Of a DNA stretch of 64,000 bases, positions 1 to 64,000 are shown in pieces. Below the pieces are notes generated by a model. It ran no database searches. It saw only the letters and a program-made list of their open reading frames with translations, and was not told the origin of the DNA. Positions within the stretch are counted from its first letter, which is position 1. Each line of letters begins with the position of its first letter. Origin of the DNA: Halostella limicola. GTDB taxonomy: Archaea; Halobacteriota; Halobacteria; Halobacteriales; Natronoarchaeaceae. The position numbers and the translations under genes are program-made. The stretch is taken from positions 1-64,000 of the forward strand of contig NZ_RCDI01000004.1 of NCBI RefSeq assembly GCF_003675875.1, written 5' to 3'.

Positions 1-300
1 GCCGGTGTTGCACGCCGTCGTCACGTTGTTGTTCAGGTTCGCGACGAACGTCACCTCCTCGCCGACCTCCTCCGCGCGGCGGCGGTCCGCGGCCTGCAAC
101 ACCGCCTCCTTGCGCTCGTGGTCGATGCCGGGCGACTCGGTCCCCGTCGCGAGGAGTTCGACGCCGTCGGCGACGGAGAGGCGCTCGCCGTCGCGGGCCT
201 TCGCCAGCGCGTTCTCGAACGACTGGTCGGTGTCGGGGAGGTGGACGTACTCCGTCCGACCGGACGGTCCCGTGACCGCCGACCGAAATGCGTTGGACAT
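1..300 (-). CDS. Radical SAM protein, CofH-like (5' part only)
   Basis: Only the first 100 codons lie in the window; the gene runs off the left edge. The ATG at 300 is about 28 nt downstream of a TATA-like box (325-334), which fits a leaderless transcript. The protein has an N-terminal helical segment and then the stretch NLNNNVTTACNTG, which looks like the lead-in to a CxxxCxxC radical SAM cluster; the rest of the cluster is outside the window. In haloarchaea this pattern resembles CofH, which works with CofG to make the deazaflavin precursor Fo of coenzyme F420 from tyrosine and a ribityl pyrimidine. cofC, an F420:NADPH oxidoreductase and two LLM flavin/F420 enzymes elsewhere in the window fit that reading. 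Another Fo-synthase-type radical SAM paralogue is possible. Confidence 0.55.
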   Translation of the reverse strand, partial: MSNAFRSAVTGPSGRTEYVHLPDTDQSFENALAKARDGERLSVADGVELLATGTESPGIDHERKEAVLQAADRRRAEEVGEEVTFVANLNNNVTTACNTG

Positions 301-324
301 GCGACGGAGATGCGCACGCTCCAC

Positions 325-334
325 GATAAACCTG
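325..334 (-). promoter_or_regulatory. TATA-like box of the CofH-like gene
   Basis: AGGTTTATCG read on the minus strand, centred about 28 nt before the ATG at 300, the usual haloarchaeal spacing for a leaderless start. Confidence 0.5.
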
Positions 335-351
335 ACCTCCGGCGGAGCGCC

Positions 352-387
352 ACACATTTGCCACGCCGAGATTGCGACGAAATGTGT
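352..387. promoter_or_regulatory. Inverted repeat ACACATTT/AAATGTGT around a TTTGCCA motif
   Basis: An 8-bp perfect inverted repeat (352-359 and 380-387) encloses the TTTGCCA motif (357-363) and an ATTGCG half-site in the cofH-like/thrC divergent region. The 12-mer ACACATTTGCCA recurs exactly (reverse complement) at 31739-31750 before the purine permease gene. It may be an operator serving either gene. Confidence 0.4.
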
Positions 388-460
388 CACGTGTTCACAC
401 CGTTTACGGGGCGAAAACGGCCCTCGCCCGGCGGTGAGCCCGTTCCCGCGCGCGGCGGCA

Positions 461-474
461 TATGGTTTTTAGTA
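461..474 (+). promoter_or_regulatory. TATA-like box of thrC
   Basis: The T-rich element TATGGTTTTTAGTA is centred about 28 nt before the ATG at 497, consistent with a leaderless mRNA. Confidence 0.5.
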
Positions 475-496
475 CCGGCCACGCCTGTTGGTCCGT

Positions 497-1756
497 ATGG
501 CGATGGAGCACGTCACCACGTTAGAGTGTACTATTTGCGAGAAGGAGTACGATCCGGACCAGATAATCTACACCTGTCCCGAGCACGAGGGGGTCAAGGG
601 CATCCTCGAGGTCAAGTACGACTACGACGTCATCCACGACGAGTTCGACGCCGATCTCGACGGGAACATCCGGAGCCAGTGGAAGTACGAGGCGTTCCTG
701 CCGGTCGACGACGACGCGGACGTCGTCACCCTCAACGAGGGCGGGACGGACCTGTTCGACGCGCCGAACCTGAGCGAGGAACTCGGCGTCGAGACGCTCG
801 TCAAGGACGACGGCCGCAACCCGACGGGTTGTTTCAAGGACCGCGCCAGTTCCATCGCGGTGACGAAGGCGCGTCACGCCGGCCGCGACATCATCACGTG
901 CGCGTCCACGGGGAACGCCGCCGCCTCGCTCTCCGGGTACGCCGCGCGGGGCGGCCTCGACTGCCGCATCTTCGTCCCGGGCGACGCGCCCGCCGGGAAG
1001 CTCGCCCAGCCGCTCGTGTACGGCGCCGACGTGCTGGCGGTCAACGGGTCCTACGACGAGGCGTACGACCTGAGCGTCGAAGTCACCGACGAGTACGGCT
1101 GGTACAACCGCAACGCGGCGATCAACCCCTTCCAGGTGGAGGGGAAGCGGACCGTCGGCCACGAGCTCGCCGAGCAGTCGAAGGTCCGCGGCGAGGTGCC
1201 CGACTGGGTCGTCTTCTCGATGGGCGATGGCTGCACCATCGCGGGGGCGTGGAAGGGCTTCAAGGAGTTCTACGACCTCGGCTACGTCGACGACTACCCG
1301 AAGATGCTCGGCGTGCAGGCCGAGGGCGCGTCGGCGATCCACGACGCGTTCCAGGGCCACGAGGACATCGACGACATCGCGGAGACCCTCGCGGACAGCA
1401 TCGCCGTCGGCCGCCCGCGCAACACGATCAAGGCCTGCCGCGCACCGCAGCAGAGCGGCGGCGACACCCTGCTAGTCTCCGACGAGGAGATCCTCGAGGG
1501 CGAGAAGCTCCTGGGGAGCACGGAGGGCATCTACTCCGAGCCCGCGGGCGCGACGCCGGTCGCCGGCGTGAAGAAGGCGCTCGAGCGGGGCATCATCGAG
1601 GAGGACGAGACCGTGGTCGTCGTCTCCACCGGCTTCGGGCTGAAAGACACCGAGAGCGCGAAGAAAGCGACCGGCGATGTCAACCGGATCGACCCCGAAA
1701 TCTCCGAGGTCGAGGCGCTGTTCGGCGGGGCAGAGGCCCCGGCGGCCGACGACTGA
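497..1756 (+). CDS. thrC: Threonine synthase
   Basis: A PLP enzyme of 419 aa that would convert O-phosphohomoserine to threonine in the cytoplasm. The N-terminus has the Cys pattern (LECTICEKEYD...YTCPEHEG) seen in archaeal threonine synthases. The motif GRNPTGCFKDRAS places the PLP-binding Lys at about residue 114, followed by CASTGNAAAS, the phosphate-binding loop. The C-terminal VVVVSTGFGLKD is also typical. Length is normal. ATG 497 is preferred over TTG 488 because of the TATA spacing; ATG 503 is also possible. The gene is monocistronic, divergent from the CofH-like gene and convergent with the LLM gene. Other fold-type II PLP lyases resemble this family, but the N-terminal Cys motif and FKDR context favour ThrC. 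Confidence 0.88.
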   Translation: MAMEHVTTLECTICEKEYDPDQIIYTCPEHEGVKGILEVKYDYDVIHDEFDADLDGNIRSQWKYEAFLPVDDDADVVTLNEGGTDLFDAPNLSEELGVETLVKDDGRNPTGCFKDRASSIAVTKARHAGRDIITCASTGNAAASLSGYAARGGLDCRIFVPGDAPAGKLAQPLVYGADVLAVNGSYDEAYDLSVEVTDEYGWYNRNAAINPFQVEGKRTVGHELAEQSKVRGEVPDWVVFSMGDGCTIAGAWKGFKEFYDLGYVDDYPKMLGVQAEGASAIHDAFQGHEDIDDIAETLADSIAVGRPRNTIKACRAPQQSGGDTLLVSDEEILEGEKLLGSTEGIYSEPAGATPVAGVKKALERGIIEEDETVVVVSTGFGLKDTESAKKATGDVNRIDPEISEVEALFGGAEAPAADD

Positions 1757-1785
1757 CCGCGGCGCCGACGAGCCGACGGGCGGAC

Positions 1786-1793
1786 TATTTTTC
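1786..1793 (+). terminator. T-run terminator after thrC
   Basis: A T-rich run (CTATTTTTC) 30-35 nt after the thrC stop in a GC-rich setting; T-runs are typical archaeal terminators. Confidence 0.45.
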
Positions 1794-1880
1794 GCGGCGA
1801 CCGAGCGAACGGGCGTCGCTGTTCGGCGTCGGACGCGGAGGGTGAACGTCGTCGGAGAAGTGAAGCCGCGAGCCCGTCGT

Positions 1881-2918
1881 CTACAGGTAGCCGTCGGCGA
1901 ACTCGTCGATCATCAGTTCGCGGTCGTCGCCGAGGGGGTAGAGGATGGGGCACTGGCAGCCGTTCTGCGCGTACTCGCGGACCTTCTCGCGGCACTGCTC
2001 GGGCCGACCGCTAGCCGTCAGCTTGTGGACGACCTCGTCCGGGATGAGGTCCATCCCCTCCTTGATGTCTTCCTTGTCGGCCGGCCACCCGCCGATGGCC
2101 TCGCCCACCTCGTCGATGAGGTCCTGGCTGACGCCGCTTGCCTTCATGATGTGGGGCTGCTGTCCGAGGTACTGCGTGATGAGTTCGCGCGCGTTGTCGA
2201 GGGCCTTCTCCTCGTCGTGGTCCATCGAGCAGACGACCAGCTGCGGGCGGTCGATGTCCTCCAGCGAGCGGCCGCCGCGCTCCGCGCCGGTCTCGAGCGC
2301 GTCGAGCGCCTTCTGATTGTACTCCGGACTGACGAGGTAGTTCAGCAGCGCCCCGTCCGCGAAGTGACCGGTGAGTTCGAGCATCTTGAACCCCGTCCCG
2401 CCGACGTAGACCGGGACCGTTCGCGGCCCGGAGTCGCCGTGGACGACGTCGAGCTCCACGTCGCGCATCTGGACGAACTCGCCGTCGTAGGTGACGTTCT
2501 CCATGTCGAGCAGGTCCTGTGTCACCTCGACGCACTCGCGCATCGCGCGGAGAGCGCCGCTGCGGTCGATCCCGACCTTCTCCGCCAGCGGGTCCCACCA
2601 GGCCCCGATCCCGCACTGGATCCGGTCCGGTCCCGCGAGCTCTTCCAGCGTGCTCATCGTCTGCGCGATGAGCGCCGTGTTGCGCGTCCAGTTGTTGATG
2701 ACGCCCGTCCCGAGCTTGATCTCGTCCGTGACGGCGGCGTACGCGCCGAGCGGCGTGATGCCGTCGCGCGCGAGTCGGGACTCGGCCTGCCAGATCTCGT
2801 CGATGCCCTGTTCCTCCGCGTACTGGACGAGTTCGAGGTTCTCCTGTAGCGAGTGCTTATCCTGCAGGTAGATGCCCACACGGTCGCCTCTGTCGAACAC
2901 CTGTTTGCTATCGCTCAT
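1881..2918 (-). CDS. LLM-class F420/flavin-dependent oxidoreductase
   Basis: 345 aa, luciferase-like TIM barrel. The sequence begins with the family start GDRVGIYLQDKHSLQENLELVQYAEE (short beta strand, then helix), and has IWQAESRLARDGITPLGAYA, LGTGVINNWTRN and CGIGAWWDPLAEKVG, the segments that line the F420/FMN pocket in this family (Mer-type relatives). The ATG at 2918 was chosen because it lies about 40 nt after a strong TATA box (2951-2960) and matches the family N-terminus; upstream in-frame starts would add a tail without homology. The substrate cannot be told. The protein has two CxC-type residues near the C-terminus (GCQCPILYPLG) as an odd feature. It is convergent with thrC. Confidence 0.8.
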   Translation of the reverse strand: MSDSKQVFDRGDRVGIYLQDKHSLQENLELVQYAEEQGIDEIWQAESRLARDGITPLGAYAAVTDEIKLGTGVINNWTRNTALIAQTMSTLEELAGPDRIQCGIGAWWDPLAEKVGIDRSGALRAMRECVEVTQDLLDMENVTYDGEFVQMRDVELDVVHGDSGPRTVPVYVGGTGFKMLELTGHFADGALLNYLVSPEYNQKALDALETGAERGGRSLEDIDRPQLVVCSMDHDEEKALDNARELITQYLGQQPHIMKASGVSQDLIDEVGEAIGGWPADKEDIKEGMDLIPDEVVHKLTASGRPEQCREKVREYAQNGCQCPILYPLGDDRELMIDEFADGYL

Positions 2919-2950
2919 TGGGAATCCGTTCGGAAGTAACGCGACACCCG

Positions 2951-2960
2951 ATAAATAAGT
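2951..2960 (-). promoter_or_regulatory. TATA box of the LLM oxidoreductase gene
   Basis: ACTTATTTAT on the minus strand, the clearest AT-rich box in a GC-rich spacer, about 38 nt before the ATG at 2918. Confidence 0.6.
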
Positions 2961-3078
2961 ATGGGTGGGGAACACATGGCCCACGGCGCGGCGGCCGCGA
3001 GGCCGCTACGGCTCGATTTGCGACGGTTGTGGGCGCGTGTGGCGATGTGGCGGGACGGAGCGAGCCGCGCCGGGACGA

Positions 3079-4719
3079 CTACTCGTCGGCAGACCGGTCG
3101 AGCGACGGTCTGGCGTCGCCGCCCCACTCGTCGGTCGACCGCAGCACGTCGCCGTTGCGCTCGCCGGTCGCCTCGCCGTCCTCGACGGCGACGCGGCCGC
3201 CGACCAGCACGTACTCGAAGCCGTCGGTGAGCTGGAAGGGGTCCTCGTAGGTGGCGTTCGCCGACACGGCGTCGAGGTCGAACGCGACGAGGTCCGCGAC
3301 GTAGCCCTCCTTCACGTAGCCCCGGTCCCGCAGGCCGAGGATGTCGGCCGGGCGGCCGGCCGCCTTGTGCACCATCAGCGAAGGCGACAACACCTCTCGG
3401 TCGCGGACGTACCGTTCGAGGATGCGGCCGAACGCCCCGATGGCGCGCGGGTGGGGCTTCCCGCCGAAGATGCCGTCCGTGCAGAAGGTCCCGCGCTCGT
3501 CCGCGAGGTAGCGCTCGATGTCCCCCTCGTCCATCACGAAGTCGGCCATCGTCACGTCGAGGTCCTCGGCTATCAGCAGGTCGCACATCGCGTCGACCGG
3601 GTCGGCCCCCCGCCGTTCGGCTATCTCCTCGATCGTCTCGCCCTGACAGTCGCCGCTCGCGGTCCGGGTGATCAGGATGTTGTCCCACGTCCCGGCCGCC
3701 CGGGCGAGGTTCTCCCAGTCGCCGGGGGCAGCGATGTCCTCGGCGATCCGCTCGCGGTCCGCCTCGCTGCGGAGGCGGTCGACGATGTCGTCGGCCTCGC
3801 CCTGACGCGCCCACGGCGGCAGCAGCGCGGTCAGCATCGTCGATCCGGCGGTGTACGGGTACTGGTCGAAGCTCACGCGCTGGCCGCGGGCCTCCGCCTC
3901 GTCGAACAGTTCGACGACCTCTTCGGACTTCCCCCAGTTCTGCTTGCCGCCGACCTTCAGGTGGGAGACGTGGGCGTGACAGCCGCCGCGGTGACAGAGG
4001 TCGAGGTAGCGCTCGATCGACTCGACGACGCGGTCCGTCTCGTTCCAGACGTGGGAGATCATAAACGAGTCCCGCTCGGCGAGCGTCTCCGCGAGGGCCT
4101 CCAGCTCCGGCTCCCGGCCGTAGGAGCTCGGCGGGTAGATCATCCCCTTCGACAGCCCGAACGCGCCCCCGTCGATGGCCGCTTCGAGTCGCTCCCGCAG
4201 GTCGGCGACCTCGTCGTCGGAGAGCTCGCGGTCCTCGAAACCGGCGACGTGCGACCGGAGGTTCCCGTGGGGCGCGTAGTGGACGGCGTTGACCGCCGGG
4301 GCCGCCTCGTCGAGCGCGTCGAGGTACTCGGCGACGGTGTTCCACGGCCATTCCCGGCCGAGCGTGCCGTCGAGCGACTGGATGCGCTTCGCCCACTCCG
4401 ACTGCAGGTCCTCCGGTACCGGGGCGACGCTGACGCCGTCCTGTCCCAGCACCTCCGTCGTGATCCCCTGGGTGAGCTTCTCCTCCGCGACGGGGTGCTC
4501 GAACAGCCGCAGGTCGGAGTGCGCGTGCATGTCGACGAACCCCGGCGCGAGGTACGACCCGCCGAGGTCGACCTCGCGGTCCGCGCCGGCGGGGTCGTCG
4601 CCGACGCGCTGGATCCGACCGTCGTCGACGAGCACGTGGGCGGTGAACGCCGCCCCGCCGCTCCCGTCGAGAACGCGGGCGTTCCTGAACTCGATAGAGT
4701 CCGTGCTAACTGAGGGCAT
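3079..4719 (-). CDS. N-acyl-D-amino-acid deacylase (D-aminoacylase) family
   Basis: 546 aa, metal-dependent amidohydrolase of the D-aminoacylase family, which hydrolyses N-acyl-D-amino acids or related N-acyl/ureido compounds in the cytoplasm. An N-terminal composite beta domain (residues 8-55) precedes the metal motif APGFVDMHAHSDLRL (His65, His67, Asp69). Further family blocks are GITTEVLGQDGVSVAP, GAFGLSKGMIYPPSSYG, CHAHVSHLKVGGKQNWGK and the C-terminal GRPADILGLRDRGYVKEGYVADLVAFD. Length is usual for the family. It is divergent from the carbamoylase-type hydrolase at 4848 with a 128-nt shared upstream region, so the two may act together on ureides or N-acyl amino acids. Dihydropyrimidinase is excluded by the motif set. 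Confidence 0.82.
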   Translation of the reverse strand: MPSVSTDSIEFRNARVLDGSGGAAFTAHVLVDDGRIQRVGDDPAGADREVDLGGSYLAPGFVDMHAHSDLRLFEHPVAEEKLTQGITTEVLGQDGVSVAPVPEDLQSEWAKRIQSLDGTLGREWPWNTVAEYLDALDEAAPAVNAVHYAPHGNLRSHVAGFEDRELSDDEVADLRERLEAAIDGGAFGLSKGMIYPPSSYGREPELEALAETLAERDSFMISHVWNETDRVVESIERYLDLCHRGGCHAHVSHLKVGGKQNWGKSEEVVELFDEAEARGQRVSFDQYPYTAGSTMLTALLPPWARQGEADDIVDRLRSEADRERIAEDIAAPGDWENLARAAGTWDNILITRTASGDCQGETIEEIAERRGADPVDAMCDLLIAEDLDVTMADFVMDEGDIERYLADERGTFCTDGIFGGKPHPRAIGAFGRILERYVRDREVLSPSLMVHKAAGRPADILGLRDRGYVKEGYVADLVAFDLDAVSANATYEDPFQLTDGFEYVLVGGRVAVEDGEATGERNGDVLRSTDEWGGDARPSLDRSADE

Positions 4720-4847
4720 GTATCGTGACTCGTGGATCGGAGGTTTTGTTCTTTCGGTCGGTTGCGCGGCGTGTGGCCCGTGTGTCGGATCGTTTCCCAG
4801 GACACCCAGCCGGAATGTTGAAGTTCGGCCCCGCGGTGGATCGTCGC

Positions 4848-6080
4848 ATGGTGGACGTTACTGTCGACGAGCAGCGATTTCGCCGCCGGTTCGACGACTT
4901 CAGCGAGATCGGCGCGACCGAGCGCGACGGCGTGAACCGCCCCTCCCTCTCCGACGAGAACAGGGAGGCGAGAGACACCCTCGTCGAGTGGTTCCGGGAG
5001 GCCGGGCTGGAAGTCAGCATCGACGAGATGGGGAACATCTTCGGGCGGCGCGAGGGGGCGGACCCCGACGCGGACCCGGTGATGTTCGGCTCCCACATCG
5101 ACAGCCAGTACAACGGCGGCCGCTACGACGGCGTGATCGGCGTCCTCGGCGGGCTGGAGGTCGTCGAGGCGCTGAACGACGCGGACGTGACCACCGACCG
5201 CCCGCTCGAAGTGGTCGCGTGGAGCAACGAGGAGGGGGTGCGGTTCCAGCCGGACATGCTCGGCAGCGGCGTGTTCTGCGACCAGTTCGACCTCGACTAC
5301 GCGTACGAGCGCGAGGACAAGGACGGGAAGACGTTCGGCGAGGAGCTGGAGCGGATCGGCTACAAGGGAGACGAGCCCTGCGAGCCCCGCGACCTCCACT
5401 GTTACTTCGAGATGCACGTCGAGCAGGGGCCGTTCCTCGAACAGGAGGACACCCCGGTCGCGGCGGTCGAGGGCGTGTTCGGCTTCTCGTGGATGAACGT
5501 CACCTTCGAGGGGCAGGCGAACCACGCCGGGCCGACGCCAATGAACATGCGCCGCGACGCGTTCGTCGCGACGGCGGACGTGACCGAGAGCGTCCGGCGG
5601 ATCACGGCGACCGAAGGGACGGACCTCGTCGGCACCGTCGGCAGCGTCGACGTGTGGCCGAACGCGATCAACGTGATCCCCGAGCGAGTCGAGTTCACCG
5701 TCGACTTCCGCTCGTACGACGACGACACCGTCGACGCCGCCGTCGAGCAGATACAGCGGGAGATAGCCCACGCCGCCGAGCGCGAGGGGCTGGAGTACGA
5801 GTTCGAGGAGATCATGCGCGTCGACGCCGACCCGTTCGACGAGGGCTGCATCGAGACGGTCGTCGAGGCCGCCGAGACGGTCGGCTGCGAGTACACGCGC
5901 CTCGTCAGCGGCGCCGGCCACGACGCGAACTACCTCAACAAGATCGCGCCGACGAGCATGATCTTCGTGCCGAGCGTCGACGGGATCAGCCACCGCGAGA
6001 GCGAGTACACCGAGTGGGAGGACATCGTCACCGGCACCGAGGTGCTCCTCGAAGCGGTCCGGAAGCGCGCGGCCGAGTGA
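4848..6080 (+). CDS. Zn-dependent N-carbamoyl-L-amino-acid / allantoate amidohydrolase
   Basis: 410 aa, M20-type hydrolase of the hydantoinase/carbamoylase group (HyuC, AllC, ureidoglycolate hydrolase, beta-ureidopropionase). Metal motifs: GSHIDSQYNGGRYDG (His83, Asp94), SNEEG (Glu128/Glu129), MHVEQGPFLE and a late GAGHDANYL His. The lid/dimer domain holds NHAGPTPMNMRRDA. Start ATG 4848 gives the family N-terminus; longer starts upstream add no conserved sequence. Which ureide it cleaves is unknown. Its position upstream of two Mo hydroxylases and purine permeases makes allantoate/ureidoglycine breakdown or N-carbamoyl amino acid hydrolysis plausible. The E. coli SDMH island also carries a metal hydrolase of this type (ygeY), which supports the association. 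Confidence 0.82.
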   Translation: MVDVTVDEQRFRRRFDDFSEIGATERDGVNRPSLSDENREARDTLVEWFREAGLEVSIDEMGNIFGRREGADPDADPVMFGSHIDSQYNGGRYDGVIGVLGGLEVVEALNDADVTTDRPLEVVAWSNEEGVRFQPDMLGSGVFCDQFDLDYAYEREDKDGKTFGEELERIGYKGDEPCEPRDLHCYFEMHVEQGPFLEQEDTPVAAVEGVFGFSWMNVTFEGQANHAGPTPMNMRRDAFVATADVTESVRRITATEGTDLVGTVGSVDVWPNAINVIPERVEFTVDFRSYDDDTVDAAVEQIQREIAHAAEREGLEYEFEEIMRVDADPFDEGCIETVVEAAETVGCEYTRLVSGAGHDANYLNKIAPTSMIFVPSVDGISHRESEYTEWEDIVTGTEVLLEAVRKRAAE

Positions 6081-6139
6081 CGGGCGGGCCGTCGGCGACG
6101 GGCGCTTTGCTGTCTCTCTTCTGTCGGTCGTATGGTCGC

Positions 6140-6172
6140 GGTGAAGTTCGCGGCGGGACGCGAACCTTCACC
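6140..6172. terminator. Long hairpin between convergent genes
   Basis: Inverted repeat GGTGAAGTTCGCG (6140-6152) and CGCGAACCTTCACC (6159-6172) with a 6-nt loop, lying between the carbamoylase gene and phnE, which converge. It could act as a bidirectional terminator. Confidence 0.55.
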
Positions 6173-6190
6173 CCGTTACGCCGCCCGCCG

Positions 6191-7081
6191 TCAGGTGAGC
6201 CGCTGGCGGAGCCGACTGGCCAGCGCGTCGCCGAGGGCGACCAGCGCGAAGACGGCCGCGATCGCCGTCACGAGTTTGGGGTACTGGAGCCGCTGGATCG
6301 TGATAACGAGGTAGTAGCCGATGCCGCCCGCGCCGACGAAGCCGAGGATCGTCGCCGAGCGAATGGTGCACTCCCAGCGGTACAGCGTGTAGGAGGCGAC
6401 CGTCGCGGTCACCTGCGGGACCATCCCGTGACAGACCGCCTGGAACCGGGTCGCGCCGCTCGCGGCCACGGCCTCCGTCGTCCGCGGGTCGGTGTCCTCC
6501 AGGAAGTCCGCGTAGAGCTTTCCGAGGACGCCAGCGTTGTGGACGCCGAGCGCGAGCGCGCCGGCGAAGGGGCCGAGGCCGACCGCGGTGACGAAGAGGA
6601 AGCCCCAGACCAGCCCCGGCACCGAGCGCAGGAAGCTGAGGAGGAACCGGCTCCCGCCGGCGACCGCGCGGCCGACGGCCCGGCGGGTGCCGGAGGCGTC
6701 GGCGTACAGCGGCCCGCGGTGAGTGACCGGCGCCGCGCTCAGAAGCGCCAGCGGGACGGCCAGCACGACGGCGAGCGCGGTCGCGACGACGCTGATCCCC
6801 AGCGTCTCGACGACCGCCCAGAGCAGGCCGTCCCTGGCGGACCGGCCGAGGAGGTAGTCGCGGCTGACGTCGGGCGGGATCCCCTCGGCGACGAACGCCG
6901 CCATCTGCTCGCGCGCCCCCGGCGAGACCAGCGCGGCCGCGTCCACATCGACGACCCACGCCGAGAGCAGGACGAGGAGGGAGCCGCCTAGGAGCCAGCC
7001 GAGCCGCCGCTTCGAGAGGACGCCCGCGCCGGCGTCGCGCTCGAACGCCGGTGCCGGCCGGTTCGGCGCCCCGTCAGACAT
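6191..7081 (-). CDS. phnE: Phosphonate-type ABC transporter permease
   Basis: 296 aa inner-membrane permease. A membrane segment near residue 40 is followed by the BPD-type transmembrane domain: [62 protein letters not shown] (the EAA-like cytoplasmic loop), and a C-terminal [12 protein letters not shown]. It pairs with the ATPase and binding protein directly upstream: the start overlaps the end of phnC by 8 bp, so translation is probably coupled. The PhnE family imports phosphonates or phosphite; no C-P lyase genes are visible here, so the ligand could differ. The ATG at 7081 matches the family start better than the longer alternative. Confidence 0.85.
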
Positions 7082-7883
7082 GCCACTCTGGCTCCTTCGC
7101 GGGGTAGTCGGTCGTCGCCGCGAGTGCTGGCTCACGGTCCGGTCGGGCGTCCCGGTCCGGAGTAGACGCCCCCGCCGCGAACAGGTCAGCGAGCAGGTCG
7201 TCGGTCACCTGAGCGGCCGGTTCGTCGAACAGCACGCGGCCGTCGGCCAGTCCCACCACGCGGTCGTAGCGCTCCAGCGCCAGGTCGACGTCGTGCAACA
7301 CCGTCAGGAGCATGCGGTCGCCGGCGACCGCGTCCAGCACGTCGAGGACGTTCGACCGCGACGCGGGGTCGAGGTTCGCCGTCGGCTCGTCGGCCAGCAC
7401 CGCCGGCGCGTCCTGCGCTGCCGCGCGGGCGAGAGCGACCCGCTGGCGCTCGCCGGCGCTGAGCCGGTCCGCCCGCACGTCGGCCTTCCCGCGAAGGCCC
7501 ACGGCCTCCAGCAGTTCGAGGGCCGGACCGGGGTCGCTCGGCACCAGCGGTTCGAGCAGGCCGCGCCACCACGGCAGATCGCCGACCCGCCCGCTGAGGA
7601 CGTTCGACAGCGCGGTCCGCCGGTCGACGAGCGTGTCGCCGCCGTAGGCGAGCGCGACCTCGGCGCTGGTCGCGGGCTCGCCGTCGAAGGTGACCCGGCC
7701 GGCGTCAGGACGGACCGAGCCGTTGGCGATCCGGAGCAGAGTGGTCTTGCCCGCGCCCGATGGCCCGACGAGCGCGACGCGCTCGCCGCCCTCGATCCGG
7801 AGGGAGACGTCCCGCACCGCTGGCTCCCCGTCGAAGGCCTTGCTAACGCCGTCGAACCGGAGTTCGTGCTCGGCGTCGGTCAT
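7074..7883 (-). CDS. phnC: Phosphonate-type ABC transporter ATP-binding protein
   Basis: 269 aa ATPase. Walker A is GPSGAGKTT (about residues 40-48), the ABC signature is [14 protein letters not shown], and Walker B with the switch is [14 protein letters not shown], followed by the H-loop VLHDVD. The subfamily segments [18 protein letters not shown] and [15 protein letters not shown] are PhnC-like. It starts with an ATGA overlap with phnD (stop and start share 7880-7883) and its end overlaps phnE, so phnD-phnC-phnE is one operon. It energises uptake of the ligand bound by the PhnD lipoprotein. Confidence 0.87.
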
Positions 7884-8785
7884 CGCCCTTCCCCCCCGTC
7901 CTCGTCGAGCAGCCCGGCCATCTCGACGCCCTCGTTCAGCGACGCGAAGTCGTCGTGACTCGCGGGGACGTACTCGTCGACGTTCTGCTCGTCGAGGATC
8001 GCCGTCCGGTCGCGGTCGTCGAGTTCCGTGAACGCCTCGCGGATGCGCCGAGTCCGCTCCGCGTCGACGGAGGGGGCGACGGCCCACGGGTAGTCGGGAA
8101 AGCCCGGCGTGCGCCACAGTTCGACGACCTCGTTGCCGACGTCGCCCCGCTCGACGAGCGCGTCGTAGATGCGGGCGTTCAGCGCGCCCACGTCGCCGCT
8201 GCCGTTGCCGATCGCCTTCGCCGTGGCGTCGTGCGCGCCGACGTGCGTGGTCGAGCCGAAGTCCTCGGGCGCGGTGTCGTACTCCGTCCGGAGGTAGTAG
8301 GTCGGCATCACCGTCCCGCTCGTGCTGATCGGGTCACCGAAGACGAGGTCGTAGTCGCCGGGCGCGGCCGCCGCGTCCGACAGGCTCGACAGGTCCGTCG
8401 AGGCGTGGGCGACGAACGCCGACCGCCACTCCGTCGACCCATTTCGAGCGCCGACGGCGACGGGTTCCGCGCCGGCGCGGTGGTGGGCGAGGACGTAGGA
8501 GACGCCGCCGAAGTAGGCGAGGTCCACCTGCTCCGCGGCCATCGATCGGACCATCCCGGCGTAGTCCGCCGACGTGCTGAGGTCGACGGTCGCGTCGAGG
8601 CGGGACTCCAGATAGTCCGCGAGCCCGGTGTTCTGGCTTATCGCGGTGTCGGGGTCGACGTCGGGGACGACGCCCATCCGTATCGTGGGAGTGCTCGACC
8701 GGCCGAGGCAGCCGCCAGTCAGGAGCGTCCCGCCGACGGCGGCGAGGTAGGACCGGCGGCTAGTCGGGTAGCGCGTCCGCGCCAT
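7880..8785 (-). CDS. phnD: Phosphate/phosphonate ABC transporter substrate-binding lipoprotein
   Basis: 301 aa. The N-terminus has a twin-arginine signal ([11 protein letters not shown]) and a lipobox ending in LTGGC, so it is probably exported by Tat and lipid-anchored outside the cell, as is common in haloarchaea. The mature part is a PhnD-type bilobal binding protein: [36 protein letters not shown] (the conserved P-loop that binds the phosphonate/phosphite group), and [16 protein letters not shown]. First gene of phnD-phnC-phnE. Ligand unknown; phosphonate, phosphite or phosphate-ester transporters share this fold. Confidence 0.87.
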
Positions 8786-8866
8786 ACGCCCACATACGAC
8801 GGCCCCGAAATAACGGTTCGGGTCGACACAAGGCGGGGACGGCGACCGGCCGAGAAGGAGAGGCGC

Positions 8867-9535
8867 TTACTCGAACCGGACGCCGAGGTCGTGCATCCCG
8901 TCGTTGTTCATCGCGAGGTTGATCAGAAGCGGCGTCACGCTCTCGACGACCCCGCTGTTCGCGAGCGGACCGCCGTCCAGCGCCCGGATCCCCTCCACGT
9001 CCTCGGCCACCCGCCTGACCGTCCGCTTCGCGTCGGCGTCGTCGCCGGTGACGACGACGTCGGCGTTCAGGTCGTTGTCGAGATCGCTGAGCGCGCCCGC
9101 CGCGAGGTTCTGGAACGCGCCGACGACCGGCACGTCGTCCGGCGCGACCGCCGCGATGGCCTCCGCCACGGTTCCCTCCGCGGGCGGGTCGTAGTGGAAC
9201 CCCGACGCGTCCCTGTCCATGCTGACCGCCGGGCTGACGAGGACGTCCTCGTCGTCGAGGACCGGCGCGACCGCTTCGACGGTGTCGGGGGCGTACTCGG
9301 GCGGGACGCTGACGACGACGACGTCGGCCAGTTCCGCCGCCGTCTCGTTGCCGTAGCCGGCGACGTCGGGGGTGACGCCGCGGTCTTTCAGCAGCGAGTA
9401 GTACTCGTTCGCCTTCTGCTCGGCCTTGTCGGACTTCCGCGAGCCGACGATGACCGAGTGGTCGGAGTCGCGGGCCCAGCGTAGCGCGAGCCCTTCGCCG
9501 ATGTCACCAGTTCCGCCGAGGAGTGCGATCTCCAT
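8867..9535 (-). CDS. npdG: F420H2:NADP oxidoreductase
   Basis: 222 aa. It exchanges hydride between F420 and NADP(H), linking the F420 pool to NADPH. The N-terminal Rossmann motif GGTGDIGEGLALRWA and the 2'-phosphate-binding VGSRKSDKAEQKA mark NADP binding; VVVVSVPPEYAPDTVEAVAP and SGVVESVTPLLINLAMNN are family blocks, the latter near the F420 site. Length matches the family. ATG 9535 lies about 30 nt after a TATA-like TAACGTTTTG (9562-9570). It is divergent from the first Mo-hydroxylase pair, and its presence fits the CofH-like, CofC and LLM genes in the window. Confidence 0.88.
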   Translation of the reverse strand: MEIALLGGTGDIGEGLALRWARDSDHSVIVGSRKSDKAEQKANEYYSLLKDRGVTPDVAGYGNETAAELADVVVVSVPPEYAPDTVEAVAPVLDDEDVLVSPAVSMDRDASGFHYDPPAEGTVAEAIAAVAPDDVPVVGAFQNLAAGALSDLDNDLNADVVVTGDDADAKRTVRRVAEDVEGIRALDGGPLANSGVVESVTPLLINLAMNNDGMHDLGVRFE

Positions 9536-9678
9536 GGGGGAAACGATCCGGGGAGGCGTTCAAAACGTTATCGTCGGACTCGGACCGCCACGCCGCGGCC
9601 AACGGGCCGGCAATCGTTTGGCAAGCCTGTGTGGGACGCGTGGGGGCCGCGCGCGGCGTCGTGTGCGAAAGTGACCCA

Positions 9679-9688
9679 TAGATATATG
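9679..9688 (+). promoter_or_regulatory. TATA box of Mo-hydroxylase pair 1
   Basis: ATAGATATAT, a strong AT-rich box about 40 nt before the GTG at 9725. A TTGCCA motif (minus strand, 9619-9624) lies 60 nt upstream. Confidence 0.55.
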
Positions 9689-9724
9689 TGGCGCTGAGAC
9701 CCACTGTTCGACCACGACGGGCGC

Positions 9725-10297
9725 GTGTCAGACGCGCCGAAACCTAACGGAGGAATTACCGTGGAAATCCAACTCACCATCAACGACGAACCGACGAGCG
9801 CGGAGGTCGGTCCCGACGACGACCTGGCGACGGTACTGAGACGGAACGGCTACACCGGCGTGAAGTGCGGCTGCGACGGCGGCGTCTGCGGCGCGTCGAA
9901 GGTGTTCGTAAACGACGAGGTGCGCATGGCCTGCGGCGTGGACGCCCGCGACGCGGACGACGCGGAGATAGAGACGATCGAGAGCCTGGGGAGCCAGGAC
10001 GACCTCCACCCCATCCAGGAGGCGTTCGTGGACCACTTCGCCGTGCAGTGCGGCTTCTGCATCCCCGGGATGATCATCGAGGCGAAGTCGCTGCTCGCGG
10101 ACAACCCGGACCCCTCCGAGGCGGAGGTCCGCGAGGCCATCGACGACAACCTGTGTCGATGCACCGGCTACCAGAAACCCGTCGAGGCGATCCTCGACGC
10201 GGCCGACCGACTGCGGGACGACCGCTCGGTCGCGGCCGACGGCGGTCCCGAGGCCGGGCCGACGAACGGCGCCGACGACGGTGATACCGATGACTGA
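9725..10297 (+). CDS. Molybdenum hydroxylase 2Fe-2S subunit, paralogue 1
   Basis: 190 aa electron-transfer subunit of a xanthine dehydrogenase/aldehyde oxidase-type enzyme. The N-terminal plant-ferredoxin domain should hold one [2Fe-2S] cluster with four Cys, but here the motif reads CGCDGGVCGAS...MAC: C50, C55 and C70 are present and the third ligand position (residue 58) is Ser; an extra Cys sits at residue 48. The C-terminal domain has the normal second-cluster ligands QCGFCIPGM and NLCRCTGYQKPVEAI, and the Gln before the first Cys that contacts the Mo cofactor. GTG 9725 is used as start. The end overlaps the large-subunit start by 8 bp. Paralogue 2 (13101) has the normal third Cys. Confidence 0.88.
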   Translation: MSDAPKPNGGITVEIQLTINDEPTSAEVGPDDDLATVLRRNGYTGVKCGCDGGVCGASKVFVNDEVRMACGVDARDADDAEIETIESLGSQDDLHPIQEAFVDHFAVQCGFCIPGMIIEAKSLLADNPDPSEAEVREAIDDNLCRCTGYQKPVEAILDAADRLRDDRSVAADGGPEAGPTNGADDGDTDD

Positions 10298-12737
10298 CGA
10301 ACCGACAGACCCCAAGCCCGACGGCGGTACCGCGTCCCAGCCGACGACCGAGGAGCCGGACGACTTCGAGGAGCACCCGCTCGAGTGGGACGAGCCGGCG
10401 AACAACGACAAGGCGCCCGACGAGCGAAAGAGCGTCTCGCAACCGGCCGAGAAGTTCGACGACCGGAAGCTCGTCACCGGCGAGGCGAAGTACACCGCGG
10501 ACTACGAGGAGCGGTTCCCGGACCTGGCGCACGCCCAGGTCGTGCGGAGCGAGGTCTCGCACGGCCGCGTCACGGCGATCGACACCGACGCGGCCGAGGC
10601 GATGGACGGGGTCCACGCCGTCCTCACGCCGTGGTCCGACGAGGTCCCGGACGCGAAGTACACGAGCGCGGGCCAGTCGTACCCCGAGCCCAGCCCGTGG
10701 GACATGAACGTGCTCAACGAGCACGTGCGCTACGTGGGCGATCCCGTCGCCGCCGTCGCCGCGGAGGACCGGGAGACGGCGGCGGCCGCGGCCAACGCCG
10801 TCGAGGTGGAGTACGAGGAGTACGACCACGTGGTCGACCCCGAGGAGGCGTTCGACGAGGACGCCCCGCAGCTGTTCGATCAGGACGAGGTGGAAAACGA
10901 GATCGTCGGCCACGACTACGACCGCAACCGGATGTCCAACATCGAGGGCGAGATCGGCGACGTGGACGCCGCCCTCGACCGCGACGACGTCCACGTCCAC
11001 GAGACCGAGTGGGAGACGATCCGCCAGTCCCACGCGCAGATCGAGAAGCACACGTCGCTCGCCTACACCGACGAGGACGACCGCACGGTGCTCATCACCA
11101 GCACGCAGGTGCCGAACCACACCCGCCGGCAGCTGGCGCACCTGTTCGACATCCCGATCCGGGACGTCCGCGTGAAGAAGCCCCGCGTCGGCGGGGGCTT
11201 CGGCGGCAAACAGGCAATGGTCGTCGAGCCGATCCCGCTCGCGCTGTCGCTCGCGGCCGACCGACCCGTCATCTACGAGGCCTCCCGCGACGAGGAGTTC
11301 GGCGCCATGCGCTCGCGCCACCCGATGAAAGTCCGGGCGCGGACGGCCGTCACGGACGACGGCGAGATCGAGGCCATCGACCTGTACGCGCTCTCGAACA
11401 CGGGCGCGTACGGGAGCCACGGCATGACGGTCGCCGGCAACGTCGGCAGCAAGCCGATGCCGCTGTACTCGAAGGTGCCGAACGCCCGCTTCGAGGCCGA
11501 CATCGTGCACACGAACACGCCCCAGACCGGCGCGATGCGGGGCTACGGCGCGCCGCAGGGGACGCTCGCGCTCGAAGGCCACCTGGACGAGGTCGCGCGC
11601 GACCTCGATCTCGACCCGATCGAGTTCCGTCGGGACCACTACATGGAGGTCGGTGACCTGGACGAGATCGCCGGCATGATGGGCGGCGAGGGCGCCGAAC
11701 GCCGGATCCGCTCCTGCGGGCTCGACGAGTGCATCGAGCGCGGCAAGGCGGCGATCGGGTGGGACGATATCGACCAGCCTGAAGAGGACCACCTGCACCG
11801 CGGCGTCGGCATGGCGCTGTCGGCGCAGGGGACCGGCGTCGCCGGCGACGAGCTCGGCGCGGCCCAGATCATGATGAACGAGGACGGATCCTTCCACCTC
11901 CAGGTCGGCGGCGTCGACATCGGCACCGGTGCGGACACGGCGTTCATCCAGATCGCCGCGGAGGTGCTCGGCTGCGACGAGGACGACATCATCGTCAAGT
12001 CCTCTGACACCGACAACACGCCGTTCGACTACGGCGCGTACGCCTCCTCGACCACCTACATCAGCGGCATGGCCGTGAAGAAGGCCGCCGAGGACGCCAA
12101 GGAGCGCATCCTCGACTGGGCGTCGCGGATGCTCGACGAGCCCGCGGGGAACCTGGAGACGGAGGACGGCGAGGTGTACAGCGAGGAGACCGGCGACTCG
12201 GTCACGATCGAAGACGTCGGCTACGAGTCGGTGTACGGCCACGACGACCGCGAGCACATCCTCGGGAAAGGCACCCACTCCACGGAGGAGAGCCCCCCGC
12301 CGTTCGCGGCGCAGTTCGCCGACGTCACCGTCGACGAGCGGACGGGCGAGTTCGAGGTGCACAAGCTGGCGGTCGCGGTCGACTGCGGCGTCGCGATCAA
12401 CCCCGGGATGGCCGAAGGGCAGATCGAAGGCGCGAACCACATGAGCTACGAGATGGCCGTCAGCGAAGGGGTCACGGTCGACGACGAGGGGCGCGCCGAG
12501 GTATCCGACTTCGACGAGTACGGCCTCCCCTCGGCGTCGGAGACGCCGCCGATCGAGAGCATCCTCGTCGAAACCCACGAGCCGACCGGCCCGTTCGGCG
12601 CGAAGTCCGTCGCGGAGGTGCCGACCAACACCGTGCCGCCCGCGCTGAGCAACGCCGTCCGCGAGGCGGTCGGCGTCCGCATCAACGAGATGCCGATCAC
12701 CGCGGAGAAGATCAAGGCGAAACTCGACGAGCGGTAA
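10290..12737 (+). CDS. Molybdenum hydroxylase molybdopterin subunit, paralogue 1
   Basis: 815 aa large subunit that binds the MCD/Mo cofactor. After an acidic 50-residue lead come the a/b-hammerhead domain (ARxTADYEERFPDLAHA-type region), then Mo-site loops: VGGGFGGKQAM, GAMRGYGAPQG, VGGVDIGTGAD and, near the end, GPFGAKSVAEVP with the presumed catalytic Glu. The residue after FGGK is Gln, whereas xanthine oxidases have Glu there (Glu802 in the bovine enzyme), so the substrate need not be xanthine. The CO dehydrogenase signature AYRCSF is absent. No FAD subunit is adjacent, so electrons must leave by another protein. ATG 10290 overlaps the small-subunit stop. Confidence 0.88.
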   Translation: MTDEPTDPKPDGGTASQPTTEEPDDFEEHPLEWDEPANNDKAPDERKSVSQPAEKFDDRKLVTGEAKYTADYEERFPDLAHAQVVRSEVSHGRVTAIDTDAAEAMDGVHAVLTPWSDEVPDAKYTSAGQSYPEPSPWDMNVLNEHVRYVGDPVAAVAAEDRETAAAAANAVEVEYEEYDHVVDPEEAFDEDAPQLFDQDEVENEIVGHDYDRNRMSNIEGEIGDVDAALDRDDVHVHETEWETIRQSHAQIEKHTSLAYTDEDDRTVLITSTQVPNHTRRQLAHLFDIPIRDVRVKKPRVGGGFGGKQAMVVEPIPLALSLAADRPVIYEASRDEEFGAMRSRHPMKVRARTAVTDDGEIEAIDLYALSNTGAYGSHGMTVAGNVGSKPMPLYSKVPNARFEADIVHTNTPQTGAMRGYGAPQGTLALEGHLDEVARDLDLDPIEFRRDHYMEVGDLDEIAGMMGGEGAERRIRSCGLDECIERGKAAIGWDDIDQPEEDHLHRGVGMALSAQGTGVAGDELGAAQIMMNEDGSFHLQVGGVDIGTGADTAFIQIAAEVLGCDEDDIIVKSSDTDNTPFDYGAYASSTTYISGMAVKKAAEDAKERILDWASRMLDEPAGNLETEDGEVYSEETGDSVTIEDVGYESVYGHDDREHILGKGTHSTEESPPPFAAQFADVTVDERTGEFEVHKLAVAVDCGVAINPGMAEGQIEGANHMSYEMAVSEGVTVDDEGRAEVSDFDEYGLPSASETPPIESILVETHEPTGPFGAKSVAEVPTNTVPPALSNAVREAVGVRINEMPITAEKIKAKLDER

Positions 12738-13100
12738 CCCGCGGCACTTCTCCCGTCGTTCTCGACACTGCAGTGGCGCGTCGTGTCCGCGTGTGACGTT
12801 TGGCGCGCTCGTGGCGATCGGACCAACCGTTTGCCAACGTCTGTTTGCTCGTCGGGATCGCGGTTCGGACGGCGGGACACCACAGTTATCAGATACTATT
12901 TATTTCCGTGTCCGGACTGAGCTGGGAGATGGAAAGGCGTGTAGTTTCGGCGCTCTGAGCGGTTGAAATAGCCATTTTCTCCGGGGGAGCTCTCACCCTT
13001 CGTATTTTATTCCATATAGTTTCAGTAAAAAACCTCGATAACTATTAAGGCGACGGCGGAGATAGACGCTACAGAGAGACTGCCTATCAAGGTGAGCGTC
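12738..13100. other. Intergenic region between hydroxylase pairs
   Basis: 363 nt with no gene. It holds a TTTGCCA motif at 12830-12836 with a second TTTGC 14 nt on, AT-rich boxes near 12895-12907, and a probable promoter ACTATTAAGG at 13041-13050. A purine-rich GGTGAG precedes the ATG at 13101, so paralogue 2 seems to have its own promoter and a short leader with a ribosome-binding site. Confidence 0.5.
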
Positions 13101-13646
13101 ATGCAAATCGAAATAGATCTCAACGGAGAACGACGGACGTTCGACGCGGCGAAGTCGGACGTCCTGCTGGACGTGTTGCGTCGGAACGGCTACACGGGCC
13201 CGAAGCGGGGGTGCGACACGGGGGCGTGCGGCTTCTGTACGGTGCAGATAGACGGCGACCCGGCGATGTCCTGCGTTACGCCGGTCGCGAAGGTCGACGG
13301 GGCGTCGGTAGAGACGATCGAGGGGCTGGGCGACCAGAGCGACCTCCACCCCATTCAGGAGGCGTTCGTCGACAACTCGGCGCTCCAGTGCGGCTTCTGC
13401 ATCCCGGGGATGATCATGCGCTCGAAGGCGCTGCTGGAGGAGAACCCGGACCCGACGGAGACGGAGGTGCGGGAGGCGCTCTCGGACAACCTCTGTCGGT
13501 GCACCGGGTACAAGAAGATCGTCGAGGCCGTGCTCGACGCGGCGGACCGGATGGACGGCGACGCACCGGTCGCGGCCGACGGCGGGCGGGACCCGGTCGA
13601 CTGCGCGGCCCCGCAATGCCCACACGTGGACGGTGATGCGGAATGA
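13101..13646 (+). CDS. Molybdenum hydroxylase 2Fe-2S subunit, paralogue 2
   Basis: 181 aa. The ferredoxin domain has a complete ligand set, GCDTGACGFCTVQIDGDPAMSC in outline (C38, C43, C46, C58), and the helical domain has QCGFCIPGM and NLCRCTGYKK for the second [2Fe-2S] cluster. A short C-terminal tail contains extra Cys and His (VDCAAPQCPH), seen only in this copy. It passes electrons from the Mo centre of the 13643 subunit. ATG 13101 is chosen over GTG 13092 because the purine-rich GGTGAG sits at proper distance. The end overlaps the next start by 4 bp (ATGA). Confidence 0.9.
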   Translation: MQIEIDLNGERRTFDAAKSDVLLDVLRRNGYTGPKRGCDTGACGFCTVQIDGDPAMSCVTPVAKVDGASVETIEGLGDQSDLHPIQEAFVDNSALQCGFCIPGMIMRSKALLEENPDPTETEVREALSDNLCRCTGYKKIVEAVLDAADRMDGDAPVAADGGRDPVDCAAPQCPHVDGDAE

Positions 13647-16108
13647 GCGACGCGGAGGAGACACAGGAACGTAACGACGGACCCGTCGGCGAACGGGCGG
13701 AGGAGGAGGCCGCGGAGACGGACGCGTTTCCGGGGGACGGCGAGGGCGAGAGCGAAGTGCCGGAGGACGAGCGGACACCCCGCGAGGATCGGGACCACCT
13801 GACCGAGGACGTCGAGAAGGACGACGCCCGGAAGATCGTCACCGGCGAGGCGCGCTACACGGCCGACTACCGCGAGCGCTTCCCCGACCTCGCCGCGGGG
13901 ACGGTGATCCGCAGCGACGTCGCCCACGGCTACGTGACCGATATCGACGCGAGCGAGGCCGAGGCGATGGACGGCGTGTACGCCGTGATCACGCCGTGGG
14001 ACGACGTGGTGCCGGACAAGGCATACTCGAGTTCGGGCCAGTCCTACCCCGAGCCCAGCCCGTGGGACCTGCGCGTCCTCCGGGAGCACGTCCGGTTCGT
14101 CGGCGACCCCGTCGCGGCGGTCGCCGCGGTGGACGGGGAGACGGCGGACCGCGCGGCCCGGAAGGTCGACGTGGAGTACGAGGAGCTGGAGCCCGTCCTC
14201 GACCCCGAGCGGGCGACTGACCCCGACGCGCCGCAGCTGTTCGACCCCGACGAGGTCGAGAACAAGCAGACCGGCGCCGACTACGAGCGCAATCTCGAAT
14301 CGCACTTCGAGGGGGAGATCGGCGACGTCGAGCGCGCGTTCGAGCGCGCGGACGACGAGCGGGTGATCGAGACGGAGTGGGACACGCCGTACCAGTCCCA
14401 CTGCGTCCCCGAGCCCCACACCACGATCGCCCACACGGACGAGGACGACCGGTACTCGTTCATCACGGCCACGCAGGTCCCCTTCCACACGCGCCGCCAG
14501 ATAGCGCACCTGTTCGACGTGCCGATCCGCGACGTGCGGGTGAAGAAGCCGCGCATCGGGGCCGGGTTCGGCGCGAAACAGGAGATGGCGATCGAACCGA
14601 TCGCCTTCGCGCTCCACCTGGCGGCGGACCGACCCGTCAAGCTGGAGATGACCCGGCGCGAGGAGTTCTACGCGCTGCGGTTCCGCCACCCCATGGACAT
14701 GCGGATGAAGACGGCGGTGTCCGAGGACGGCGACATCGAGGCGATGGACCTCTACACGCTGTCGAACTCCGGCGCGTACGGGACCCACGGCATGACCGTC
14801 GCGAACAACGTCGGGACGAAGCCGCTCCCGTTGTACCCGCGGGTACCGAACGTCCGGTTCGAGGGGGACGTCGTCCACACGAACCTCCCGATGGGGGCGG
14901 CGATGCGGGGGTACGGCGCACCCCAGGGCCACTTCGCGGTCGAGGCCCACATGGACGAGGTCGCGCGCCGGCTCGACCTCGACCCGATCGCCTTCCGCGA
15001 GCGCAACGCGGTCCGCGAGGGCGACGTGGACCGGAGCGTCGCCATCCTGAAGGACGGCGACAGGTTCGCCCGCGAGATCCGCTCCTGCGGCCTCCGCGAG
15101 TGCATCGAGCGCGGCCGGGAGGCCGTCGGCTACGACGAGATCGAGCAGCCCGAGGCGGACCACCTGCACCGCGGCGTCGGCATGGCGCTCATCGCGCAGG
15201 GCAGCGGCGTCGCCGGGCGGGAACTCGGCGCGGCCCAGATCAAGATGAACGAAGACGGATCCTTCCACCTCCAGGTCGGCGGCGTCGACACCGGCACCGG
15301 CGCGGACACGATGTTCAGCCAGGTCGCCGCGGAGGTGCTCGGCTGCGAGCCGGAGGACGTCGTCGTCACCGCCGCCGACACCGACCTGACGCCGTTCGAC
15401 TACGGCGCGTACGCCTCCTCGACCACCTACATCAGCGGCCGGGCCGTCAAGAACGCCGCAGAGGACGCCCGGGACCGGCTGCTGCACTGGGCCGCGAAGC
15501 TGCTCGACGAGCCGGCGTCGACCCTCGCCACCGGCGACGGGGAGGTGTACAGCGAGGCGACCGGCGAGAGCGTGACGCTGGAGGAGATCGGCTACGAGGC
15601 GACATACGGTCACGACGAGCGCGAGCACATCCTGGGCAAGGGGAACCACTCGACCGACGAGAGCCCGCCGCCCTACGGCGCGCAGTTCGTCGACGTCACC
15701 GTGGACGAGGATACCGGCGAGTACGAGATAAACGAGATGGTGTTCGCCGCCGACTGCGGCGTCGCCATCAACCCCGCCCTGGTGGAGGGCCAGATCGAAG
15801 GCGGCGAGCACATGAGTCTGGAGTTCGCCACGAGCGGCGGCCTGGAGTTCGACGACGAGGGCAACCCCGAGGTACTCGGGTTCCGGGGGTACGGGATGCC
15901 GCGCACGACCGACCACCCGCCGATGGAGACGATCGTCGTCGAGACCCACGAACCGACCGGTCCCTTCGGCGCGAAGTCGATCGCCGAGCTGCCCACGAAC
16001 GGCGTCCCGCCCGCGCTCAGCAACGCGATCCGCGACGCCGTCGGGGTCCGCGTGACCAGCCTCCCCATCACCGCCGAGAAGGTGAAGGACGCGCTCGACG
16101 CGAGATGA
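13643..16108 (+). CDS. Molybdenum hydroxylase molybdopterin subunit, paralogue 2
   Basis: 821 aa, clearly homologous end to end with the 10290 product. Mo-site loops: IGAGFGAKQEM (Ala for Gly at two positions compared with paralogue 1), GAAMRGYGAPQG, VGGVDTGTGAD and GPFGAKSIAELP with the presumed catalytic Glu. The residue after FGAK is Gln. TRREEFYALRFRHP keeps the Arg near the substrate pocket. The acidic N-terminal extension of about 55 residues differs from paralogue 1. The gene overlaps the small subunit (ATGA) and is followed after 68 nt by the dsrE-like gene. In bacterial SDMH loci the equivalent is XdhD or nicotinate/purine hydroxylase; the substrate is probably a purine or other N-heterocycle, by context only. 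Confidence 0.88.
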   Translation: MSDAEETQERNDGPVGERAEEEAAETDAFPGDGEGESEVPEDERTPREDRDHLTEDVEKDDARKIVTGEARYTADYRERFPDLAAGTVIRSDVAHGYVTDIDASEAEAMDGVYAVITPWDDVVPDKAYSSSGQSYPEPSPWDLRVLREHVRFVGDPVAAVAAVDGETADRAARKVDVEYEELEPVLDPERATDPDAPQLFDPDEVENKQTGADYERNLESHFEGEIGDVERAFERADDERVIETEWDTPYQSHCVPEPHTTIAHTDEDDRYSFITATQVPFHTRRQIAHLFDVPIRDVRVKKPRIGAGFGAKQEMAIEPIAFALHLAADRPVKLEMTRREEFYALRFRHPMDMRMKTAVSEDGDIEAMDLYTLSNSGAYGTHGMTVANNVGTKPLPLYPRVPNVRFEGDVVHTNLPMGAAMRGYGAPQGHFAVEAHMDEVARRLDLDPIAFRERNAVREGDVDRSVAILKDGDRFAREIRSCGLRECIERGREAVGYDEIEQPEADHLHRGVGMALIAQGSGVAGRELGAAQIKMNEDGSFHLQVGGVDTGTGADTMFSQVAAEVLGCEPEDVVVTAADTDLTPFDYGAYASSTTYISGRAVKNAAEDARDRLLHWAAKLLDEPASTLATGDGEVYSEATGESVTLEEIGYEATYGHDEREHILGKGNHSTDESPPPYGAQFVDVTVDEDTGEYEINEMVFAADCGVAINPALVEGQIEGGEHMSLEFATSGGLEFDDEGNPEVLGFRGYGMPRTTDHPPMETIVVETHEPTGPFGAKSIAELPTNGVPPALSNAIRDAVGVRVTSLPITAEKVKDALDAR

Positions 16109-16143
16109 GGCCTGCGGGCGGGGAGCCGCACAATCGAACGAAC

Positions 16144-16152
16144 GCTTATTAC
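16144..16152 (+). promoter_or_regulatory. TATA box of the dsrEFH-xdhC/yqeB operon
   Basis: GCTTATTAC centred about 29 nt before the ATG at 16177, fitting a leaderless transcript and so an operon separate from the hydroxylase genes. Confidence 0.6.
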
Positions 16153-16176
16153 CGGCGAAACGAATAGAGCCAACAT

Positions 16177-16548
16177 ATGGCACACCTGGGGTTTCTCCTC
16201 ACCGGCGGCCCGTTCGACAGCGAGCGGTGGCGAACGGCGTACGAGCTGGGAAGGGCGGCGCTGGACGAGGGTCACGAGGTCTCGTACTTCCACTACCTCG
16301 ACGGCGCTCTCGTCCCGGTCGAGGGGCAGTCGTTCCCGGACTGCTCCGACAGCGGCCTGTACACCGAGATGCCGACGGAGAAGTTCCAGGAGCTCGTCGA
16401 CGACGGCGCCGACGTGATCTGCTGTGGCCTCTGCGTCGACGCGCGCGGCATCGACGCGCCCGACGACTACCCCGAGGGCGTCGAGGTCGGGCTCCTCCCA
16501 GATCTGGCGGACATCGTCGGGGAAGCGGACCGGGTGGTCTCGCTATGA
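16177..16548 (+). CDS. DsrE/TusD-like sulfurtransferase subunit
   Basis: 123 aa DsrE-like fold. It begins MAHLGFLLTGGPFDSERWRTAYELGRAALDEGHEVSYFHY, in outline the first strand, the phosphate-like loop and helix of the family, and has the cluster ICCGLCVDARGID (C82, C83, C86) where the sulfur-carrying Cys of DsrE/TusD lies. DsrEFH/TusBCD complexes relay persulfide sulfur between carriers such as TusA and DsrC. It is the first gene of a four-gene overlapping operon; the stop overlaps the next start (ATGA). A link to XdhC-YqeB downstream suggests a role in feeding sulfur or selenium to the Mo cofactor; that part is inference. Confidence 0.72.
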   Translation: MAHLGFLLTGGPFDSERWRTAYELGRAALDEGHEVSYFHYLDGALVPVEGQSFPDCSDSGLYTEMPTEKFQELVDDGADVICCGLCVDARGIDAPDDYPEGVEVGLLPDLADIVGEADRVVSL

Positions 16549-16898
16549 AGCGAGACGTCGTCGTGTTGCTGACCAAGGCACCGTACGGCCGCGTTCACGT
16601 CCCGGAGGGCCTCCGGGCGGCCCGCGGCGTCGCCGCCGGGTTCGACCAGCACGACGTCACCGTTGCGTTCACGCGCGACGCCGCCTACGCAGCGCGAGCG
16701 GCCGTCGACCGGGACGCCCTCAATATGCACGGGCACGTCGCCGACCTGCTGGAGCAGGGCGGGGAGATGGTCGTCGACGCCGCCGCGATGTCGGAGCGCG
16801 GCGTCGACCCCGCGGAGATAGCCGACGACGTGTCGGTCCGCTCCGGCGACGAGATAGCGACCATGATCCGAACCGCCGACCGCACACTGGACTTCTGA
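16545..16898 (+). CDS. DsrF/TusC-like protein
   Basis: 117 aa. The start MKRDVVVLLTKAPYGRVHVPEGLRAARGVAA (read as segments) matches the TusC/DsrF pattern of a beta strand, AP-x-G loop and EGL helix. No Cys is present, which is common for the DsrF subunit. It would form the DsrEFH heterohexamer with its neighbours. The start lies inside the dsrE stop (ATGA) and the gene ends 2 nt before dsrH, so co-translation is likely. Confidence 0.7.
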   Translation: MKRDVVVLLTKAPYGRVHVPEGLRAARGVAAGFDQHDVTVAFTRDAAYAARAAVDRDALNMHGHVADLLEQGGEMVVDAAAMSERGVDPAEIADDVSVRSGDEIATMIRTADRTLDF

Positions 16899-16900
16899 CA

Positions 16901-17146
16901 ATGCTGTACCTGATAGACGAACCAATGGCCGATATCGGACTCCGAACAGCCGCCGGCGACCCGGAAGCCGTCGTCGTCCTGCTACAGGACGGCGTCTACC
17001 TGACGCCCGAGATCGACGCGGACCTCTACGCCGTCGAGAAGGACGTCGCCGTCCGGGGCGTCGACCTCCCGACGGAGATCGAGTCGGTGTCATACGACGC
17101 CGTGGTGGAACTGATAGTCGAGAACGAGGTGAAGAACTTCGCATGA
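16901..17146 (+). CDS. DsrH/TusB-like protein
   Basis: 81 aa. MLYLIDEPMADIGLRTA and VVLLQDGVYL match the DsrH/TusB pattern (start MLh, then LLLLQDGV). The Cys that carries sulfur in DsrH is missing; the protein has no Cys, so here it may be structural. It completes a DsrE-DsrF-DsrH set. Its stop overlaps the ATG of the XdhC-YqeB gene (17143-17146, ATGA), the strongest sign that the trio works with Mo-cofactor chalcogen insertion. Confidence 0.7.
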   Translation: MLYLIDEPMADIGLRTAAGDPEAVVVLLQDGVYLTPEIDADLYAVEKDVAVRGVDLPTEIESVSYDAVVELIVENEVKNFA

Positions 17147-18726
17147 GCGTGTTCGACCGAGTGACGGAGCTGAAGGAGCGCGGCGAGCCGGCCGCCATGC
17201 TGACGATCGTCGAGAAGGACGGGAGCGCGCCCCGGGACGTCGGCGACCGGATGCTCGTCACCGCGGACGACGAGTACGGGACGATCGGCGGCGGAACCGT
17301 CGAGCACCTCGCCGTTGAGGACGCGCGAGCGGTGCTCGCGGACGAGGCCGTCCCCGGCGTCAGGACCTACGAGCTCGAACCCGGTGGCAACACCGGCATG
17401 GTCTGTGGCGGGTCGATGGACGTCTTCGTCGAGCGGATACGCGGGAGGGCACGGCTCTACGTCGCCGGCGCCGGCCACATCAGCGTCGAACTGGCCCCGC
17501 TCGCACAGCGGCTGGGCTACGACGTGACGGTCGTCGACGACCGCGAGGAGTACGCCGACCCCGAGAACTTCCCGGACGCGACGGACGTGATCCACGGGGA
17601 CTACGGGGAGACACTGTCGGAACTGCCGATGACCGCCGAGACCTCCGTGGCCGTCGCGACCCGGAGCGGGACGTTCGACCGGCGCGCCGTCGCCGCCGCG
17701 CTCGACGGCGGCGCGGGCTACGTGGGCCTCGTCGCCAGCGAGACGAAGACGGACCACGTCGTCGAGTCGCTCGCCGAGGAGGGGTACGACCGCCGCGACC
17801 TCGCCCGCGTCAGGGCGCCGGTCGGCCTCGACCTCGGCGGGAGCGGCCCGGCGGACGTCGCGCTCGCGATCCTCTCGGAGGTGAACGCGGACCGCTACGG
17901 CGCCTCCGGGCGGCGTGCGACGCGGCTGGACCTCGACGACCTCGTCGTGGTCCGGGGCGGCGGCGACCTCGGGAGCGGCGTCGTCTACCGGCTGCATCAG
18001 GCGGGGTTCCCGGTCGTGGTGACGGAGGTCCCGCGGCCGACCGTCGTCCGGCGGGCGGTGGCGTTCGGCGCCGCGATGTACGAGGACGAGGTCTCGATCG
18101 AGGGCGTCGACGCCCGGCGGGCCGCGGACGTGGACGAGGCGATCGGGGTCCTCGAAGACGACGCAGTGCCGGTGCTCGCGGACCCGGACGCCGCGATCGC
18201 GTCGGAGCTCGACGCGGCCGTGCTCGTCGACGCGATCATGGCGAAGGGACGCACAGACACCGGAACGCGCCGCGACGACGCGGACGTGGTTATCGGCCTC
18301 GGACCCGGGTTCGAGGCCGGCGAGGACGTCGACGCGGTGGTCGAGACCGACCGCGGGCACGAGCTCGGGCGGGCCATCTACGAGGGGCGGGCGAACCCGT
18401 ACGACGGAGAACCGGGCGAGCGCCGCGGCTACACGCACGAGCGCGTGCTGCGCGCCCCCGGCGAGGGGCCGTGGGAGCCGGTCGTCGAGATCGGCGACCT
18501 CGTGTCCGCGGGCGACACCGTCGGTCACGTCGGTGAACGCGCCGTGAAAAGCGAGATAGACGGCCTCGTGCGCGGGCTCGTCCACGCCGGGCTCGACGTC
18601 GAAGAGGGGACGAAACTCGGCGACGTCGACCCGCGCGGCGAGGACGTCGACCCCGCGAAGATATCGGACAAGGCGCTCTGTCTCGGCGGCGGCGCGCTGG
18701 AGGCCGTGCTGAAGCTCAGCGACTGA
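17143..18726 (+). CDS. XdhC-YqeB fusion, Mo-cofactor sulfur/selenium maturation protein
   Basis: 527 aa, two known families fused. Residues 1-240 are XdhC/CoxI: AMLTIVEKDGSAPRDVGDRM, TIGGGTVE, GMVCGGSMDVF (Cys88), then a Rossmann domain from RLYVAGAGHISVELAPLA. XdhC binds the Mo cofactor and promotes its sulfuration before insertion. Residues about 265-527 match YqeB (EF2563 family), beginning LVVVRGGGDLGSGVVYRLHQAGF and ending ISDKALCLGGGALEAVL; YqeB is a marker of selenium-dependent Mo hydroxylase loci. In bacteria these are separate genes. It is last in the dsrEFH operon and overlaps the convergent selD by 11 bp at the 3' ends. The cytoplasmic role is preparing a chalcogen-ligated cofactor for the two hydroxylases. 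Confidence 0.86.
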   Translation: MSVFDRVTELKERGEPAAMLTIVEKDGSAPRDVGDRMLVTADDEYGTIGGGTVEHLAVEDARAVLADEAVPGVRTYELEPGGNTGMVCGGSMDVFVERIRGRARLYVAGAGHISVELAPLAQRLGYDVTVVDDREEYADPENFPDATDVIHGDYGETLSELPMTAETSVAVATRSGTFDRRAVAAALDGGAGYVGLVASETKTDHVVESLAEEGYDRRDLARVRAPVGLDLGGSGPADVALAILSEVNADRYGASGRRATRLDLDDLVVVRGGGDLGSGVVYRLHQAGFPVVVTEVPRPTVVRRAVAFGAAMYEDEVSIEGVDARRAADVDEAIGVLEDDAVPVLADPDAAIASELDAAVLVDAIMAKGRTDTGTRRDDADVVIGLGPGFEAGEDVDAVVETDRGHELGRAIYEGRANPYDGEPGERRGYTHERVLRAPGEGPWEPVVEIGDLVSAGDTVGHVGERAVKSEIDGLVRGLVHAGLDVEEGTKLGDVDPRGEDVDPAKISDKALCLGGGALEAVLKLSD

Positions 18727-19744
18727 TCCGCTCTATCGTCGGGTCCGAGAGCGCGACACCGGATCCCTCCGTGACGCGGCCGACCCGCCAGTAGAAGACG
18801 CCGGCGTCGTCGAGGCGCGCTTCGAGGTCGGCGGCGCGCTCGTCAGGGACCGACAGCAGCAGGCCGCCGCTCGTCTCCGCGCTCTCGCCGTCCTCCAGCC
18901 CGTAGCCGAACAGCCGGGAGAGCTCCGGGCTCCCCGCCACGACCGGTAGCCGCGTCACCTCGACCCCGACGCCGGAGTTCTCCGCGAGGACCCGGGCCTG
19001 CCCGGCGAGGCCGAACCCGGTGACGTCCGTCGCCGCGGTCGCGAGGCCCCGCGCGGCCGCGGCGGCGTCGCGATTCGGGGTCGTCATCCAGGCCAGCGCC
19101 TCGTTGCCGATCCGCTCGACGGGCCGGCCCGCGGTCTCCCGCACGAGGTCACCGAACTCGTCGTCGGAGACGCGGAGCGCGCCCATCGCCGACTGCGTCC
19201 CCAGCGGTTTCGTGAGGTACAGGCGGTCGCCGGGCGTCGCCCCGCGCGAGGTGAGCAGGTCCTCGGGCGCGGCCGTCGCCGAGACGGCCCCGCCGGCGAA
19301 GGGCCACGGGTTCGTGATCGTGTGACCGCCGGCGACCACGCCGCCCATCCGGTCGATGGCGTCGGTGATGCCGGCCAAGATCGCGGGCGCCGCCTCGGTC
19401 ACCGCCCGCGGGAGCCCGAGGACGACGAGACAGTCGAGGTTCTCCGTCGCCCCGGTCGCGAAGGCGTCGCTGGCGGCGTTGCACGCGGCGACGCGGCCGA
19501 AGTCGTACGGGTCGTCGACGATCGGGGTGAAGAAGTCGACCGTCGAGACCAGCGCCAGGTCGTCGGTCAGCCGCCGCGCCGCGGCGTCCTCGCCGACGCC
19601 GAACAGGAGCTCGTCTCGGTCCTCGGTCAGGCCCGCTTCCCCGAGCAGCGAGTCGAGTTCGCCCTGGCCGACCTTGCAGGAACAGCCGTGCAGGTCGGCG
19701 TACTCGGTGAGGCGGACGGGCCCGTCGTCGGGGGTGTCGGCCAT
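18716..19744 (-). CDS. selD: Selenophosphate synthetase (selenide, water dikinase)
   Basis: 342 aa, of usual length. It makes selenophosphate from selenide and ATP. The N-terminal catalytic motif LHGCSCKVGQGEL has Cys21 and Lys24, matching Cys17 and Lys20 of the E. coli enzyme, with Cys rather than selenocysteine. The Mg/ATP sites show DDLALVSTVDFFTPIVDDPYDFG and NAASDAFATGA, and later VVAGGHTI and ATDVTGFGLAGQA. No selA, selB or tRNA-Sec gene is visible in the window, so in this context it is an orphan SelD of the type linked to selenium-dependent Mo hydroxylases. It starts 3 nt after the TusA-like gene, forming an operon with it. Confidence 0.93.
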   Translation of the reverse strand: MADTPDDGPVRLTEYADLHGCSCKVGQGELDSLLGEAGLTEDRDELLFGVGEDAAARRLTDDLALVSTVDFFTPIVDDPYDFGRVAACNAASDAFATGATENLDCLVVLGLPRAVTEAAPAILAGITDAIDRMGGVVAGGHTITNPWPFAGGAVSATAAPEDLLTSRGATPGDRLYLTKPLGTQSAMGALRVSDDEFGDLVRETAGRPVERIGNEALAWMTTPNRDAAAAARGLATAATDVTGFGLAGQARVLAENSGVGVEVTRLPVVAGSPELSRLFGYGLEDGESAETSGGLLLSVPDERAADLEARLDDAGVFYWRVGRVTEGSGVALSDPTIERISR

Positions 19745-19747
19745 CGA

Positions 19748-19996
19748 TCACCCCTCCGGTATCTCGGCGTCCTCGGTCACCTCGATGTGCAGCTCGAAGG
19801 CGTCGCCGTCGCCGCTCTCCTCGGCGTCGGTGACGACGAACCCGCGCTTGCGACACATGCGGCGGAGGTTGCGCTCCGCGGGCGGGTAGTCGCCACGCAC
19901 TTGGAGTTCGTCGCCCGCCTCCAGTTCGGACAGCTGCTGACGGACGATCAGCGCCGGGCGGGGGCAGATCTCGCCGCGGACATCCACGCGCGTCAT
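19748..19996 (-). CDS. TusA/YedF-like sulfur (selenium) carrier, paralogue 1
   Basis: 82 aa TusA-fold protein. The motif GEICPRPALIVRQQL carries the conserved CPxP Cys (Cys11) that bears persulfide in TusA. A second conserved-looking Cys sits at residue 48 in DYPPAERNLRRMCRKRGF, a segment shared with the second paralogue (33062). It is co-transcribed with selD (3-nt gap), as yedF is in bacterial selenium loci, so it may carry selenium or sulfur for SelD or for the Mo cofactor. ATG 19996 matches the family N-terminus. The cargo is inferred. Confidence 0.8.
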   Translation of the reverse strand: MTRVDVRGEICPRPALIVRQQLSELEAGDELQVRGDYPPAERNLRRMCRKRGFVVTDAEESGDGDAFELHIEVTEDAEIPEG

Positions 19997-20060
19997 GTGC
20001 GACCAATACGCGGACCGTTCGCAAAACGGTATCGGCTCGGGCCCCGCAGCGTGCGCCACA

Positions 20061-20070
20061 AAGGTATTTG
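20061..20070 (+). promoter_or_regulatory. TATA-like box of yqeC
   Basis: AAGGTATTTG centred about 28 nt before the ATG at 20094, in the 97-nt divergent region between the TusA-like gene and yqeC. Confidence 0.5.
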
Positions 20071-20093
20071 TCCCCCGGCGCGGGAGAGGAAGT

Positions 20094-20870
20094 ATGCGAC
20101 TGTCCGACGCGCTGGAGCTCGGCGACCGGGAGCTCGTCGCGTTCGTCGGGGCCGGCGGGAAGAAGACGGCGATGCGGCGGCTCGCGTCGGAGGGCGACGA
20201 GCGCGGCCGCGACGTGGGCTACACGACGACCACGCAGATGCCGCCCCCGCCCGACCTCCCGCTGACGGTGACGGACCTGAACGCGCATCCGTACGCGCTC
20301 GCCGAGCGCGAGCCCCCGGTCGCGTTCGCGAGGGAGTGGGTGCGCGACCCGGAGCGGGTCGACCGCAAGGTGCGGGGCTTCGACCCCTCGACGCTGAAGT
20401 CGGCGTTCGACAGGGGGACGTTCGACTGGCTCCTCGTGAAGGCCGACGGCGCGCGCATGCGGGAGTTCAAAGCGCCCGGCTCCGGCGAACCGGTCGTGCC
20501 GGAGGGGACGACCCGCGTCGTCCCGGTCGCCTCCGTCGCGGCCGTCGGGGAACCGCTCACGGCGGAGGCGGTCCATCGCCCCGAGCGCGTCGCGTCGATC
20601 GCCGGGTGCTCCGTCGGCGACACGATCACCCCGGAGGTCGTCGGAGCGGTGCTCGCCAGTCGGGACGGCGGACTGAAGCACGCGCCCGACTCGGCGACCG
20701 TCACGCCGGTCGTGAACAAGGCCGACACGCCCGACGCGCGGGAGACCGCGCGGGCGATCCTGGAACGCGCGTTCGAGGGTACTGCCCGGTTCTCGCGGGG
20801 GCTCGTGACGTCGTTCGAGGCGGACGTCTGCCTCGCCGTGGACGGCCGCCCGCCCCGTCGACGGGCCTGA
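20094..20870 (+). CDS. yqeC: YqeC-like selenium-dependent hydroxylase accessory protein
   Basis: 258 aa. The start DRELVAFVGAGGKKTAMRRLA holds the P-loop-like GAGGKKT (residues 19-25) of the YqeC family; later blocks are VGYTTTTQMPPP, WLLVKADGARMREFKAPGSGEPVVP, TRVVPVASVAAVGEPL and VTPVVNKADTP (an NKxD-like element). YqeC occurs almost only in loci with SelD, YqeB and Mo hydroxylases; its biochemical role is unknown but the motifs suggest nucleotide binding. It is divergent from selD and followed 80 nt downstream by the cysteine-synthase-like gene. Confidence 0.82.
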   Translation: MRLSDALELGDRELVAFVGAGGKKTAMRRLASEGDERGRDVGYTTTTQMPPPPDLPLTVTDLNAHPYALAEREPPVAFAREWVRDPERVDRKVRGFDPSTLKSAFDRGTFDWLLVKADGARMREFKAPGSGEPVVPEGTTRVVPVASVAAVGEPLTAEAVHRPERVASIAGCSVGDTITPEVVGAVLASRDGGLKHAPDSATVTPVVNKADTPDARETARAILERAFEGTARFSRGLVTSFEADVCLAVDGRPPRRRA

Positions 20871-20950
20871 CCGACGAAGTCCCCCTGTCCGCCGACAGTT
20901 CCTGCCGTCACCACGGAATACTTTTGTTTCGCCGGTGAGATCCTCACCGA

Positions 20951-21997
20951 ATGACCGTGAGAGATCCGAGTGCGGACGGCGAGGGGACCCACATCTTCGA
21001 CTGCATCGGCGACACGCCGCTGGTCGAACTGGAGAACGCGAGCGCGGGCGTCGACGCGACGATCTACGCGAAACTGGAGTTCGTCAACCCGTCGGGGAGC
21101 GTCAAGGACCGCATCTACCGCGAGATGATCACCGCCGCGGAGGAACGGGGCGACCTCGACGGCGACACGGAGATCCTGGAGTGCTCGACGGGCAACGCCG
21201 GGATCGCCTGCACGTTCGTCGGGACGAGGCTCGGCTACGACGTGACGATCGTCATGCCGGAGGGGATGAGCGAGGAGCGCAAGAAGTGCATCCGAGCGTA
21301 CGGCGGGACGCTCGTCGAGACGCCGGGCGGCGAGAGCGACGTCGACCTCGCCATGGACCGCGTCGACGAGCTCCGCGAGGAGAACCCCGGCCGCTACTGG
21401 TTCCCCAACCAGTTCAGCAACGCGGACAACCCGGCGGCTCACGAGAAGACGACCGGCCCGGAGATCCTCGACCAGCTCGGGGGAGCGCCGGACGCGTTCG
21501 TCGCCGGGCAGGGGACCGGTGGGACAGTCACCGGCGTCGGCCGCGCGCTCGTCGACGAGGACCCCGACACCGCGATATACGCGCTCGAACCCGCCGAGGC
21601 GCCGCTGCTCTCCTGCAAGCAGTGGGGCACGCACGAGATCGAGGGCATCGGCGACGGGTTCGTCCCGGAGAACCTGGACCCGACCCTCATGGACGGCGTG
21701 GTGTCGCTCGAGAGCCAGGCGGCCATCGACAGGGCCCGCTCGCTGGCCGAGTCCGAGGGGATCTTCTGCGGGATATCGAGCGGCGCGAACGTGGAGGGCT
21801 GCCGCCGCCTCGCGGAGGAGCGAGAGGACGTCGACGAGATCGTCACGATCATCTGCGACACCGGCCACCGGTACTTCACGACGAAGCTCTTCGAACCCGA
21901 CCACGAAATCGACGTCCCCGACCGCGACCACCCCCTCGACGACTACTCGAAGGAGGTACTGGCGGAACACCAGGACGACTGGCACATCGTGGAGTAG
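20951..21997 (+). CDS. PLP-dependent cysteine synthase family protein
   Basis: 348 aa, fold-type II PLP enzyme of the O-acetylserine sulfhydrylase / cystathionine beta-synthase group. IGDTPLVELENA, FVNPSGSVKDRIYREMI (PLP Lys), CSTGNAGIACTFVG and AGQGTGGTVTGVGRAL are the family's substrate and phosphate loops. ATG 20951 is about 28 nt after TATA-like AATACTTTTG (20918-20927). It lies between yqeC and mocA. Cysteine synthesis, or handling of sulfide/selenide for the adjacent system, are both possible. E. coli SDMH loci carry a different PLP enzyme (YgeX, diaminopropionate ammonia-lyase), so a lyase role is another option. Confidence 0.8.
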   Translation: MTVRDPSADGEGTHIFDCIGDTPLVELENASAGVDATIYAKLEFVNPSGSVKDRIYREMITAAEERGDLDGDTEILECSTGNAGIACTFVGTRLGYDVTIVMPEGMSEERKKCIRAYGGTLVETPGGESDVDLAMDRVDELREENPGRYWFPNQFSNADNPAAHEKTTGPEILDQLGGAPDAFVAGQGTGGTVTGVGRALVDEDPDTAIYALEPAEAPLLSCKQWGTHEIEGIGDGFVPENLDPTLMDGVVSLESQAAIDRARSLAESEGIFCGISSGANVEGCRRLAEEREDVDEIVTIICDTGHRYFTTKLFEPDHEIDVPDRDHPLDDYSKEVLAEHQDDWHIVE

Positions 21998-22033
21998 GAA
22001 AAGAACCAGTACGGTTCGCCTCGAAGCGACGGT

Positions 22034-22678
22034 ATGCCCAACGCTCAAAACGTTCGCTCCGACGCCGCGGAGGGAGACCGGAACGACGGGCCGCGCCGGG
22101 TGGGCGGCGTGGTGCTCGCGGCGGGGAGGAGCAGCCGCTTCGAGGGCGGGAACAAGCTCCTCGCGGAGGTCGACGGCGTCCCCATCGTCGAGCGCGCGAC
22201 CCGGACGCTGCGCGAGTCGACCGTCGACGACGTCGCGGTCGTCGTCGGGCACGAGGCGTCGGCGGTCACCGACGCGCTCGCCGGGGTCGACGCGTCGGTT
22301 CTCCGGAACGAGAACTACGACGAGGGCCAGAGCACCTCGGTGCGGATCGGCGTCGAACTCGCCGAGCAGGAGGGCTGGGACGCCGTCGTCTTCATGCTCG
22401 GGGACATGCCGTTCGTCAGCCCGTCCACCGTCGACGCGGTGCGGGACGCGTACGAGGCGGGCGACGGAACGATCGTCGCCCCCGCGTACGAGGGGAAGCG
22501 AGGGAACCCCGTCCTGTTCGGACAGCCCCACTTCGACGACCTCGCGGCCGTCACCGGCGACCGGGGCGGTCGGCGGCTCATCGAGGAGTCCCCGGACGCT
22601 GCGCTCGTCGAGACCGACGACCCGGGCGTCACGAGAGACGTCGACTACGAGGCCGATCTGACCGCGTACACGGAGTGA
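22034..22678 (+). CDS. mocA: Molybdenum cofactor cytidylyltransferase, MocA-like
   Basis: 214 aa nucleotidyltransferase. After a 23-residue lead, GGVVLAAGRSSRFEGGNKLLAEVDG is the nucleotide-binding signature, followed by NENYDEGQSTSVRIGV, VVFMLGDMPFVSPSTVDAV (metal-binding Asp) and GNPVLFG. MocA attaches CMP to Mo-molybdopterin to give the MCD form used by bacterial xanthine dehydrogenase-type enzymes; the YgfJ branch belongs to SDMH loci. It lies 36 nt after the cysteine-synthase-like gene, probably in one transcript, and serves the hydroxylases at 9725-16108. Confidence 0.82.
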   Translation: MPNAQNVRSDAAEGDRNDGPRRVGGVVLAAGRSSRFEGGNKLLAEVDGVPIVERATRTLRESTVDDVAVVVGHEASAVTDALAGVDASVLRNENYDEGQSTSVRIGVELAEQEGWDAVVFMLGDMPFVSPSTVDAVRDAYEAGDGTIVAPAYEGKRGNPVLFGQPHFDDLAAVTGDRGGRRLIEESPDAALVETDDPGVTRDVDYEADLTAYTE

Positions 22679-22696
22679 CGAGGCACCGGAGCCTCG
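22679..22696 (+). terminator. Hairpin after mocA
   Basis: CGAGGC (22679-22684) and GCCTCG (22691-22696) with a 6-nt loop directly after the mocA stop; a second hairpin, GCGGTG/CACCGC, follows at 22701-22724. Confidence 0.45.
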
Positions 22697-23010
22697 GATA
22701 GCGGTGCGGACGGGGCGACACCGCACCTCTGAGGCCGCCGGCCTGCGATCTCCCTGACACCGGGCGAACCCCGACGAGGCTTGCCACAGATCTGCCAGAG
22801 CGTCGACCCACAGTTCCTCCCTTCCCGCCTCACACCGTCCCAGACAGAGAGCGACGCGCGACCGCCGCCGCGGCCCGTGTCGATCGTGTGGCAGCAGACA
22901 ACCGGATCGACAGACGTTCGGACCGAGATCGCCTGTTTTTGGCTCGGATGGTACTAAGTAGCACAGTCGCGTCCCCACTGTCGAAGGCGCGAGCGGAGGC
23001 GTATCCAACC
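22697..23010. other. Intergenic region upstream of the GNAT gene
   Basis: Over 300 nt without a gene. It contains TTGCCA and CTGCCA boxes 11 nt apart (22781-22797), and a TATA-like ACTAAGTA near 22953-22960 that may serve the acetyltransferase gene at 23011. Confidence 0.4.
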
Positions 23011-23820
23011 ATGGCATCAGGAGAGACCACCGGAAGTTCGAACGGCGAGGCGAGGGCGGTACAGGCGACCGCGGCGGGCGACAACCCGCTGCCGAACGAC
23101 GCGCAGCGGCGCGTGTACGAGTACGTAGCAGAGCGCGGGCCGGTACGGACCGACCGCGTCCGGCGGGCGCTGTTCCCCGGCGACAGGCGCGCGCTCCGCC
23201 AGCACCTGACGATGCTGAAGCGCCAGGGCGTCCTCGCCGAGGACGGCGACCGCGTCAGCGTCGCCGTCGACCTTGAGTATCTCGCGTCCCCGAAGACGGT
23301 CGATCCCGCCGGGCTCGACGGGCCGCTTCGGCTCCGGCCGGCGAACGAGGCCGACCGCGCGGAGCTAGTCGAGGTCGTGGAGTCGGTCGCAGGAGAGGGG
23401 ACACACGTCGACGCGGCGGAGTACGCGGCGGCGCTGTCGGCCCGCGGCGCGCTCCACCGGCGCGACGCGGAGCGCACCCGCGCCGTCTACGTCGCCACCG
23501 CCGACGACGCGCTCTGCGGGTGGGCACACGTCGAGGCGTCCGCGAAGTCGCGCCCCCGCCACACGGGCCGGCTCGCGGTCGGCGTCGTCGGGGACCGCCG
23601 CGGCGCGGGTGTCGGGACCCACCTGCTCGAGTACGCCACGGAGTGGGCCGCGTCACGTGACTACGAGAAGCTCTACCAGAACGTCCCGCGCTCGAACCAG
23701 TCGGGGATCGACTTCCTCACCGACCGCGGCTGGCAGGTGGAGGCGACGCGCGAGGACCACTACCGCCTCGACGGGAGCTACGTCGACGAAGTGATCCTGT
23801 CCCGCGCGATCGGCGACTGA
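23011..23820 (+). CDS. GNAT acetyltransferase with N-terminal winged helix
   Basis: 269 aa. Residues about 28-90 look like a winged-helix DNA-binding domain (LPNDAQRRVYEYVAERGPV, DRVRRALFPGD, LRQHLTMLKRQGVL), followed by a GNAT domain (residues 108-269) with the acetyl-CoA loop VVGDRRGAGVGTHLLEYATEWA and a terminal YRLDGSYVDEVILSR. The combination suggests a regulator-acetyltransferase or a fused regulatory enzyme; acceptor unknown. The ATG at 23011 was chosen over upstream starts because the preceding codons lack homology-like character. Confidence 0.72.
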   Translation: MASGETTGSSNGEARAVQATAAGDNPLPNDAQRRVYEYVAERGPVRTDRVRRALFPGDRRALRQHLTMLKRQGVLAEDGDRVSVAVDLEYLASPKTVDPAGLDGPLRLRPANEADRAELVEVVESVAGEGTHVDAAEYAAALSARGALHRRDAERTRAVYVATADDALCGWAHVEASAKSRPRHTGRLAVGVVGDRRGAGVGTHLLEYATEWAASRDYEKLYQNVPRSNQSGIDFLTDRGWQVEATREDHYRLDGSYVDEVILSRAIGD

Positions 23821-23836
23821 CGCCCAGAGAGAGGGC

Positions 23837-24076
23837 CTATTCGGCGACCACGACGCCCCAGGAGATACGGTCCCAGAGCCGCTCGTAGCCGTAGTACGTC
23901 CCGGTCTTCACGAGGTTCGCAGCGAGTCCGATGTTCAGCGCGTCGCCGGCGTCGCCGACGACGACCCACGCGACGGCGACGGTGATCAGGAGCATGAGCA
24001 GCCGGTAACAGAGAGTCTTCACGATCGCCCGCAGGCGGTTCTGGTGCGGGCGCCGGAACGCGCTTCCCGTGGCCAT
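23837..24076 (-). CDS. DUF2061 small membrane protein
   Basis: 79 aa. The family pattern is clear: an N-terminal basic stretch, AIVKTLCYRLLMLLITVAVAWVV as first membrane segment, then LNIGLAANLVKTGTYYGYERLWDRISWG with the YYxxERxWxRI/WG signature. Function unknown. ATG 24076 is about 30 nt after the TATA-like TACTTTTTTC (24101-24110). Converges with the acetyltransferase gene. Confidence 0.72.
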   Translation of the reverse strand: MATGSAFRRPHQNRLRAIVKTLCYRLLMLLITVAVAWVVVGDAGDALNIGLAANLVKTGTYYGYERLWDRISWGVVVAE

Positions 24077-24330
24077 GCCCACATCTTTCGAAGCGAGGGA
24101 GAAAAAAGTAACTCACGGGGATTACTCTACCCCAATTACGAAACTTGTTTCGGTTACACAATCGGCCACGCCCCCCATCCGTTCCCGAACGGCCTGTGTC
24201 GATAGCTCGCGGGTGCCGCCGCGACACATCGTCCGCAACCGGTTTGCCACGGCGTTTGCGAGGCCGCGGCGACGTGGCCGGTCGGCGAGAAGAAGGGGCG
24301 ACTCGATGCGGTCGCCCCGTCGGCGCGGAC
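24077..24330. other. Intergenic region with paired TTTGC motifs
   Basis: 254 nt between DUF2061 and adenine deaminase. It has TTTGCCA at 24243-24249 and TTTGCG at 24255-24260; the 15-mer TGCCACGGCGTTTGC here (24245-24259) recurs exactly as its reverse complement at 36272-36286. Confidence 0.45.
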
Positions 24331-26004
24331 CTACAGCGTCACGTCGACGTAGCAGCCCGCCTCGACGTCGACGAGCCCGTTGTTCGTGAGCCGCACCTTC
24401 GGGATCACCTCGAGCGCCAGGAACGAGAGCTCCATGAGGCCGCTGTCTCGCACGCCGAGCGTCGCGGCCCGCTCCTCGACGGCCTCGAACTGCTCGTACG
24501 CCGCCTCTATCGGCTCGTCGGTCATCAGGCCGGCGACGGGCAGCGCGATGGCGGACAGCTCGTCCTCGAGCGGGTCGTACGCGGCGACGCCGCCGTTCAG
24601 CTCCCGCAGCCGGTTCGCGACCGTCGCCATGGACGCGTGGTCGGCGCCGGCGACGACGCAGTTGTGGGCGTCGTGAGCGATCGTCGACCCGACCGCGCCC
24701 CGCTCAAGCCCGAGGCCGTGGACGAAGCCGCGACCGATCCCGCCGCCCCCGCCGTGGCGCTCGATCACCGCGAGCGAGAGCACGTCCGCGTCGGGGTCCG
24801 CGATCAGCGTCCCCTCCTGCACGGGGACCTCGGCGACCATCTCGTCGGTCTGGAGCCCGCCGACGGCGTCGATGACGCGGACCCGCTCGGCGCTCTCGTT
24901 GCCGTCGGGTACCGCGATGGCCAGATCCGACTCCGAGACCGGGTCGAAGTCGACCGTCTCGGTCGCGACGTTGGTCGACGGCGGCGACGAGGCGTCGTCC
25001 GTGGGGTCGACCTCGCCGTCGACCAGCACGCGGTCGACGTCCCACGTTTCGAGGTCGTCGAGGAGCACGAGGTCCGCCGGCGCGCCGGGCTGGATGCGGC
25101 CGAACGGGAGGTCGTAGCTCTCCGCGGTGTTTATCGTCGCCATCTGGACGGCGGCGACGGGGTCGGCGCCCTCACGGATCGCCTTCCGCACCGCGAAGTC
25201 GACCCCGCCGTCGTCCACCAGGTCCGTTACCTCGCGGTCGTCGGTACAGAGCGAGAGGCGACGCGTGTCCACCTCGTCGACGAGCGGCAGCAGGTCGGCG
25301 AGGTTCTTGCTGGAGGAGCCCTCGCGGAGGTACACGCGGAGGCCGACGTCGGCCTTCTCGCGCGCCTCGGGCAGCGAGATGCTCTCGTGGTCGTTGTCGA
25401 GGTACCGCGCGGCCTCCTGCAGCCGCGAGCCGGTGACCCGGGGCATGTGCCCGTCGACGGTCAGGCCGCGCTCCCGCGCGGCCCGGATCTTCGCGTGGAC
25501 CTCGTCGTCGCCGTCGAGCAGCCCCGGGACGTCCATCACCTCGCCGAGGGCGACGACGTTGGGTTCGTCGAGCAGTTCCGTCACGGTCTCGGCGGGGAGC
25601 GTCGCGCCGCAGTCCTGCAGGTCGGACGCCGGGACGCTAGAGGGGACGGTGAACCGCGCCTTCAGCGGCGTGTGCTCGGCGTCGCTGATCACGGCGCGGA
25701 CGCCGGACGCCCCGACCACGTTCGCGATCTCGTGCGGGTCGTGCACGACGCTCGTCACGCCCCGCGGAACGACGGCCTCCCCGTACCGAGGGAGCGTCAC
25801 CATGCTCGACTCGACGTGCATGTGCGCGTCGATGAGGCCGGGAGCGACGTAGTTCGCTTCGAGTTCGCGTTCCGCGGGCCGCTCTTCCAGCGCGACCACG
25901 GTGCCGTCGTCGATCGCCACGGCTCGGTTCTCCAGATTCCCGGTGTTCACGTTCACCAGCGTCCCGCGGACGAGCGTGTCGACGCGGTCCGGCACTATCC
26001 CCAC
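24331..26004 (-). CDS. ade: Adenine deaminase
   Basis: About 557 aa from the GTG at 26004. It converts adenine to hypoxanthine plus ammonia. Family blocks: VAPGLIDAHMHVESSMVTLPRYGEAV (metal His-x-His), VVHDPHEIANVVG, VDGHMPRVTG, LCTDDREVTDLV and the C-terminal GGGGGIGRGFVHGLGLERGA with STIAHDAHN. The start is uncertain: the only in-frame starts are GTG 25995, GTG 26004 and TTG 26145, while a good TATA box (26114-26123) points to an ATG at 26090 in another frame, so a frameshift in the first 30 codons or an unusual start must be considered. It is the first purine-catabolism gene upstream of the purine permease. Confidence 0.88.
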   Translation of the reverse strand: MGIVPDRVDTLVRGTLVNVNTGNLENRAVAIDDGTVVALEERPAERELEANYVAPGLIDAHMHVESSMVTLPRYGEAVVPRGVTSVVHDPHEIANVVGASGVRAVISDAEHTPLKARFTVPSSVPASDLQDCGATLPAETVTELLDEPNVVALGEVMDVPGLLDGDDEVHAKIRAARERGLTVDGHMPRVTGSRLQEAARYLDNDHESISLPEAREKADVGLRVYLREGSSSKNLADLLPLVDEVDTRRLSLCTDDREVTDLVDDGGVDFAVRKAIREGADPVAAVQMATINTAESYDLPFGRIQPGAPADLVLLDDLETWDVDRVLVDGEVDPTDDASSPPSTNVATETVDFDPVSESDLAIAVPDGNESAERVRVIDAVGGLQTDEMVAEVPVQEGTLIADPDADVLSLAVIERHGGGGGIGRGFVHGLGLERGAVGSTIAHDAHNCVVAGADHASMATVANRLRELNGGVAAYDPLEDELSAIALPVAGLMTDEPIEAAYEQFEAVEERAATLGVRDSGLMELSFLALEVIPKVRLTNNGLVDVEAGCYVDVTL

Positions 26005-26113
26005 CTCCCGCGAGGCGCGGTCGTGGCCGGCCCGGCGTCGCCGAGACGCCGGCGGCTGCGATCGCCGACTGCCGAGTTGTCGAACTGCATAGTGGAGAGT
26101 GCAGTTCGCCGAT

Positions 26114-26123
26114 GAAATAGTTT
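26114..26123 (-). promoter_or_regulatory. TATA-like box upstream of adenine deaminase
   Basis: AAACTATTTC on the minus strand, 28 nt before an out-of-frame ATG at 26090; see the adenine deaminase entry. Confidence 0.45.
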
Positions 26124-26179
26124 GGTGTGAAATACCGTGCCACAACCGGCGACCCGGGACGGTCCTTCGGACGAACGGG

Positions 26180-27565
26180 TCAGTCCTCGCTCGTCGTGAC
26201 CGCGTCCGGTCCCAGGTCGTCGTCGACGTCGCCCGAGACCTCGGCCGAGTCGATGTCGGTCTCCGACTCCCGCGGCACCAGCGTGTTGAGCACGATCGCC
26301 GCGATGGCGGTCATGATGATCGCGTTGCCGAAGAAGATGGTCGCGCGGTCCGGCAGCGCACTGAGCGCGTCGGGACGCACCTCCACGCCGAGACCGAGCC
26401 CGATCGACGTCGCGATGATCACCATGTTCCGGCGGTTCATCCGCTCGTTGAGGAAGATGAGGCGGAGGCCGCTGGACATGATCATGCCGAACATGACCAG
26501 CACCGCGCCCCCGAGCACCGCGCTCGGGATCGTCGTCACGACGGCGCTGACCTTCGGGATGAACCCGAGCACCAGGAGGACGGCGCCGCTGATGCCGACG
26601 ACGTAGCGGCTCATCACGCCGGTGAAGTTGATGAGGCCGACGTTCTGGGAGAACGTCGTCAGCGGGAACGCGCCGAACAGCGCGCCGATCGCGCTGCCCA
26701 GCCCGTCGGTGAAGAGGCCGCCCGATATCTCCTCGTCCGTCGGGTTCCGGCCCTCCGCCGCTGTGATCCCCGAGATGTCGCCGATCGACTCGATCGCCGC
26801 CGTGATGTGGATCGCCGTGAACGTCAGGATCGGGATCGGTTCGAACGAGAACCCGAACTTGCCGGGGACGGGGAGCGCGAACCAGCCCGCCTCCGCGACC
26901 GGCGAGAAGTCCACGACGCCTAACGCGATCGCGGCGACGTAGCCCACGCCGATGCCGATGAGGATGCTCAGTATCCGCGCCGCGCCGTCGCTGAAGAGGT
27001 TCAGCCCGACGGTGACCCCCAGCACGAGCACCGCCAGCCCGATGTTGTGGTACGCGCCGTAGTCGGAGGCGCCTACCCCGCCGGCGGCGTAGTCCATCCC
27101 CACCGGGATCAGGTACAGCCCGATGATCATCACGATGAGGCCGGTGACGAGCGGCGGGAAGAACCGCTTGACCCGATCGAACTGCCAGCCGATGAGCACT
27201 TCGACTAGCGCCGCGATGACGATCGACCCGAACACTGCGTCGAGGCCGTACTGGGTGCCGACGGCTATCGACGCGCCGACGAAGGCGAAGCTCGTCCCCA
27301 TCACGACCGGCAATCGCGCGCCGACCGGACCGATCGGGAACACCTGTACCAGCGTGGCCAGCCCCGAGAACACCAGTACCATCTGCACCAGGAACGACGT
27401 GTCCCCGGAACTCAGCCCGACACCGCCGCCGACGATGAGGGCCACCGCGGTCGCCGGCACGATCATCGCCGCGACGTGCTGAACGCCGAGGAAGAACGCC
27501 TTCAACGCCGGCGGTTTGTCTTCTAATCCGTACGCCAGGTCTATGGATCCGTCCCTCTCTGTCAT
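26180..27565 (-). CDS. Uracil/xanthine permease, NCS2 family
   Basis: 461 aa polytopic membrane protein (about 12-14 segments) of the nucleobase:cation symporter-2 family. Typical parts: GLEDKPPALKAFFLGVQHVAAMIVPATAVAL at the N-terminus, GARLPVVMGTSFAFVGAS, FPPLVTGLIVMIIGLYLIPVGMDYAAGG, the substrate-site helix AIESIGDISGITAAEGR and FGAFPLTTFSQNVGLINFTGV (the QNxG motif). Xanthine/urate-type NCS2 members have QNVG in this position. It would import xanthine or urate (or uracil) for the catabolic genes around it. ATG 27565 follows the TATA box at 27595-27604. Confidence 0.87.
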   Translation of the reverse strand: MTERDGSIDLAYGLEDKPPALKAFFLGVQHVAAMIVPATAVALIVGGGVGLSSGDTSFLVQMVLVFSGLATLVQVFPIGPVGARLPVVMGTSFAFVGASIAVGTQYGLDAVFGSIVIAALVEVLIGWQFDRVKRFFPPLVTGLIVMIIGLYLIPVGMDYAAGGVGASDYGAYHNIGLAVLVLGVTVGLNLFSDGAARILSILIGIGVGYVAAIALGVVDFSPVAEAGWFALPVPGKFGFSFEPIPILTFTAIHITAAIESIGDISGITAAEGRNPTDEEISGGLFTDGLGSAIGALFGAFPLTTFSQNVGLINFTGVMSRYVVGISGAVLLVLGFIPKVSAVVTTIPSAVLGGAVLVMFGMIMSSGLRLIFLNERMNRRNMVIIATSIGLGLGVEVRPDALSALPDRATIFFGNAIIMTAIAAIVLNTLVPRESETDIDSAEVSGDVDDDLGPDAVTTSED

Positions 27566-27594
27566 GTGCTGCCGGTTAGCATAGACAGGAGACC

Positions 27595-27604
27595 AATATA
27601 AATT
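27595..27604 (-). promoter_or_regulatory. TATA box of the NCS2 permease gene
   Basis: AATTTATATT on the minus strand, about 35 nt before the ATG at 27565. Confidence 0.55.
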
Positions 27605-27619
27605 TCTTACCACTCATTT

Positions 27620-27647
27620 ATAATTTGACATTATTATTCGTTTGCCA
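27620..27647. promoter_or_regulatory. Inverted repeat plus TTTGCCA motif between permease and moeA
   Basis: ATAAT (27620-27624) and ATTAT (27630-27634) flank TTGAC, and TTTGCCA follows at 27641-27647. The spot is midway between two divergent promoters, so a regulator here could act on both genes. Confidence 0.4.
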
Positions 27648-27720
27648 GCGAGCGCTTCGTCAGCGCGGTCGCACCGAACCGTCCGAAAACGGTTTGTAAC
27701 CGGGATCGAGATCAGCTATC

Positions 27721-28938
27721 ATGAGTCACGATCACGGGGTGATGTTGCCACGCTCGGACGCCGTGGACGAAGTTCTGGACCTCCTCGACGACGTCCTCGC
27801 CGACCGCGGGACGGTCGAGCGCCGCATCGAAGACGATGCGGCCGGGCGGTTGCTCGCCGAACCGATCGACGCGCCGCGGGACGTTCCGGCACACGACCAC
27901 GCGACGATGGACGGCTACGCCGTCGACGCGACGGAGCCGTACCCGCTTTCCGTCGCCGGGGAGGTCTTCCCCGAGGACGAACCACCGTCGATGGCGGCCG
28001 GTGAGGCCGTCCGGATCGCCACCGGCGCGCCGCTGCCGGAGCGCGCGAACGCCGTCCTCAAGGTCGAGGAGGCGAGCGTCACCGACGGCGAACTCACCGG
28101 GAGCGCGCTCGACCCGGGGACCTACGTGTACGAGCGCGGCAGCAACGTCGCGGCCGGCGAGACGCTGTTTCGCCCCGGCGAGCGACTCTCCGCGAAGGAC
28201 CTGATCCTGCTCAGAGACCTCGGTTTCGACGAGGTGAGCGTGTACGAGCCCTTCTCCGCGGGGCTGCTCGCGACCGGGTCGGAGATCCACGAGGGGACGA
28301 CGCGCGACCTCGACTCCCCGATGCTGGCGGCGCTGGTCCGGTCCTGGGGCCACGACGCGACGATCGAGGGGACGGTACCCGACGAGTACGACCGGACGAG
28401 AGACCGGATCGCCGAACTGGCCGACGAGCACGACGTGGTCGTCACGACGGGCGGGACGAGCGTCGGGGAGAAGGACTACGTGATCCGGGCGCTCGAATCG
28501 CTGGGCGAGGTCCGCTTCCACCGCGTCAGGATCCGACCGGGGAAACCGATCGCCGTGGCGGATCTCCCCGACCACGACGCGGTGGCGTTCGCCATTCCGG
28601 GGAAACCGGTCGGCGCGCACACGGTAACGACGCTGGTCGCGCGCCCGTTCTTCGTCGGCGGGTCCGAACCGCTGCCGACGGTCGGTGCGACGCTGGCGTG
28701 CGACGTCGGCATCGGCACCGCCGGCTTCGAGTACGCCGTGCCGGTGACGCTGAACGACGGCGACGCCGTCCCGCTGGGGCACGTCGACTCCCCGCTGTCG
28801 GTCTACGACGAGACGTTCGACCCGAGCGTCCTCTCGTCGAGCACCCGCGCGACGCGGGCCGACGGGTTCGTGATCACTGAATCGGACCTCGCGGCCGGCG
28901 AGGAGGTGCGCGTGGTCCCCTACCCGGTCGTAGAGTGA
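27721..28938 (+). CDS. moeA: Molybdopterin molybdenumtransferase MoeA
   Basis: 405 aa. It inserts molybdate into adenylated molybdopterin. Family blocks are PRDVPAHDHATMDGYAVDA, AVRIATGAPLPERANAVLKVEEA, YERGSNVAAGETLFRPGERLSAKD, ATGSEIHEG, VVTTGGTSVGEKDYVIRAL (the nucleotide-type MoCF motif) and HRVRIRPGKPIAVADLP with AFAIPGKPVGAH. Length is normal. It is divergent from the permease and convergent with the MFS gene; a molybdenum-pathway gene here fits the two hydroxylases and the formate dehydrogenase of the window. Haloarchaea often have more than one MoeA, so this may be the locus-specific copy. Confidence 0.9.
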   Translation: MSHDHGVMLPRSDAVDEVLDLLDDVLADRGTVERRIEDDAAGRLLAEPIDAPRDVPAHDHATMDGYAVDATEPYPLSVAGEVFPEDEPPSMAAGEAVRIATGAPLPERANAVLKVEEASVTDGELTGSALDPGTYVYERGSNVAAGETLFRPGERLSAKDLILLRDLGFDEVSVYEPFSAGLLATGSEIHEGTTRDLDSPMLAALVRSWGHDATIEGTVPDEYDRTRDRIAELADEHDVVVTTGGTSVGEKDYVIRALESLGEVRFHRVRIRPGKPIAVADLPDHDAVAFAIPGKPVGAHTVTTLVARPFFVGGSEPLPTVGATLACDVGIGTAGFEYAVPVTLNDGDAVPLGHVDSPLSVYDETFDPSVLSSSTRATRADGFVITESDLAAGEEVRVVPYPVVE

Positions 28939-28947
28939 CGGTCACGG

Positions 28948-28960
28948 GGCGGGACCCGCC
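28948..28960. terminator. Hairpin between convergent moeA and MFS genes
   Basis: GGCGGG and CCCGCC around a single A, just after the moeA stop; a compact GC hairpin. Confidence 0.35.
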
Positions 28961-28975
28961 GGCCGCATCTGGCGG

Positions 28976-30178
28976 TCAGTCACGGCGGACGAGCGCGAGA
29001 AAGAGCGGGAGGCCGACGGCCAGCGACGCAGCCCCCCAGAACAGCAGCAGGAAGCGGTAGCCGGCCACGGCGTCCTCGAACGCGAGGCCCGCGACGCCGG
29101 TGAACGCGACGGGGCCGACGGTCTGCCCGAGCCAGAGAGTGCTCGTCAGGACGCCGAGCGTCCCCGCCCGGAGCTGGCCGGGGACGAGGCCGGCGGCCGT
29201 GGTGTTGAGCGACGGCATCACGAGGCCGAACCCCAGCCCGAAACAGAGGAGCATCCCGCCGACCGCCGCGATCGACGGTGCGGCCCGGACCCCGAGGAGG
29301 CTGATCCCGAACGCCGCGAACCCCAGCGCGATCAGCTCCTCCGGTTCGAAGCGGTGGGAGACGCGGCCGTACTGGGACGCCATGCTCGCGTTGGCGACCG
29401 AGACCGCACCGAACAGCAGGCCGATCCGCCCGGGCGATAGCCCGTACACGTCGCTCAGGAGCAGTGAGAGCGCGGTGAGCACGCCGCCGTAGAAGAGGAA
29501 GAACGTCAGGAACGCGGCCGCCCACAGGGAGAGCGCCTTCGGAACGAGCACCGCGGCCGCCATCCGCCGCAGATACCGACCGAACGCCGGGGGGTCCCCG
29601 ATCTCGGGCTCCTCGAGCGTGACGAACGCGACGGCGCCGGCCGCGATCCCCACGCCGAAGAACGCGAACGGGGCGTTCCAGCGGACGCCGGCCAGCGCAC
29701 CGCCGAGGAGGGGGTACGCGGCGGCGGCGACGCCGATGGCGCTGCCGTTCGTGCCCATGGCCGCGTCCCGCCGCTGCCCGTCGTAGAAGTCCCCGATCAG
29801 CGTGACCGCGAGCACCATCAGCCCGCTCCCGCCGACGCCCTGCAGGAACCTGAGGAGGAGCACGACGCGGAACGGCGGCGCGAGAGCGATGGCCCCGCCG
29901 GCGACGCCGAAGAGGAACAGTAGCGGCAGGACGACCGCGCGCCGCCCCAGCCGGTCGGACAGCAGGCCGACGAACGGCGTCAGGAACACACCCGGGAGCG
30001 TGTACGCCGTGATGAGCAGCCCCGCCCCCGCGTCGCCGACGCCGAACACCGATCGCAGGGTCGGCAGCAGCGGGCTGATGAGCGGCACGCCCATGATGCC
30101 GACGAGCGAGCAGGCGAGTACCGTCCGAAGCGCGCCGGATGAGTCGGTAGCGTCGGCGCGCTCTCGTGGTGGGGACAT
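28976..30178 (-). CDS. Major facilitator superfamily transporter
   Basis: 400 aa with 12 predicted membrane segments. The loop GLLSDRLGRRAVVLP after the second segment is the MFS signature, and LQGVGGSGLMVLAVTLIGDFYDGQRRDAAMG is a typical helix 4-5 region. Substrate cannot be told; drug, sugar or nucleobase efflux is possible. It sits 75 nt upstream (in transcription order downstream) of the AzgA-type permease gene on the same strand, so the two may be co-transcribed. Confidence 0.78.
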   Translation of the reverse strand: MSPPRERADATDSSGALRTVLACSLVGIMGVPLISPLLPTLRSVFGVGDAGAGLLITAYTLPGVFLTPFVGLLSDRLGRRAVVLPLLFLFGVAGGAIALAPPFRVVLLLRFLQGVGGSGLMVLAVTLIGDFYDGQRRDAAMGTNGSAIGVAAAAYPLLGGALAGVRWNAPFAFFGVGIAAGAVAFVTLEEPEIGDPPAFGRYLRRMAAAVLVPKALSLWAAAFLTFFLFYGGVLTALSLLLSDVYGLSPGRIGLLFGAVSVANASMASQYGRVSHRFEPEELIALGFAAFGISLLGVRAAPSIAAVGGMLLCFGLGFGLVMPSLNTTAAGLVPGQLRAGTLGVLTSTLWLGQTVGPVAFTGVAGLAFEDAVAGYRFLLLFWGAASLAVGLPLFLALVRRD

Positions 30179-30253
30179 GGAGACGAAACGGGGTCGACGT
30201 TCGGGTCGGCGGTTCAGCCTCGGGCCGCGAGAGTCGGAACCGGGCCGCGAGCG

Positions 30254-31645
30254 TTACCCGACGACACCTCCGGACGTGACGTAGAAGTAGAGGACGAACG
30301 ATCCGGCGAGGACCCACTGCGCGGCGTGGACGTCCTGCCGTTCGCCCTGCGCGGCCTTCACGATGGGGTAGCTGATGATGCCGGCGGCGATGCCGTTCGC
30401 GATGGACGCCGTCAGCGGCATCATCACCATCGTCAGGCCGCCCGGGACGAGCCAGCTGGACCGCTCCCACTCGACGTCGGTGATGCCCTGCAGCATGATG
30501 AGGCCGACGACGACGAGCGCCAGGTACGACGCGTACGTCGGGATGGCGGCGACGAGCGGGATGACGGCGAGCGACAGCAGGAACAGGACGCTGACCACGA
30601 GCGCGGTCATCCCGGTGCGTCCGCCCTCCTCGATCCCCGTGGAGCTCTCGACGTAGGTCGTCACCGTCGTCGTCCCGATCATCGCGCCGAACGTGGTCGC
30701 GACCGCGTCCGCCATCAGCGGCTTCTCCATCTCCGGGAGGTTCCCGTCGTCGTCGAGGAACCCGCCGAACTGGGAGACGCCGATGAGCGTCCCGGCGGTG
30801 TCGAAGAAGTCCACGAAGAAGAACGTGAACACCACGATGGCGAACGTCACGGGCTCGATGTTCTGGAACCCCTCGACGAACGCCCCGATCAGCGGCGTGA
30901 TGTCGTAGTGGGGCTCGGGGACGCTCGACGGCGTGAGCAGCCCGTCGTTCACGACCCCGCCGAGCGTCAGCGCCCAGCCGGCGACCGCCGTGGTGAGGAT
31001 ACCGATGATGATCGACCCCGTCACGTCACGCGAGTACAGGACGAGCGTGAACGTCAGACCGGCGAGCGACAGGAGCGCGACCGGGTCGGAGGCGACGCTC
31101 CCCAGGGTGACCAGCGTCGTGTCGTGCGCGGTCGCCACGTTCATCTCTATCAGCCCGAGCAGGAGGAGGAACAGGCCGATGCCCGCCCCGACGGCGAACT
31201 TGACCGGTTGCGGGAAGAACTCGATGATGTACCGGCGCGCGCCGACCGTCGACATTGCCATGAAGATTATCCCCTCCACGAACACCGCCGCGAGGGCGGT
31301 CTGCCACGGCACGCCGAGCGTGATCACGACCGTGAACGCGAAGTACGCATTGAGCCCCATACCCGGGGCGAGACCGAACGGGCGGTTCGCGTAGAAGGCC
31401 ATGACGGCCGTCCCGACGACCGCGGCGAGGATCGTCGTTATCGCGAGCATCTGGAACACCTCGCCGTCGGAGTACCCGTCGATGCTGATGGCCGCCGACA
31501 GGATCGCCGGGTTGATCACGATGATGTATGACATCGTGAGGAACGTGGTTATCCCGGCGATGACCTCCGTTTTCGTGTCGGTGCCGTACTGCTCGTAGTC
31601 GAAATAGTCCGCTACCCGTGACCGCTCCCCGCCAGTGTCTGCCAT
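30254..31645 (-). CDS. Adenine/guanine/hypoxanthine permease, AzgA-type NCS2
   Basis: 463 aa membrane protein of the AzgA (COG2252) branch. Family blocks: TEVIAGITTFLTMSYIIVINPAIL near the N-terminus, GLAPGMGLNAYFAFTVV, TFFFVDFFDTAGTLIGVSQFGGF and TTTVTTYVESSTGIEEGGRTGMTAL, the last two around the substrate site. This branch imports adenine, guanine or hypoxanthine with cations, feeding adenine deaminase and the later steps. ATG 31645 follows TATA-like CTATTATCC (31667-31675) with leaderless spacing, and a 12-bp ACACATTTGCCA element lies 65 nt further upstream (31739-31750). Confidence 0.88.
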   Translation of the reverse strand: MADTGGERSRVADYFDYEQYGTDTKTEVIAGITTFLTMSYIIVINPAILSAAISIDGYSDGEVFQMLAITTILAAVVGTAVMAFYANRPFGLAPGMGLNAYFAFTVVITLGVPWQTALAAVFVEGIIFMAMSTVGARRYIIEFFPQPVKFAVGAGIGLFLLLLGLIEMNVATAHDTTLVTLGSVASDPVALLSLAGLTFTLVLYSRDVTGSIIIGILTTAVAGWALTLGGVVNDGLLTPSSVPEPHYDITPLIGAFVEGFQNIEPVTFAIVVFTFFFVDFFDTAGTLIGVSQFGGFLDDDGNLPEMEKPLMADAVATTFGAMIGTTTVTTYVESSTGIEEGGRTGMTALVVSVLFLLSLAVIPLVAAIPTYASYLALVVVGLIMLQGITDVEWERSSWLVPGGLTMVMMPLTASIANGIAAGIISYPIVKAAQGERQDVHAAQWVLAGSFVLYFYVTSGGVVG

Positions 31646-31946
31646 ACGGGGTACGGTACCATGCTGGATAATAGAAGTTACGCATATTATGGAGCAAGAT
31701 GATATAATCACAGACAAACGCACACCAATTGAAGTATTTGGCAAATGTGTACCCACATCCGAGCCCGATCCGCGTACGATACCGATAGACGGCAGTACGC
31801 GTAGCGGCCGGCAGTGCCGGTTCGACGAATGTGGGAACGAGTGCGAGCGAGTCGGGAATGTGCGATCTTTGTGAACGGATGGCTAGATGTGCGAGCGAGT
31901 CGGCGGCGCGATTATGTAGTCGCGCCGTCGACCCCGAAACGACCCC
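31646..31946. other. Divergent regulatory region azgA-type / cofC
   Basis: 301 nt without a gene. It holds the permease promoter (31667-31675), TTTGCCA on the minus strand (31739-31745), a 15-bp direct repeat GTGCGAGCGAGTCGG at 31841-31855 and 31889-31903, and an 8-bp perfect inverted repeat CGGCGCGA/TCGCGCCG (31904-31911 and 31920-31927) flanking the cofC TATA box TTATGTAG. Confidence 0.55.
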
Positions 31947-32591
31947 ATGCGAGTTATCGTTCCCTACGACGGGCGAGACCCCAAGACGAGGCTGTCCCCG
32001 GTACTCGACGAGCGCGAGCGGAAACAGTTCTCGCGAGCCATGCTTCGGGAGGTCCTCTCCGTCGTCCGTCGCGTCGGCGCGAACCCCCTCGTTGTGTCGC
32101 CGACGTCACTCGATATCGAGGACTGTCCGGTACGCGTCGACGACCGCAGCCTGTCCCGAGCCGTCAACGCGGCGCTTCGGTCCTCGTCGGGACCGACGGC
32201 TGTCGTCATGGCCGACTTGCCTCTGTTGACGCCAGAAGCACTGCGAGAACTGCTGACCCGCACCGGCGACGTCGTGCTCGCCCGCGGGTGGGGCGGCGGG
32301 ACGAACGCGCTCGTCTCGCGGACGAACGAGTTCGCCGTCGACTATCACGGCCACTCGTACCTCGACCACCGGGCCGCCGCCGACGAGGTCGGGGCGACGG
32401 TCGCCGAAGTCGACTCGTACCGACTCGCCACGGACGTGGACGAACCCGACGACCTCGCCGAACTGCTGTTGCACGGCGACGGCCGCGCGACCCAGTGGCT
32501 ACGCGAGCAGGGGTTCCATCTGAGCGCCGGGGCCGGGCGGTGTGACGTACAGCGGGCGGGGACTGAAGTCGCGGACGGCACTCCACGGTAG
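31947..32591 (+). CDS. cofC: 2-phospho-L-lactate guanylyltransferase
   Basis: 214 aa. It activates 2-phospholactate with GTP during coenzyme F420 synthesis. MRVIVPYDGRDPKTRLSPVL is the N-terminal nucleotide-binding motif (xPxK/RTRL), with VVMADLPLLTPEALREL (metal Asp) and GWGGGTNALVSRTNEFAVDYHGHSYLDH. Length matches archaeal CofC. The TATA box lies inside an 8-bp inverted repeat, about 27 nt before ATG 31947, so regulation by a protein binding at the promoter is likely. The Rid-family gene follows 51 nt later with its own TATA-like box. Confidence 0.87.
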   Translation: MRVIVPYDGRDPKTRLSPVLDERERKQFSRAMLREVLSVVRRVGANPLVVSPTSLDIEDCPVRVDDRSLSRAVNAALRSSSGPTAVVMADLPLLTPEALRELLTRTGDVVLARGWGGGTNALVSRTNEFAVDYHGHSYLDHRAAADEVGATVAEVDSYRLATDVDEPDDLAELLLHGDGRATQWLREQGFHLSAGAGRCDVQRAGTEVADGTPR

Positions 32592-32610
32592 TCGTCCTTG
32601 TCCGGGGGAA

Positions 32611-32620
32611 TCGTTAAGGG
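32611..32620 (+). promoter_or_regulatory. TATA-like box of the Rid gene
   Basis: TCGTTAAGGG centred about 28 nt before the ATG at 32643. Confidence 0.4.
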
Positions 32621-32642
32621 GAGCTACGGAGACGACGTTCGT

Positions 32643-33023
32643 ATGAAGCGAGTTATCAACTCGTCGGAAGCACCGGAGGCGGTCGGCGCGTACAGTCAGG
32701 CGACGACGAACGGCGACGTCGTGTTCACCGCGGGGCAGATACCGATGACGCCCGACGGCGAGTTGCTCGACGACGAGCCGATCGCCGCGCAGGCAGAGCA
32801 GTCGCTCTCCAACATCCAGGGGATCCTCTCCGAGGAGGGCCTGGACATGAGCGACATCCTGAAGGTGACGGTGTTTCTGGACGACATCGAGGACTTCGAC
32901 GAGATGAACGAGACGTACGCCGAGTTCTTCGACGGCGAACCGCCGGCTCGCAGCGCCGTCGAGGTGGCGAACCTGCCGAAGGGCGTCGGCGTCGAGATCG
33001 AGGCGATCGCAGCGAGTAACTGA
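32643..33023 (+). CDS. Rid family enamine/imine deaminase
   Basis: 126 aa, full length. It hydrolyses reactive enamines/imines released by PLP enzymes and amino acid oxidases. Family signatures: VGAYSQATTNGDVVFTAGQIP, the middle KVTVFLDDIEDFDEMNETYAEFF and the C-terminal PPARSAVEVANLPKGVGVEIEAIA, where Arg of PxARxA binds the carboxylate. It is a trimer in the cytoplasm in known members. Several PLP enzymes in the window could be the source of its substrates. Convergent with the TusA-like gene 2. Confidence 0.9.
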   Translation: MKRVINSSEAPEAVGAYSQATTNGDVVFTAGQIPMTPDGELLDDEPIAAQAEQSLSNIQGILSEEGLDMSDILKVTVFLDDIEDFDEMNETYAEFFDGEPPARSAVEVANLPKGVGVEIEAIAASN

Positions 33024-33061
33024 GCGGCGCGGCCCGCGATCGGACCGTTTTCACCGCGAAT

Positions 33062-33322
33062 TCAGGAGGTTTCCGGCGCCGCGTTTTCGGGGTTCGCGGC
33101 GCTTGGCACCCGGATCCGGAGGGCGAAGTCCGTCTCCGGGTCCCGGACCGGCGCGGACGACACGTCGAACCCGTGCTTGTGACACGACCGCCGGATGCTG
33201 CGCTCCGCCGGGGGGTAGTCACCGACGACCCGGAGCTCCTCTCCGGGGTCGAGCTCCGCCAGACAGCGCCGGACGATCAGCACCGTCTGGGGACACACTG
33301 TTCCGCTCACGTCGATCTCCAT
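33062..33322 (-). CDS. TusA-like sulfur carrier, paralogue 2
   Basis: 86 aa. The motif SGTVCPQTVLIVRRCL has Cys10 in the TusA position but the second Pro of CPxP is replaced (CPQT). The segment GDYPPAERSIRRSCHKHGF (Cys47) is shared with paralogue 1 at 19748 and is not general to TusA, so the two form a subgroup. Its location among purine genes rather than with a thiolation operon suggests a carrier role in the same sulfur/selenium pathway; that is inference. Two Cys at residues 10 and 20 add to the thiol content. Confidence 0.75.
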   Translation of the reverse strand: MEIDVSGTVCPQTVLIVRRCLAELDPGEELRVVGDYPPAERSIRRSCHKHGFDVSSAPVRDPETDFALRIRVPSAANPENAAPETS

Positions 33323-33481
33323 GTGTCACGGGTGCGCACGGACGACCATAATCCTGTCCCCGGTCGGAGCGTGGTTGCGTCGTTCTCAACCGAGCGCGGA
33401 GGCTGCGTGTACTCCGCGTGGTCGATAGGTAAACGCGAAGAGAACGGATCAGAGACTCGGTTACGAGGGGGCTCGGCCGTC

Positions 33482-34810
33482 CTACGGTTTGACTTCCTTC
33501 GCGGCGTCGCGGTGCTCCTCCAGAGAGAGGCCGACGTCGCTCGCGCGCTGGCGGATCGCGTCGGCGTCGACGGTCGCCACCTCGCCGTCGTCGACGAGCA
33601 CCTCGCCGTCGACCATCGTGAACCGCACGTCGTCGCCGTGCGCGGCGAACACGAGATGCGAGAGGACGTCGTGCAGCGGCGTCGCCCGCGTCACGTCCGT
33701 GCTGAGCCCGACGATGTCGGCTCGCCAGCCCTCGCGGATCGCGCCGAGGCGGTCGAAGCCGGCGGCTTTCGCCCCGTTTATCGTCGCCATCTCGAAGATC
33801 TCCTTCGCCGGGGTCGCGGTCGGGTCCAGCCGGTCCACCTTCTGCAGGAGGCTCGCCTGGCGCATCTCGGTGAACGGGTCGAGCGTGTTGTTGCACGGCG
33901 GGCCGTCGTTGCCCAGCGCGACGTTGATGTCCCGGTCGAGGTAGTCCCAGACGGGCGCGATGCCGCTCGCCAGCTTCATGTTCGAGGAGGGGCAGTGGGT
34001 GACGTGCGTCCCCGTCTCGGCGAGGACCTCCCGTTCGCTCTCGTCGGTCCAGACGCAGTGGGCCAGCACCACGTCCTCACCGGTGAGCCCCACCTCGTCC
34101 AGCCAGTGGATGTTCCGCATGCCCGTGTCCTCCTTGACCGTCTCGATCTCGCTCTGGTTCTCGCTGGCGTGCGTGTGGATCCTGACTCCGTCGTACTCGT
34201 CCGCGAGCTCGCGAGCGCCGCGGAGACACTCCTCCGTACACGACACCGCGAACCGCGGCGTCACCGCGTACCGGATGCGGTCGTCGAACGACCCGTGGTA
34301 CTCCTTGATGAGCCGCTCCGACTCGTCGAGCGCGTCCTCGGTGTCCTCCTGTAGCCCTCGGGGCGACCGCTGGTCCATCATCACCTTCCCCAGGACGCCG
34401 CGGATCCCGATCTCGCCGGCCGCCTCGAACGCCTGGTCCGCGTGGGCGACGGAGAGGTGGTCGACGCAGGTGGTCGTCCCGCTCTCGATCATCTCCAGGT
34501 AGCCCAGTTCGGCGGCCACCGACATCTCCTCGGCGGAGAGCGACGCCTCCATCGGGAGGATGTAGTCGAAGAGCCAGTCCAGTAGCTCGGTGTCGTCGGC
34601 GATGCCCCGCCCCAGGCTCTGCACGGAGTGGATGTGGCCGCCGACGAGGCCGGGGAGGAGCACGTCGTACTCCCGCCGCTCGTGCTCCGGGTAGCGCTCC
34701 GCAAGCTCCTCGTGGTCCCCCACGGCCTCGATCTGAGACCCCTCGACCACGACCGCGCCGTCGTGGACGACGGTGGTCGAATCGGCCACCACGGTTCCGG
34801 CTAATAACAT
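33482..34810 (-). CDS. Amidohydrolase, ATZ/TRZ - guanine deaminase-like (SsnA-type context)
   Basis: 442 aa. Metal and substrate motifs: LLPGLVGGHIHSVQSLGRGIAD (HxH), HTHASENQSEIE, DVVLAHCVWTDE, THVTHCPSSNMKLASGIAPV and LGNDGPPCNNTLD (Asp). This is the subgroup of metal-dependent deaminases acting on guanine, adenosine derivatives, S-adenosylhomocysteine or triazines. Nearby purine permeases and adenine deaminase favour a purine, possibly guanine, and bacterial SDMH loci carry the related ssnA. ATG 34810 was chosen: it is about 30 nt after AAAGTTTTTCAC (34834-34845) and gives the family start; the longer reading adds no conserved sequence. Confidence 0.82.
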   Translation of the reverse strand: MLLAGTVVADSTTVVHDGAVVVEGSQIEAVGDHEELAERYPEHERREYDVLLPGLVGGHIHSVQSLGRGIADDTELLDWLFDYILPMEASLSAEEMSVAAELGYLEMIESGTTTCVDHLSVAHADQAFEAAGEIGIRGVLGKVMMDQRSPRGLQEDTEDALDESERLIKEYHGSFDDRIRYAVTPRFAVSCTEECLRGARELADEYDGVRIHTHASENQSEIETVKEDTGMRNIHWLDEVGLTGEDVVLAHCVWTDESEREVLAETGTHVTHCPSSNMKLASGIAPVWDYLDRDINVALGNDGPPCNNTLDPFTEMRQASLLQKVDRLDPTATPAKEIFEMATINGAKAAGFDRLGAIREGWRADIVGLSTDVTRATPLHDVLSHLVFAAHGDDVRFTMVDGEVLVDDGEVATVDADAIRQRASDVGLSLEEHRDAAKEVKP

Positions 34811-34833
34811 ACGTCTTCGAGAAGCCGATCCAC

Positions 34834-34845
34834 CGTGAAAAACTT
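34834..34845 (-). promoter_or_regulatory. TATA-like box of the ATZ/TRZ amidohydrolase gene
   Basis: AAAGTTTTTCAC on the minus strand, about 30 nt before the ATG at 34810. Confidence 0.45.
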
Positions 34846-34957
34846 TGCTTCCGGGGCCGAGCCCGCGTACGGCGGCGAACGCGGACGGCTTCCGCGGATC
34901 GGTAGCCAACGAGATTCGGCTACGAGAATTAACACCCTTAGCCCGTTTAACGTTACG

Positions 34958-34971
34958 GCCCGTACACGGGC
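34958..34971 (-). terminator. Hairpin downstream of the first S17e-like gene
   Basis: GCCCGT and ACGGGC with a 2-nt loop, about 60 nt past the stop of the S17e-like gene at 35030. Confidence 0.4.
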
Positions 34972-35029
34972 GAGTCGTTCGGGCGAACCGGACTGGTACG
35001 ACTCCCCAGACGCGGACTCGGGGCGGCAG

Positions 35030-35212
35030 TTACGGTCCGACCTTCTTCCTCGTGATGTACCCCGCGATGCGGTTGCGGAGTCGGATAGACCCGACGTTGG
35101 TCATCTTCGTCACCATCTGCTTGTTCTTGCTGAACTGCCCGGAGAAGGAGTCCGGATGCTGTCGCAACAGCCTGTCGCCGACACTGATGATGTCCTCTGG
35201 ATCGGCCGTCAT
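35030..35212 (-). CDS. S17e-like ribosomal protein paralogue A
   Basis: 60 aa. It has the archaeal/eukaryotic small-subunit protein S17e pattern: a first helix (EDIISVGDRLLRQHPDSF), the conserved F-x-x-NKQMV turn and the C-terminal [18 protein letters not shown], which matches the canonical RNRIAGYxTRK signature. The N-terminal residues of canonical haloarchaeal S17e (IKPAYVKK-like) are absent. A leaderless ATG lies about 29 nt after CACTTAAGAT (35237-35246). Paralogue B is 650 nt away on the other strand. It could be an accessory ribosomal protein, a stress- or zinc-independent variant, or a non-ribosomal derivative. Confidence 0.75.
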   Translation of the reverse strand: MTADPEDIISVGDRLLRQHPDSFSGQFSKNKQMVTKMTNVGSIRLRNRIAGYITRKKVGP

Positions 35213-35236
35213 GGACCGATATCTTCGGGGATAGCA

Positions 35237-35246
35237 ATCTTAAGTG
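35237..35246 (-). promoter_or_regulatory. TATA box of S17e-like gene A
   Basis: CACTTAAGAT on the minus strand, about 29 nt before the ATG at 35212. Confidence 0.5.
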
Positions 35247-35377
35247 CTTTGTTCGCAGAGGTCTGGACCGCCGCGTTCGCGCTGGCTGCAGCCTGGGCCA
35301 TAGAGGTTTCCCGTCGCTCAGGAGGCGTAGAGGGACGGGAAGGAAGCCCGGGGTGGCGCCGCCGCGAACCGTGGAGC

Positions 35378-35402
35378 GTCAGTCAATGAGGGCCGGACTG
35401 AC
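35378..35402 (-). terminator. Hairpin downstream of the small haloarchaeal protein gene
   Basis: GTCAGTC (35378-35384) and GACTGAC (35396-35402) with an 11-nt loop, just past the stop of the gene at 35420. Further hairpin-capable sequence (CCCGTC...GACGGG) lies at about 35310-35340. Confidence 0.4.
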
Positions 35403-35419
35403 TGGCCGACACGGGACTA

Positions 35420-35662
35420 TCAGGCGGAAACGGACCCGCTGACGCGCGGGTCCGAGAGCTGGACGTCGTAGTACTCGACGAACTTGATCAGGTCGTACGT
35501 CACCAGTTCGGTCGCGACGTCGGGGTCGACGCCCGCGACTATCTCCTGGTCGACCATCTCCACGAGACAGTCCTTCGCCTGCTCGGACAGTTCGTCGAAG
35601 TGGCACACCTGCGTCTGATCGGCGGCGGGCTCTGCGCTCGAAACCGTGACTCTTAGTGTCAT
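35420..35662 (-). CDS. Small acidic haloarchaeal protein of unknown function
   Basis: 80 aa. I recognise the pattern HFDELSEQAKDCLVEMVDQEIVAG and LVTYDLIKFVEYYDVQL as typical of small haloarchaeal hypothetical proteins but cannot name a function. It has a variable N-terminal 20 residues and then a compact helical core. Start ATG 35662 gives the shortest form consistent with this core. It sits between the two S17e-like genes, so it may share their control. No signal peptide or membrane segment. Confidence 0.6.
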   Translation of the reverse strand: MTLRVTVSSAEPAADQTQVCHFDELSEQAKDCLVEMVDQEIVAGVDPDVATELVTYDLIKFVEYYDVQLSDPRVSGSVSA

Positions 35663-35831
35663 GGTAGTCGCTCGCAAGACAGTAGCGACCGCCGGGTAAT
35701 CAAGATACCGGCGACACACGCGGTTGCCCATCCGAGGTTGCGTTTGCTCGGATCGCCTCGCAATGCCTCATCACTGCGACACCACATCGGGCGCCGCAGC
35801 GAGGCACAGATCTCGCAGACGTTTGCCAAAG

Positions 35832-35839
35832 AACTATGG
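35832..35839 (+). promoter_or_regulatory. TATA-like box of S17e-like gene B with adjacent TTTGCCA
   Basis: AACTATGG about 27 nt before the ATG at 35862, with TTTGCCA at 35822-35828 directly upstream in the BRE position. Confidence 0.45.
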
Positions 35840-35861
35840 CCAGTGATAACGACTGACACCT

Positions 35862-36053
35862 ATGGCATCGAACTCGAACGAGATCATCAACATCGGCGAG
35901 TCGCTCATCGAGCGGCACCCGGACTCGTTCACCGAAGACTTCGAGGAGAACAAACACCGGGTCGAACAGCTGACGGACGTCGAGGCGAAACGCGTACGAA
36001 ACCGGATCGCGGGGTACATCACGAGGAAGAAGAAAGAACGCGTCCTGCAGTGA
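35862..36053 (+). CDS. S17e-like ribosomal protein paralogue B
   Basis: 63 aa. The same layout as paralogue [19 protein letters not shown], an F[13 protein letters not shown] turn and [18 protein letters not shown]. It is closer to canonical haloarchaeal S17e in the middle ([24 protein letters not shown]). It is divergent from the small protein gene at 35420. With paralogue A it makes two S17e-type genes within 1.1 kb. I cannot see whether the genome also has a canonical copy elsewhere; if it does not, this one may be the working ribosomal protein. Confidence 0.78.
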
Positions 36054-36315
36054 TCCGGGTCCGGCGTTTCGCGTCGGCTACGCCGCGGCCGGCATCTGTA
36101 CTCTCTCCCCTCCACGGAACGCTACATCGGCGTGATCGCCGCCCGTACTCGCGCGCCGCCTGAAGGAGACAGTGATGTGAACGGCGGCTCGGCGGTCGAG
36201 CGGCCGTCCGTCCGGGAAGAGACGGTCGACGCCCCTATACTTTCAGGCTCGCACGTCGCACTCGTCGCTTGGCAAACGCCGTGGCAGGTTCCGGAACCGA
36301 CGAACCGCGTCACCT
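36054..36315. other. Convergent intergenic region with a TTTGCCA motif
   Basis: 262 nt between the 3' ends of S17e-like gene B and a membrane protein gene. No convincing gene. TTTGCCA (minus strand) lies at 36270-36276 inside a 15-mer shared with 24245-24259. Confidence 0.4.
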
Positions 36316-36693
36316 TCACTCCGATGCCGTGAGTGACTCCCCGAGGAAGACGGCGACGGCGATGACGAGAAACGCCGCGAGTAGTAGCTCCTGGCGGTGA
36401 TACAGACTGTCGACGCTGTAACCGATCATCAGACAGCCCGCGGCGACCTCGTAGTAGGTGCTCGTCCGGACCCGATGAGCGGAGCCGAGAACGAACAGGA
36501 CGAACGCCGCGGCGGCGATCAGCGCGATCACCGGTCCCTCGGAGTAGCTCCCCGCAGCGAGCAGTCCGTACACGACGTACCCGTAGAGGAGAGCCGCGAC
36601 GAACCAGCCGGAGTTCGCGAGGACCGTCTTGTTGCGCGAGAGTTGCACCAACGCGCCGTCGTTCGCCGCGCCGGTCCGGAGTGAGCCGAGCAT
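36316..36693 (-). CDS. Small membrane protein of unknown function
   Basis: 125 aa, four predicted membrane segments: SGWFVAALLYGYVVYGLLAA, PVIALIAAAAFVLFVLGSA, YYEVAAGCLMIGYSVDSLY and LLLAAFLVIAVAVFLG. Function not recognisable. ATG 36693 is 27 nt after ACCATTATAGTAC (36714-36726) and so leaderless; the longer upstream reading is unlikely. Confidence 0.6.
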   Translation of the reverse strand: MLGSLRTGAANDGALVQLSRNKTVLANSGWFVAALLYGYVVYGLLAAGSYSEGPVIALIAAAAFVLFVLGSAHRVRTSTYYEVAAGCLMIGYSVDSLYHRQELLLAAFLVIAVAVFLGESLTASE

Positions 36694-37057
36694 GGGATGT
36701 GCTATTGCGTGTCGTACTATAATGGTTTGTCCTCGGATCCCGATCCTCGTTCGCCGAGATGTCGTGCCGGCGGTAGGACCGGTTACTTCCACGGTTGCTC
36801 TACGATCCTTCTTTAAACTCCAAGATCGGCGTGAGGCGCTCGTATTTCCCGTATTTTCGTCCCATACCGTTTTTCACCGATCGAACCGCATCAGCTCCAC
36901 GAACCGTAGAGCTGGTCACGCGTCTAAGAGAGCCGAATCTGCCGTCACGAAACTGTTTCTCGGAGGGGGCACCCCCGTTTTGACCACCGCTGGATTCCGA
37001 TCGTTCCCATCACTGATTCGCCGGTACCTTCTTTGGCCGGCCCGGCGACGACCGAGT
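36694..37057. other. Intergenic region upstream of the hotdog thioesterase gene
   Basis: 364 nt. The left end holds the membrane-protein promoter. A TTCTTTAAACTCC box near 36809-36821 and a weak box near 37030 could serve the gene at 37058. I see no RNA gene or further coding sequence. Confidence 0.4.
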
Positions 37058-37450
37058 ATGACCGAGGCGGACGAGACGGTCCGGGCGCGCATCGCCGACG
37101 ACCCCTTCTGCGAGTCGGTGGGGATAGAGCTCGCGTCGCTCGAACCCGGTCGCGCGGAGACGACGCTCACCGTCGAGGAGCGACACCTGAACTTCCACGG
37201 GACGCCGCACGGGGGCGCGGTGTACGCGCTGGCAGACGCGGCGTTCGCCGCGGCGTCGAATAGCCGGGGCGAGACCGCGGTAGCGCTCGAGACCAACGTC
37301 TCGTACCTCGCGGCGGCCGAGGTGGGAGACCGGCTCACCGCCGTCGCCGAGGAGACCCACGCCGGCGACAGCACCGCCGAGTACGGGGTGGATGTCTCCA
37401 CAGAGGACGAGCGGGTCGCCACGTTCCGGGGACGGGTGTACAAGCCCTAA
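37058..37450 (+). CDS. PaaI-family hotdog thioesterase
   Basis: 130 aa. Hotdog-fold acyl-CoA thioesterase of the PaaI/YdiI group: ARIADDPFCESVGIELASLEPGRAE leads into HLNFHGTPHGGAVYALADAAFAAASN, where the HGG-x-x-x-x-LAD motif carries the catalytic residues, and ending YGVDVSTEDERVATFRGRVYK. It hydrolyses acyl-CoA thioesters, often phenylacetyl- or hydroxybenzoyl-type. Start ATG 37058 gives the usual length. It converges with the LLM gene 20 nt downstream. Confidence 0.85.
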   Translation: MTEADETVRARIADDPFCESVGIELASLEPGRAETTLTVEERHLNFHGTPHGGAVYALADAAFAAASNSRGETAVALETNVSYLAAAEVGDRLTAVAEETHAGDSTAEYGVDVSTEDERVATFRGRVYKP

Positions 37451-37470
37451 GTCGCAGGGATGGAGACGGC

Positions 37471-38475
37471 TCAGTCCAATCGCGGCGCGACCTCGGATCC
37501 GAGACGGTCGATGCAGTCGAGCATCGCGTCGGTCCCGATCCCCGGATGGTACGTCCGGAAGATGAAGTGGACGTCGTCGCCGAGCGCGTCGCGGTACGTC
37601 TCCAGTTCGTCGACGACCTCGTCCGGTGCCCCGAAGATCGCCTGCTCCTTCAGCTCCCGCTTTCGCTCCTCGTCGAGTTCGTCGACCGGCTCGCCGGAGA
37701 AGATCTCGGCGTAGCGGCGCTGGAGGAAGAAGTAGCCGTCGCGCATCCGCTCCCAGGCGTCCTCGCGCGAGTCTCCGACGAACCCGTGCTGGAGGACGTA
37801 CACTGTGAAGTTGCCGTCGAGGCCCTCCTCATGTCGAACGCGCCGAATGTCCTCGACGCGCTTGCGGATGCCCTCGACGGAGAGCGCGGAGGGGGCGCAC
37901 CACGCGTCGGCCGTCCTCGCGGCCCGCCGCACCGCCGGTTTCGCCGCGCCACCGAGCATGATCGGAACGTTGTCGTCCGGCTTGGGTGTGACCGACACGT
38001 CGGGGTCGGCGTCGTGGAACGCCGACTCGCGGTCGATCGGTCCCGGCGACCACGCGCCGCGGAGCACGTCGACGGCGTCTTCCAGCCGGTCGGCGCGCTC
38101 CTCGACCGGCACGCCGAACCCCTCGAACTCCCGCGGGTTCGACCCGATGGCGAGGCCCAGCGTCGTCCGCCCGCCCGAGAGCAGTGACACCGTCGCCGCG
38201 TCCTCCGCGAGGCGGACCGGGTCGTACAGCGGCGCCAGCGCGACGCAGGTGCCGATCTCTATCTCACTGGTCTCGGCGGCGAGCGCTCCCAGCGCCGGCA
38301 TCGTCCCCGAGAGGTAGCCGTCCGGCTGGAAGTGATGCTCCGACACCCACGCGCTCGCCAGGCCGGCGTCGTCTATCGCCCGCCCGAGCGTCAGCATCTC
38401 TTCGTAGATCTCGCCCGTCGACCGGTCGTCGTCGGGCCGTCGCTGGCACGTGAACAGGCCGGTGCCGATCTCCAT
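37471..38475 (-). CDS. LLM-class F420/flavin-dependent oxidoreductase
   Basis: 334 aa luciferase-like TIM barrel. MEIGTGLFTCQRRPDDDRSTGEIYEEM and GLASAWVSEHHFQPDGYLSGTMPALGALAAET match the bacterial-luciferase-type FMN/F420 enzymes (EHH motif near the active site), as do TVSLLSGGRTTLGLAIGSNPREFEGFGV and VPIMLGGAAKPAVRRAARTADAWC. The ATG at 38475 has a good GGAGGT box 5-6 nt upstream, which decides it over ATG 38502. Substrate unknown. Its upstream region carries palindromic TTCGA elements (see the regulatory entries). Confidence 0.82.
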   Translation of the reverse strand: MEIGTGLFTCQRRPDDDRSTGEIYEEMLTLGRAIDDAGLASAWVSEHHFQPDGYLSGTMPALGALAAETSEIEIGTCVALAPLYDPVRLAEDAATVSLLSGGRTTLGLAIGSNPREFEGFGVPVEERADRLEDAVDVLRGAWSPGPIDRESAFHDADPDVSVTPKPDDNVPIMLGGAAKPAVRRAARTADAWCAPSALSVEGIRKRVEDIRRVRHEEGLDGNFTVYVLQHGFVGDSREDAWERMRDGYFFLQRRYAEIFSGEPVDELDEERKRELKEQAIFGAPDEVVDELETYRDALGDDVHFIFRTYHPGIGTDAMLDCIDRLGSEVAPRLD

Positions 38476-38970
38476 ACGGAGTACCTCCGGATCGACCGGC
38501 ATAATTCTTCGGTCCCGAGGGGGCCGACGTGCGTAGGACCACGCCGCCATCTGAGAAGAACAGTGTTCGAAACACTCGAACGTAGGGACAGGAGCGGGTC
38601 TCACGGCGACCGCAAGAACGCCTTTCCCGGTCGAACGCGCAGCCAAAGTTACGACGATCGGAGTGGGCGGTATTCCTAATATTCGAGTTACTCGAACGAG
38701 TGAGGACGCCGACACATTACAGGTATAATTCTGTAAAGCCGCCCGCTCGCGGTATCGGATCCCGGCATACAGAGCGAACCAGATACGTCGCGGGAAACTA
38801 GGACGTCGCCCGATTCAGGGGCTCTTCGACGCGACGAACTGCTGTCCGCCCGTAAGGAGAACCGATCGGAACCGCGCGCGGAGGAGCGCGGTCCGAGGGT
38901 ATCCTGGGCGTTTCGTTCTTTCGAACGAAGGGAAAAATACATATTGCACGCCCGTTGATACTGCGGCGAC
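38476..38970. other. Regulatory region with several TTCGA palindromes
   Basis: 495 nt, no gene. It holds the LLM promoter (38503-38511), GTTCGA/TCGAAC (38565-38581), TTCGAGTTACTCGAA (38682-38696), TTCGTTC/GAACGAA (38912-38929) and the TATA box AAAATACATAT (38934-38944) of the membrane protein gene at 38971. A site like the second occurs before the IclR gene at about 50723-50737. Confidence 0.55.
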
Positions 38971-39666
38971 ATGAACGAAACGACACAGTTCGGATCGAAA
39001 ACCGCTCTCGGGACGCAGAACGTCTCGCGGATCGTGGGGATAGCCACGGGACTCGTCACGTTCAACGTCGTGTTGATGCTGGTCCTCTCGTACACCCCGG
39101 TGGCGGGTATCGGGCTGCTCCTGTTCTCGAACTTCTTCGTCGGCATCGCGGTGTTCGCCGTCACGGTCGGTGGCGGGTTCTGGATCGCCAGCAAGGGGAC
39201 CGAAAAAGGGAGCCTCCCGCTCGCCGGCGCAGGCGTCGCGCTGACGCAGGCCGGCTACTCCCTGATCGGGTCGGCGATCCTCCTGCTGGCGCCGTCCGGG
39301 AGTCGCGTGCTCGCGATCGGCGTCGCCGCCGTCGTCACGGGGGCGATCACGGCGGGCGTCGTGGTCGTCGTGTTCAACACGGCTCGGTCGTTCGAGGGGT
39401 GGCAGCGGTACGCGGGCGGGCTGTTCATCGGCGGCTTCGCGCTTGGCGCTGTCGGCTACTTCGTGAACCCGACGCTCGTCGTGGTCGCCGGCCTGCTGTT
39501 CTTCCTCGGGTTCGTCGTCGACCTGACCTACGAGGTCTGGGCGGTACGCGAGAACCGGTTCGCCAGCAACCTCCGGAACGCCATCGGCATCTACGTCGCC
39601 GTGATGGGCGTGTTCATCCACGTCCTCCAGTGGGTGATCCGGATGCTGTCGATACTCGACAACTGA
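38971..39666 (+). CDS. Polytopic membrane protein of unknown function
   Basis: 231 aa with about seven membrane segments, from GLVTFNVVLMLVLSYTPVAGIGLLLFSNFFV to a last helix near IYVAVMGVFIHVLQWVIRMLS. The overall shape and the terminal RNAIGIYVAVMG...IRML recall Bax-inhibitor-1/YccA-type proteins, but similarity is too weak to assign. Promoter TATA box at 38934-38944; a TTCGTTC/GAACGAA palindrome lies directly upstream of that box and suggests repression or activation there. Confidence 0.6.
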   Translation: MNETTQFGSKTALGTQNVSRIVGIATGLVTFNVVLMLVLSYTPVAGIGLLLFSNFFVGIAVFAVTVGGGFWIASKGTEKGSLPLAGAGVALTQAGYSLIGSAILLLAPSGSRVLAIGVAAVVTGAITAGVVVVVFNTARSFEGWQRYAGGLFIGGFALGAVGYFVNPTLVVVAGLLFFLGFVVDLTYEVWAVRENRFASNLRNAIGIYVAVMGVFIHVLQWVIRMLSILDN

Positions 39667-39822
39667 CTCCCGCACCGCGAACGGCTCTCCTCGCCGTCTG
39701 ACCCGACCGGCCGGATCTCCGAGCGACCGAAGCGGCCATTCGAAAGAGCCGAACGGAGATCGTCCATGTCGTCGCCCAGGCCGGGGGTAAAGCCAAAGTG
39801 ACCCGGCGGGGAACTCGGTACC

Positions 39823-39906
39823 ATGCCCGACCAGCCTCTCCCTTCCGCGGAGCGACAGTCGCGCGGCTCTGCCGCGAAAGCGTACGGCGTCGCCGGGGGG
39901 ATCTGA
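39823..39906 (+). CDS. Possible 27-codon leader peptide before the TPP enzyme
   Basis: A short open frame ATG...TGA ends 3 nt before the TPP-enzyme ATG at 39910. The product would be MPDQPLPSAERQSRGSAAKA plus seven residues, with no recognisable domain. A TATA-like GTAAAGCC near 39786 would place the transcript start close to this ATG. It could be a leader peptide coupled to translation of the next gene, or just chance. Confidence 0.25.
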   Translation: MPDQPLPSAERQSRGSAAKAYGVAGGI

Positions 39907-39909
39907 CCG

Positions 39910-41607
39910 ATGGAGACGAGCGAGCGCCTCGTCGAGACCCTCTCCGCCCTCGACGTGGACCGCGTGTTCGGCTACCCCGGCGGCCGCGTCATCGAACTGT
40001 TCGACGCGCTCCCGGAGTCGGACGTGGACGTAGTCCGGCCGCGCGACGAGCGCGAGGCGAGCGTGATGGCGGAGATGCACGGCCGGCTGACGGGAGAACC
40101 CGGCGTCCTCGCCGGACAGGGACCCTGGATCGGTAGCCTCGGCGGCATCGGCCAGATGGAGGCGCGGCTGGGGTCGTCGCCGATGGTGACGATCACGGAG
40201 GCGTCCGAGCGCGGCGACTACTCGACGGTCGCGCCGTACCAGCAGTCACGCGGCGACTACGGCGGCCTCGAACTGCCGAAGATCCTCGACGCCATCACGA
40301 AGGAGCACTGGTTCCCCCGCTCGCCGACGGAGACCGTCCGGAGCCTCCAGCTGGCGTTCAAACACGCCGTGGCGGGCCGACCGGGGCCGACGGCGGTGAT
40401 CCTCGACGGCGACGCCGTCACCGAGGAGTTCCCGGAGGAAGCCGTTCCGCCGGTGTGGGACGACCGCGAGCAGACGCGGACGTGGCAGTCGAGACCGACC
40501 GCGGAGGACGTCGCCGCCGCCGCCGAAGCGCTGGCCGACGCCGAGCGGCCGGTCATCGTCGCGGGCAACGGCGTCCACGCGGCGAACGCGTACGACGAAC
40601 TCCGCGAGGTCGCGGAGGCGTACGACGCCGCCGTCGCGACCTCCTACCTCGGCAAGTCGACGGTCCCCGAGACGCACCCCCTCGCGGCGGGCGTCATCGG
40701 CTCGTTCGGCCACGAGGGCGCGAACCGCGTCGTCAGCGAGGCCGACGTCCTCCTCGTCGTCGGCTGTCGGCTCAACCCCATGGACACGAACTGGCAGGCC
40801 CCGGAGTTCATCCGGCCGGACGAACAGACGATCGTCCACGCCGATATCGACTCGCGCAACGCGGGGTGGGTCTACCCCGCCGACGTCGGACTCATCGGCG
40901 ACGCCGCCGAGAGCCTTCGCGAACTCGCCGCGGCCGGCGGCGACAACGACTGGGCGGAAGCGCGGGCGGCCGACGCCCGGGAGTCGTTCAGCGCGCCCGA
41001 GTGCGAGTCGGACGCCTCGCCGATCCTCCCCCAGCGCGCCGTGAAGGAGATCGAAGCGGTCGTCGACGAGGACACGGTAGTCACGGCGGACTCGGGGAAC
41101 AACCGGTTCTGGCTGCTGAACTACCTCCAGACGCCCGCCGTCCGGACCTACTTCGGGAGCGGCGGCGTCGGCGGGATGGGGTGGGCCACCCCCGCAGCGG
41201 TGTCGGCTGCGCTCGCGACCGGCGACGACGTAGACGTGATCGGCGTGGCCGGCGACGGCGGGTTCGCGATGACGATGACGAGCGTCGAGACGGCGGTCGA
41301 ACACGGCGTCGCGCCGACGTTCGTCGTCCTCAACGACACCAGCCTCGGCATGGTCCGCCAGATGCAGGACGGCGCCGACGACATCGCCGGCGTCGAGTTC
41401 CACGATACCGACTTCGTCCGCGTCGCGGAGGCGCTCGGGGCGACCGGCGTCCGGGTGACGACGCCCGACGAACTCGGCGACGCCCTGCAGGACGGGAAGC
41501 GGGCGGACGTGCCGACGGTCGTCGACGTCCGGATCGACCGCGGCCAGGACATGGCCGAGACGCTCCAGTCGTCGTTCTACGCGTCGGTCGGCGGCCTTCA
41601 CGAGTAA
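39910..41607 (+). CDS. Thiamine diphosphate-dependent enzyme, acetolactate synthase-like
   Basis: 565 aa with the three TPP-enzyme domains. N-terminal: ALDVDRVFGYPGGRVIELFDAL and PRDEREASVMAEMHGRLTGEPG, with the catalytic Glu in DEREAS. Middle FAD/ADP-like domain: PVIVAGNGVHAANAYDEL. C-terminal TPP/Mg motif: GVAGDGGFAMTMTSVETAVEHGVAPTFVVLNDTSLGMVRQ. Length fits acetolactate synthase, pyruvate oxidase, benzoylformate decarboxylase or related members. No regulatory small subunit gene is adjacent, so a biosynthetic ALS is less likely. It is followed after 68 nt by an epimerase and a methyltransferase gene. Confidence 0.82.
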   Translation: METSERLVETLSALDVDRVFGYPGGRVIELFDALPESDVDVVRPRDEREASVMAEMHGRLTGEPGVLAGQGPWIGSLGGIGQMEARLGSSPMVTITEASERGDYSTVAPYQQSRGDYGGLELPKILDAITKEHWFPRSPTETVRSLQLAFKHAVAGRPGPTAVILDGDAVTEEFPEEAVPPVWDDREQTRTWQSRPTAEDVAAAAEALADAERPVIVAGNGVHAANAYDELREVAEAYDAAVATSYLGKSTVPETHPLAAGVIGSFGHEGANRVVSEADVLLVVGCRLNPMDTNWQAPEFIRPDEQTIVHADIDSRNAGWVYPADVGLIGDAAESLRELAAAGGDNDWAEARAADARESFSAPECESDASPILPQRAVKEIEAVVDEDTVVTADSGNNRFWLLNYLQTPAVRTYFGSGGVGGMGWATPAAVSAALATGDDVDVIGVAGDGGFAMTMTSVETAVEHGVAPTFVVLNDTSLGMVRQMQDGADDIAGVEFHDTDFVRVAEALGATGVRVTTPDELGDALQDGKRADVPTVVDVRIDRGQDMAETLQSSFYASVGGLHE

Positions 41608-41675
41608 AGCGTCGGCCGGCGGACGTGCGAATCGCGAGAAACACTTTTCATCCTCGACACGGGAGAACGGATCAC

Positions 41676-42638
41676 ATGTCGCCATCGACAGTGCTCGTCA
41701 CCGGCGGTACCGGATTCATCGGGTCGTACGTGGCCAGGGACCTCGTGGAACAGGGCCACGACGTGGTCGCGTACGACCTCTCGACGGACACCGACATCCT
41801 GGAGAAACTCGGCATCGCCGAGGACGTGACCGTCCGGCGCGGCGACGTCACCGACCCGACGGACGTGGTGCGCGCGGTCCGAGAGACGGGGACGACGCAC
41901 GTCGTCCACCTCGCCGCCCTGCTGACGAACGCCGCCGAGGAGAACCCGCGGGCGGCGATGACGGTCAACGTCGAGGGGACGAACAACGTGTTCGAGGCGG
42001 CGCGCACGCTCGACGACCAGGTCGAGCGCGTCGCATGGGCGTCGAGCGCCGCCGTCTACGCCCCGCCGGAGAACTACGACGACTGGGTGACCGAGGACGA
42101 CCTCGTCAGGCCCGACACGCTGTACGGTGCGACGAAGGAGTACAACGAGCACCAGGCCCGGGTCTACCGCGAGGAGTTCGGCGTCTCCGACGTTGCGCTC
42201 CGCCCGACCGTCGCGTACGGCCCCTACCGCGAGACCGGTGGCTCGGCCTTCCTCGCGAACATCGTCGAGAAGCCGGCGCTCGGGGAGTCGTTCAGCGTCG
42301 ACTACGGCGACCAGGCCATCGACTGGCAGCACGTCGACGACATCGCGCAGGCGTTCCGTCGCGCCGCGTTCGCGCCCGAGGAGGACCTGAGCCAGCGCGT
42401 GTACAACGTCCGCGGTGAGCTGGCAACTATCCGCGAGGCGGCGGAGACGGTGCAGGAGATCATCCCGGACGCCGACCTCACCGTCTCGGACGAGGGCGAA
42501 CTCCCCTGGACGCAGAACCTCGACATGAGCAAAGCGCAGGAGGACCTCGGGTACGAGCCCGAGTACGACCTCGAACGCGGCTTCCGGCAGTACATCGACG
42601 TGCTCCGGGAGGAGGCCGGACTCGAACTGCTCGGATGA
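41676..42638 (+). CDS. NAD-dependent epimerase/dehydratase
   Basis: 320 aa extended SDR. TVLVTGGTGFIGSYVARDL is the NAD-binding motif, with VVHLAAL, the catalytic Ser-Tyr-Lys set SSAAVY...YGATKEYNE and RPTVAYGPYRETGG. Substrate is unknown; nucleotide sugar or other hydroxy acid. It overlaps the methyltransferase by 4 bp (ATGA) and follows the TPP enzyme, so the three may form one operon. Confidence 0.85.
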   Translation: MSPSTVLVTGGTGFIGSYVARDLVEQGHDVVAYDLSTDTDILEKLGIAEDVTVRRGDVTDPTDVVRAVRETGTTHVVHLAALLTNAAEENPRAAMTVNVEGTNNVFEAARTLDDQVERVAWASSAAVYAPPENYDDWVTEDDLVRPDTLYGATKEYNEHQARVYREEFGVSDVALRPTVAYGPYRETGGSAFLANIVEKPALGESFSVDYGDQAIDWQHVDDIAQAFRRAAFAPEEDLSQRVYNVRGELATIREAAETVQEIIPDADLTVSDEGELPWTQNLDMSKAQEDLGYEPEYDLERGFRQYIDVLREEAGLELLG

Positions 42639-43483
42639 CCGAAGACGCCGACGACTCCGACGCCCATGGCGACCACGCCGGCGACGCCGACCGCACCGGC
42701 GACCGCGAGACCTTCGCCAGCGCCGAGTCCTACTACGCCGAGTACCGCCCCGGCTACGGCGACGACGCCCTCCGATACCTCCGCGATCGATTCGACCTCG
42801 GCGAGGGCGACCGCGTCCTCGACCTCGGCTGCGGCGCGGGGCAGATCGCCGTTCCGGTGGCGGCGCACGTCGGCGAAGTCGTGGGGATGGACCCTAACGA
42901 GGCGATGCTGCGGGAGGCACAGGAGCGAGCCGACGCGGTCGGCAGGGACAACGTCGAGTGGGTCGTCGGGTCCGACGCGGACCTCTCCGACGAGCTCGGC
43001 ACCTTCGCGCTCGCGACGATGGGCCGGTCCTTCCACTGGATGGACCAAGAGGCGACGCTGGAGACGCTGCACTCGCTGATCGAACCGGGCGGCGGCGTGG
43101 CAATCCTCAACGACGAGGAGTGGTTCACGCGGGGGACGCGGGCCTGGCAGGACGACGCGTACGACCTCGCCGCCGAGTACCTCGACGACCTGCCCGAACG
43201 GACCGGTCCGGTCGACTACTCAGACGACCCGTGGGACGAGCTAATAGCGTCGTTCGGGTTCGTCGACGTGGAGACGGAGACCTGCCGGGCGGAGCGCGAG
43301 TGGACCGTCGACGAGGTGGTCGGCTACGTCTTCTCGCTGTCGTTCTGCGCACCCGAGAGATTCGCAAACGAGGCGGAGCAAGAAGCCTTCGAGGCGGCCC
43401 TGCGCGACCGTCTGCGGAACAGGGCGGAAGAGACGTTCAGCCAGACCACCGCAGTGACGGTGATCACGGGCCGGCGGGAGTGA
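42635..43483 (+). CDS. SAM-dependent methyltransferase
   Basis: 282 aa class I methyltransferase. The SAM-binding motif VLDLGCGAGQIAVPVAAHV is followed by GMDPNEAMLREAQ and the post-II/III segments MGRSFHWMDQEATLETLHSLIEPGG. FASAESYYAEYRPGY precedes the core and is typical of small-molecule methyltransferases. Acceptor unknown. Start overlaps the epimerase stop. Confidence 0.82.
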   Translation: MTEDADDSDAHGDHAGDADRTGDRETFASAESYYAEYRPGYGDDALRYLRDRFDLGEGDRVLDLGCGAGQIAVPVAAHVGEVVGMDPNEAMLREAQERADAVGRDNVEWVVGSDADLSDELGTFALATMGRSFHWMDQEATLETLHSLIEPGGGVAILNDEEWFTRGTRAWQDDAYDLAAEYLDDLPERTGPVDYSDDPWDELIASFGFVDVETETCRAEREWTVDEVVGYVFSLSFCAPERFANEAEQEAFEAALRDRLRNRAEETFSQTTAVTVITGRRE

Positions 43484-43522
43484 GGCCCCGGACCGCCGGG
43501 GCATTGGGCCGGCGGGGTCCCG

Positions 43523-44107
43523 TTACTGCGTCTGCGAGTACTCGTCGACCCACTCCTGGAGGCTGATCCCCATCGCGGCCTGCGTGATGGCGTTGGAGGA
43601 GGCGGAGTTGGCGCTCTTGACGAGTTCCGCTTCGAGCGTTCGGGTGGGAATCTCACCGATGAAGTGCGGGATCGCGCGCTGGACCGCGAGCGGACAGCCG
43701 ACCTCGTGGGCGAGCGCGTAGCCCGACATGGAGTGGGGGATCTCGTCCGTGGCGTACTCGGGGTCCGGGTCGACCAGTTCGTCGTCCACGTGGTCGACGT
43801 ACTCGTAGCACTTGCCCACGTCGTGGAGCAGACAGGCAGCGCGGACCACGTCGAAGTCGGGGTCCGCGCCGTGGAAATCCCGCTGCTGCTCGGCCGCGTC
43901 GACCGCGATGCGGGTCACCCCGCGGACGTGCTCGACGTTCGTCACCTCGTGGATGTTCCACGCGTACGGAACGTCGGAGATATCGCGCCAGCCGCCGCGG
44001 GCGAGGCCGAGCCGCCACGCCTCCACCACCTTCTCGCGGAGGTCGTCGTCCTCGATGTCCTCGAGTTCGGGGAACGCGTCGCGGACCTGCTGGTCGTGGT
44101 CAGTCAT
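43523..44107 (-). CDS. HD-domain phosphohydrolase-like protein
   Basis: 194 aa. HVRGVTRIAVDA supplies the first His, ACLLHDVGKCYEYVDHVDD the HD pair, and AHEVGCPLAVQRAIPHFIG later His; this is the metal-dependent HD superfamily, whose members act on nucleotides or phosphoesters. The final residues SANSASSNAITQAAMGI are not typical. It is 8 nt downstream of the EthD gene on the same strand, so likely co-transcribed with it. Confidence 0.78.
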   Translation of the reverse strand: MTDHDQQVRDAFPELEDIEDDDLREKVVEAWRLGLARGGWRDISDVPYAWNIHEVTNVEHVRGVTRIAVDAAEQQRDFHGADPDFDVVRAACLLHDVGKCYEYVDHVDDELVDPDPEYATDEIPHSMSGYALAHEVGCPLAVQRAIPHFIGEIPTRTLEAELVKSANSASSNAITQAAMGISLQEWVDEYSQTQ

Positions 44108-44115
44108 CTGGAGAC

Positions 44116-44832
44116 TCAGGTCTCGTCCTTCTGCACCGTCTCGCGGCCGATGAACCGCGGGCGCTCCTCGACCGCGAGGAAGTTGTCCACGTCCTCGCGG
44201 GCCTCCTTGGCCTTGCCGCGGTCGGGGTCGTAATCCCGCGACCCCTCGCTCCCCAGCGCGTCGTAGAGCGCGTCGAGGTCCTCGAAGTACAGTTCGGCGA
44301 CGCCGTCGAATTCGGCGTTCTCCGGGTCGGTCGGGAGGACGGTCGCGTACCGGACGACGCCCTCGATCTCTCGGGCGATGGGCGTGTGGTTCTCTTGCCA
44401 GTAGTCCACGAACTCCTCGTGAGTCATCCCCTGCTGACGTACGAGGAACGCGGAGTGCTTGTACAGCCCGGTGGTGTCGCCGTCGGTCTCGTCCTTCTGG
44501 ACGATCTCCTCGCCGATGAACCGGGGTCGTTCCTCCACCGCGAGGAAGTTGTCCACGTCATCGCGGGCCTTCGCCGCGACCTCCTTCGTCGGGTCGTAGT
44601 CGCGGCTCCCCGGGCTACCGAGCGCGTCGTGGAGGTCCTCCAGATCCTCGAAGTACAGTTCCGCGAGGCCGTCGAACTCCGCGTGCTCCGGATCCGTCGG
44701 GAGGACGGTCTGGTACCGCGACACCCCCTCGATGTCGCGGGCGATCGGCGTGTGTTCGGTCTGCCAGTAATCCACGAACTCGCCGTGGTCCATCCCCTCC
44801 TTGCGGACAAGCAGGGCTACGTGCTTGTACAT
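44116..44832 (-). CDS. Tandem EthD-domain protein
   Basis: 238 aa made of two EthD (dimeric alpha-beta barrel) copies. Both halves start YKHxAxLVRxxGM and share FVDYWQTEHTPIAR/FVDYWQENHTPIAR, TDPEHAEFDGLAELYFED / TDPENAEFDGVAELYFED and a block ending VDNFLAVEERPRFIGEE / GRE, so the duplication is recent. EthD proteins bind small ligands or act with oxidoreductases; function here unknown. It lies between the HD gene and the M24 gene on the same strand. Confidence 0.85.
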   Translation of the reverse strand: MYKHVALLVRKEGMDHGEFVDYWQTEHTPIARDIEGVSRYQTVLPTDPEHAEFDGLAELYFEDLEDLHDALGSPGSRDYDPTKEVAAKARDDVDNFLAVEERPRFIGEEIVQKDETDGDTTGLYKHSAFLVRQQGMTHEEFVDYWQENHTPIAREIEGVVRYATVLPTDPENAEFDGVAELYFEDLDALYDALGSEGSRDYDPDRGKAKEAREDVDNFLAVEERPRFIGRETVQKDET

Positions 44833-44933
44833 GCGTTCACCCGAGTCGTCGCCGTCTCGGATTATAAATCATTGGCCTCCTCGCGGTACGACGAGGCGCG
44901 CGGTACGACCGCGACCCGAAAGCAAGCGCGGCG

Positions 44934-46208
44934 TCAGTAGTCGATCCGCGTTATCTCCTCGACGGGCCACTGGCTGAGGATCTCGACGCCGTTCTCGCGG
45001 ACGACGACCATCTCCTCGACGCGCACGCCCTGATTCTCGGCGGGCTGCATCGTCTCGACGGCCATCGTCATCCCCTCCTCGATCTCGATTGGGTGGTCGG
45101 GGGAGAGCCCCCGCCAGATGAGCGGCACCTCGTACAACTGGAGGCCGAGGCCGTGCGCCCAGTGGTTGGTCGTCATCTGCCAGAACTCGTCGGCGTCGTA
45201 CCAGTCCATGTGCTCGCCCTCCTCGTCGGGGAACCCCTGACAGATCTCGTCGGTCGTCGCTCCGGGTTCGATGCGTTCGAGCACGTCGTAGAGATCGTCT
45301 CGGGCCTTCTCGTAGGCGTCCTGCTGGGCCTGCGTCGGTTCGCCCATCGAGAACGTCCGGTAGTAGCAGGAGCGGTAGCCGAGGTAGCCGACGTTGTAGA
45401 AGTCCGCGTAGACGATATCTCCGGGCCGGATCGCGCGGTCGGTCGTGTTCGCCTGATGCTTCGGCCACGTGTTCGGCCCGGACGTGACGTAGCCGCCCTG
45501 GACCATCGCGCCGTGACGCCACAGTTCGCGGACGGCGTCGCCCCACACCTCCGACTCCCGGACGCCCGGGCGGGCGCTCTCCTTGATCGCCTGGAACCCC
45601 GCCTCGCAGATGGCCGCGACCATCCGCAGGCACTCGATCTCGTCGCGTGTCTTCACCTTGCGCGCGTCGTGCATCAGGTCGACGCACTCCTTCGTGCGGA
45701 CCTCCACGTCGTTGTTCTCGAACGCGGAGATGAGGCCCCGATTGCCCACGTCGATGCCCATCGGCTCCTTGTCGACGCCGTACTCGGCCATCGCCTCGGT
45801 GACGATGTCCGCCATCTTCTGTTTGAGCCAGTCCCGCGCGGAGTCGCGGCCGGACGCCCGCGGGACGTTGCCGAGGCCGGGGCAGGCGTACCGGATATCG
45901 TTCAGCCACGGGCAGTTGTACCGCTGGTTGCTCGCGTGGTCGGCCGTGTCCCAGTGGACCACGTCGCCGTCCTCCGTCAGCAGGGTGTAGTGGTCCGCGC
46001 CGGACCCGCCCGTCATGGCGAGGCCGGTGACGTAGCGGATGTTGGGGTCGGAGACGAGGAGCACGCTCCCCAGTTCGCTGTCCCGCAGTCGTTCGAGCGC
46101 CCGCTCGTACCGCTCTCGCCGGAGGCGCTTGACGTCGATACGCTCCTCCCAGTCGACGGCCTGGGTGCCGCGAGTCCCCTCCATGAAGTCCCGCTGGTAC
46201 AGCGTCAT
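44934..46208 (-). CDS. M24 (creatinase/aminopeptidase/DddP-like) family protein
   Basis: 424 aa. Residues about 27-130 form the creatinase N-terminal domain (LGSVLLVSDPNIRYVTGLAM); the C-terminal pita-bread domain has SGPNTWPKHQ, GDIVYADFYNVGYLGYRSCYYRTFSMGE, NHWAHGLGLQLYEVPL, EEGMTMAVETM and QGVRVEEMVV. The second metal Asp, in YRSDxTRTF of the family, is Cys here (Cys281), so the dimetal site is altered. The family includes Xaa-Pro peptidases, creatinase and the DMSP lyase DddP; which activity applies is open. It lies next to the symporter operon. Confidence 0.82.
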   Translation of the reverse strand: MTLYQRDFMEGTRGTQAVDWEERIDVKRLRRERYERALERLRDSELGSVLLVSDPNIRYVTGLAMTGGSGADHYTLLTEDGDVVHWDTADHASNQRYNCPWLNDIRYACPGLGNVPRASGRDSARDWLKQKMADIVTEAMAEYGVDKEPMGIDVGNRGLISAFENNDVEVRTKECVDLMHDARKVKTRDEIECLRMVAAICEAGFQAIKESARPGVRESEVWGDAVRELWRHGAMVQGGYVTSGPNTWPKHQANTTDRAIRPGDIVYADFYNVGYLGYRSCYYRTFSMGEPTQAQQDAYEKARDDLYDVLERIEPGATTDEICQGFPDEEGEHMDWYDADEFWQMTTNHWAHGLGLQLYEVPLIWRGLSPDHPIEIEEGMTMAVETMQPAENQGVRVEEMVVVRENGVEILSQWPVEEITRIDY

Positions 46209-46366
46209 ACGGATCCTACCGACGCCGTAGCGGCACTAAGAACCACCGGTACGGGGGCTGCGTGATCGCCTGACCGCCGGCGTGGGAACAGCCGACCGCC
46301 GCCTCGCGGCCGCGGAGGCGGTGCGGGGGGTCGGGAGGAGGGGAGCGCGAGGGGAGGAGAGAGGAT

Positions 46367-47983
46367 TCAGTCGTCGTCGCTCGCGCGCTCGCCGGCGACG
46401 CCGGGCGAAGAGACGGTGCCGCCGCGGGTTCGGCCGAGGTCCACGATCTCCTGAATGTCGGGGTCGAGGTCCTCGTAGGTGCTCGTCGACGTGACGGCGG
46501 AGACGCCGACGAACACGACGTACCCGATCACCATGGCGAGCTGGCCGCCGAGGACGCCCATCGGCAGGCTGATGCCGAAGTACTCCACCCCGTACGCCAG
46601 GACGAGCGTGAGTCCGAGGCCGGTGCCGCCGCCCCAGAGCGCGCCCTCGGCGGTCGCGCCCTTCCAGTTGTAGGCGATGGCGACGCAGGGGAAGATGACG
46701 GCCGCGAAGATGGCCCACCCGGCGGCGCCCAGCACGAAGATGAGGCCGGGGAACGTGGCGGCGAGGACGCCGGCGGCGATCAGGACGGCCACCGTCGTTG
46801 CGCGTCCGTACAGCACCTCCTGGTCGTTAGAGAGGTCCCGACTGAGGTGTTCGATGAAGTAGTCGTGGACCACGGCGGCCGACGCCATGTTGAGGAAAGA
46901 ATTGCTCGTCGACATGATCGCCGCGATGACCGACGTGAGGACGAACGCGACGACGACGTCGGGCGCGAACGCCACCAGCGCCAGCGGCAGCGCCGCGTCG
47001 GGGTTCCCGGGATCGGGGACGTGCCCCGCGAGGATCCCCGCGCGGACGAACGGCGCGGTGACCCAGTAGAGCGCGGTGAGCATGTAGCTGACCGCCGTGA
47101 CGAGCGCGCCCCACTTCAGCAGGGAGACGTCCCGGATCATGTAGAACTTCGTCGTTGCGTGGGGCTGGCCGGCGACGGTCAGCTGGATGACGACCACGGA
47201 GAGCATCAGCCCGAGCCCGGCGATGCCGTCCATGCCCAGCAGCGTGAAGTCGAAGAACGCCGGCTGTTCCGCGGAGATGGTCGACACCATGCCGTCGACG
47301 CCGCCCGGGTACCGCGTGACGGTGTAGTACGCGGTCAGCGCCGCGCCGAGCACCATCATCGCGCCCTGGATGGCGTCGGACCAGATCGCCGCGAGCATGC
47401 CGCCGATGACGGTGTAGAAACCGACGATGGCGAGGCCGATGATCAGGGCCTCGAAGAAGTTCACCGGGAGGATGAGCGCGCCGATGATGCCGAGCGCGGC
47501 GTACTGCGCCGCGAGATAGCCCATGCAGCCGAGGATCACCGCGACGATTCCCAGCAGGCGAACCCGCTCGTCTTTGAACCGGTAGTACATCGCGTCGGGT
47601 GCCGTCATGGCGTCGCGCAGTTCGCCGAGCATCCGCATCTTCCGGCCCAACAGCCAGTACGAGAGAACGAACCCGAACGGCGTTCCGACGGCGATGACGA
47701 TCAGGTACTCCAGACCGATGACCGAGCCGGTCCCCGTGACGCCGACCATCCCCCACCCGCTCTGGATGGCGGCGAACATCGAGAGCGCGATGACGACGAG
47801 GCCGCCCCGCCTGCCGGCCGCGAAGTACTCTTCCTGGTCGGTCTGGTACCGACTGGCCAGGACGCCGATGCCGATCATCAGGAGCGCGAAGAGGACGAGG
47901 AAGACGACTGCTGTCTGCGAGTAGTACTCGACGCCGATCTCGCCGCCCCATGTCTGAGCGGGTGCGAGCAGCGCCCCGGTCAT
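46367..47983 (-). CDS. Sodium:solute symporter
   Basis: 538 aa, about 13 membrane segments, SSS family (PutP/SglT fold). VVFLVLFALLMIGIGVLASRYQTDQEEYFAAGRRGG, FAAIQSGWGMVGVTGTGSVIGLEYL, AAIWSDAIQGAMMVLGAAL and IMSTSNSFLNMASAAVVHDYFIEHL are the family's segments around the Na and substrate sites. The C-terminus ends in a soluble acidic tail. It starts inside the stop of a small membrane protein gene (ATGA at 47980-47983), its likely accessory subunit. The ligand is unknown; the surrounding M24 and flavin oxidoreductase genes suggest an osmolyte or amino-acid derivative. Confidence 0.87.
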   Translation of the reverse strand: MTGALLAPAQTWGGEIGVEYYSQTAVVFLVLFALLMIGIGVLASRYQTDQEEYFAAGRRGGLVVIALSMFAAIQSGWGMVGVTGTGSVIGLEYLIVIAVGTPFGFVLSYWLLGRKMRMLGELRDAMTAPDAMYYRFKDERVRLLGIVAVILGCMGYLAAQYAALGIIGALILPVNFFEALIIGLAIVGFYTVIGGMLAAIWSDAIQGAMMVLGAALTAYYTVTRYPGGVDGMVSTISAEQPAFFDFTLLGMDGIAGLGLMLSVVVIQLTVAGQPHATTKFYMIRDVSLLKWGALVTAVSYMLTALYWVTAPFVRAGILAGHVPDPGNPDAALPLALVAFAPDVVVAFVLTSVIAAIMSTSNSFLNMASAAVVHDYFIEHLSRDLSNDQEVLYGRATTVAVLIAAGVLAATFPGLIFVLGAAGWAIFAAVIFPCVAIAYNWKGATAEGALWGGGTGLGLTLVLAYGVEYFGISLPMGVLGGQLAMVIGYVVFVGVSAVTSTSTYEDLDPDIQEIVDLGRTRGGTVSSPGVAGERASDDD

Positions 47984-48213
47984 CCTCCGATCTCCCCCAT
48001 GCGTTCCTCGTCGGTCTCGCGGTCCTCAACCGGTACCTCGTCGGACACGTCCACGTCCTCGAACGAGAGGCCGAAGTAGAGCGCGAACCCGACCACGACG
48101 GCGGCCAGCAGCAGGTAGATCTCGACGACCGGCGTCGGGAACCCGAGCAGGTACGTCGGCGTCGCGACGCCGAACAGGGACGCAGTCGCCGCCGAGCAGA
48201 GTTGCGACAGCAT
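47980..48213 (-). CDS. Small accessory membrane protein of the symporter
   Basis: 77 aa. One hydrophobic segment, PVVEIYLLLAAVVVGFALYFGLSF, is followed by an acidic tail ending RMGEIGG. Its 3' end overlaps the symporter start by 4 bp, and small one-helix proteins of this type are common before SSS genes in haloarchaea. A GGAGGTG ribosome-binding box precedes the ATG at 48213, so the leader is about 115-140 nt long from the TATA box at 48353-48373. Confidence 0.72.
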   Translation of the reverse strand: MLSQLCSAATASLFGVATPTYLLGFPTPVVEIYLLLAAVVVGFALYFGLSFEDVDVSDEVPVEDRETDEERMGEIGG

Positions 48214-48352
48214 CGTTACCCACCTCCCTCGGTCGGACGCCGAGTCCCGTCAGACCCCTCGGTCGGTCCCGGAGTTCCGTCACTCCCATCTGGCGTGCGG
48301 TACCGCCCCGTTTCGTGCCGATAGCTAGCGCTCGGCATACGATCGGATCGGC

Positions 48353-48373
48353 GTCATAAAACTCTATAAAACT
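48353..48373 (-). promoter_or_regulatory. AT-rich promoter of the symporter operon
   Basis: GTTTTATAGAGTTTTATGAC on the minus strand, two TATA-like boxes in tandem, about 140-160 nt before the small-protein ATG. Confidence 0.5.
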
Positions 48374-48453
48374 TTCTCCGAGTGGGACCCGTTCGTGGGT
48401 GAACCACCGGTTTGCGTGGTGCTGGCAGTGTGAGGGGTTTCTGTGCGAGCGAG

Positions 48454-50535
48454 CTATCCGAACAGTTCCCGCACGGCGCGTTCCCCCTCGTGGATGGCTT
48501 CCATGATCGTTCGCGGGGCGGCGGCGTCGCCGACCAGTTCGATCGGGCGGTCGTCGACGGCCCGCCAGAGGTCGTCTTCGGCGCGGCGAAAGCCCGCGAG
48601 GACGACGGCGTCGACGTTCTCGACCCGGACCGAGCGGCCCTGTTTGTCGAGGACGACGTCGGGCCACTCGACGGCATCCACCGTGGCGAACGTGTGGAGT
48701 TCGACCGGGTCGTCCAGCGAGAACAGGTCGGCGCGGAGCTTCGCTTTCGTCGGCCCGGTGAGGTCGGCGCCCGGGTCCGCGCCGGGCATGGCGAAGTGGA
48801 CGTCGCGGCCGGCCTCCGCGAGCGTCTTCGCCGTGCCGATCCCCTTCCAGTGGTGCTCGCCGTCGTCGACGACGAGGACGCGGTCGCCGGGAGCCGTCGG
48901 TGGGTCGTCGCCGGAGCCGGAGCCGGAGCCGGAGCCGTTCAACACGTCCGCGGCCGACAGCACTCGCGCCTCGTCCCAGCCGGGCACGTCCTCGCGTTCG
49001 ATCCCGAAACTGCGGTACCCCCTGGGGAACGACGGGGAACTGGACCCGGTTGCGACGACGACCGCGTCCGGGTCGCGTTCCTCGATCAGGTCCCGGGTAA
49101 CCTCGGTGTCGGTTTCGACGGCGACGCCCTCCCGGTCGAGCGCGGCCCGCAGCCAGAGGATCGGTTTCTCGAACTCATCGCGGCCCGAGATCTCCTTGGC
49201 TGCGCGAACCTGCCCGCCGAGGGTTTCGTCTCGCTCGCACAGCGTCACGTCGTGGCCCATCCGTGCGGCGACCTCGGCGGCCTTCATTCCGCCCGGCCCG
49301 CCGCCGACCACGAGGAGCGAACGGGGCTCGTCGGCCTCCGGAAGCGTCCCCATCCCGAGGTCGGCCTCGAATCCCGTCGCCGGGTTGAGCACGCAGCGAC
49401 ACTCCGCGCCGTCGTAGATGCGCTCGATACAGCCCTGATTGCACCCCATGCACTCGATCAGTTCGTCGAGTCGCCCCTCCTTCGCCTTCTTCGCGATGGC
49501 GGGATCAGCGATGTGGCCTCGCGTCATCGCGACCAGATCGACCCCGCCCTCGCCGAGGATCCGGTCGGCGTCCCGTGGGTCGGTGACGCGGCCGACGGTG
49601 GCGACCGAGACCTCCGGGTCCTCCGACACGACGGTCTCCGCGATGCGGTTCGCCAGCGGGGCGTACAGTTCCTGCTCGTGTTGCATGTCGGGGACGATGT
49701 AGTCCTGCCGGAGGTAGGTCCCGGCCTTCACGACGAGGTAGTCGACCTGTCCCGTCGCGGCGAGGCGTCGGGCCACCTCCGCGTACTCGTCGACGTCCAT
49801 CCCGCCCGGCGCGAAGTCCTTCGCGTTGACCTGCAGGCCGACGACGAAGTCGTCGCCGACGCGGTCGCGCGTGGCGTCGAGCGTCTCGCGGACCACCCGG
49901 AGCCGGTTCTCCAGGCTCCCGCCGTACTCGTCGTCGCGGTCGTTGGAGTACGGCGAGATGAACTGCGAGAGGAAGTAGCCGCCGTAGCCGGAGTGGATCT
50001 CGACGCCGTCGAAGCCGCCCCGCTGGATGATCTCGGAGGTGTGAGCGTACGCCTCGACGATCTCGGCGATCTCGTCGGTCGTCAGTTCGTGCGGCATCTC
50101 GCCGTTGACGGGTCCGGGGATGTCGCTGGCCGAGACGACTGGCCGCTCGGACTGAAGGCTCGTGATCTGGCGCCCGTAATGGAGGTTCTGACAGAATATC
50201 TTCGCGCCGGCGTCGTGGACAGCGTCGGTGAGTTCGCGGAGCTGGGGCACCATCGTCTCGGCGTCCCAGCCGCGGATCGCGCTCCCGCTGACCGACGACG
50301 GGTGGTTCGCGAGGTACGCCATCACGATGAGGCCGATGCCGCCCTCCGCGCGCTCGACGTAGTAGTCGATCAGCTTCTGCGTTATCTCGTCCCCGCTCGC
50401 GTAGTTCGTCGTGTGACCGGTCATCATCAACCGGTTCCGCAGGTCGACGTCGCCGACCGCGGTCGGTTCGAAGAGGTTGTCGAACTCGTACTCGTCGGGG
50501 ATACCGTCGGCTAAGACCGCCTGATCGGGGTCCAT
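48454..50535 (-). CDS. Fe-S flavin oxidoreductase, 2,4-dienoyl-CoA reductase / TMADH family
   Basis: 693 aa. An N-terminal old-yellow-enzyme barrel (NLFEPTAVGDVDLRNRLMMTGHTTNYASG, GGFDGVEIHSGYGGYFLSQFISPYSNDRDDEYGGSLENR) joins a [4Fe-4S] motif CMGCNQGCIERIYDGAECRCVLNP in outline, then two dinucleotide-binding domains (LLVVGGGPGGMKAAEVAARMG for FAD, and a second at VVVATGSSSPSF). Members reduce enoyl-CoA or demethylate N-methyl amines and proline betaine derivatives. A GSGSGSGSG run (48911-48936) joins the last domains. It is upstream of the symporter genes but has its own promoter. Confidence 0.83.
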   Translation of the reverse strand: MDPDQAVLADGIPDEYEFDNLFEPTAVGDVDLRNRLMMTGHTTNYASGDEITQKLIDYYVERAEGGIGLIVMAYLANHPSSVSGSAIRGWDAETMVPQLRELTDAVHDAGAKIFCQNLHYGRQITSLQSERPVVSASDIPGPVNGEMPHELTTDEIAEIVEAYAHTSEIIQRGGFDGVEIHSGYGGYFLSQFISPYSNDRDDEYGGSLENRLRVVRETLDATRDRVGDDFVVGLQVNAKDFAPGGMDVDEYAEVARRLAATGQVDYLVVKAGTYLRQDYIVPDMQHEQELYAPLANRIAETVVSEDPEVSVATVGRVTDPRDADRILGEGGVDLVAMTRGHIADPAIAKKAKEGRLDELIECMGCNQGCIERIYDGAECRCVLNPATGFEADLGMGTLPEADEPRSLLVVGGGPGGMKAAEVAARMGHDVTLCERDETLGGQVRAAKEISGRDEFEKPILWLRAALDREGVAVETDTEVTRDLIEERDPDAVVVATGSSSPSFPRGYRSFGIEREDVPGWDEARVLSAADVLNGSGSGSGSGDDPPTAPGDRVLVVDDGEHHWKGIGTAKTLAEAGRDVHFAMPGADPGADLTGPTKAKLRADLFSLDDPVELHTFATVDAVEWPDVVLDKQGRSVRVENVDAVVLAGFRRAEDDLWRAVDDRPIELVGDAAAPRTIMEAIHEGERAVRELFG

Positions 50536-50545
50536 GGTCAGTGGT

Positions 50546-50559
50546 GATCGTTGACGATC
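50546..50559. promoter_or_regulatory. GATCGT-TG-ACGATC palindrome before the flavin oxidoreductase gene
   Basis: A 6-bp perfect inverted repeat with a 2-nt centre, 11 nt upstream of the ATG at 50535, overlapping the likely transcript start. Confidence 0.4.
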
Positions 50560-50722
50560 GCCAAAACCGTTGTGGATGGACAGATCGGGCAGAAGGAATG
50601 TGGCGCTGGGAGCGGGAACGGAACACAGTACGTTGGAGAGGTGACGTCGAACGGAATAGAGAACGCCGCGCTGCGAAAGGATGGAAGCGGGACCAAATCA
50701 GGACGGACTCGCTGCGAGCGGT

Positions 50723-50737
50723 CCGAATTACTCGAAT
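50723..50737. promoter_or_regulatory. Putative operator just upstream of the IclR TATA box
   Basis: Minus-strand reading TATTCGAGTAATTCGGA resembles TTCGAGTTACTCGAA at 38682-38696. It abuts the TATA box CTTTATTGTG (50740-50749), where a regulator would block TBP/TFB, fitting autoregulation by the IclR protein. Confidence 0.45.
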
Positions 50738-50770
50738 ACCTTTATTGTGTCGGCGGTCGGACAGCACGGC

Positions 50771-51541
50771 ATGGAAGGCGACCGCGAGCACCCCCGGCCG
50801 GTTCAGACGGTCGAAACGGCGTCGACGCTCCTCGAACGCATCAAGGAGCGCGGCGGCGCGACGCTCCCCGAACTGACGGCGGAACTCGACCTCGCGAAGA
50901 GCACCGTCCACCGTCACCTCGGGACGCTGGAGGAACTCGACTTCGTGGTCCGCGACGGCGACGAGTACCGAGTCGGACTACGGATGCTCGATTTCGGCAT
51001 TCACGCGCGCGAACAGCAGGACGTGTTCCACGAGGCGACGGACACCGTCGACGAACTGGCCGCCGAGACGGGCGAGAAGGTCTGGCTGATCACTCACGAG
51101 CACGGGCGGAGCGTCCACCTCTACGGCGCGACCGGGAAGCGGTCGGTCCGGACGCCCGCGCGCGAGGGCGAACAGGGGTACCTGCACCAGCTCGCCGCGG
51201 GCAAGGCCATCCTCGCGACCTTCCCACGGGAGCGCGTCGAACGGGTCGTCGACGAGCACGGGCTCCCGGCGGCGACGGACAGAACCATCACCGATACGGA
51301 GCCGCTGTTCGAGGAACTCGCCGCCGTTCGAGAGCGGGGGTTCGCGTTCAACCGCGGCGAGTCGATCCCCCGGCTCAACGCCGTCGGCGCGGCGATCACC
51401 GACGACGAGGGGGAAGCCGTCGCGGCGATCAGCGTCTCCGGTCCGTCGAACCGCGTGAAGGGGGACTTTCTGACCAAAGAGCTCCCGGACCTCCTGCTCG
51501 GCGTGACGAACGAGGTGGAGATCAATCTGAGTTACACCTGA
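50771..51541 (+). CDS. IclR-family transcriptional regulator
   Basis: 256 aa. An N-terminal winged helix (TVETASTLLERIKERGGATLPELTAELDLAKSTVHRHLGTLEELDFVVRDG) and a C-terminal effector domain (EYRVGLRMLDFGIHAREQ, YLHQLAAGKAILATFP, RGFAFNRGESIPRLNAVGAAI, AAISVSGPSNRV). Leaderless ATG, 27 nt after the TATA box at 50740-50749. Its neighbour is the divergent flavin oxidoreductase gene, so it probably controls the M24/symporter/oxidoreductase group, the effector being a metabolite of that pathway. Confidence 0.86.
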   Translation: MEGDREHPRPVQTVETASTLLERIKERGGATLPELTAELDLAKSTVHRHLGTLEELDFVVRDGDEYRVGLRMLDFGIHAREQQDVFHEATDTVDELAAETGEKVWLITHEHGRSVHLYGATGKRSVRTPAREGEQGYLHQLAAGKAILATFPRERVERVVDEHGLPAATDRTITDTEPLFEELAAVRERGFAFNRGESIPRLNAVGAAITDDEGEAVAAISVSGPSNRVKGDFLTKELPDLLLGVTNEVEINLSYT

Positions 51542-51761
51542 CAGCACCGAAATAGCGCTTTCGACGTCCCCGATGGGTCATAATCGGGTCGTTAGTGCTG
51601 GACGCTATCGTGTCATCAGGGCTGGACGCTTTCGGTGTTTCCGGTCTTGCGCTTCGTGCAAGGGGGAGTTTTCGGGATAGCTTTGTAGCCACTTTGTGAA
51701 GACTCCAGAGGCGCAGTCGTATCGGTCCGAGTACCTCGTTAGAGGAGGCCTCGCAGATTCG
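51542..51761. other. Intergenic region with short direct repeats
   Basis: 220 nt. GCTGGACGCT recurs at 51597-51606 and 51621-51630, CTTGC/GCAAG forms a hairpin at 51646-51662, and CGTTAGAGG is repeated near 51739 and 51760. It may be a relic of a mobile element; no transposase can be recognised. Confidence 0.35.
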
Positions 51762-53006
51762 TTAGAGGCGTTCGCGCAGGGTCCAGACGTCCGCCGTGGG
51801 GTCCAAATTCGACGGTTCCGCACCTCGTTCCGTGAGGATACCCGCGTGAAACAGTATCGCCTTCAGCTGGAACACCGTCGGCGAGTGATACACGTCGCCG
51901 TCCGCGAGTTCCGCTGTCCGGAGGTCGCCGTCCGCGGTCAGAACGCGCTCGCGCACGGTGTCGTCGCCACGGACGAATAGCTCGATCGCGAACGTCGGAT
52001 GAAGTTCGTGGAGGTACTCGACGAATTTGCGGAGGCTCGGTCGTTCAGAACCGTCCTCGTGGAGACGCTGGAGTTCCTCGACGAGCAGTTGCGTCGCCGG
52101 GTAGTGATAGACGATCCGGCGGGTCAACAGGCCCCACTTCGGGGCCAGGTCGCGGAAGCGCTGCCGCGACCGCTTCCAGGCGTCGAACTCCCGGAGCGCG
52201 GCGTCGACGGTGCCGTACTCGGCGCGGGCGAACCGGACGACTTCCCGACCGAGCGGCGTCAGGCTCACCCGCGGCGGGTCGACGTCGACGAGGTTCAGAA
52301 ACGACGCGCCCGTTCGGGCGCCGTCGATGGCATCGACCACGTGATCGCTGAGCACCGCCGCGGTCTCGTCCGGATGATACAGCGCGAGGGGGTACGCGAG
52401 GTAGTTCTTCGGGTGGTTCAAGCTAAACGACTTGTTCGCGACGCCCTGCGCGCTCGCCTGAAATCGGATCGACGACGCCTCGTCGGGGTTGCGGTTGCCG
52501 ACGACGCGGGGGACCTCCAGCGTGCGAACGTCGCCGTCGGCGGAGACGCCGAGCACGCCGACGTTCAGTTCCCGCGCCAGTGTCCGGTCGGACTCCGAGA
52601 CGGCGTCGGTCGGCGCGGCGACGAACGCCGCGTTCGCCTCGTGGAGGCGGTCGTACGCCTGGACGACGCCGCGTCCCACGTCGACGCCGCCCCGGCCGAC
52701 GTACCCCTTCGCTTCCACGACGACCAGCGGCGGGTCGTCGCCGAACCGCTCGACAGCGAGGAGATCCGAGTCGACGTTCCGGACGCCGACCAGGTCGGGA
52801 TACCCCGATCCGACGCGAACGTGATTGAACGGTGCGAGCGCCGCCTTCACTTCGTCTCGGACGGGCCGGTCGTCGATCCAGTGGTCCGTCGCGAACTGGG
52901 TGTCGACGACCGCGTACGATCCCTCCGCGTCGGCCTCCGGAAAGATCCGTCGCTTGGCGTGGGCCAGCACGGTCGGCTCCGTCAACTCCCTCGTCGCGCC
53001 TGCCAT
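51762..53006 (-). CDS. PD-(D/E)XK nuclease-like protein with winged-helix C-terminus
   Basis: 414 aa. The segment GSGYPDLVGVRNVDSD followed by PPLVVVEAKGYVGRGGVDVGRGVVQAYDRL reads as a PD...EAK motif, the metal/catalytic set of the PD-(D/E)XK nuclease superfamily; the N-terminal part GATRELTEPTVLAHAKRRIFPEADA precedes it. The C-terminal 250 residues look helical with regulatory-type features. A restriction or defence-associated nuclease, or a nucleic-acid binding protein with this fold, are options. ATG 53006 preferred over TTG 53033. It lies between the IclR gene and the origin. Confidence 0.6.
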   Translation of the reverse strand: MAGATRELTEPTVLAHAKRRIFPEADAEGSYAVVDTQFATDHWIDDRPVRDEVKAALAPFNHVRVGSGYPDLVGVRNVDSDLLAVERFGDDPPLVVVEAKGYVGRGGVDVGRGVVQAYDRLHEANAAFVAAPTDAVSESDRTLARELNVGVLGVSADGDVRTLEVPRVVGNRNPDEASSIRFQASAQGVANKSFSLNHPKNYLAYPLALYHPDETAAVLSDHVVDAIDGARTGASFLNLVDVDPPRVSLTPLGREVVRFARAEYGTVDAALREFDAWKRSRQRFRDLAPKWGLLTRRIVYHYPATQLLVEELQRLHEDGSERPSLRKFVEYLHELHPTFAIELFVRGDDTVRERVLTADGDLRTAELADGDVYHSPTVFQLKAILFHAGILTERGAEPSNLDPTADVWTLRERL

Positions 53007-53115
53007 GAGCTGGAGATCGAAGCGGTCCGGCAAGAGCGTTCGGGCCGCTGTCCGTCACTTGCCGCCGGTGAATTACGTTCGTTGGTGGATTACGTTCGTC
53101 GACGGATCTCGTCGC

Positions 53116-53535
53116 TCACGCTTCGAGGACTTCGACGAGGTTGTTCTCGGGGTCGCGGAGAAAGAGGATACGCGTGCCGCTGGCGGTAGTCTGGGGCTCG
53201 CTCACCGTCTCGACGTCTTCGGGGAGGCCCTCGAAGAACGCGTCGAGGTCGTCGATGGCGAAGCCGAGATGTTTCGCGCCGGCCTGGTTGACGCTCTCGG
53301 CCGTCGCGTCGTCGCGGGCGGGGTCGTACTCCACGAGTTCGACGCGAGCGCCACCCGCGTCGAGGTGGGCGAAGTTCCCGGCGGCCCCGTCGACCCCGAC
53401 GCCGGTCGCGAACGATTCGCCCGATACCGAGAAACGGTCCAGGACGTCGAGACCGAGCACGTCCTCGTAGAACTCGACGGCCTCGTCCAGATCAGTCACC
53501 GTCACGCCGTAGTGGTGCGCTTCGAGTCGCGACAT
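53116..53535 (-). CDS. VOC-family (glyoxalase/dioxygenase fold) protein
   Basis: 139 aa. RLEAHHYGVTVTDLDEAVEFYEDVLGLDVLD, ARVELVEYD, AGAKHLGFAIDDLDAFFEGLP and GTRILFLRDPENNLVEVLE are the two VOC modules with probable metal ligands (His, Glu). Members include glyoxalase I, methylmalonyl-CoA epimerase and dioxygenases. Substrate unknown. ATG 53535 gives the family start. Confidence 0.83.
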   Translation of the reverse strand: MSRLEAHHYGVTVTDLDEAVEFYEDVLGLDVLDRFSVSGESFATGVGVDGAAGNFAHLDAGGARVELVEYDPARDDATAESVNQAGAKHLGFAIDDLDAFFEGLPEDVETVSEPQTTASGTRILFLRDPENNLVEVLEA

Positions 53536-53682
53536 ACTCTGTCGAGAGCGCGAGAAGGACAAAGTCGCTTCGTCTCGACGGAGAAGGCTCCGGCTCGATG
53601 GGACGGGTCCCGTGACGGGAGCAGCCGTGGACGGTGTGACGGACGGCGGGACGGTCTACGGTCGCCGTTGCTGACGGACAGA

Positions 53683-54298
53683 CACCTCTATCGATTTGTT
53701 CGAGGTGGCGACGACGGACCGTCGCGACGAAACGACCCACCCACGCCTCTATCGATTTGTTCCGTCGGGGATGCGGGGACACCCACACACCTCTATCGAT
53801 TTGTTCGAGATGAAGAGAACGGGGAGGACCGGGAACAGTCGAACAGCCGCGATCTAACGAGGGTCTGAGGAAGGAGGATTTAAGTATCCACGAACAGCGA
53901 AAATCCACGGACTGCACGCTAATGGAACAAATCGATATCGGGGTGTGTTCTTCTAGTCTTCTAGAACTAGACTAGAAAGAAGAAGAGAAAGAGTAGAACC
54001 GAACCAACCGAAACGACACGGATACGTCCACCGTACCGCGCGTTCCGTCTTCTACACCCCGCCCCTTTCTCACGCCGGAACAAATCGATAGAGGTGTGTC
54101 TGTGTGTCCTCGATACGTCTAGCTGCACTGAGACGACACTGACCCCTCATCCCGACCTCCCAAGCTCTCTCATCCGGAAGCGACGACGTACCTTCGCCGA
54201 GGTCGAACAAATCGTCGGAGGTCCCACGGAGAGGACCGCATACGTCGGTATTCTCCCCGAAGAACGGCTATTCGGCGGCAAAACAAATCGACAGGGGG
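53683..54298. repeat. Origin recognition-type repeats, left cluster
   Basis: Copies of the 19-mer ACAAATCGATAGAGGTGTG and variants. Minus-facing: 53683-53702, 53743-53762 and 53788-53807. Plus-facing: 53925-53947 (GATATCGGGG variant), 54078-54098, 54205-54224 (degenerate) and 54281-54298 (GACAGGGGG variant, next to the orc1 promoter). The two orientations face each other across the AT-rich tract, as expected for an archaeal origin. Confidence 0.75.
53951..53977. repeat. Inverted repeat in the origin AT-rich tract
   Basis: TTCTAGTCT (53951-53959) and AGACTAGAA (53969-53977) with a 9-nt centre, inside the least GC-rich part of the origin and between the two repeat orientations; it may be the duplex unwinding element. 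Confidence 0.5.
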
Positions 54299-54332
54299 AA
54301 CCTTTTTGCCGGGGGAACGGAATGGGGTAGGT

Positions 54333-55652
54333 ATGTCAGGTCCCGGCGACGGCGACTCCAGGAACGCAGGGTCGATAAAGGACATGATCCTGGAGCAAGA
54401 GGAGACGGCGACGCTCATCCGCGACCGGACGCTGCTCGACCCGACGAAGATCGTCGACGAGGACCGGATCGTCGGCCGGGACGAGCAGCTGTCGGCGATA
54501 ACGCGCCATCTCCGCGTCGCGATAAGCGGCGAGCGACCGCCGAACCTGTTTCTCTACGGCCCGTCCGGGACGGGCAAGTCCCTGATCATCAACGCGGTCT
54601 GTCAGAACATCGTGGACCTCACCGAGAACCGCGACACGAACTTCGGCGTCTTCCAGATGAACTGCCAGAACGTCGGGACCCTCGGGTCGGCCGTCTACGA
54701 ACTCGCGCGCAAGGTCGCGGACGACGCCGGCGTGGAGGTGGGCGTCCCCGAGCACGGCATCCCGACGAAGAAGAAGTGGAACGAGCTCTACCGGCTCGTC
54801 AACGAGCACTACGACATCGCGGTCTTTGTCCTCGACGAACTCGACATGCTCGTGGGCCGCCGGGACAAGGACGAACCGGCCTTCTCACGGCTTCTCTACC
54901 AACTCTCCCGTGCAGGAAGCACCAACGAGATCACGGCGAAGATCTCCGTCGCGGCGATCTCAAACGACACGAAGATGATGGAGGACGTCGGTTCCCGCGC
55001 GCTGAGTTCGTTCACTCCGGAGGACGTCCACTTCGACGACTACGACGCCAACCAGCTCCGCGAGATCCTCGAACACCGCCGCGACGCGTTCCACGACGGC
55101 GCGCTCTCGGGCGACGTCATCCCGCTCGCGTCTGCGTTCGCCGCTCAGACCCACGGCGACGCCCGCAAGGCGATCGACCTCGTCCGGACCGCGGGTTCGA
55201 TCGCCGAGCGCGCCGGCGCCGAACAGGTCCGCGAGGAGGACGTCCGACGGGCACAGGACAAGGTCGAGAAGAACCGCGTACTGGAGGTCACGCGCGGCAT
55301 CTCGACCCAGAAGAAGCTCTGCCTGTACGCGACGGCCGCCGTCGCGACGGAGACCGGGGACAGCGCCGCCAAGAGCCCGCACGGGTACACGGTGTACCAG
55401 TACCTCACACAGACGCTCGACGCCGAGCAGTACCATCAGGAGACGTACGTCAACAAGATGAAGGAACTGACGACGTACTCGCTGGTCGAGTCCGAGCGGA
55501 AGAGCCAGGGACCGAACTCCGGGAGCTATCTGGAGTTCACTTTCGGCGAGGACCCGGACACCATCATCGAGACGCTCCGGGAGGATTCCCGCATCGAAGA
55601 CGTCCACGAGGACGAGCTCCGCGCGGTCGTGAACGCGCAGCTCCGGGAGTGA
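54333..55652 (+). CDS. orc1: Orc1/Cdc6 replication initiator
   Basis: 439 aa AAA+ ATPase. Sensor and ATP motifs: LFLYGPSGTGKSLIINAVC (Walker A, residues 76-83), DIAVFVLDELDMLVGR (Walker B, about 168-171), SVAAISNDTKMMEDV and GDARKAIDLVRTAG (sensor 2), followed by the C-terminal winged helix EYTVYQYL-type region ending VESERKSQGPNSGSYLEFTF. It binds origin repeats and loads the replicative helicase. ATG 54333 lies about 28 nt after a T-rich box (54300-54310). Repeats on both sides of the gene show that it acts at its own locus. Confidence 0.93.
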   Translation: MSGPGDGDSRNAGSIKDMILEQEETATLIRDRTLLDPTKIVDEDRIVGRDEQLSAITRHLRVAISGERPPNLFLYGPSGTGKSLIINAVCQNIVDLTENRDTNFGVFQMNCQNVGTLGSAVYELARKVADDAGVEVGVPEHGIPTKKKWNELYRLVNEHYDIAVFVLDELDMLVGRRDKDEPAFSRLLYQLSRAGSTNEITAKISVAAISNDTKMMEDVGSRALSSFTPEDVHFDDYDANQLREILEHRRDAFHDGALSGDVIPLASAFAAQTHGDARKAIDLVRTAGSIAERAGAEQVREEDVRRAQDKVEKNRVLEVTRGISTQKKLCLYATAAVATETGDSAAKSPHGYTVYQYLTQTLDAEQYHQETYVNKMKELTTYSLVESERKSQGPNSGSYLEFTFGEDPDTIIETLREDSRIEDVHEDELRAVVNAQLRE

Positions 55653-55656
55653 GCGC

Positions 55657-56197
55657 GAACAAATCGATAGAGGTGTGTGGGCGTCCCCGCATCCGCGGCG
55701 AAACAAATCGATAGAGGTGTGGGGGAGCGCGGACGACGCCCCGAACAAATCGATAAGGGTGTGCTGACGCCGTTTACCGAAGGACGAACTGTCCGACGTG
55801 TTGGTGTCGGAGGCGTCTTCAAGTGAGGCCGAACAAATCGATAACGGCGTCTCCGTGGCGGCGATGACCTTCCGAACAAATCGATAACGGTGCGATCGGT
55901 CACCTATCCTGATCACCGTAGCAAGGTCTAAACCCCGGTCTAAATCGGGACAGGTGAGTCGATGGCCCCTACCGGTCGTCCGAACGGGCAGCCCAAACAA
56001 ATCGATAGAAGTGAGACGGGAAACCAGGGGACAGTCGGAACAAATCGATAGAGGTGGGCGGTTGACCCCGAGCGTGGAAAGCCGAGATCGAACGTAGTAT
56101 ACCGCGCCCGAAACTCGAAGACGGTGGCTATCGGTCGAAGACGGCGACTACCGGTAGAATACCCCGATCCAGGGACGAACAAATCGATAGAGGTGTC
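55657..56197 (+). repeat. Origin recognition-type repeats, right cluster
   Basis: Eight copies of ACAAATCGATAGAGGTGTG type, all plus-facing: 55657-55677, 55700-55721, 55743-55763, 55831-55851, 55874-55894, 55994-56014, 56038-56058 and 56177-56197. Variation is confined to the GAGGTGTG half; ACAAATCGATA is invariant. Spacings are irregular. Confidence 0.78.
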
Positions 56198-56280
56198 TCA
56201 CCGGAGATAACGCTCCCGGCATCCCCCTTTTGATGGACTCTGACGGGGCCGGCCCCGGCCGACGCAGCATCGATCTCCGT

Positions 56281-56310
56281 CGGTTCGCAAAGCTCCGAAC
56301 GGTTCGCAAA
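56281..56310. repeat. Direct repeat CGGTTCGCAAA upstream of the S66 gene
   Basis: Two identical 11-mers, 56281-56291 and 56300-56310, 19 nt apart start to start, 41-70 nt upstream of the ATG at 56352; a likely regulator site. Confidence 0.45.
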
Positions 56311-56351
56311 CGTCCGAAAACACCTTGTGAGAAACCTTCGATAGGCGGCGT

Positions 56352-57410
56352 ATGCCGACCGACTTCGTCACGCCGCCGCCGCTCTCGCCCGGCGACCGCG
56401 TCGCGGTGGTCGCCCCGTCGAGCGGCGGCGCACGTAACGCGCCGCACGTGTTCGAACTCGGCCTGACCCGCCTCCGCGAGGAGTTCGACCTCGAACCGGT
56501 CGTGTATCCGACCGCGCGACAGAGCGACGAGTATCTGGTTGCCAGCCCGCGAGCGCGGGCGGCCGACGTCCACGCTGCGTTCCGGGACCCCGACATCGCT
56601 GGGGTCGTCGCCACGATCGGCGGTTGGGACCAGTTGCGCGTCCTGCGTCACCTCGATCCCGGGGTCCTGCGCGCGAACCCGACCCGGTTCTACGGGATGA
56701 GCGACAACACCAACCTCTCGCTCGCGCTGTGGAACGCCGGCGTCGTCTCGTACAACGGCGGGCAGTTGCTGAACGAACTCGCCGTCCCCGGGGAACTCCC
56801 CGAGTACACGAAGCGGTACTGCCGCCGCGCGTTCTTCGAGGAGTCGCTCGGCGACCTCGACGCGTCGGCGGAGTGGACCGACGAACCGAGCACGTGGTGG
56901 ACGAACCCCGACGAACTCGACTCGCCGCCCGCGTACGAGCCGAACCCCGGGTGGCAGTGGGCCGGCGGAACGGACGCGGTCACCGGTCGCCTCTGGGGCG
57001 GGAACCGGCAGATCGTGGAGTGGTACCTCGCGGCCGACCGACACGTCCCCGACGCCGAGCAACTGGACGGGGCCGTTCTGGCCCTGGAAACCGCAGAAGA
57101 CCTGCCGAGTCCCACCGACGTTCGCGGGACGCTGATGGCGATGGGTGAGCGAGGCCTGCTCGAGCGATTCTCCGGGGTGCTCGTGGGGAGGCCGCCGGGT
57201 CGGAGCTTCCTCGAAGAACCGCCCCGCGAGGAACGGGAAGCCTACCGCGAGCAAGTGTACGACGCCGTCGTCGAGGAGGTCGGTCGGTACAATCCAGACG
57301 CGGCGGTTGTCTGCGGGCTCGACTGGGGACACACGACTCCGGTCGCGCCGCTTCCCGTCGGCGAGAGAGTGACCGTCGACCCCGCGGACGAGACGGTACA
57401 GTTCCACTGA
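56352..57410 (+). CDS. S66 family LD-carboxypeptidase / MccF-like peptidase
   Basis: 352 aa. LSPGDRVAVVAPSSGGARNAPHVFELGL opens the family; the catalytic Ser lies in TRFYGMSDNTNLSLALWNAG, and the charge-relay Glu and His in LDGAVLALETAEDLPSP and CGLDWGHTTPVAPLPVG. LD-carboxypeptidases act on peptidoglycan, which archaea lack, so a MccF-type role (cleaving peptide-nucleotide antibiotics or acyl-amides) is more likely in this host. Monocistronic with two direct repeats upstream. Confidence 0.85.
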   Translation: MPTDFVTPPPLSPGDRVAVVAPSSGGARNAPHVFELGLTRLREEFDLEPVVYPTARQSDEYLVASPRARAADVHAAFRDPDIAGVVATIGGWDQLRVLRHLDPGVLRANPTRFYGMSDNTNLSLALWNAGVVSYNGGQLLNELAVPGELPEYTKRYCRRAFFEESLGDLDASAEWTDEPSTWWTNPDELDSPPAYEPNPGWQWAGGTDAVTGRLWGGNRQIVEWYLAADRHVPDAEQLDGAVLALETAEDLPSPTDVRGTLMAMGERGLLERFSGVLVGRPPGRSFLEEPPREEREAYREQVYDAVVEEVGRYNPDAAVVCGLDWGHTTPVAPLPVGERVTVDPADETVQFH

Positions 57411-57443
57411 CGGGCTAGGGCGTAATCCTCCCTCTCTTCGGGT

Positions 57444-57764
57444 CTATTCGACGTGCGTCGTCTCCTCGCCGACGGCGACCATCCGGAGCGCGTCGGTGTC
57501 GAGGAAGTTCTCGGCGTCCGCGGTGACCTCGCGACCGGTCTCTGACTCGAAAGCGGCGTCCATCGCCTCGGGGTCGTCGAACCACAGCTGCGCGACGTAG
57601 TCGACGCCGGCCGAGGCGGGGTCCAGTGGGACCGAGGACGTGTACTTCTGGAGCCCCGGCAACTCCTCGACGAGCGGCGCGTGCTCTTCCTCCATGTACT
57701 CGATGCACTCCTCGTGACTGGTCCCCTCTTTTCGGGTGGCGAAAATGACCATCTTGCACGCCAT
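57444..57764 (-). CDS. EthD-domain protein
   Basis: 106 aa, a single alpha-beta barrel domain of the EthD type: MVIFATRKEGTSHEECIEYMEEEHAPLVEELPGLQKY and VDYVAQLWFDDPEAMDAAFESETGREVTADAENFLD match the halves of the tandem protein at 44116 in layout though not closely. Binds an unknown small ligand; often a dimer. Converges with the S66 gene. Confidence 0.8.
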   Translation of the reverse strand: MACKMVIFATRKEGTSHEECIEYMEEEHAPLVEELPGLQKYTSSVPLDPASAGVDYVAQLWFDDPEAMDAAFESETGREVTADAENFLDTDALRMVAVGEETTHVE

Positions 57765-57829
57765 GCCCGGAGCGTTCCACAGGACGACGGTTCAAACTAC
57801 GGGAACCGGTATGCCGGGTCGGTCCTCTC

Positions 57830-58084
57830 CTAACACTCGAGGGCGTCGAGGCGGTCGTCGCGGACGAGCACCCCGCTCGACGCGGACTCGATCTGAACGC
57901 CCTCAGGGAGTTCGGAGCGCGCGACCGGATCGAGCAGCAGCAGTTCCTCGGCTTCCGTCTCCACCCACTCCCGACCGGTGTCTTCCTCCCAGCAACAGGG
58001 CTGCCACCGCCCGGCTTCTAACCGTTCCCACACCTGCACGTCGCTGTAGTAGCCGCCGTCCGAGCACTGGTAGATGGTCGCCAT
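57830..58084 (-). CDS. Small Trp/Cys-containing protein of unknown function
   Basis: 84 aa. MATIYQCSDGGYYSDVQVWERLEAGRWQPCCWEEDTGREW (read in parts) has Cys7, Cys30 and Cys31 and several Trp; the rest is acidic and ends LEC. I do not recognise the family. Leaderless ATG 58084 is about 27 nt after ATTTTAATAGG (58104-58114). It stands alone upstream of the formate dehydrogenase genes. Confidence 0.55.
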   Translation of the reverse strand: MATIYQCSDGGYYSDVQVWERLEAGRWQPCCWEEDTGREWVETEAEELLLLDPVARSELPEGVQIESASSGVLVRDDRLDALEC

Positions 58085-58103
58085 CTGTCTGACCCCACGG
58101 AGG

Positions 58104-58114
58104 AACCCTATTAA
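58104..58114 (-). promoter_or_regulatory. TATA box of the small Trp/Cys protein gene
   Basis: ATTTTAATAGG on the minus strand, about 25 nt before the ATG at 58084. Confidence 0.5.
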
Positions 58115-58172
58115 AATCTCGTGGCCGATATGATAGACTAAAGACTGGAACGCAGCGAAACACCGGGCGGGC

Positions 58173-61100
58173 TCAGTCGTCGACCGTTGCGCCGGCTGAC
58201 TCGCCCTCCTCCGTAGCGGCTGGCGCGACCCGGACCGACGACACCTTGTACTCCGGGATCCCGCTCGTGGGGTCGAACGCCTCGTTCGTCAGGCGGTTGA
58301 CCGCGCCCGTCGCGAAGTGCATCGGCACGAACACGACGCCCTCGCCGACCCGGTCGGTCACACGCGCCGTCACGGTGATCTCGCCCCGCGGCGACTGCAC
58401 GGTGACGCGGTCGCCGTCGCCCACGCCCGCCGCTTCCGCCGTCGCGGGATGGATCTCGACGTAGGACTCGCCGGCGTGGCGCATCATCCCCTCCTGCCGT
58501 CTGGTGAGCGTCCCGGTGTGGAAGTGATACAGGACGCGCCCGGAGGTGAGCGTGAGCGGGAACTCCTCGCCGGGCACCTCCTCGGGGTGGCCGGAGTCGG
58601 CGGGGACGAACCGCGCCTTGCCGTCGTCGAAGTTGAACCCGTCCTCGTAGAGGAAGCGCGTTCCGGGGTCGTCGGCGTCGCGGCAGGGCCACTGGAGGCC
58701 GCCTTCCCGTTCGAGGCGGTCGTGGCTGATGCCGCCGTAGATGGGCGCGAGGTCGGCTATCTCGTCCATCACCTCGGCGGGCGAGTCGTACGACCAGCGG
58801 TCCCCGTCGTGGGCGATGCGCCGGCTGAGGTCCTGGAGGATCTGCCAGTCCTGCCGCGCGTCGCCCGGCGGGTCGATGGCCTGCCCGACCAACTGCACGC
58901 GGCGCTCCGTGTTCGTGAACGTCCCCTCCTTCTCCGCGAACGAGGCCGCCGGGAGCACGACGTCGGCGTACTCGGCGGTCTCCGTCGGGAACAGGTCCTG
59001 CACGACCAGGAAGTCGCAGTCGTCCAGCGCCTCCTCGGCGTGGGTGATGTCCGGCTCCGAGAGCGCGGGGTTCTCCCCCATCACGTAGAGGCCCTTCACG
59101 TCCCCGACGTGCATCGCGTCGACGATCTCGGGCACCTTCAGCCCGATCTCGCCCGGCGGGCGCGTTCCCCACGCGACCTCGTAGACGTCCAGCACGTCGG
59201 GGTCGGTCACGTCGAGGTAGCCCGGCAGGACGTTGGGGAGCGTCCCCATGTCCCCGCCGCCGCCCTGCACGTTGTTGTGGCCGCGGAACGGCGACAGCCC
59301 GGCGTTCGGCTTCCCGACCTGCCCGAGCGCGAGCGCGAGGTCCGCGACGGCCTGCACGTTCGCGGTGCCGTGGGAGTGCTGGGTCATCCCCATCGCCCAG
59401 CCGAAGACGACGCTGTCGGCGGTGCCGAGCGTTTCACCGGCCCGCTCCAGTTCCTCGGCGGGGACGCCGGCCAGCTCCTCCACGCGCTCGGGCGTGAACG
59501 GCTCGACCTTCTCCCGGAGGTCGTCGAACCCTTGCGTCTGTTCCTCGATGAACGCCTCGTCGTGATAACCCTGCTCGATCACGTACCGCGTGAGGCCGTT
59601 GAGCCACGCAACGTCGTAGCCCGGCCGCGTCCGGACGTACTGGTCGGCGTGCTCGCCGATCTCGTTCTGTCGCGGGTCGAACACCACCAGGTCCGCGCCC
59701 TCGCGGACGTTCTGCTTGATCCGCGTCGCGAGCACCGGGTGGGACTCAGTCGTGTTGGATCCCGTGATGAGGTAGGCGTCCGCGTTCGCCACGTCCTCGA
59801 TCGAGTTCGACATGGCGCCGAAGCCGACGGTCTGTTTCAGCGCCGCCACCGTCGAGGAGTGACAGAGCCGCGCGCAGTTGTCGACGTTCGGCGTTCCGAG
59901 CACGCCGCGCGCGAACTTCTGCATGAGGTAGTCCTCCTCGTTCGTGCACTTCGAGGAGGCGAAGCAGGCCAGCGCCTCGGGGCCGTGCTCCTCGCGGATG
60001 GCCTCGAACTCGTCTGCGATCCGCGACAGCGCCTCGTCCCACGTCGCGGGCCGCAACCGGCCGTCTTCCCGAATCAGCGGCGTCTCCAGGCGGTCCTCTG
60101 CGTCGGTGAAGTCGTAGCCGAACTTTCCCTTGACGCAGGTCGAGAAGTCGTTCGCGGGCGCGCCGTCGGGGTCAGTCGCCCGGACCCCGAGCACCTCGTT
60201 CTCGTCATCGTCCGACCACACCTCGAAGCGACAGCCGACCGCGCAGTAGCCGCAGGTCGTCTCCGTCTGCTCGATGTCGCGGGACCGCGCTCGGGCCACC
60301 AGTGTCGCGATGTCGAACAGGCGGCCTTCCGGAACCGTCTTCCCCACGAGCCACTCGGCCGCGTGCTCGCCCTCCAGGAAGGCACGCATGCCCGCTTGCC
60401 GTGCCACGTCGCTCGCCTGTTGCTTCGCTCGCTGCATGAACCCGGCGACGCCCGAGCGCTCGGGCGCGCCGGCGAAGGGCTGCTGTTGGTCGGCCGTCCG
60501 CACTACCGCGTCGCTCTCGATGACCGTCCCCACGGAGTTCTTCTGCGTGAACCCCGGGAGCGGGAGCGTCGTCTCGTCGACGAGCCCCTTCTCGACGAGC
60601 GACCCGGTCGGGCACACCGTCGCGCAGTGGCCGCAGGAGACGCAGGTCGAGTCCTCCATCGTGTCGGCGTCGCTCATGAAACCGATCCGGGGGTCGCCGT
60701 CTGGGCCGTCCTCGATCCGGAGGACGCCCTGCACCTGCACGTCGTTGCACGCCTCGACGCAGCGGTTACAGAGGATGCACTTGTTGCGGTCGATCTGGAT
60801 GAACGGCGACGTGTCGTCGATCGGTTCGTAGGCGTCCCGGTCGTCGAGCACGCCGTATCGCGGGTGTTCGACGTCGGCCTCGATAGATGCGTCCTGGAGT
60901 TCGCACCGGCCGTTCTTCCCGCAGGTCGTGCACCGGAGGTTGTGGTTCGAGAGGACCAGATCGAGGTTCACGCTCCGTGCCTCCGCGGCGGCCTCCGATC
61001 CAGTCCGCACGCGCATCCCGTCGCGGACGGGGTACGAACACGACGGCACGACCTCGCCGTCGGCCTCCACCGCGCAGGTCTGACAGGTCGTTCGTGGGCC

Positions 61101-61475
61101 GACGATGTCGCCGGCTTCTGTGTCGCGGTCGTAGTTACAGAGCGCGGAGACCTCGTCCTCCCGCCCGGCCGCTTCGAGGGCGTCGAGCAGCGTCGCCTCG
61201 CCCTCGACCGTCACCTCCCGGCCGTCGACATGCAGCGAGACGGGACCGTCGGCCGCACCGCAGGACCTTCCTGCGCCGACGGGCGGATCGTTCGCCGTGC
61301 CCGTGCGGAAGTCCTCGGTCAGCGGCGTCTCCTCGCGGGGATCGGTCACGTTGCGGACACCGGGGGTGGAGTCGGCCGGGCCGGGGCTGTCGGGGCCCGC
61401 CTCACCCACGTCCGGCACGCCCGGTGTGGGACCGGACGACCCGTCAGCGTCGGGATCGGGATCGTCGGCGCTCAT
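58173..61475 (-). CDS. fdhA: Formate dehydrogenase alpha subunit with NuoG-like N-terminus
   Basis: 1100 aa. After an acidic 85-residue lead, four Fe-S regions follow: a [2Fe-2S] domain (ALCNYDRD, TTCQTCAVEADGEVVPSCSY), the His-Cys3 cluster (NHNLRCTTCGKNGRCELQD), and two [4Fe-4S] ferredoxin motifs (CILCNRCVEACND and CVSCGHCATVCPTG). The Mo/W-bis-MGD domain begins TTCGYCAVGC and has the Mo ligand Cys538 in NVDNCARLCHSST, Cys rather than selenocysteine. C-terminal SGRVLYHFHTGTLTRR is the FdhF guanine-nucleotide region. It oxidises formate or reduces CO2 with the NuoF-like partner, whose stop overlaps its start by 4 bp. Confidence 0.88.
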   Translation of the reverse strand: MSADDPDPDADGSSGPTPGVPDVGEAGPDSPGPADSTPGVRNVTDPREETPLTEDFRTGTANDPPVGAGRSCGAADGPVSLHVDGREVTVEGEATLLDALEAAGREDEVSALCNYDRDTEAGDIVGPRTTCQTCAVEADGEVVPSCSYPVRDGMRVRTGSEAAAEARSVNLDLVLSNHNLRCTTCGKNGRCELQDASIEADVEHPRYGVLDDRDAYEPIDDTSPFIQIDRNKCILCNRCVEACNDVQVQGVLRIEDGPDGDPRIGFMSDADTMEDSTCVSCGHCATVCPTGSLVEKGLVDETTLPLPGFTQKNSVGTVIESDAVVRTADQQQPFAGAPERSGVAGFMQRAKQQASDVARQAGMRAFLEGEHAAEWLVGKTVPEGRLFDIATLVARARSRDIEQTETTCGYCAVGCRFEVWSDDDENEVLGVRATDPDGAPANDFSTCVKGKFGYDFTDAEDRLETPLIREDGRLRPATWDEALSRIADEFEAIREEHGPEALACFASSKCTNEEDYLMQKFARGVLGTPNVDNCARLCHSSTVAALKQTVGFGAMSNSIEDVANADAYLITGSNTTESHPVLATRIKQNVREGADLVVFDPRQNEIGEHADQYVRTRPGYDVAWLNGLTRYVIEQGYHDEAFIEEQTQGFDDLREKVEPFTPERVEELAGVPAEELERAGETLGTADSVVFGWAMGMTQHSHGTANVQAVADLALALGQVGKPNAGLSPFRGHNNVQGGGGDMGTLPNVLPGYLDVTDPDVLDVYEVAWGTRPPGEIGLKVPEIVDAMHVGDVKGLYVMGENPALSEPDITHAEEALDDCDFLVVQDLFPTETAEYADVVLPAASFAEKEGTFTNTERRVQLVGQAIDPPGDARQDWQILQDLSRRIAHDGDRWSYDSPAEVMDEIADLAPIYGGISHDRLEREGGLQWPCRDADDPGTRFLYEDGFNFDDGKARFVPADSGHPEEVPGEEFPLTLTSGRVLYHFHTGTLTRRQEGMMRHAGESYVEIHPATAEAAGVGDGDRVTVQSPRGEITVTARVTDRVGEGVVFVPMHFATGAVNRLTNEAFDPTSGIPEYKVSSVRVAPAATEEGESAGATVDD

Positions 61476-62992
61476 GGCTCGCACTCCCCCGACGGGCACC
61501 GGCCGTCGGCGTGGGCCAGGAACTCGGGTTCGAACTCGTCCATCGCGGTCCGGGTCGGCCGCGCGGCGGCCACGCCGAACTGGCACAGCGACGTGTCGCG
61601 CATGCTCCGCAGCAGTTCGCGCAGGCCGGCGGCGTCGTAGTCGCCGTCGTACACGTCACGGAGTTTCTCCTGCAGTTGCTTCGACCCCTCGCGACAGGGG
61701 ACGCACCGCCCGCAGTTGCGCTCCTCCGCGAAACGCGCCCGCCTGCCGGCGACCGCGACCGCGCAGCGGGACCCGTCGAACAGCTCCACGACGCCGTTCT
61801 CGCCGAGGTCAGCCGCCGCCATCGCGTCGGCGTTCGCCGGCACGTCGAGCGACCGCGTCAGGCCGCCGAACTGCCCGCCGACGCAGGCCATCTCGAAGTC
61901 CAGTCCGTCAGAGGGCCCGGGACGGTCGACGGCGTCGAGCGCGCGCGACAGCGAGGCGTCGGTCGGCAGTTCGACCGTCGCCCGCGGGGAGTCGCCGCAG
62001 ACGGTGACGAGCCACGTCTCCGGGTCGTCCGGCGCGCCGACGTGGTCCTTCGCGGCCTCGGCGCGCACCGCCTCTCGCAGCTGGGCGACGGTCCGGGGCG
62101 TGTGGACCACGGTCGGCCGCCCGTAGAGGCCGTACGTCGCGGGCCCCGGCGGCCGCCGCCGCGCCTCGATTCGGTCGTTGCCCTCCAGCGCCTCCAGCGC
62201 CATCGTCGGCTCGCCGACCTCGAAGGCGTCCGGGCCGGTCGCGACCTCGAACGTTCCCGGGCCGACCGAGACGGTGGACGACTTTAGGTTCTCCTTCAGC
62301 GCATCGAGGCGCGACCGGGCGAGGTCGTGTCGCTCGCCGAGAAACGCCACCACGTCGGTCGCTCCGACGACGTCGGCGACCGCGAGCGCCCCGTCGACGA
62401 CGCTCGCGGGATCGGATTCGAGGAGCAGGCGGTCGGCGTCCGCGTTCGGGTCCGCGTCGTTCCCGTTCACGACCACGACGGGGTCGCCGTCGGCCTCGCG
62501 GGCCTCGTCCCACTCCTCGACGACCGGGCCGTCGGCGGCGTCCGCGCGGCCGCGTCCCCGGACGCCCGTCTCGCGGGCGACCGATTTGAGCGCTTCGGGG
62601 TCGGTCTCTCCCATCGGCGCCGGGTCCGTCGGATCGACCCAGCCGCAGCGCGCGAGGACGCGCCGCTCGCCCGCCGCGAGCGGGCCCTCCGACGGCCACG
62701 GGAGCGCGTCCCCGTCGCCGACAGTCTCTGCAGGCGGCTCCAGCAGTTCGTCTGGAAACGGGTTCAGAAGCCCCCGAACCCCCGTCGGCGTCACGCCGCC
62801 GTACACCGCGGTCCGGCCGTCACGGGTCATCGCGACGAGGGGTTCCCGCCACGTCGCCCCCGTCGGCCCGACCTGTCGGACGTCGACGCCCGCGTCGGCG
62901 GCCTCCCGCGCCGCCCGGAACACGTCTCCACCCCCGCGTGAGCCGACGGTGACTCGCACCGTCGGCCCCGCTCCCTCGGTTCGTTTCGGCAT
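61472..62992 (-). CDS. NuoF-like subunit of formate dehydrogenase, degenerate NADH/FMN loop
   Basis: 506 aa. The C-terminal part is NuoF-like: LYGRPTVVHTPRTVAQLREAV and the [4Fe-4S] ligands NCGRCVPCREGSKQ with the fourth in MRDTSLCQFG. The N-terminal flavin region, normally GRGGAGFPTG and NADEGEPGTFKDR, reads GRGRADAADG and NGNDADPNADADR here, so NADH/FMN binding looks lost or changed. It may pass electrons from the formate dehydrogenase to another carrier. ATG 62992 follows CATTTAACATTA (63013-63024). It is the first gene of the fdh operon. Confidence 0.75.
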   Translation of the reverse strand: MPKRTEGAGPTVRVTVGSRGGGDVFRAAREAADAGVDVRQVGPTGATWREPLVAMTRDGRTAVYGGVTPTGVRGLLNPFPDELLEPPAETVGDGDALPWPSEGPLAAGERRVLARCGWVDPTDPAPMGETDPEALKSVARETGVRGRGRADAADGPVVEEWDEAREADGDPVVVVNGNDADPNADADRLLLESDPASVVDGALAVADVVGATDVVAFLGERHDLARSRLDALKENLKSSTVSVGPGTFEVATGPDAFEVGEPTMALEALEGNDRIEARRRPPGPATYGLYGRPTVVHTPRTVAQLREAVRAEAAKDHVGAPDDPETWLVTVCGDSPRATVELPTDASLSRALDAVDRPGPSDGLDFEMACVGGQFGGLTRSLDVPANADAMAAADLGENGVVELFDGSRCAVAVAGRRARFAEERNCGRCVPCREGSKQLQEKLRDVYDGDYDAAGLRELLRSMRDTSLCQFGVAAARPTRTAMDEFEPEFLAHADGRCPSGECEP

Positions 62993-63012
62993 GGACACGT
63001 GAACGGATGCTG

Positions 63013-63024
63013 TAATGTTAAATG
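63013..63024 (-). promoter_or_regulatory. TATA box of the fdh operon
   Basis: CATTTAACATTA on the minus strand, about 27 nt before the ATG at 62992; the AT-rich spacer also carries TCTTATTGG (63047-63055), the likely CobW promoter on the plus strand. Confidence 0.5.
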
Positions 63025-63078
63025 TTGTCTAATATCATGAAAGGGTTCTTATTGGTACGATGCTAGCTAACCTGTGAC

Positions 63079-64000
63079 ATGAACGCTCCGATCGACGGTG
63101 ACGCCATCCCCGTCACCACGATCAGCGGGCCGCTCGGCGCGGGCAAGACGACGCTCGTCAACAGGCTGTTGAGCGACCCGGGCGACAGGCGCATCGCCGT
63201 CGTGGTCAACGACATGGGCGAGGTGAACGTCGACGCCGCGCTGATAGAGGACGGGACGGACGAGGGGATCGTCGACCTCTCGAACGGCTGTATCTGCTGT
63301 CGCCTGCAGGACGACTTCGTCACGGAGGCGACGCGGCTGGCAGAGGCGCGGTCGTTCGACTACCTCGTCGTCGAGGCGTCGGGGATCAGCGAACCGATCC
63401 CGATCGCCCGGGCGATGACGGTTGGCACCGAGGACCGGGATCCGCCGGACGGGTTCCGACTCGACACGACCGTGTCGGTCATCGACGCCTACGGGTTCTG
63501 GAAGGCGTTCGACCCCGACGAGTCGCTGCCCGCCGCCGCGCCCGACCCGGAGCGGCCCCTGACGGAGGTGCTCGTCGATCAGGTGGAGTTCTGCGACGTG
63601 CTCCTGCTGAACAAGTGCGACATGGTGCCCGACGACGCCCTCGACGCGGTCGAGGCGGCGATACGGGAACTCCAGCCTCGGGCGATGCTCTATCGGACGA
63701 CGTACTCCGAGGTGGACCCGTCGACGGTCCTGGGAACGGGCCTGTTCGATTTCGAGGAGGCACGCCGGCAACAGGGGTGGAAGCGGGCGCTCGCGGCGGG
63801 TGAGGGTACGCATGGCGGCGACGGAGCCGGCAGCGACGGAACTCACGCGCACGACCACGGCGACTCCGACCACGACCACGGCGACGCGTCCGCCGCCGAG
63901 GCCCACGGCGTCGAGTCCTTCGTCTACCGCGCCGCCCGTCCGTTCCACCCTGAGCGTTTCGACGCGTGGCTGGACGACTGGCGCGGCGACGTGATCCGCG
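63079..64000 (+). CDS. CobW/G3E-family GTPase, truncated by window end
   Basis: Over 307 codons visible; the 3' end is outside the window. The sequence has Walker A GPLGAGKTTLVNRLL (Pro instead of Phe in the usual GFLGAGKTTL), the metal motif LSNGCICCRLQDDF (CxCC), EASGISEPIPI and the GTP-specificity NKCD in VLLLNKCDM. A His/Asp-rich loop, THAHDHGDSDHDHGD, sits before the C-terminal CobW_C domain. Members insert metals (Co, Zn, Ni, Fe) into enzymes or act as zinc chaperones. Its position next to the fdh operon suggests a metal-delivery role for that or another enzyme. Confidence 0.85.
   Translation, partial: MNAPIDGDAIPVTTISGPLGAGKTTLVNRLLSDPGDRRIAVVVNDMGEVNVDAALIEDGTDEGIVDLSNGCICCRLQDDFVTEATRLAEARSFDYLVVEASGISEPIPIARAMTVGTEDRDPPDGFRLDTTVSVIDAYGFWKAFDPDESLPAAAPDPERPLTEVLVDQVEFCDVLLLNKCDMVPDDALDAVEAAIRELQPRAMLYRTTYSEVDPSTVLGTGLFDFEEARRQQGWKRALAAGEGTHGGDGAGSDGTHAHDHGDSDHDHGDASAAEAHGVESFVYRAARPFHPERFDAWLDDWRGDVIR

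What the first reader, a model, noticed from the sequence alone, without database searches (positions are those of the whole stretch)
9725..22678. Selenium-dependent molybdenum hydroxylase island with an orphan SelD in a haloarchaeon
Sequence shows, in one 13-kb run: two Mo-hydroxylase pairs, an XdhC-YqeB protein, SelD (Cys21/Lys24), a TusA/YedF-like carrier, YqeC and MocA. YqeB, YqeC and orphan SelD are the known markers of the SDMH selenium trait (described for E. coli, Enterococcus and Haloarcula). That this genome uses selenium in its Mo cofactor, rather than in selenocysteine, is inferred: no Sec machinery is visible in the window and the formate dehydrogenase has Cys.
Basis: partly seen in the sequence, partly recalled or inferred. 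Interest (0 to 1): 0.85.

Follow-up and report, generated by a model that had tools for sequence, protein, structure and literature searches.

The report
Selenium-cofactor purine hydroxylase island, haloarchaeal megaplasmid
This salt-loving archaeon carries, probably on a megaplasmid, the known gene set for putting selenium into molybdenum enzymes that break down purines, and in every relative examined that set also contains an overlooked trio of sulfur-relay-like proteins that appears to have been adopted for selenium.

Summary
The window has two molybdenum-hydroxylase pairs, an XdhC-YqeB fusion, SelD, TusA, YqeC and a MocA-like protein; SelD, YqeB and YqeC score above curated cut-offs. The genome has one SelD and no SepSecS, YbbB or tRNA-Sec above cut-off. 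The trait itself is not new: Haft & Self (2008), Zhang (2008) and Lin (2015) described it for Haloarcula and Halobacteriales.

It was present in all 33 distinct islands examined, with 4-bp overlaps in 24 of 24 measured. In 292 Halobacteria genomes, SelD, YqeB and the first DsrE gene occur in the same 23. DsrC/TusE, the relay's usual endpoint, is in none, and full-length YedF is absent from the phylum sample. SelD-free haloarchaea carry a related purine hydroxylase without these genes, in a separate clade. Two Natronococcus genomes retain decayed pieces of the selenium core where the selenium-free enzyme now sits.

Most likely: a selenium-cofactor purine hydroxylase system in which TusA and the trio act as a chalcogen relay. 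Selenium chemistry is untested. A new variant of a known kind.

The parts
9725..10297 (+). CoxS1: [2Fe-2S] subunit of Mo hydroxylase 1
   Evidence: Pfam Fer2_2 3e-31
10281..12737 (+). CoxL1: Mo-binding subunit 1; orthologues (>=77% identity) occur only in the 23 SelD+ genomes of 292
   Evidence: Pfam MoCoBD_1/2, best NCBIfam XdhA 675 bits (below cut-off 780); distribution
13092..13646 (+). CoxS2: [2Fe-2S] subunit of Mo hydroxylase 2
   Evidence: NCBIfam matches
13643..16108 (+). CoxL2: Mo-binding subunit 2; relatives also exist in SelD-free haloarchaea, as a separate clade
16177..16548 (+).
   Evidence: Pfam DsrE 1e-19; PDB 2hy5_A DsrE; alignment
16545..16898 (+). DsrE2 (DsrF/TusC-like), no conserved Cys
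   Evidence: TIGR03010 2.5e-5; PDB 2hy5_B DsrF 7e-7
16901..17146 (+). DsrH/TusB-like, no conserved Cys
   Evidence: Pfam DsrH 5e-7; TIGR03011 1.4e-7; PDB TM0979 1.5e-8
17143..18726 (+). XdhC-YqeB fusion: Moco-insertion (XdhC) domain plus SDMH maturation domain
   Evidence: TIGR03309 360 bits, XdhC_C 1e-36; model pLDDT 80.6, XdhC structures 2we7/2we8, BCCP-like domain at 432-496
18716..19744 (-). SelD, selenide water dikinase, the only one in the genome
   Evidence: TIGR00476 276 bits; C21/K24 invariant
19748..19996 (-). TusA-type carrier directly upstream of SelD (single domain, not full YedF)
   Evidence: Pfam TusA 1e-17; TIGR03527 only 31 bits against cut-off 110
20094..20870 (+). YqeC, SDMH marker
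   Evidence: TIGR03172 193 bits over 73
20951..21997 (+). PLP enzyme, cysteine-synthase-like; optional member of the island
   Evidence: Pfam PALP 2.5e-70; TIGR01136 339 bits, just under 344; found at the same place in few relatives
22034..22678 (+). MocA-like molybdopterin cytidylyltransferase
   Evidence: TIGR03310 best, 148 bits, below 186
6191..8785 (-). PhnDCE-type ABC transporter beside the island; SBP at 7880-8785 best matches the putative selenate SBP family
   Evidence: TIGR04553 189 bits (below 250), TIGR01098 175 bits over 112; recurs beside many relatives
8867..9535 (-). NpdG, NADPH-dependent F420 reductase, recurrent neighbour
   Evidence: TIGR01915 239 bits over 150
24331..26145 (-). 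adenine deaminase (start uncertain)
   Evidence: TIGR01178 480 bits over 472.5
26180..27613 (-). xanthine permease PbuX
   Evidence: TIGR03173 448 bits over 414

Best explanation
This is a selenium-dependent molybdenum hydroxylase (SDMH) island for purine catabolism in a haloarchaeon, probably on a megaplasmid. SelD makes selenophosphate. XdhC-YqeB, with YqeC, exchanges the terminal oxo or sulfido ligand of the molybdenum cofactor (made as a cytosine dinucleotide by the MocA-like protein) for selenium and inserts it into two CoxS-CoxL hydroxylases, most likely a purine/hypoxanthine hydroxylase and a xanthine dehydrogenase, fed by adenine deaminase and the purine permeases. The DsrE1-DsrE2-DsrH trio, built like the DsrEFH/TusDCB heterohexamer and coupled to XdhC-YqeB, together with the TusA coupled to SelD, most likely carries selenium as a protein-bound perselenide on DsrE1 Cys83 (and TusA Cys), doing the job that the fused TusA-DsrE protein YedF is thought to do in bacteria. 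Shown: gene content, conservation, co-occurrence, absence of the Sec/SeU genes tested, absence of DsrC/TusE, and the selenium-free counterpart enzymes. Inferred: selenium in the cofactor, the direction of transfer, the substrates, and the role of the trio.
For: SDMH markers above cut-off. Single SelD, no SepSecS, YbbB or tRNA-Sec above cut-off; no SepSecS in any of the 23 SelD+ genomes. SelD, YqeB and DsrE1 are in the same 23 of 292 genomes, and CoxL1 orthologues (>=77%) only in those. Trio + XdhC-YqeB + SelD + TusA are in all 33 distinct loci, with 4-bp overlaps DsrE1/DsrE2 and DsrH/XdhC in 24 of 24. The trio's homology matches subunit by subunit. DsrC/TusE in 0 of 23; full YedF over cut-off in 0 of 295. 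SelD-free genomes hold a CoxS2L2-like pair, mostly beside purine genes, where detected with the XdhC half only and none of YqeB, SelD, trio or TusA; these hydroxylases form their own clade. Decayed DsrE1 and XdhC pieces lie beside a selenium-free hydroxylase in two Natronococcus genomes. Purine neighbours. C. difficile selD and yqeB mutants lose xanthine and uric acid use (PMC11448449).
Against: No measurement of selenium. The hydroxylases do not reach the cut-off of any substrate-specific family, including Se_dep_XDH (265 and 292 bits, cut-off 830). Co-occurrence of linked genes inherited as one island in few lineages is not independent evidence. In DsrH and DsrE2 no Cys is conserved, so a three-protein relay like the sulfur one cannot apply unchanged. 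YqeC was dispensable in C. difficile. The DsrE1 model has low confidence (pLDDT 58).
Confidence: 0.62

Rival explanations
1. The island is a true SDMH system, but the DsrE-DsrE-DsrH trio handles sulfur, not selenium: it supplies or removes sulfur (for example for the cofactor's dithiolene, or to clear sulfide and persulfide so that selenium wins at the Mo site).
For: TusA in E. coli feeds sulfur to Moco synthesis, and TusBCD/DsrEFH are sulfur carriers (PMC5372717). The trio is coupled to XdhC-YqeB rather than to SelD. DsrE2 and DsrH lack conserved Cys.
Against: The trio is absent from haloarchaea that make the selenium-free version of the same enzyme, which need the same sulfur steps. DsrC/TusE is missing.
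Confidence: 0.25
2. The hydroxylases are ordinary Mo=S enzymes and SelD/YqeB serve some other, unknown use of selenium.
For: Selenium-free haloarchaeal relatives exist without SelD. No selenium measurement exists here.
Against: Selenium-linked hydroxylases form clades separate from the SelD-free ones, CoxL1 is confined to SelD+ genomes, and YqeB is needed for SDMH-dependent growth in C. difficile.
Confidence: 0.08
3. The island detoxifies or reduces selenate/selenite, and the hydroxylases are the reductase.
For: A selenate-type SBP gene lies next door; E. coli ygfKMN was linked to selenate reduction (discussed in PMC2276186).
Against: SelD and the purine deaminase and permease genes are not explained; Haft & Self considered and disfavoured this reading.
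Confidence: 0.04

Closest known systems
SDMH selenium-cofactor trait, Haloarcula marismortui pNG700 (Haft & Self 2008; Zhang et al. 2008)
   Same: Same genes in the same order: CoxSL1, CoxSL2, DsrE, DsrE, DsrH, XdhC-YqeB, SelD(-), TusA(-), YqeC, MocA; orphan SelD; megaplasmid.
   Different: The window has NpdG upstream, a cysteine-synthase-like gene before MocA, the PhnDCE genes on the other side, and adenine deaminase and permeases downstream. The passages of the papers that I read do not mention the DsrE/DsrH genes.
YedF (TIGR03527) of bacterial selenium users
   Same: TusA domain next to SelD plus a DsrE domain with a CGxC motif (motif described in PMC5322559).
   Different: Separate proteins here, with two extra subunits; TusA scores 31 bits against the cut-off of 110; DsrE1 resembles TusD more than YedF.
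TusBCD / DsrEFH sulfur-relay complex
   Same: Three subunits homologous one to one in the same gene order D(E)-C(F)-B(H); a Cys at the likely DsrE catalytic position.
   Different: All three are below the curated cut-offs, no Cys in DsrH, no DsrC/TusE in the genomes, embedded in a selenium island.
E. coli yqeB-yqeC-ygfJ purine region; C. difficile xanthine/urate SDMH
   Same: YqeB, YqeC, MocA-like protein, Mo hydroxylases and purine context.
   Different: The haloarchaeal enzymes have no FAD subunit in any island examined; SelD is orphan and inside the cluster.

Membership tests
SDMH selenium-cofactor trait | YqeB (TIGR03309) above cut-off | tested here: met
   360 bits against 220
SDMH selenium-cofactor trait | YqeC (TIGR03172) above cut-off | tested here: met
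   193 bits against 73
SDMH selenium-cofactor trait | SelD with catalytic Cys and Lys | tested here: met
   276 bits against 125; C21, K24 invariant
SDMH selenium-cofactor trait | YgfJ/MocA (TIGR03310) | tested here: inconclusive
   best family but 148 bits, below the cut-off of 186
SDMH selenium-cofactor trait | Mo hydroxylase subunits clustered with the markers | tested here: met
SDMH selenium-cofactor trait | SelD orphan: no selenocysteine or selenouridine system | tested here: met
   no SepSecS, YbbB or tRNA-Sec over cut-off; archaeal SelB, PSTK and split SelU not tested
SDMH selenium-cofactor trait | labile selenium in the purified hydroxylase | not testable with these tools
   needs ICP-MS or 75Se labelling
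Se_dep_XDH equivalog (TIGR03311) | score above cut-off | tested here: not met
   265 and 292 bits against 830 for the large subunits
YedF (TIGR03527) | fused TusA + DsrE protein above cut-off | tested here: not met
   TusA 31 bits against 110; 0 of 295 genomes of the phylum sample over cut-off
TusBCD/DsrEFH | three homologous subunits in order D-C-B / E-F-H | tested here: met
TusBCD/DsrEFH | subunits above curated NCBIfam cut-offs | tested here: not met
   TusD 20/89, TusC 24/94, TusB 32/49 bits
TusBCD/DsrEFH | catalytic Cys in the DsrE/TusD subunit | tested here: inconclusive
   C83 invariant in 13 of 13, and its spacing to RG fits the TusD/DsrE Cys by eye; the DsrE1 model is poor
TusBCD/DsrEFH | Cys in the DsrH/TusB subunit (DsrH Cys20, my knowledge) | tested here: not met
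   no conserved Cys in 13 sequences
TusBCD/DsrEFH | partner DsrC/TusE (TIGR03342) in the genome | tested here: not met
   0 of 23; control rings in E. coli

The most novel reading that the evidence does not exclude
A DsrEFH/TusBCD-type sulfur-relay complex has been converted into a dedicated selenium carrier for cofactor assembly: TusA and DsrE1 hand perselenide to SelD and/or XdhC-YqeB. In haloarchaea it replaces bacterial YedF, and it is gained and lost together with selenium use, leaving gene fossils where a selenium-free hydroxylase took over.
Probability: 0.42. Interest if true: 0.72.

Novelty: new variant of a known kind. Interest (0 to 1): 0.5.

Why it matters
How selenium reaches the molybdenum of SDMHs is unknown; of the maturation candidates only YqeB has clear genetic support (PMC11448449). 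Haloarcula species carry the same island and can be cultured, so the trio gives three candidate genes to delete, and the paired selenium-linked and selenium-free purine hydroxylases of haloarchaea give a natural comparison of what selenium requires. Lin et al. 2015 reported that YedF is absent from archaea; the trio plus TusA would fill that gap.

Tried and rejected
Split-YedF by homology alone: DsrE1 scores TusD (best 7e-5) ahead of YedF (best 0.14, 4 of 11 members), so I keep 'does the job of YedF' as inference only. A YedF reference sequence was sought on the Peptoclostridium plasmid and in the phylum sample; none was over cut-off. YqeB as a biotin carrier: the C-terminal domain (432-496) matches a biotin carrier fold (Z 11.2, rmsd 1.1), but the Lys of the loop (K469) is not conserved, so biotinylation is unlikely. 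Parts of YqeB between the XdhC half and that domain were not searched alone, so nothing is claimed about their fold. The DsrE1 model (pLDDT 58) and its fold matches (best 2hy5_A DsrE at E 4e-3) were not relied on. The cysteine-synthase-like gene as a core part: rejected, it is in few relatives. Distant DsrE proteins (~30% identity): two whose surroundings could be read lie with rhodaneses, away from SDMH genes; the Aeromonas record carried no annotation.
Full report
WHAT IS THERE. Next is the XdhC-YqeB fusion (17143-18726). SelD (18716-19744) and TusA (19748-19996) are on the - strand. YqeC (20094-20870), a cysteine-synthase-like enzyme (20951-21997) and a MocA-like protein (22034-22678) follow on the + strand. 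YqeB, YqeC and SelD exceed curated NCBIfam cut-offs; the MocA-like protein and the hydroxylases do not exceed the cut-off of any specific family.

GENOME-WIDE CHECK. The assembly (4.1 Mb, 9 contigs, 99.9% complete; the window is the first 64 kb of a 450-kb contig) has one SelD over cut-off, no SepSecS, no YbbB and no tRNA-Sec over cut-off (the three best hits are tRNA-Arg, -Ser and -Thr). SepSecS is also absent from all 23 SelD-bearing haloarchaea found. Archaeal SelB, PSTK and split SelU were not searched. That the contig is a megaplasmid is inferred from its size and from the relatives, whose islands lie on plasmid records.

PRIOR KNOWLEDGE. Haft & Self 2008 (PMC2276186) described this marker set on H. 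marismortui pNG700, including the XdhC-YqeB fusion. Zhang et al. 2008 (PMC2432076) did so independently. Lin et al. 2015 (PMC5322559) state that the archaea using the selenium cofactor are all Halobacteriales lacking Sec and SeU, and that YedF is absent from archaea.

WHAT IS NOT IN THAT LITERATURE, AS FAR AS I COULD FIND. Full-text searches for YedF+SelD+DsrE, DsrEFH+selenophosphate and TusBCD with selenium gave nothing that links the trio to this trait; most subscription papers are not in the library. The three genes match the three subunits of the DsrEFH/TusDCB heterohexamer one to one and in order: DsrE1 to 2hy5_A DsrE and TusD, DsrE2 to 2hy5_B DsrF and TusC, DsrH to TusB and TM0979. They are below curated cut-offs, so this is a divergent subfamily. 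DsrE1 carries an invariant C83-G-L-C86; YedF's DsrE domain is described as having CGXC (PMC5322559). DsrE2 and DsrH have no conserved Cys.

CONSERVATION. In 292 Halobacteria genomes, SelD, YqeB over cut-off and DsrE1 at 62% identity or more are each present in 23, and they are the same 23, from 6 genera. The next DsrE proteins are at most 39% identical, apart from one relic described below. In 33 distinct islands (the 23 plus Haladaptatus, Natrinema sp. DC36 and eight loci found with DsrE1) the trio, XdhC-YqeB, SelD and TusA are all present; in one short contig (L078) the trio is not directly next to XdhC-YqeB. DsrE1/DsrE2 and DsrH/XdhC overlap by 4 bp in 24 of 24 measured, which suggests translational coupling. 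These genes travel as one block, so the co-occurrence is not many independent events. DsrC/TusE, the acceptor of the sulfur relay, is in none of the 23, and full-length YedF is over cut-off in none of 295 genomes of the phylum sample.

THE SELENIUM-FREE COUNTERPART. CoxL1 orthologues (at least 77%) occur only in the 23 SelD+ genomes. About 20 SelD-free haloarchaea have one CoxS2L2-like pair; most lie beside adenine deaminase, PbuX or 5'-deoxyadenosine deaminase. Where an XdhC is found nearby it aligns only to the XdhC half, and YqeB, SelD, trio and TusA are missing. In a 73-row tree the selenium-free enzymes form one clade (support 100), apart from the CoxL1 and CoxL2 clades; the tree is unrooted and quick. 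Seventeen positions separate the two groups, several near the GVDIG motif; whether they touch the Mo site was not modelled.

FOSSILS. In Natronococcus jeotgali (L063/L082) the first 34 codons of DsrE1 (88% identity) run straight into XdhC codons 37-52 (81%), wedged between a selenium-free hydroxylase and adenine deaminase. In a second genome of the same genus (L086) a shorter, frameshifted DsrE1 start lies at the same place (DNA-level matches to E 1e-22 for the first, about 1e-9 for the second). Both hydroxylases fall in the selenium-free clade. The simplest reading is that the selenium core was deleted and a selenium-free enzyme took its place.

CONTEXT AND MECHANISM. Nearby are adenine deaminase and xanthine permease (over cut-off), a second permease-like gene, an allantoate-amidohydrolase-type gene and 5'-deoxyadenosine deaminase, which supports purines as substrates. 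No FAD subunit was found in any island, while NpdG (over cut-off), CofC (over cut-off) and an F420-type oxidoreductase are in the window, so F420 as electron acceptor is possible but untested. The AlphaFold model of XdhC-YqeB (pLDDT 80.6) matches XdhC structures over residues 1-255 (Z 18 to 20) and a biotin-carrier-type domain over 432-496 (Z 11.2, rmsd 1.1), whose carrier Lys is not conserved. My proposal is that TusA and DsrE1 carry selenium as perselenide, SelD activates it, and XdhC-YqeB loads it onto the Mo. The gene arrangement (trio overlapping XdhC-YqeB, TusA next to SelD) is shown; the transfers are inferred. A sulfur-handling role for the trio is the main rival.

VERDICT. The trio, its absence from the selenium-free counterparts and the fossils are the new parts: a new variant of a known kind.

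Noticed in passing
L063 2317-2468 (Natronococcus jeotgali) and L086 10392-10439: Decayed pieces of DsrE1 (and of XdhC in L063) between a selenium-free Mo hydroxylase and adenine deaminase: apparent loss of the selenium core.
   Followed up: yes
L085-L103: SelD-free haloarchaea carry a related purine hydroxylase pair, in some cases with a plain XdhC nearby; about 17 positions separate these enzymes from the selenium-linked ones.
   Followed up: partly
window 8867-9535, 31947-32591, 1881-2984: F420-related genes (NpdG, CofC, an LLM-type oxidoreductase) flank hydroxylases that lack an FAD subunit; F420 may be the electron acceptor.
   Followed up: partly
window 33062-33322 (-): A second TusA-like gene, 49% identical to the island's TusA, near RidA and 5'-deoxyadenosine deaminase.
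   Followed up: no
window 7880-8785 (-): Substrate-binding protein whose best family is the putative selenate SBP TIGR04553 (189 bits, below 250); the PhnDCE set recurs beside many islands.
   Followed up: partly
window 20951-21997: Cysteine-synthase-like gene inside the island, shared with Halostella pelagica and Haladaptatus halobius but not with most relatives; function in the system unknown.
   Followed up: partly
window 17143-18726, residues 432-496 of the product: YqeB ends in a biotin-carrier-like domain without a conserved carrier lysine.
   Followed up: partly
G031 (same genus as the window's genome): Lacks SelD, YqeB and DsrE1, so the trait is patchy within the genus.
   Followed up: no
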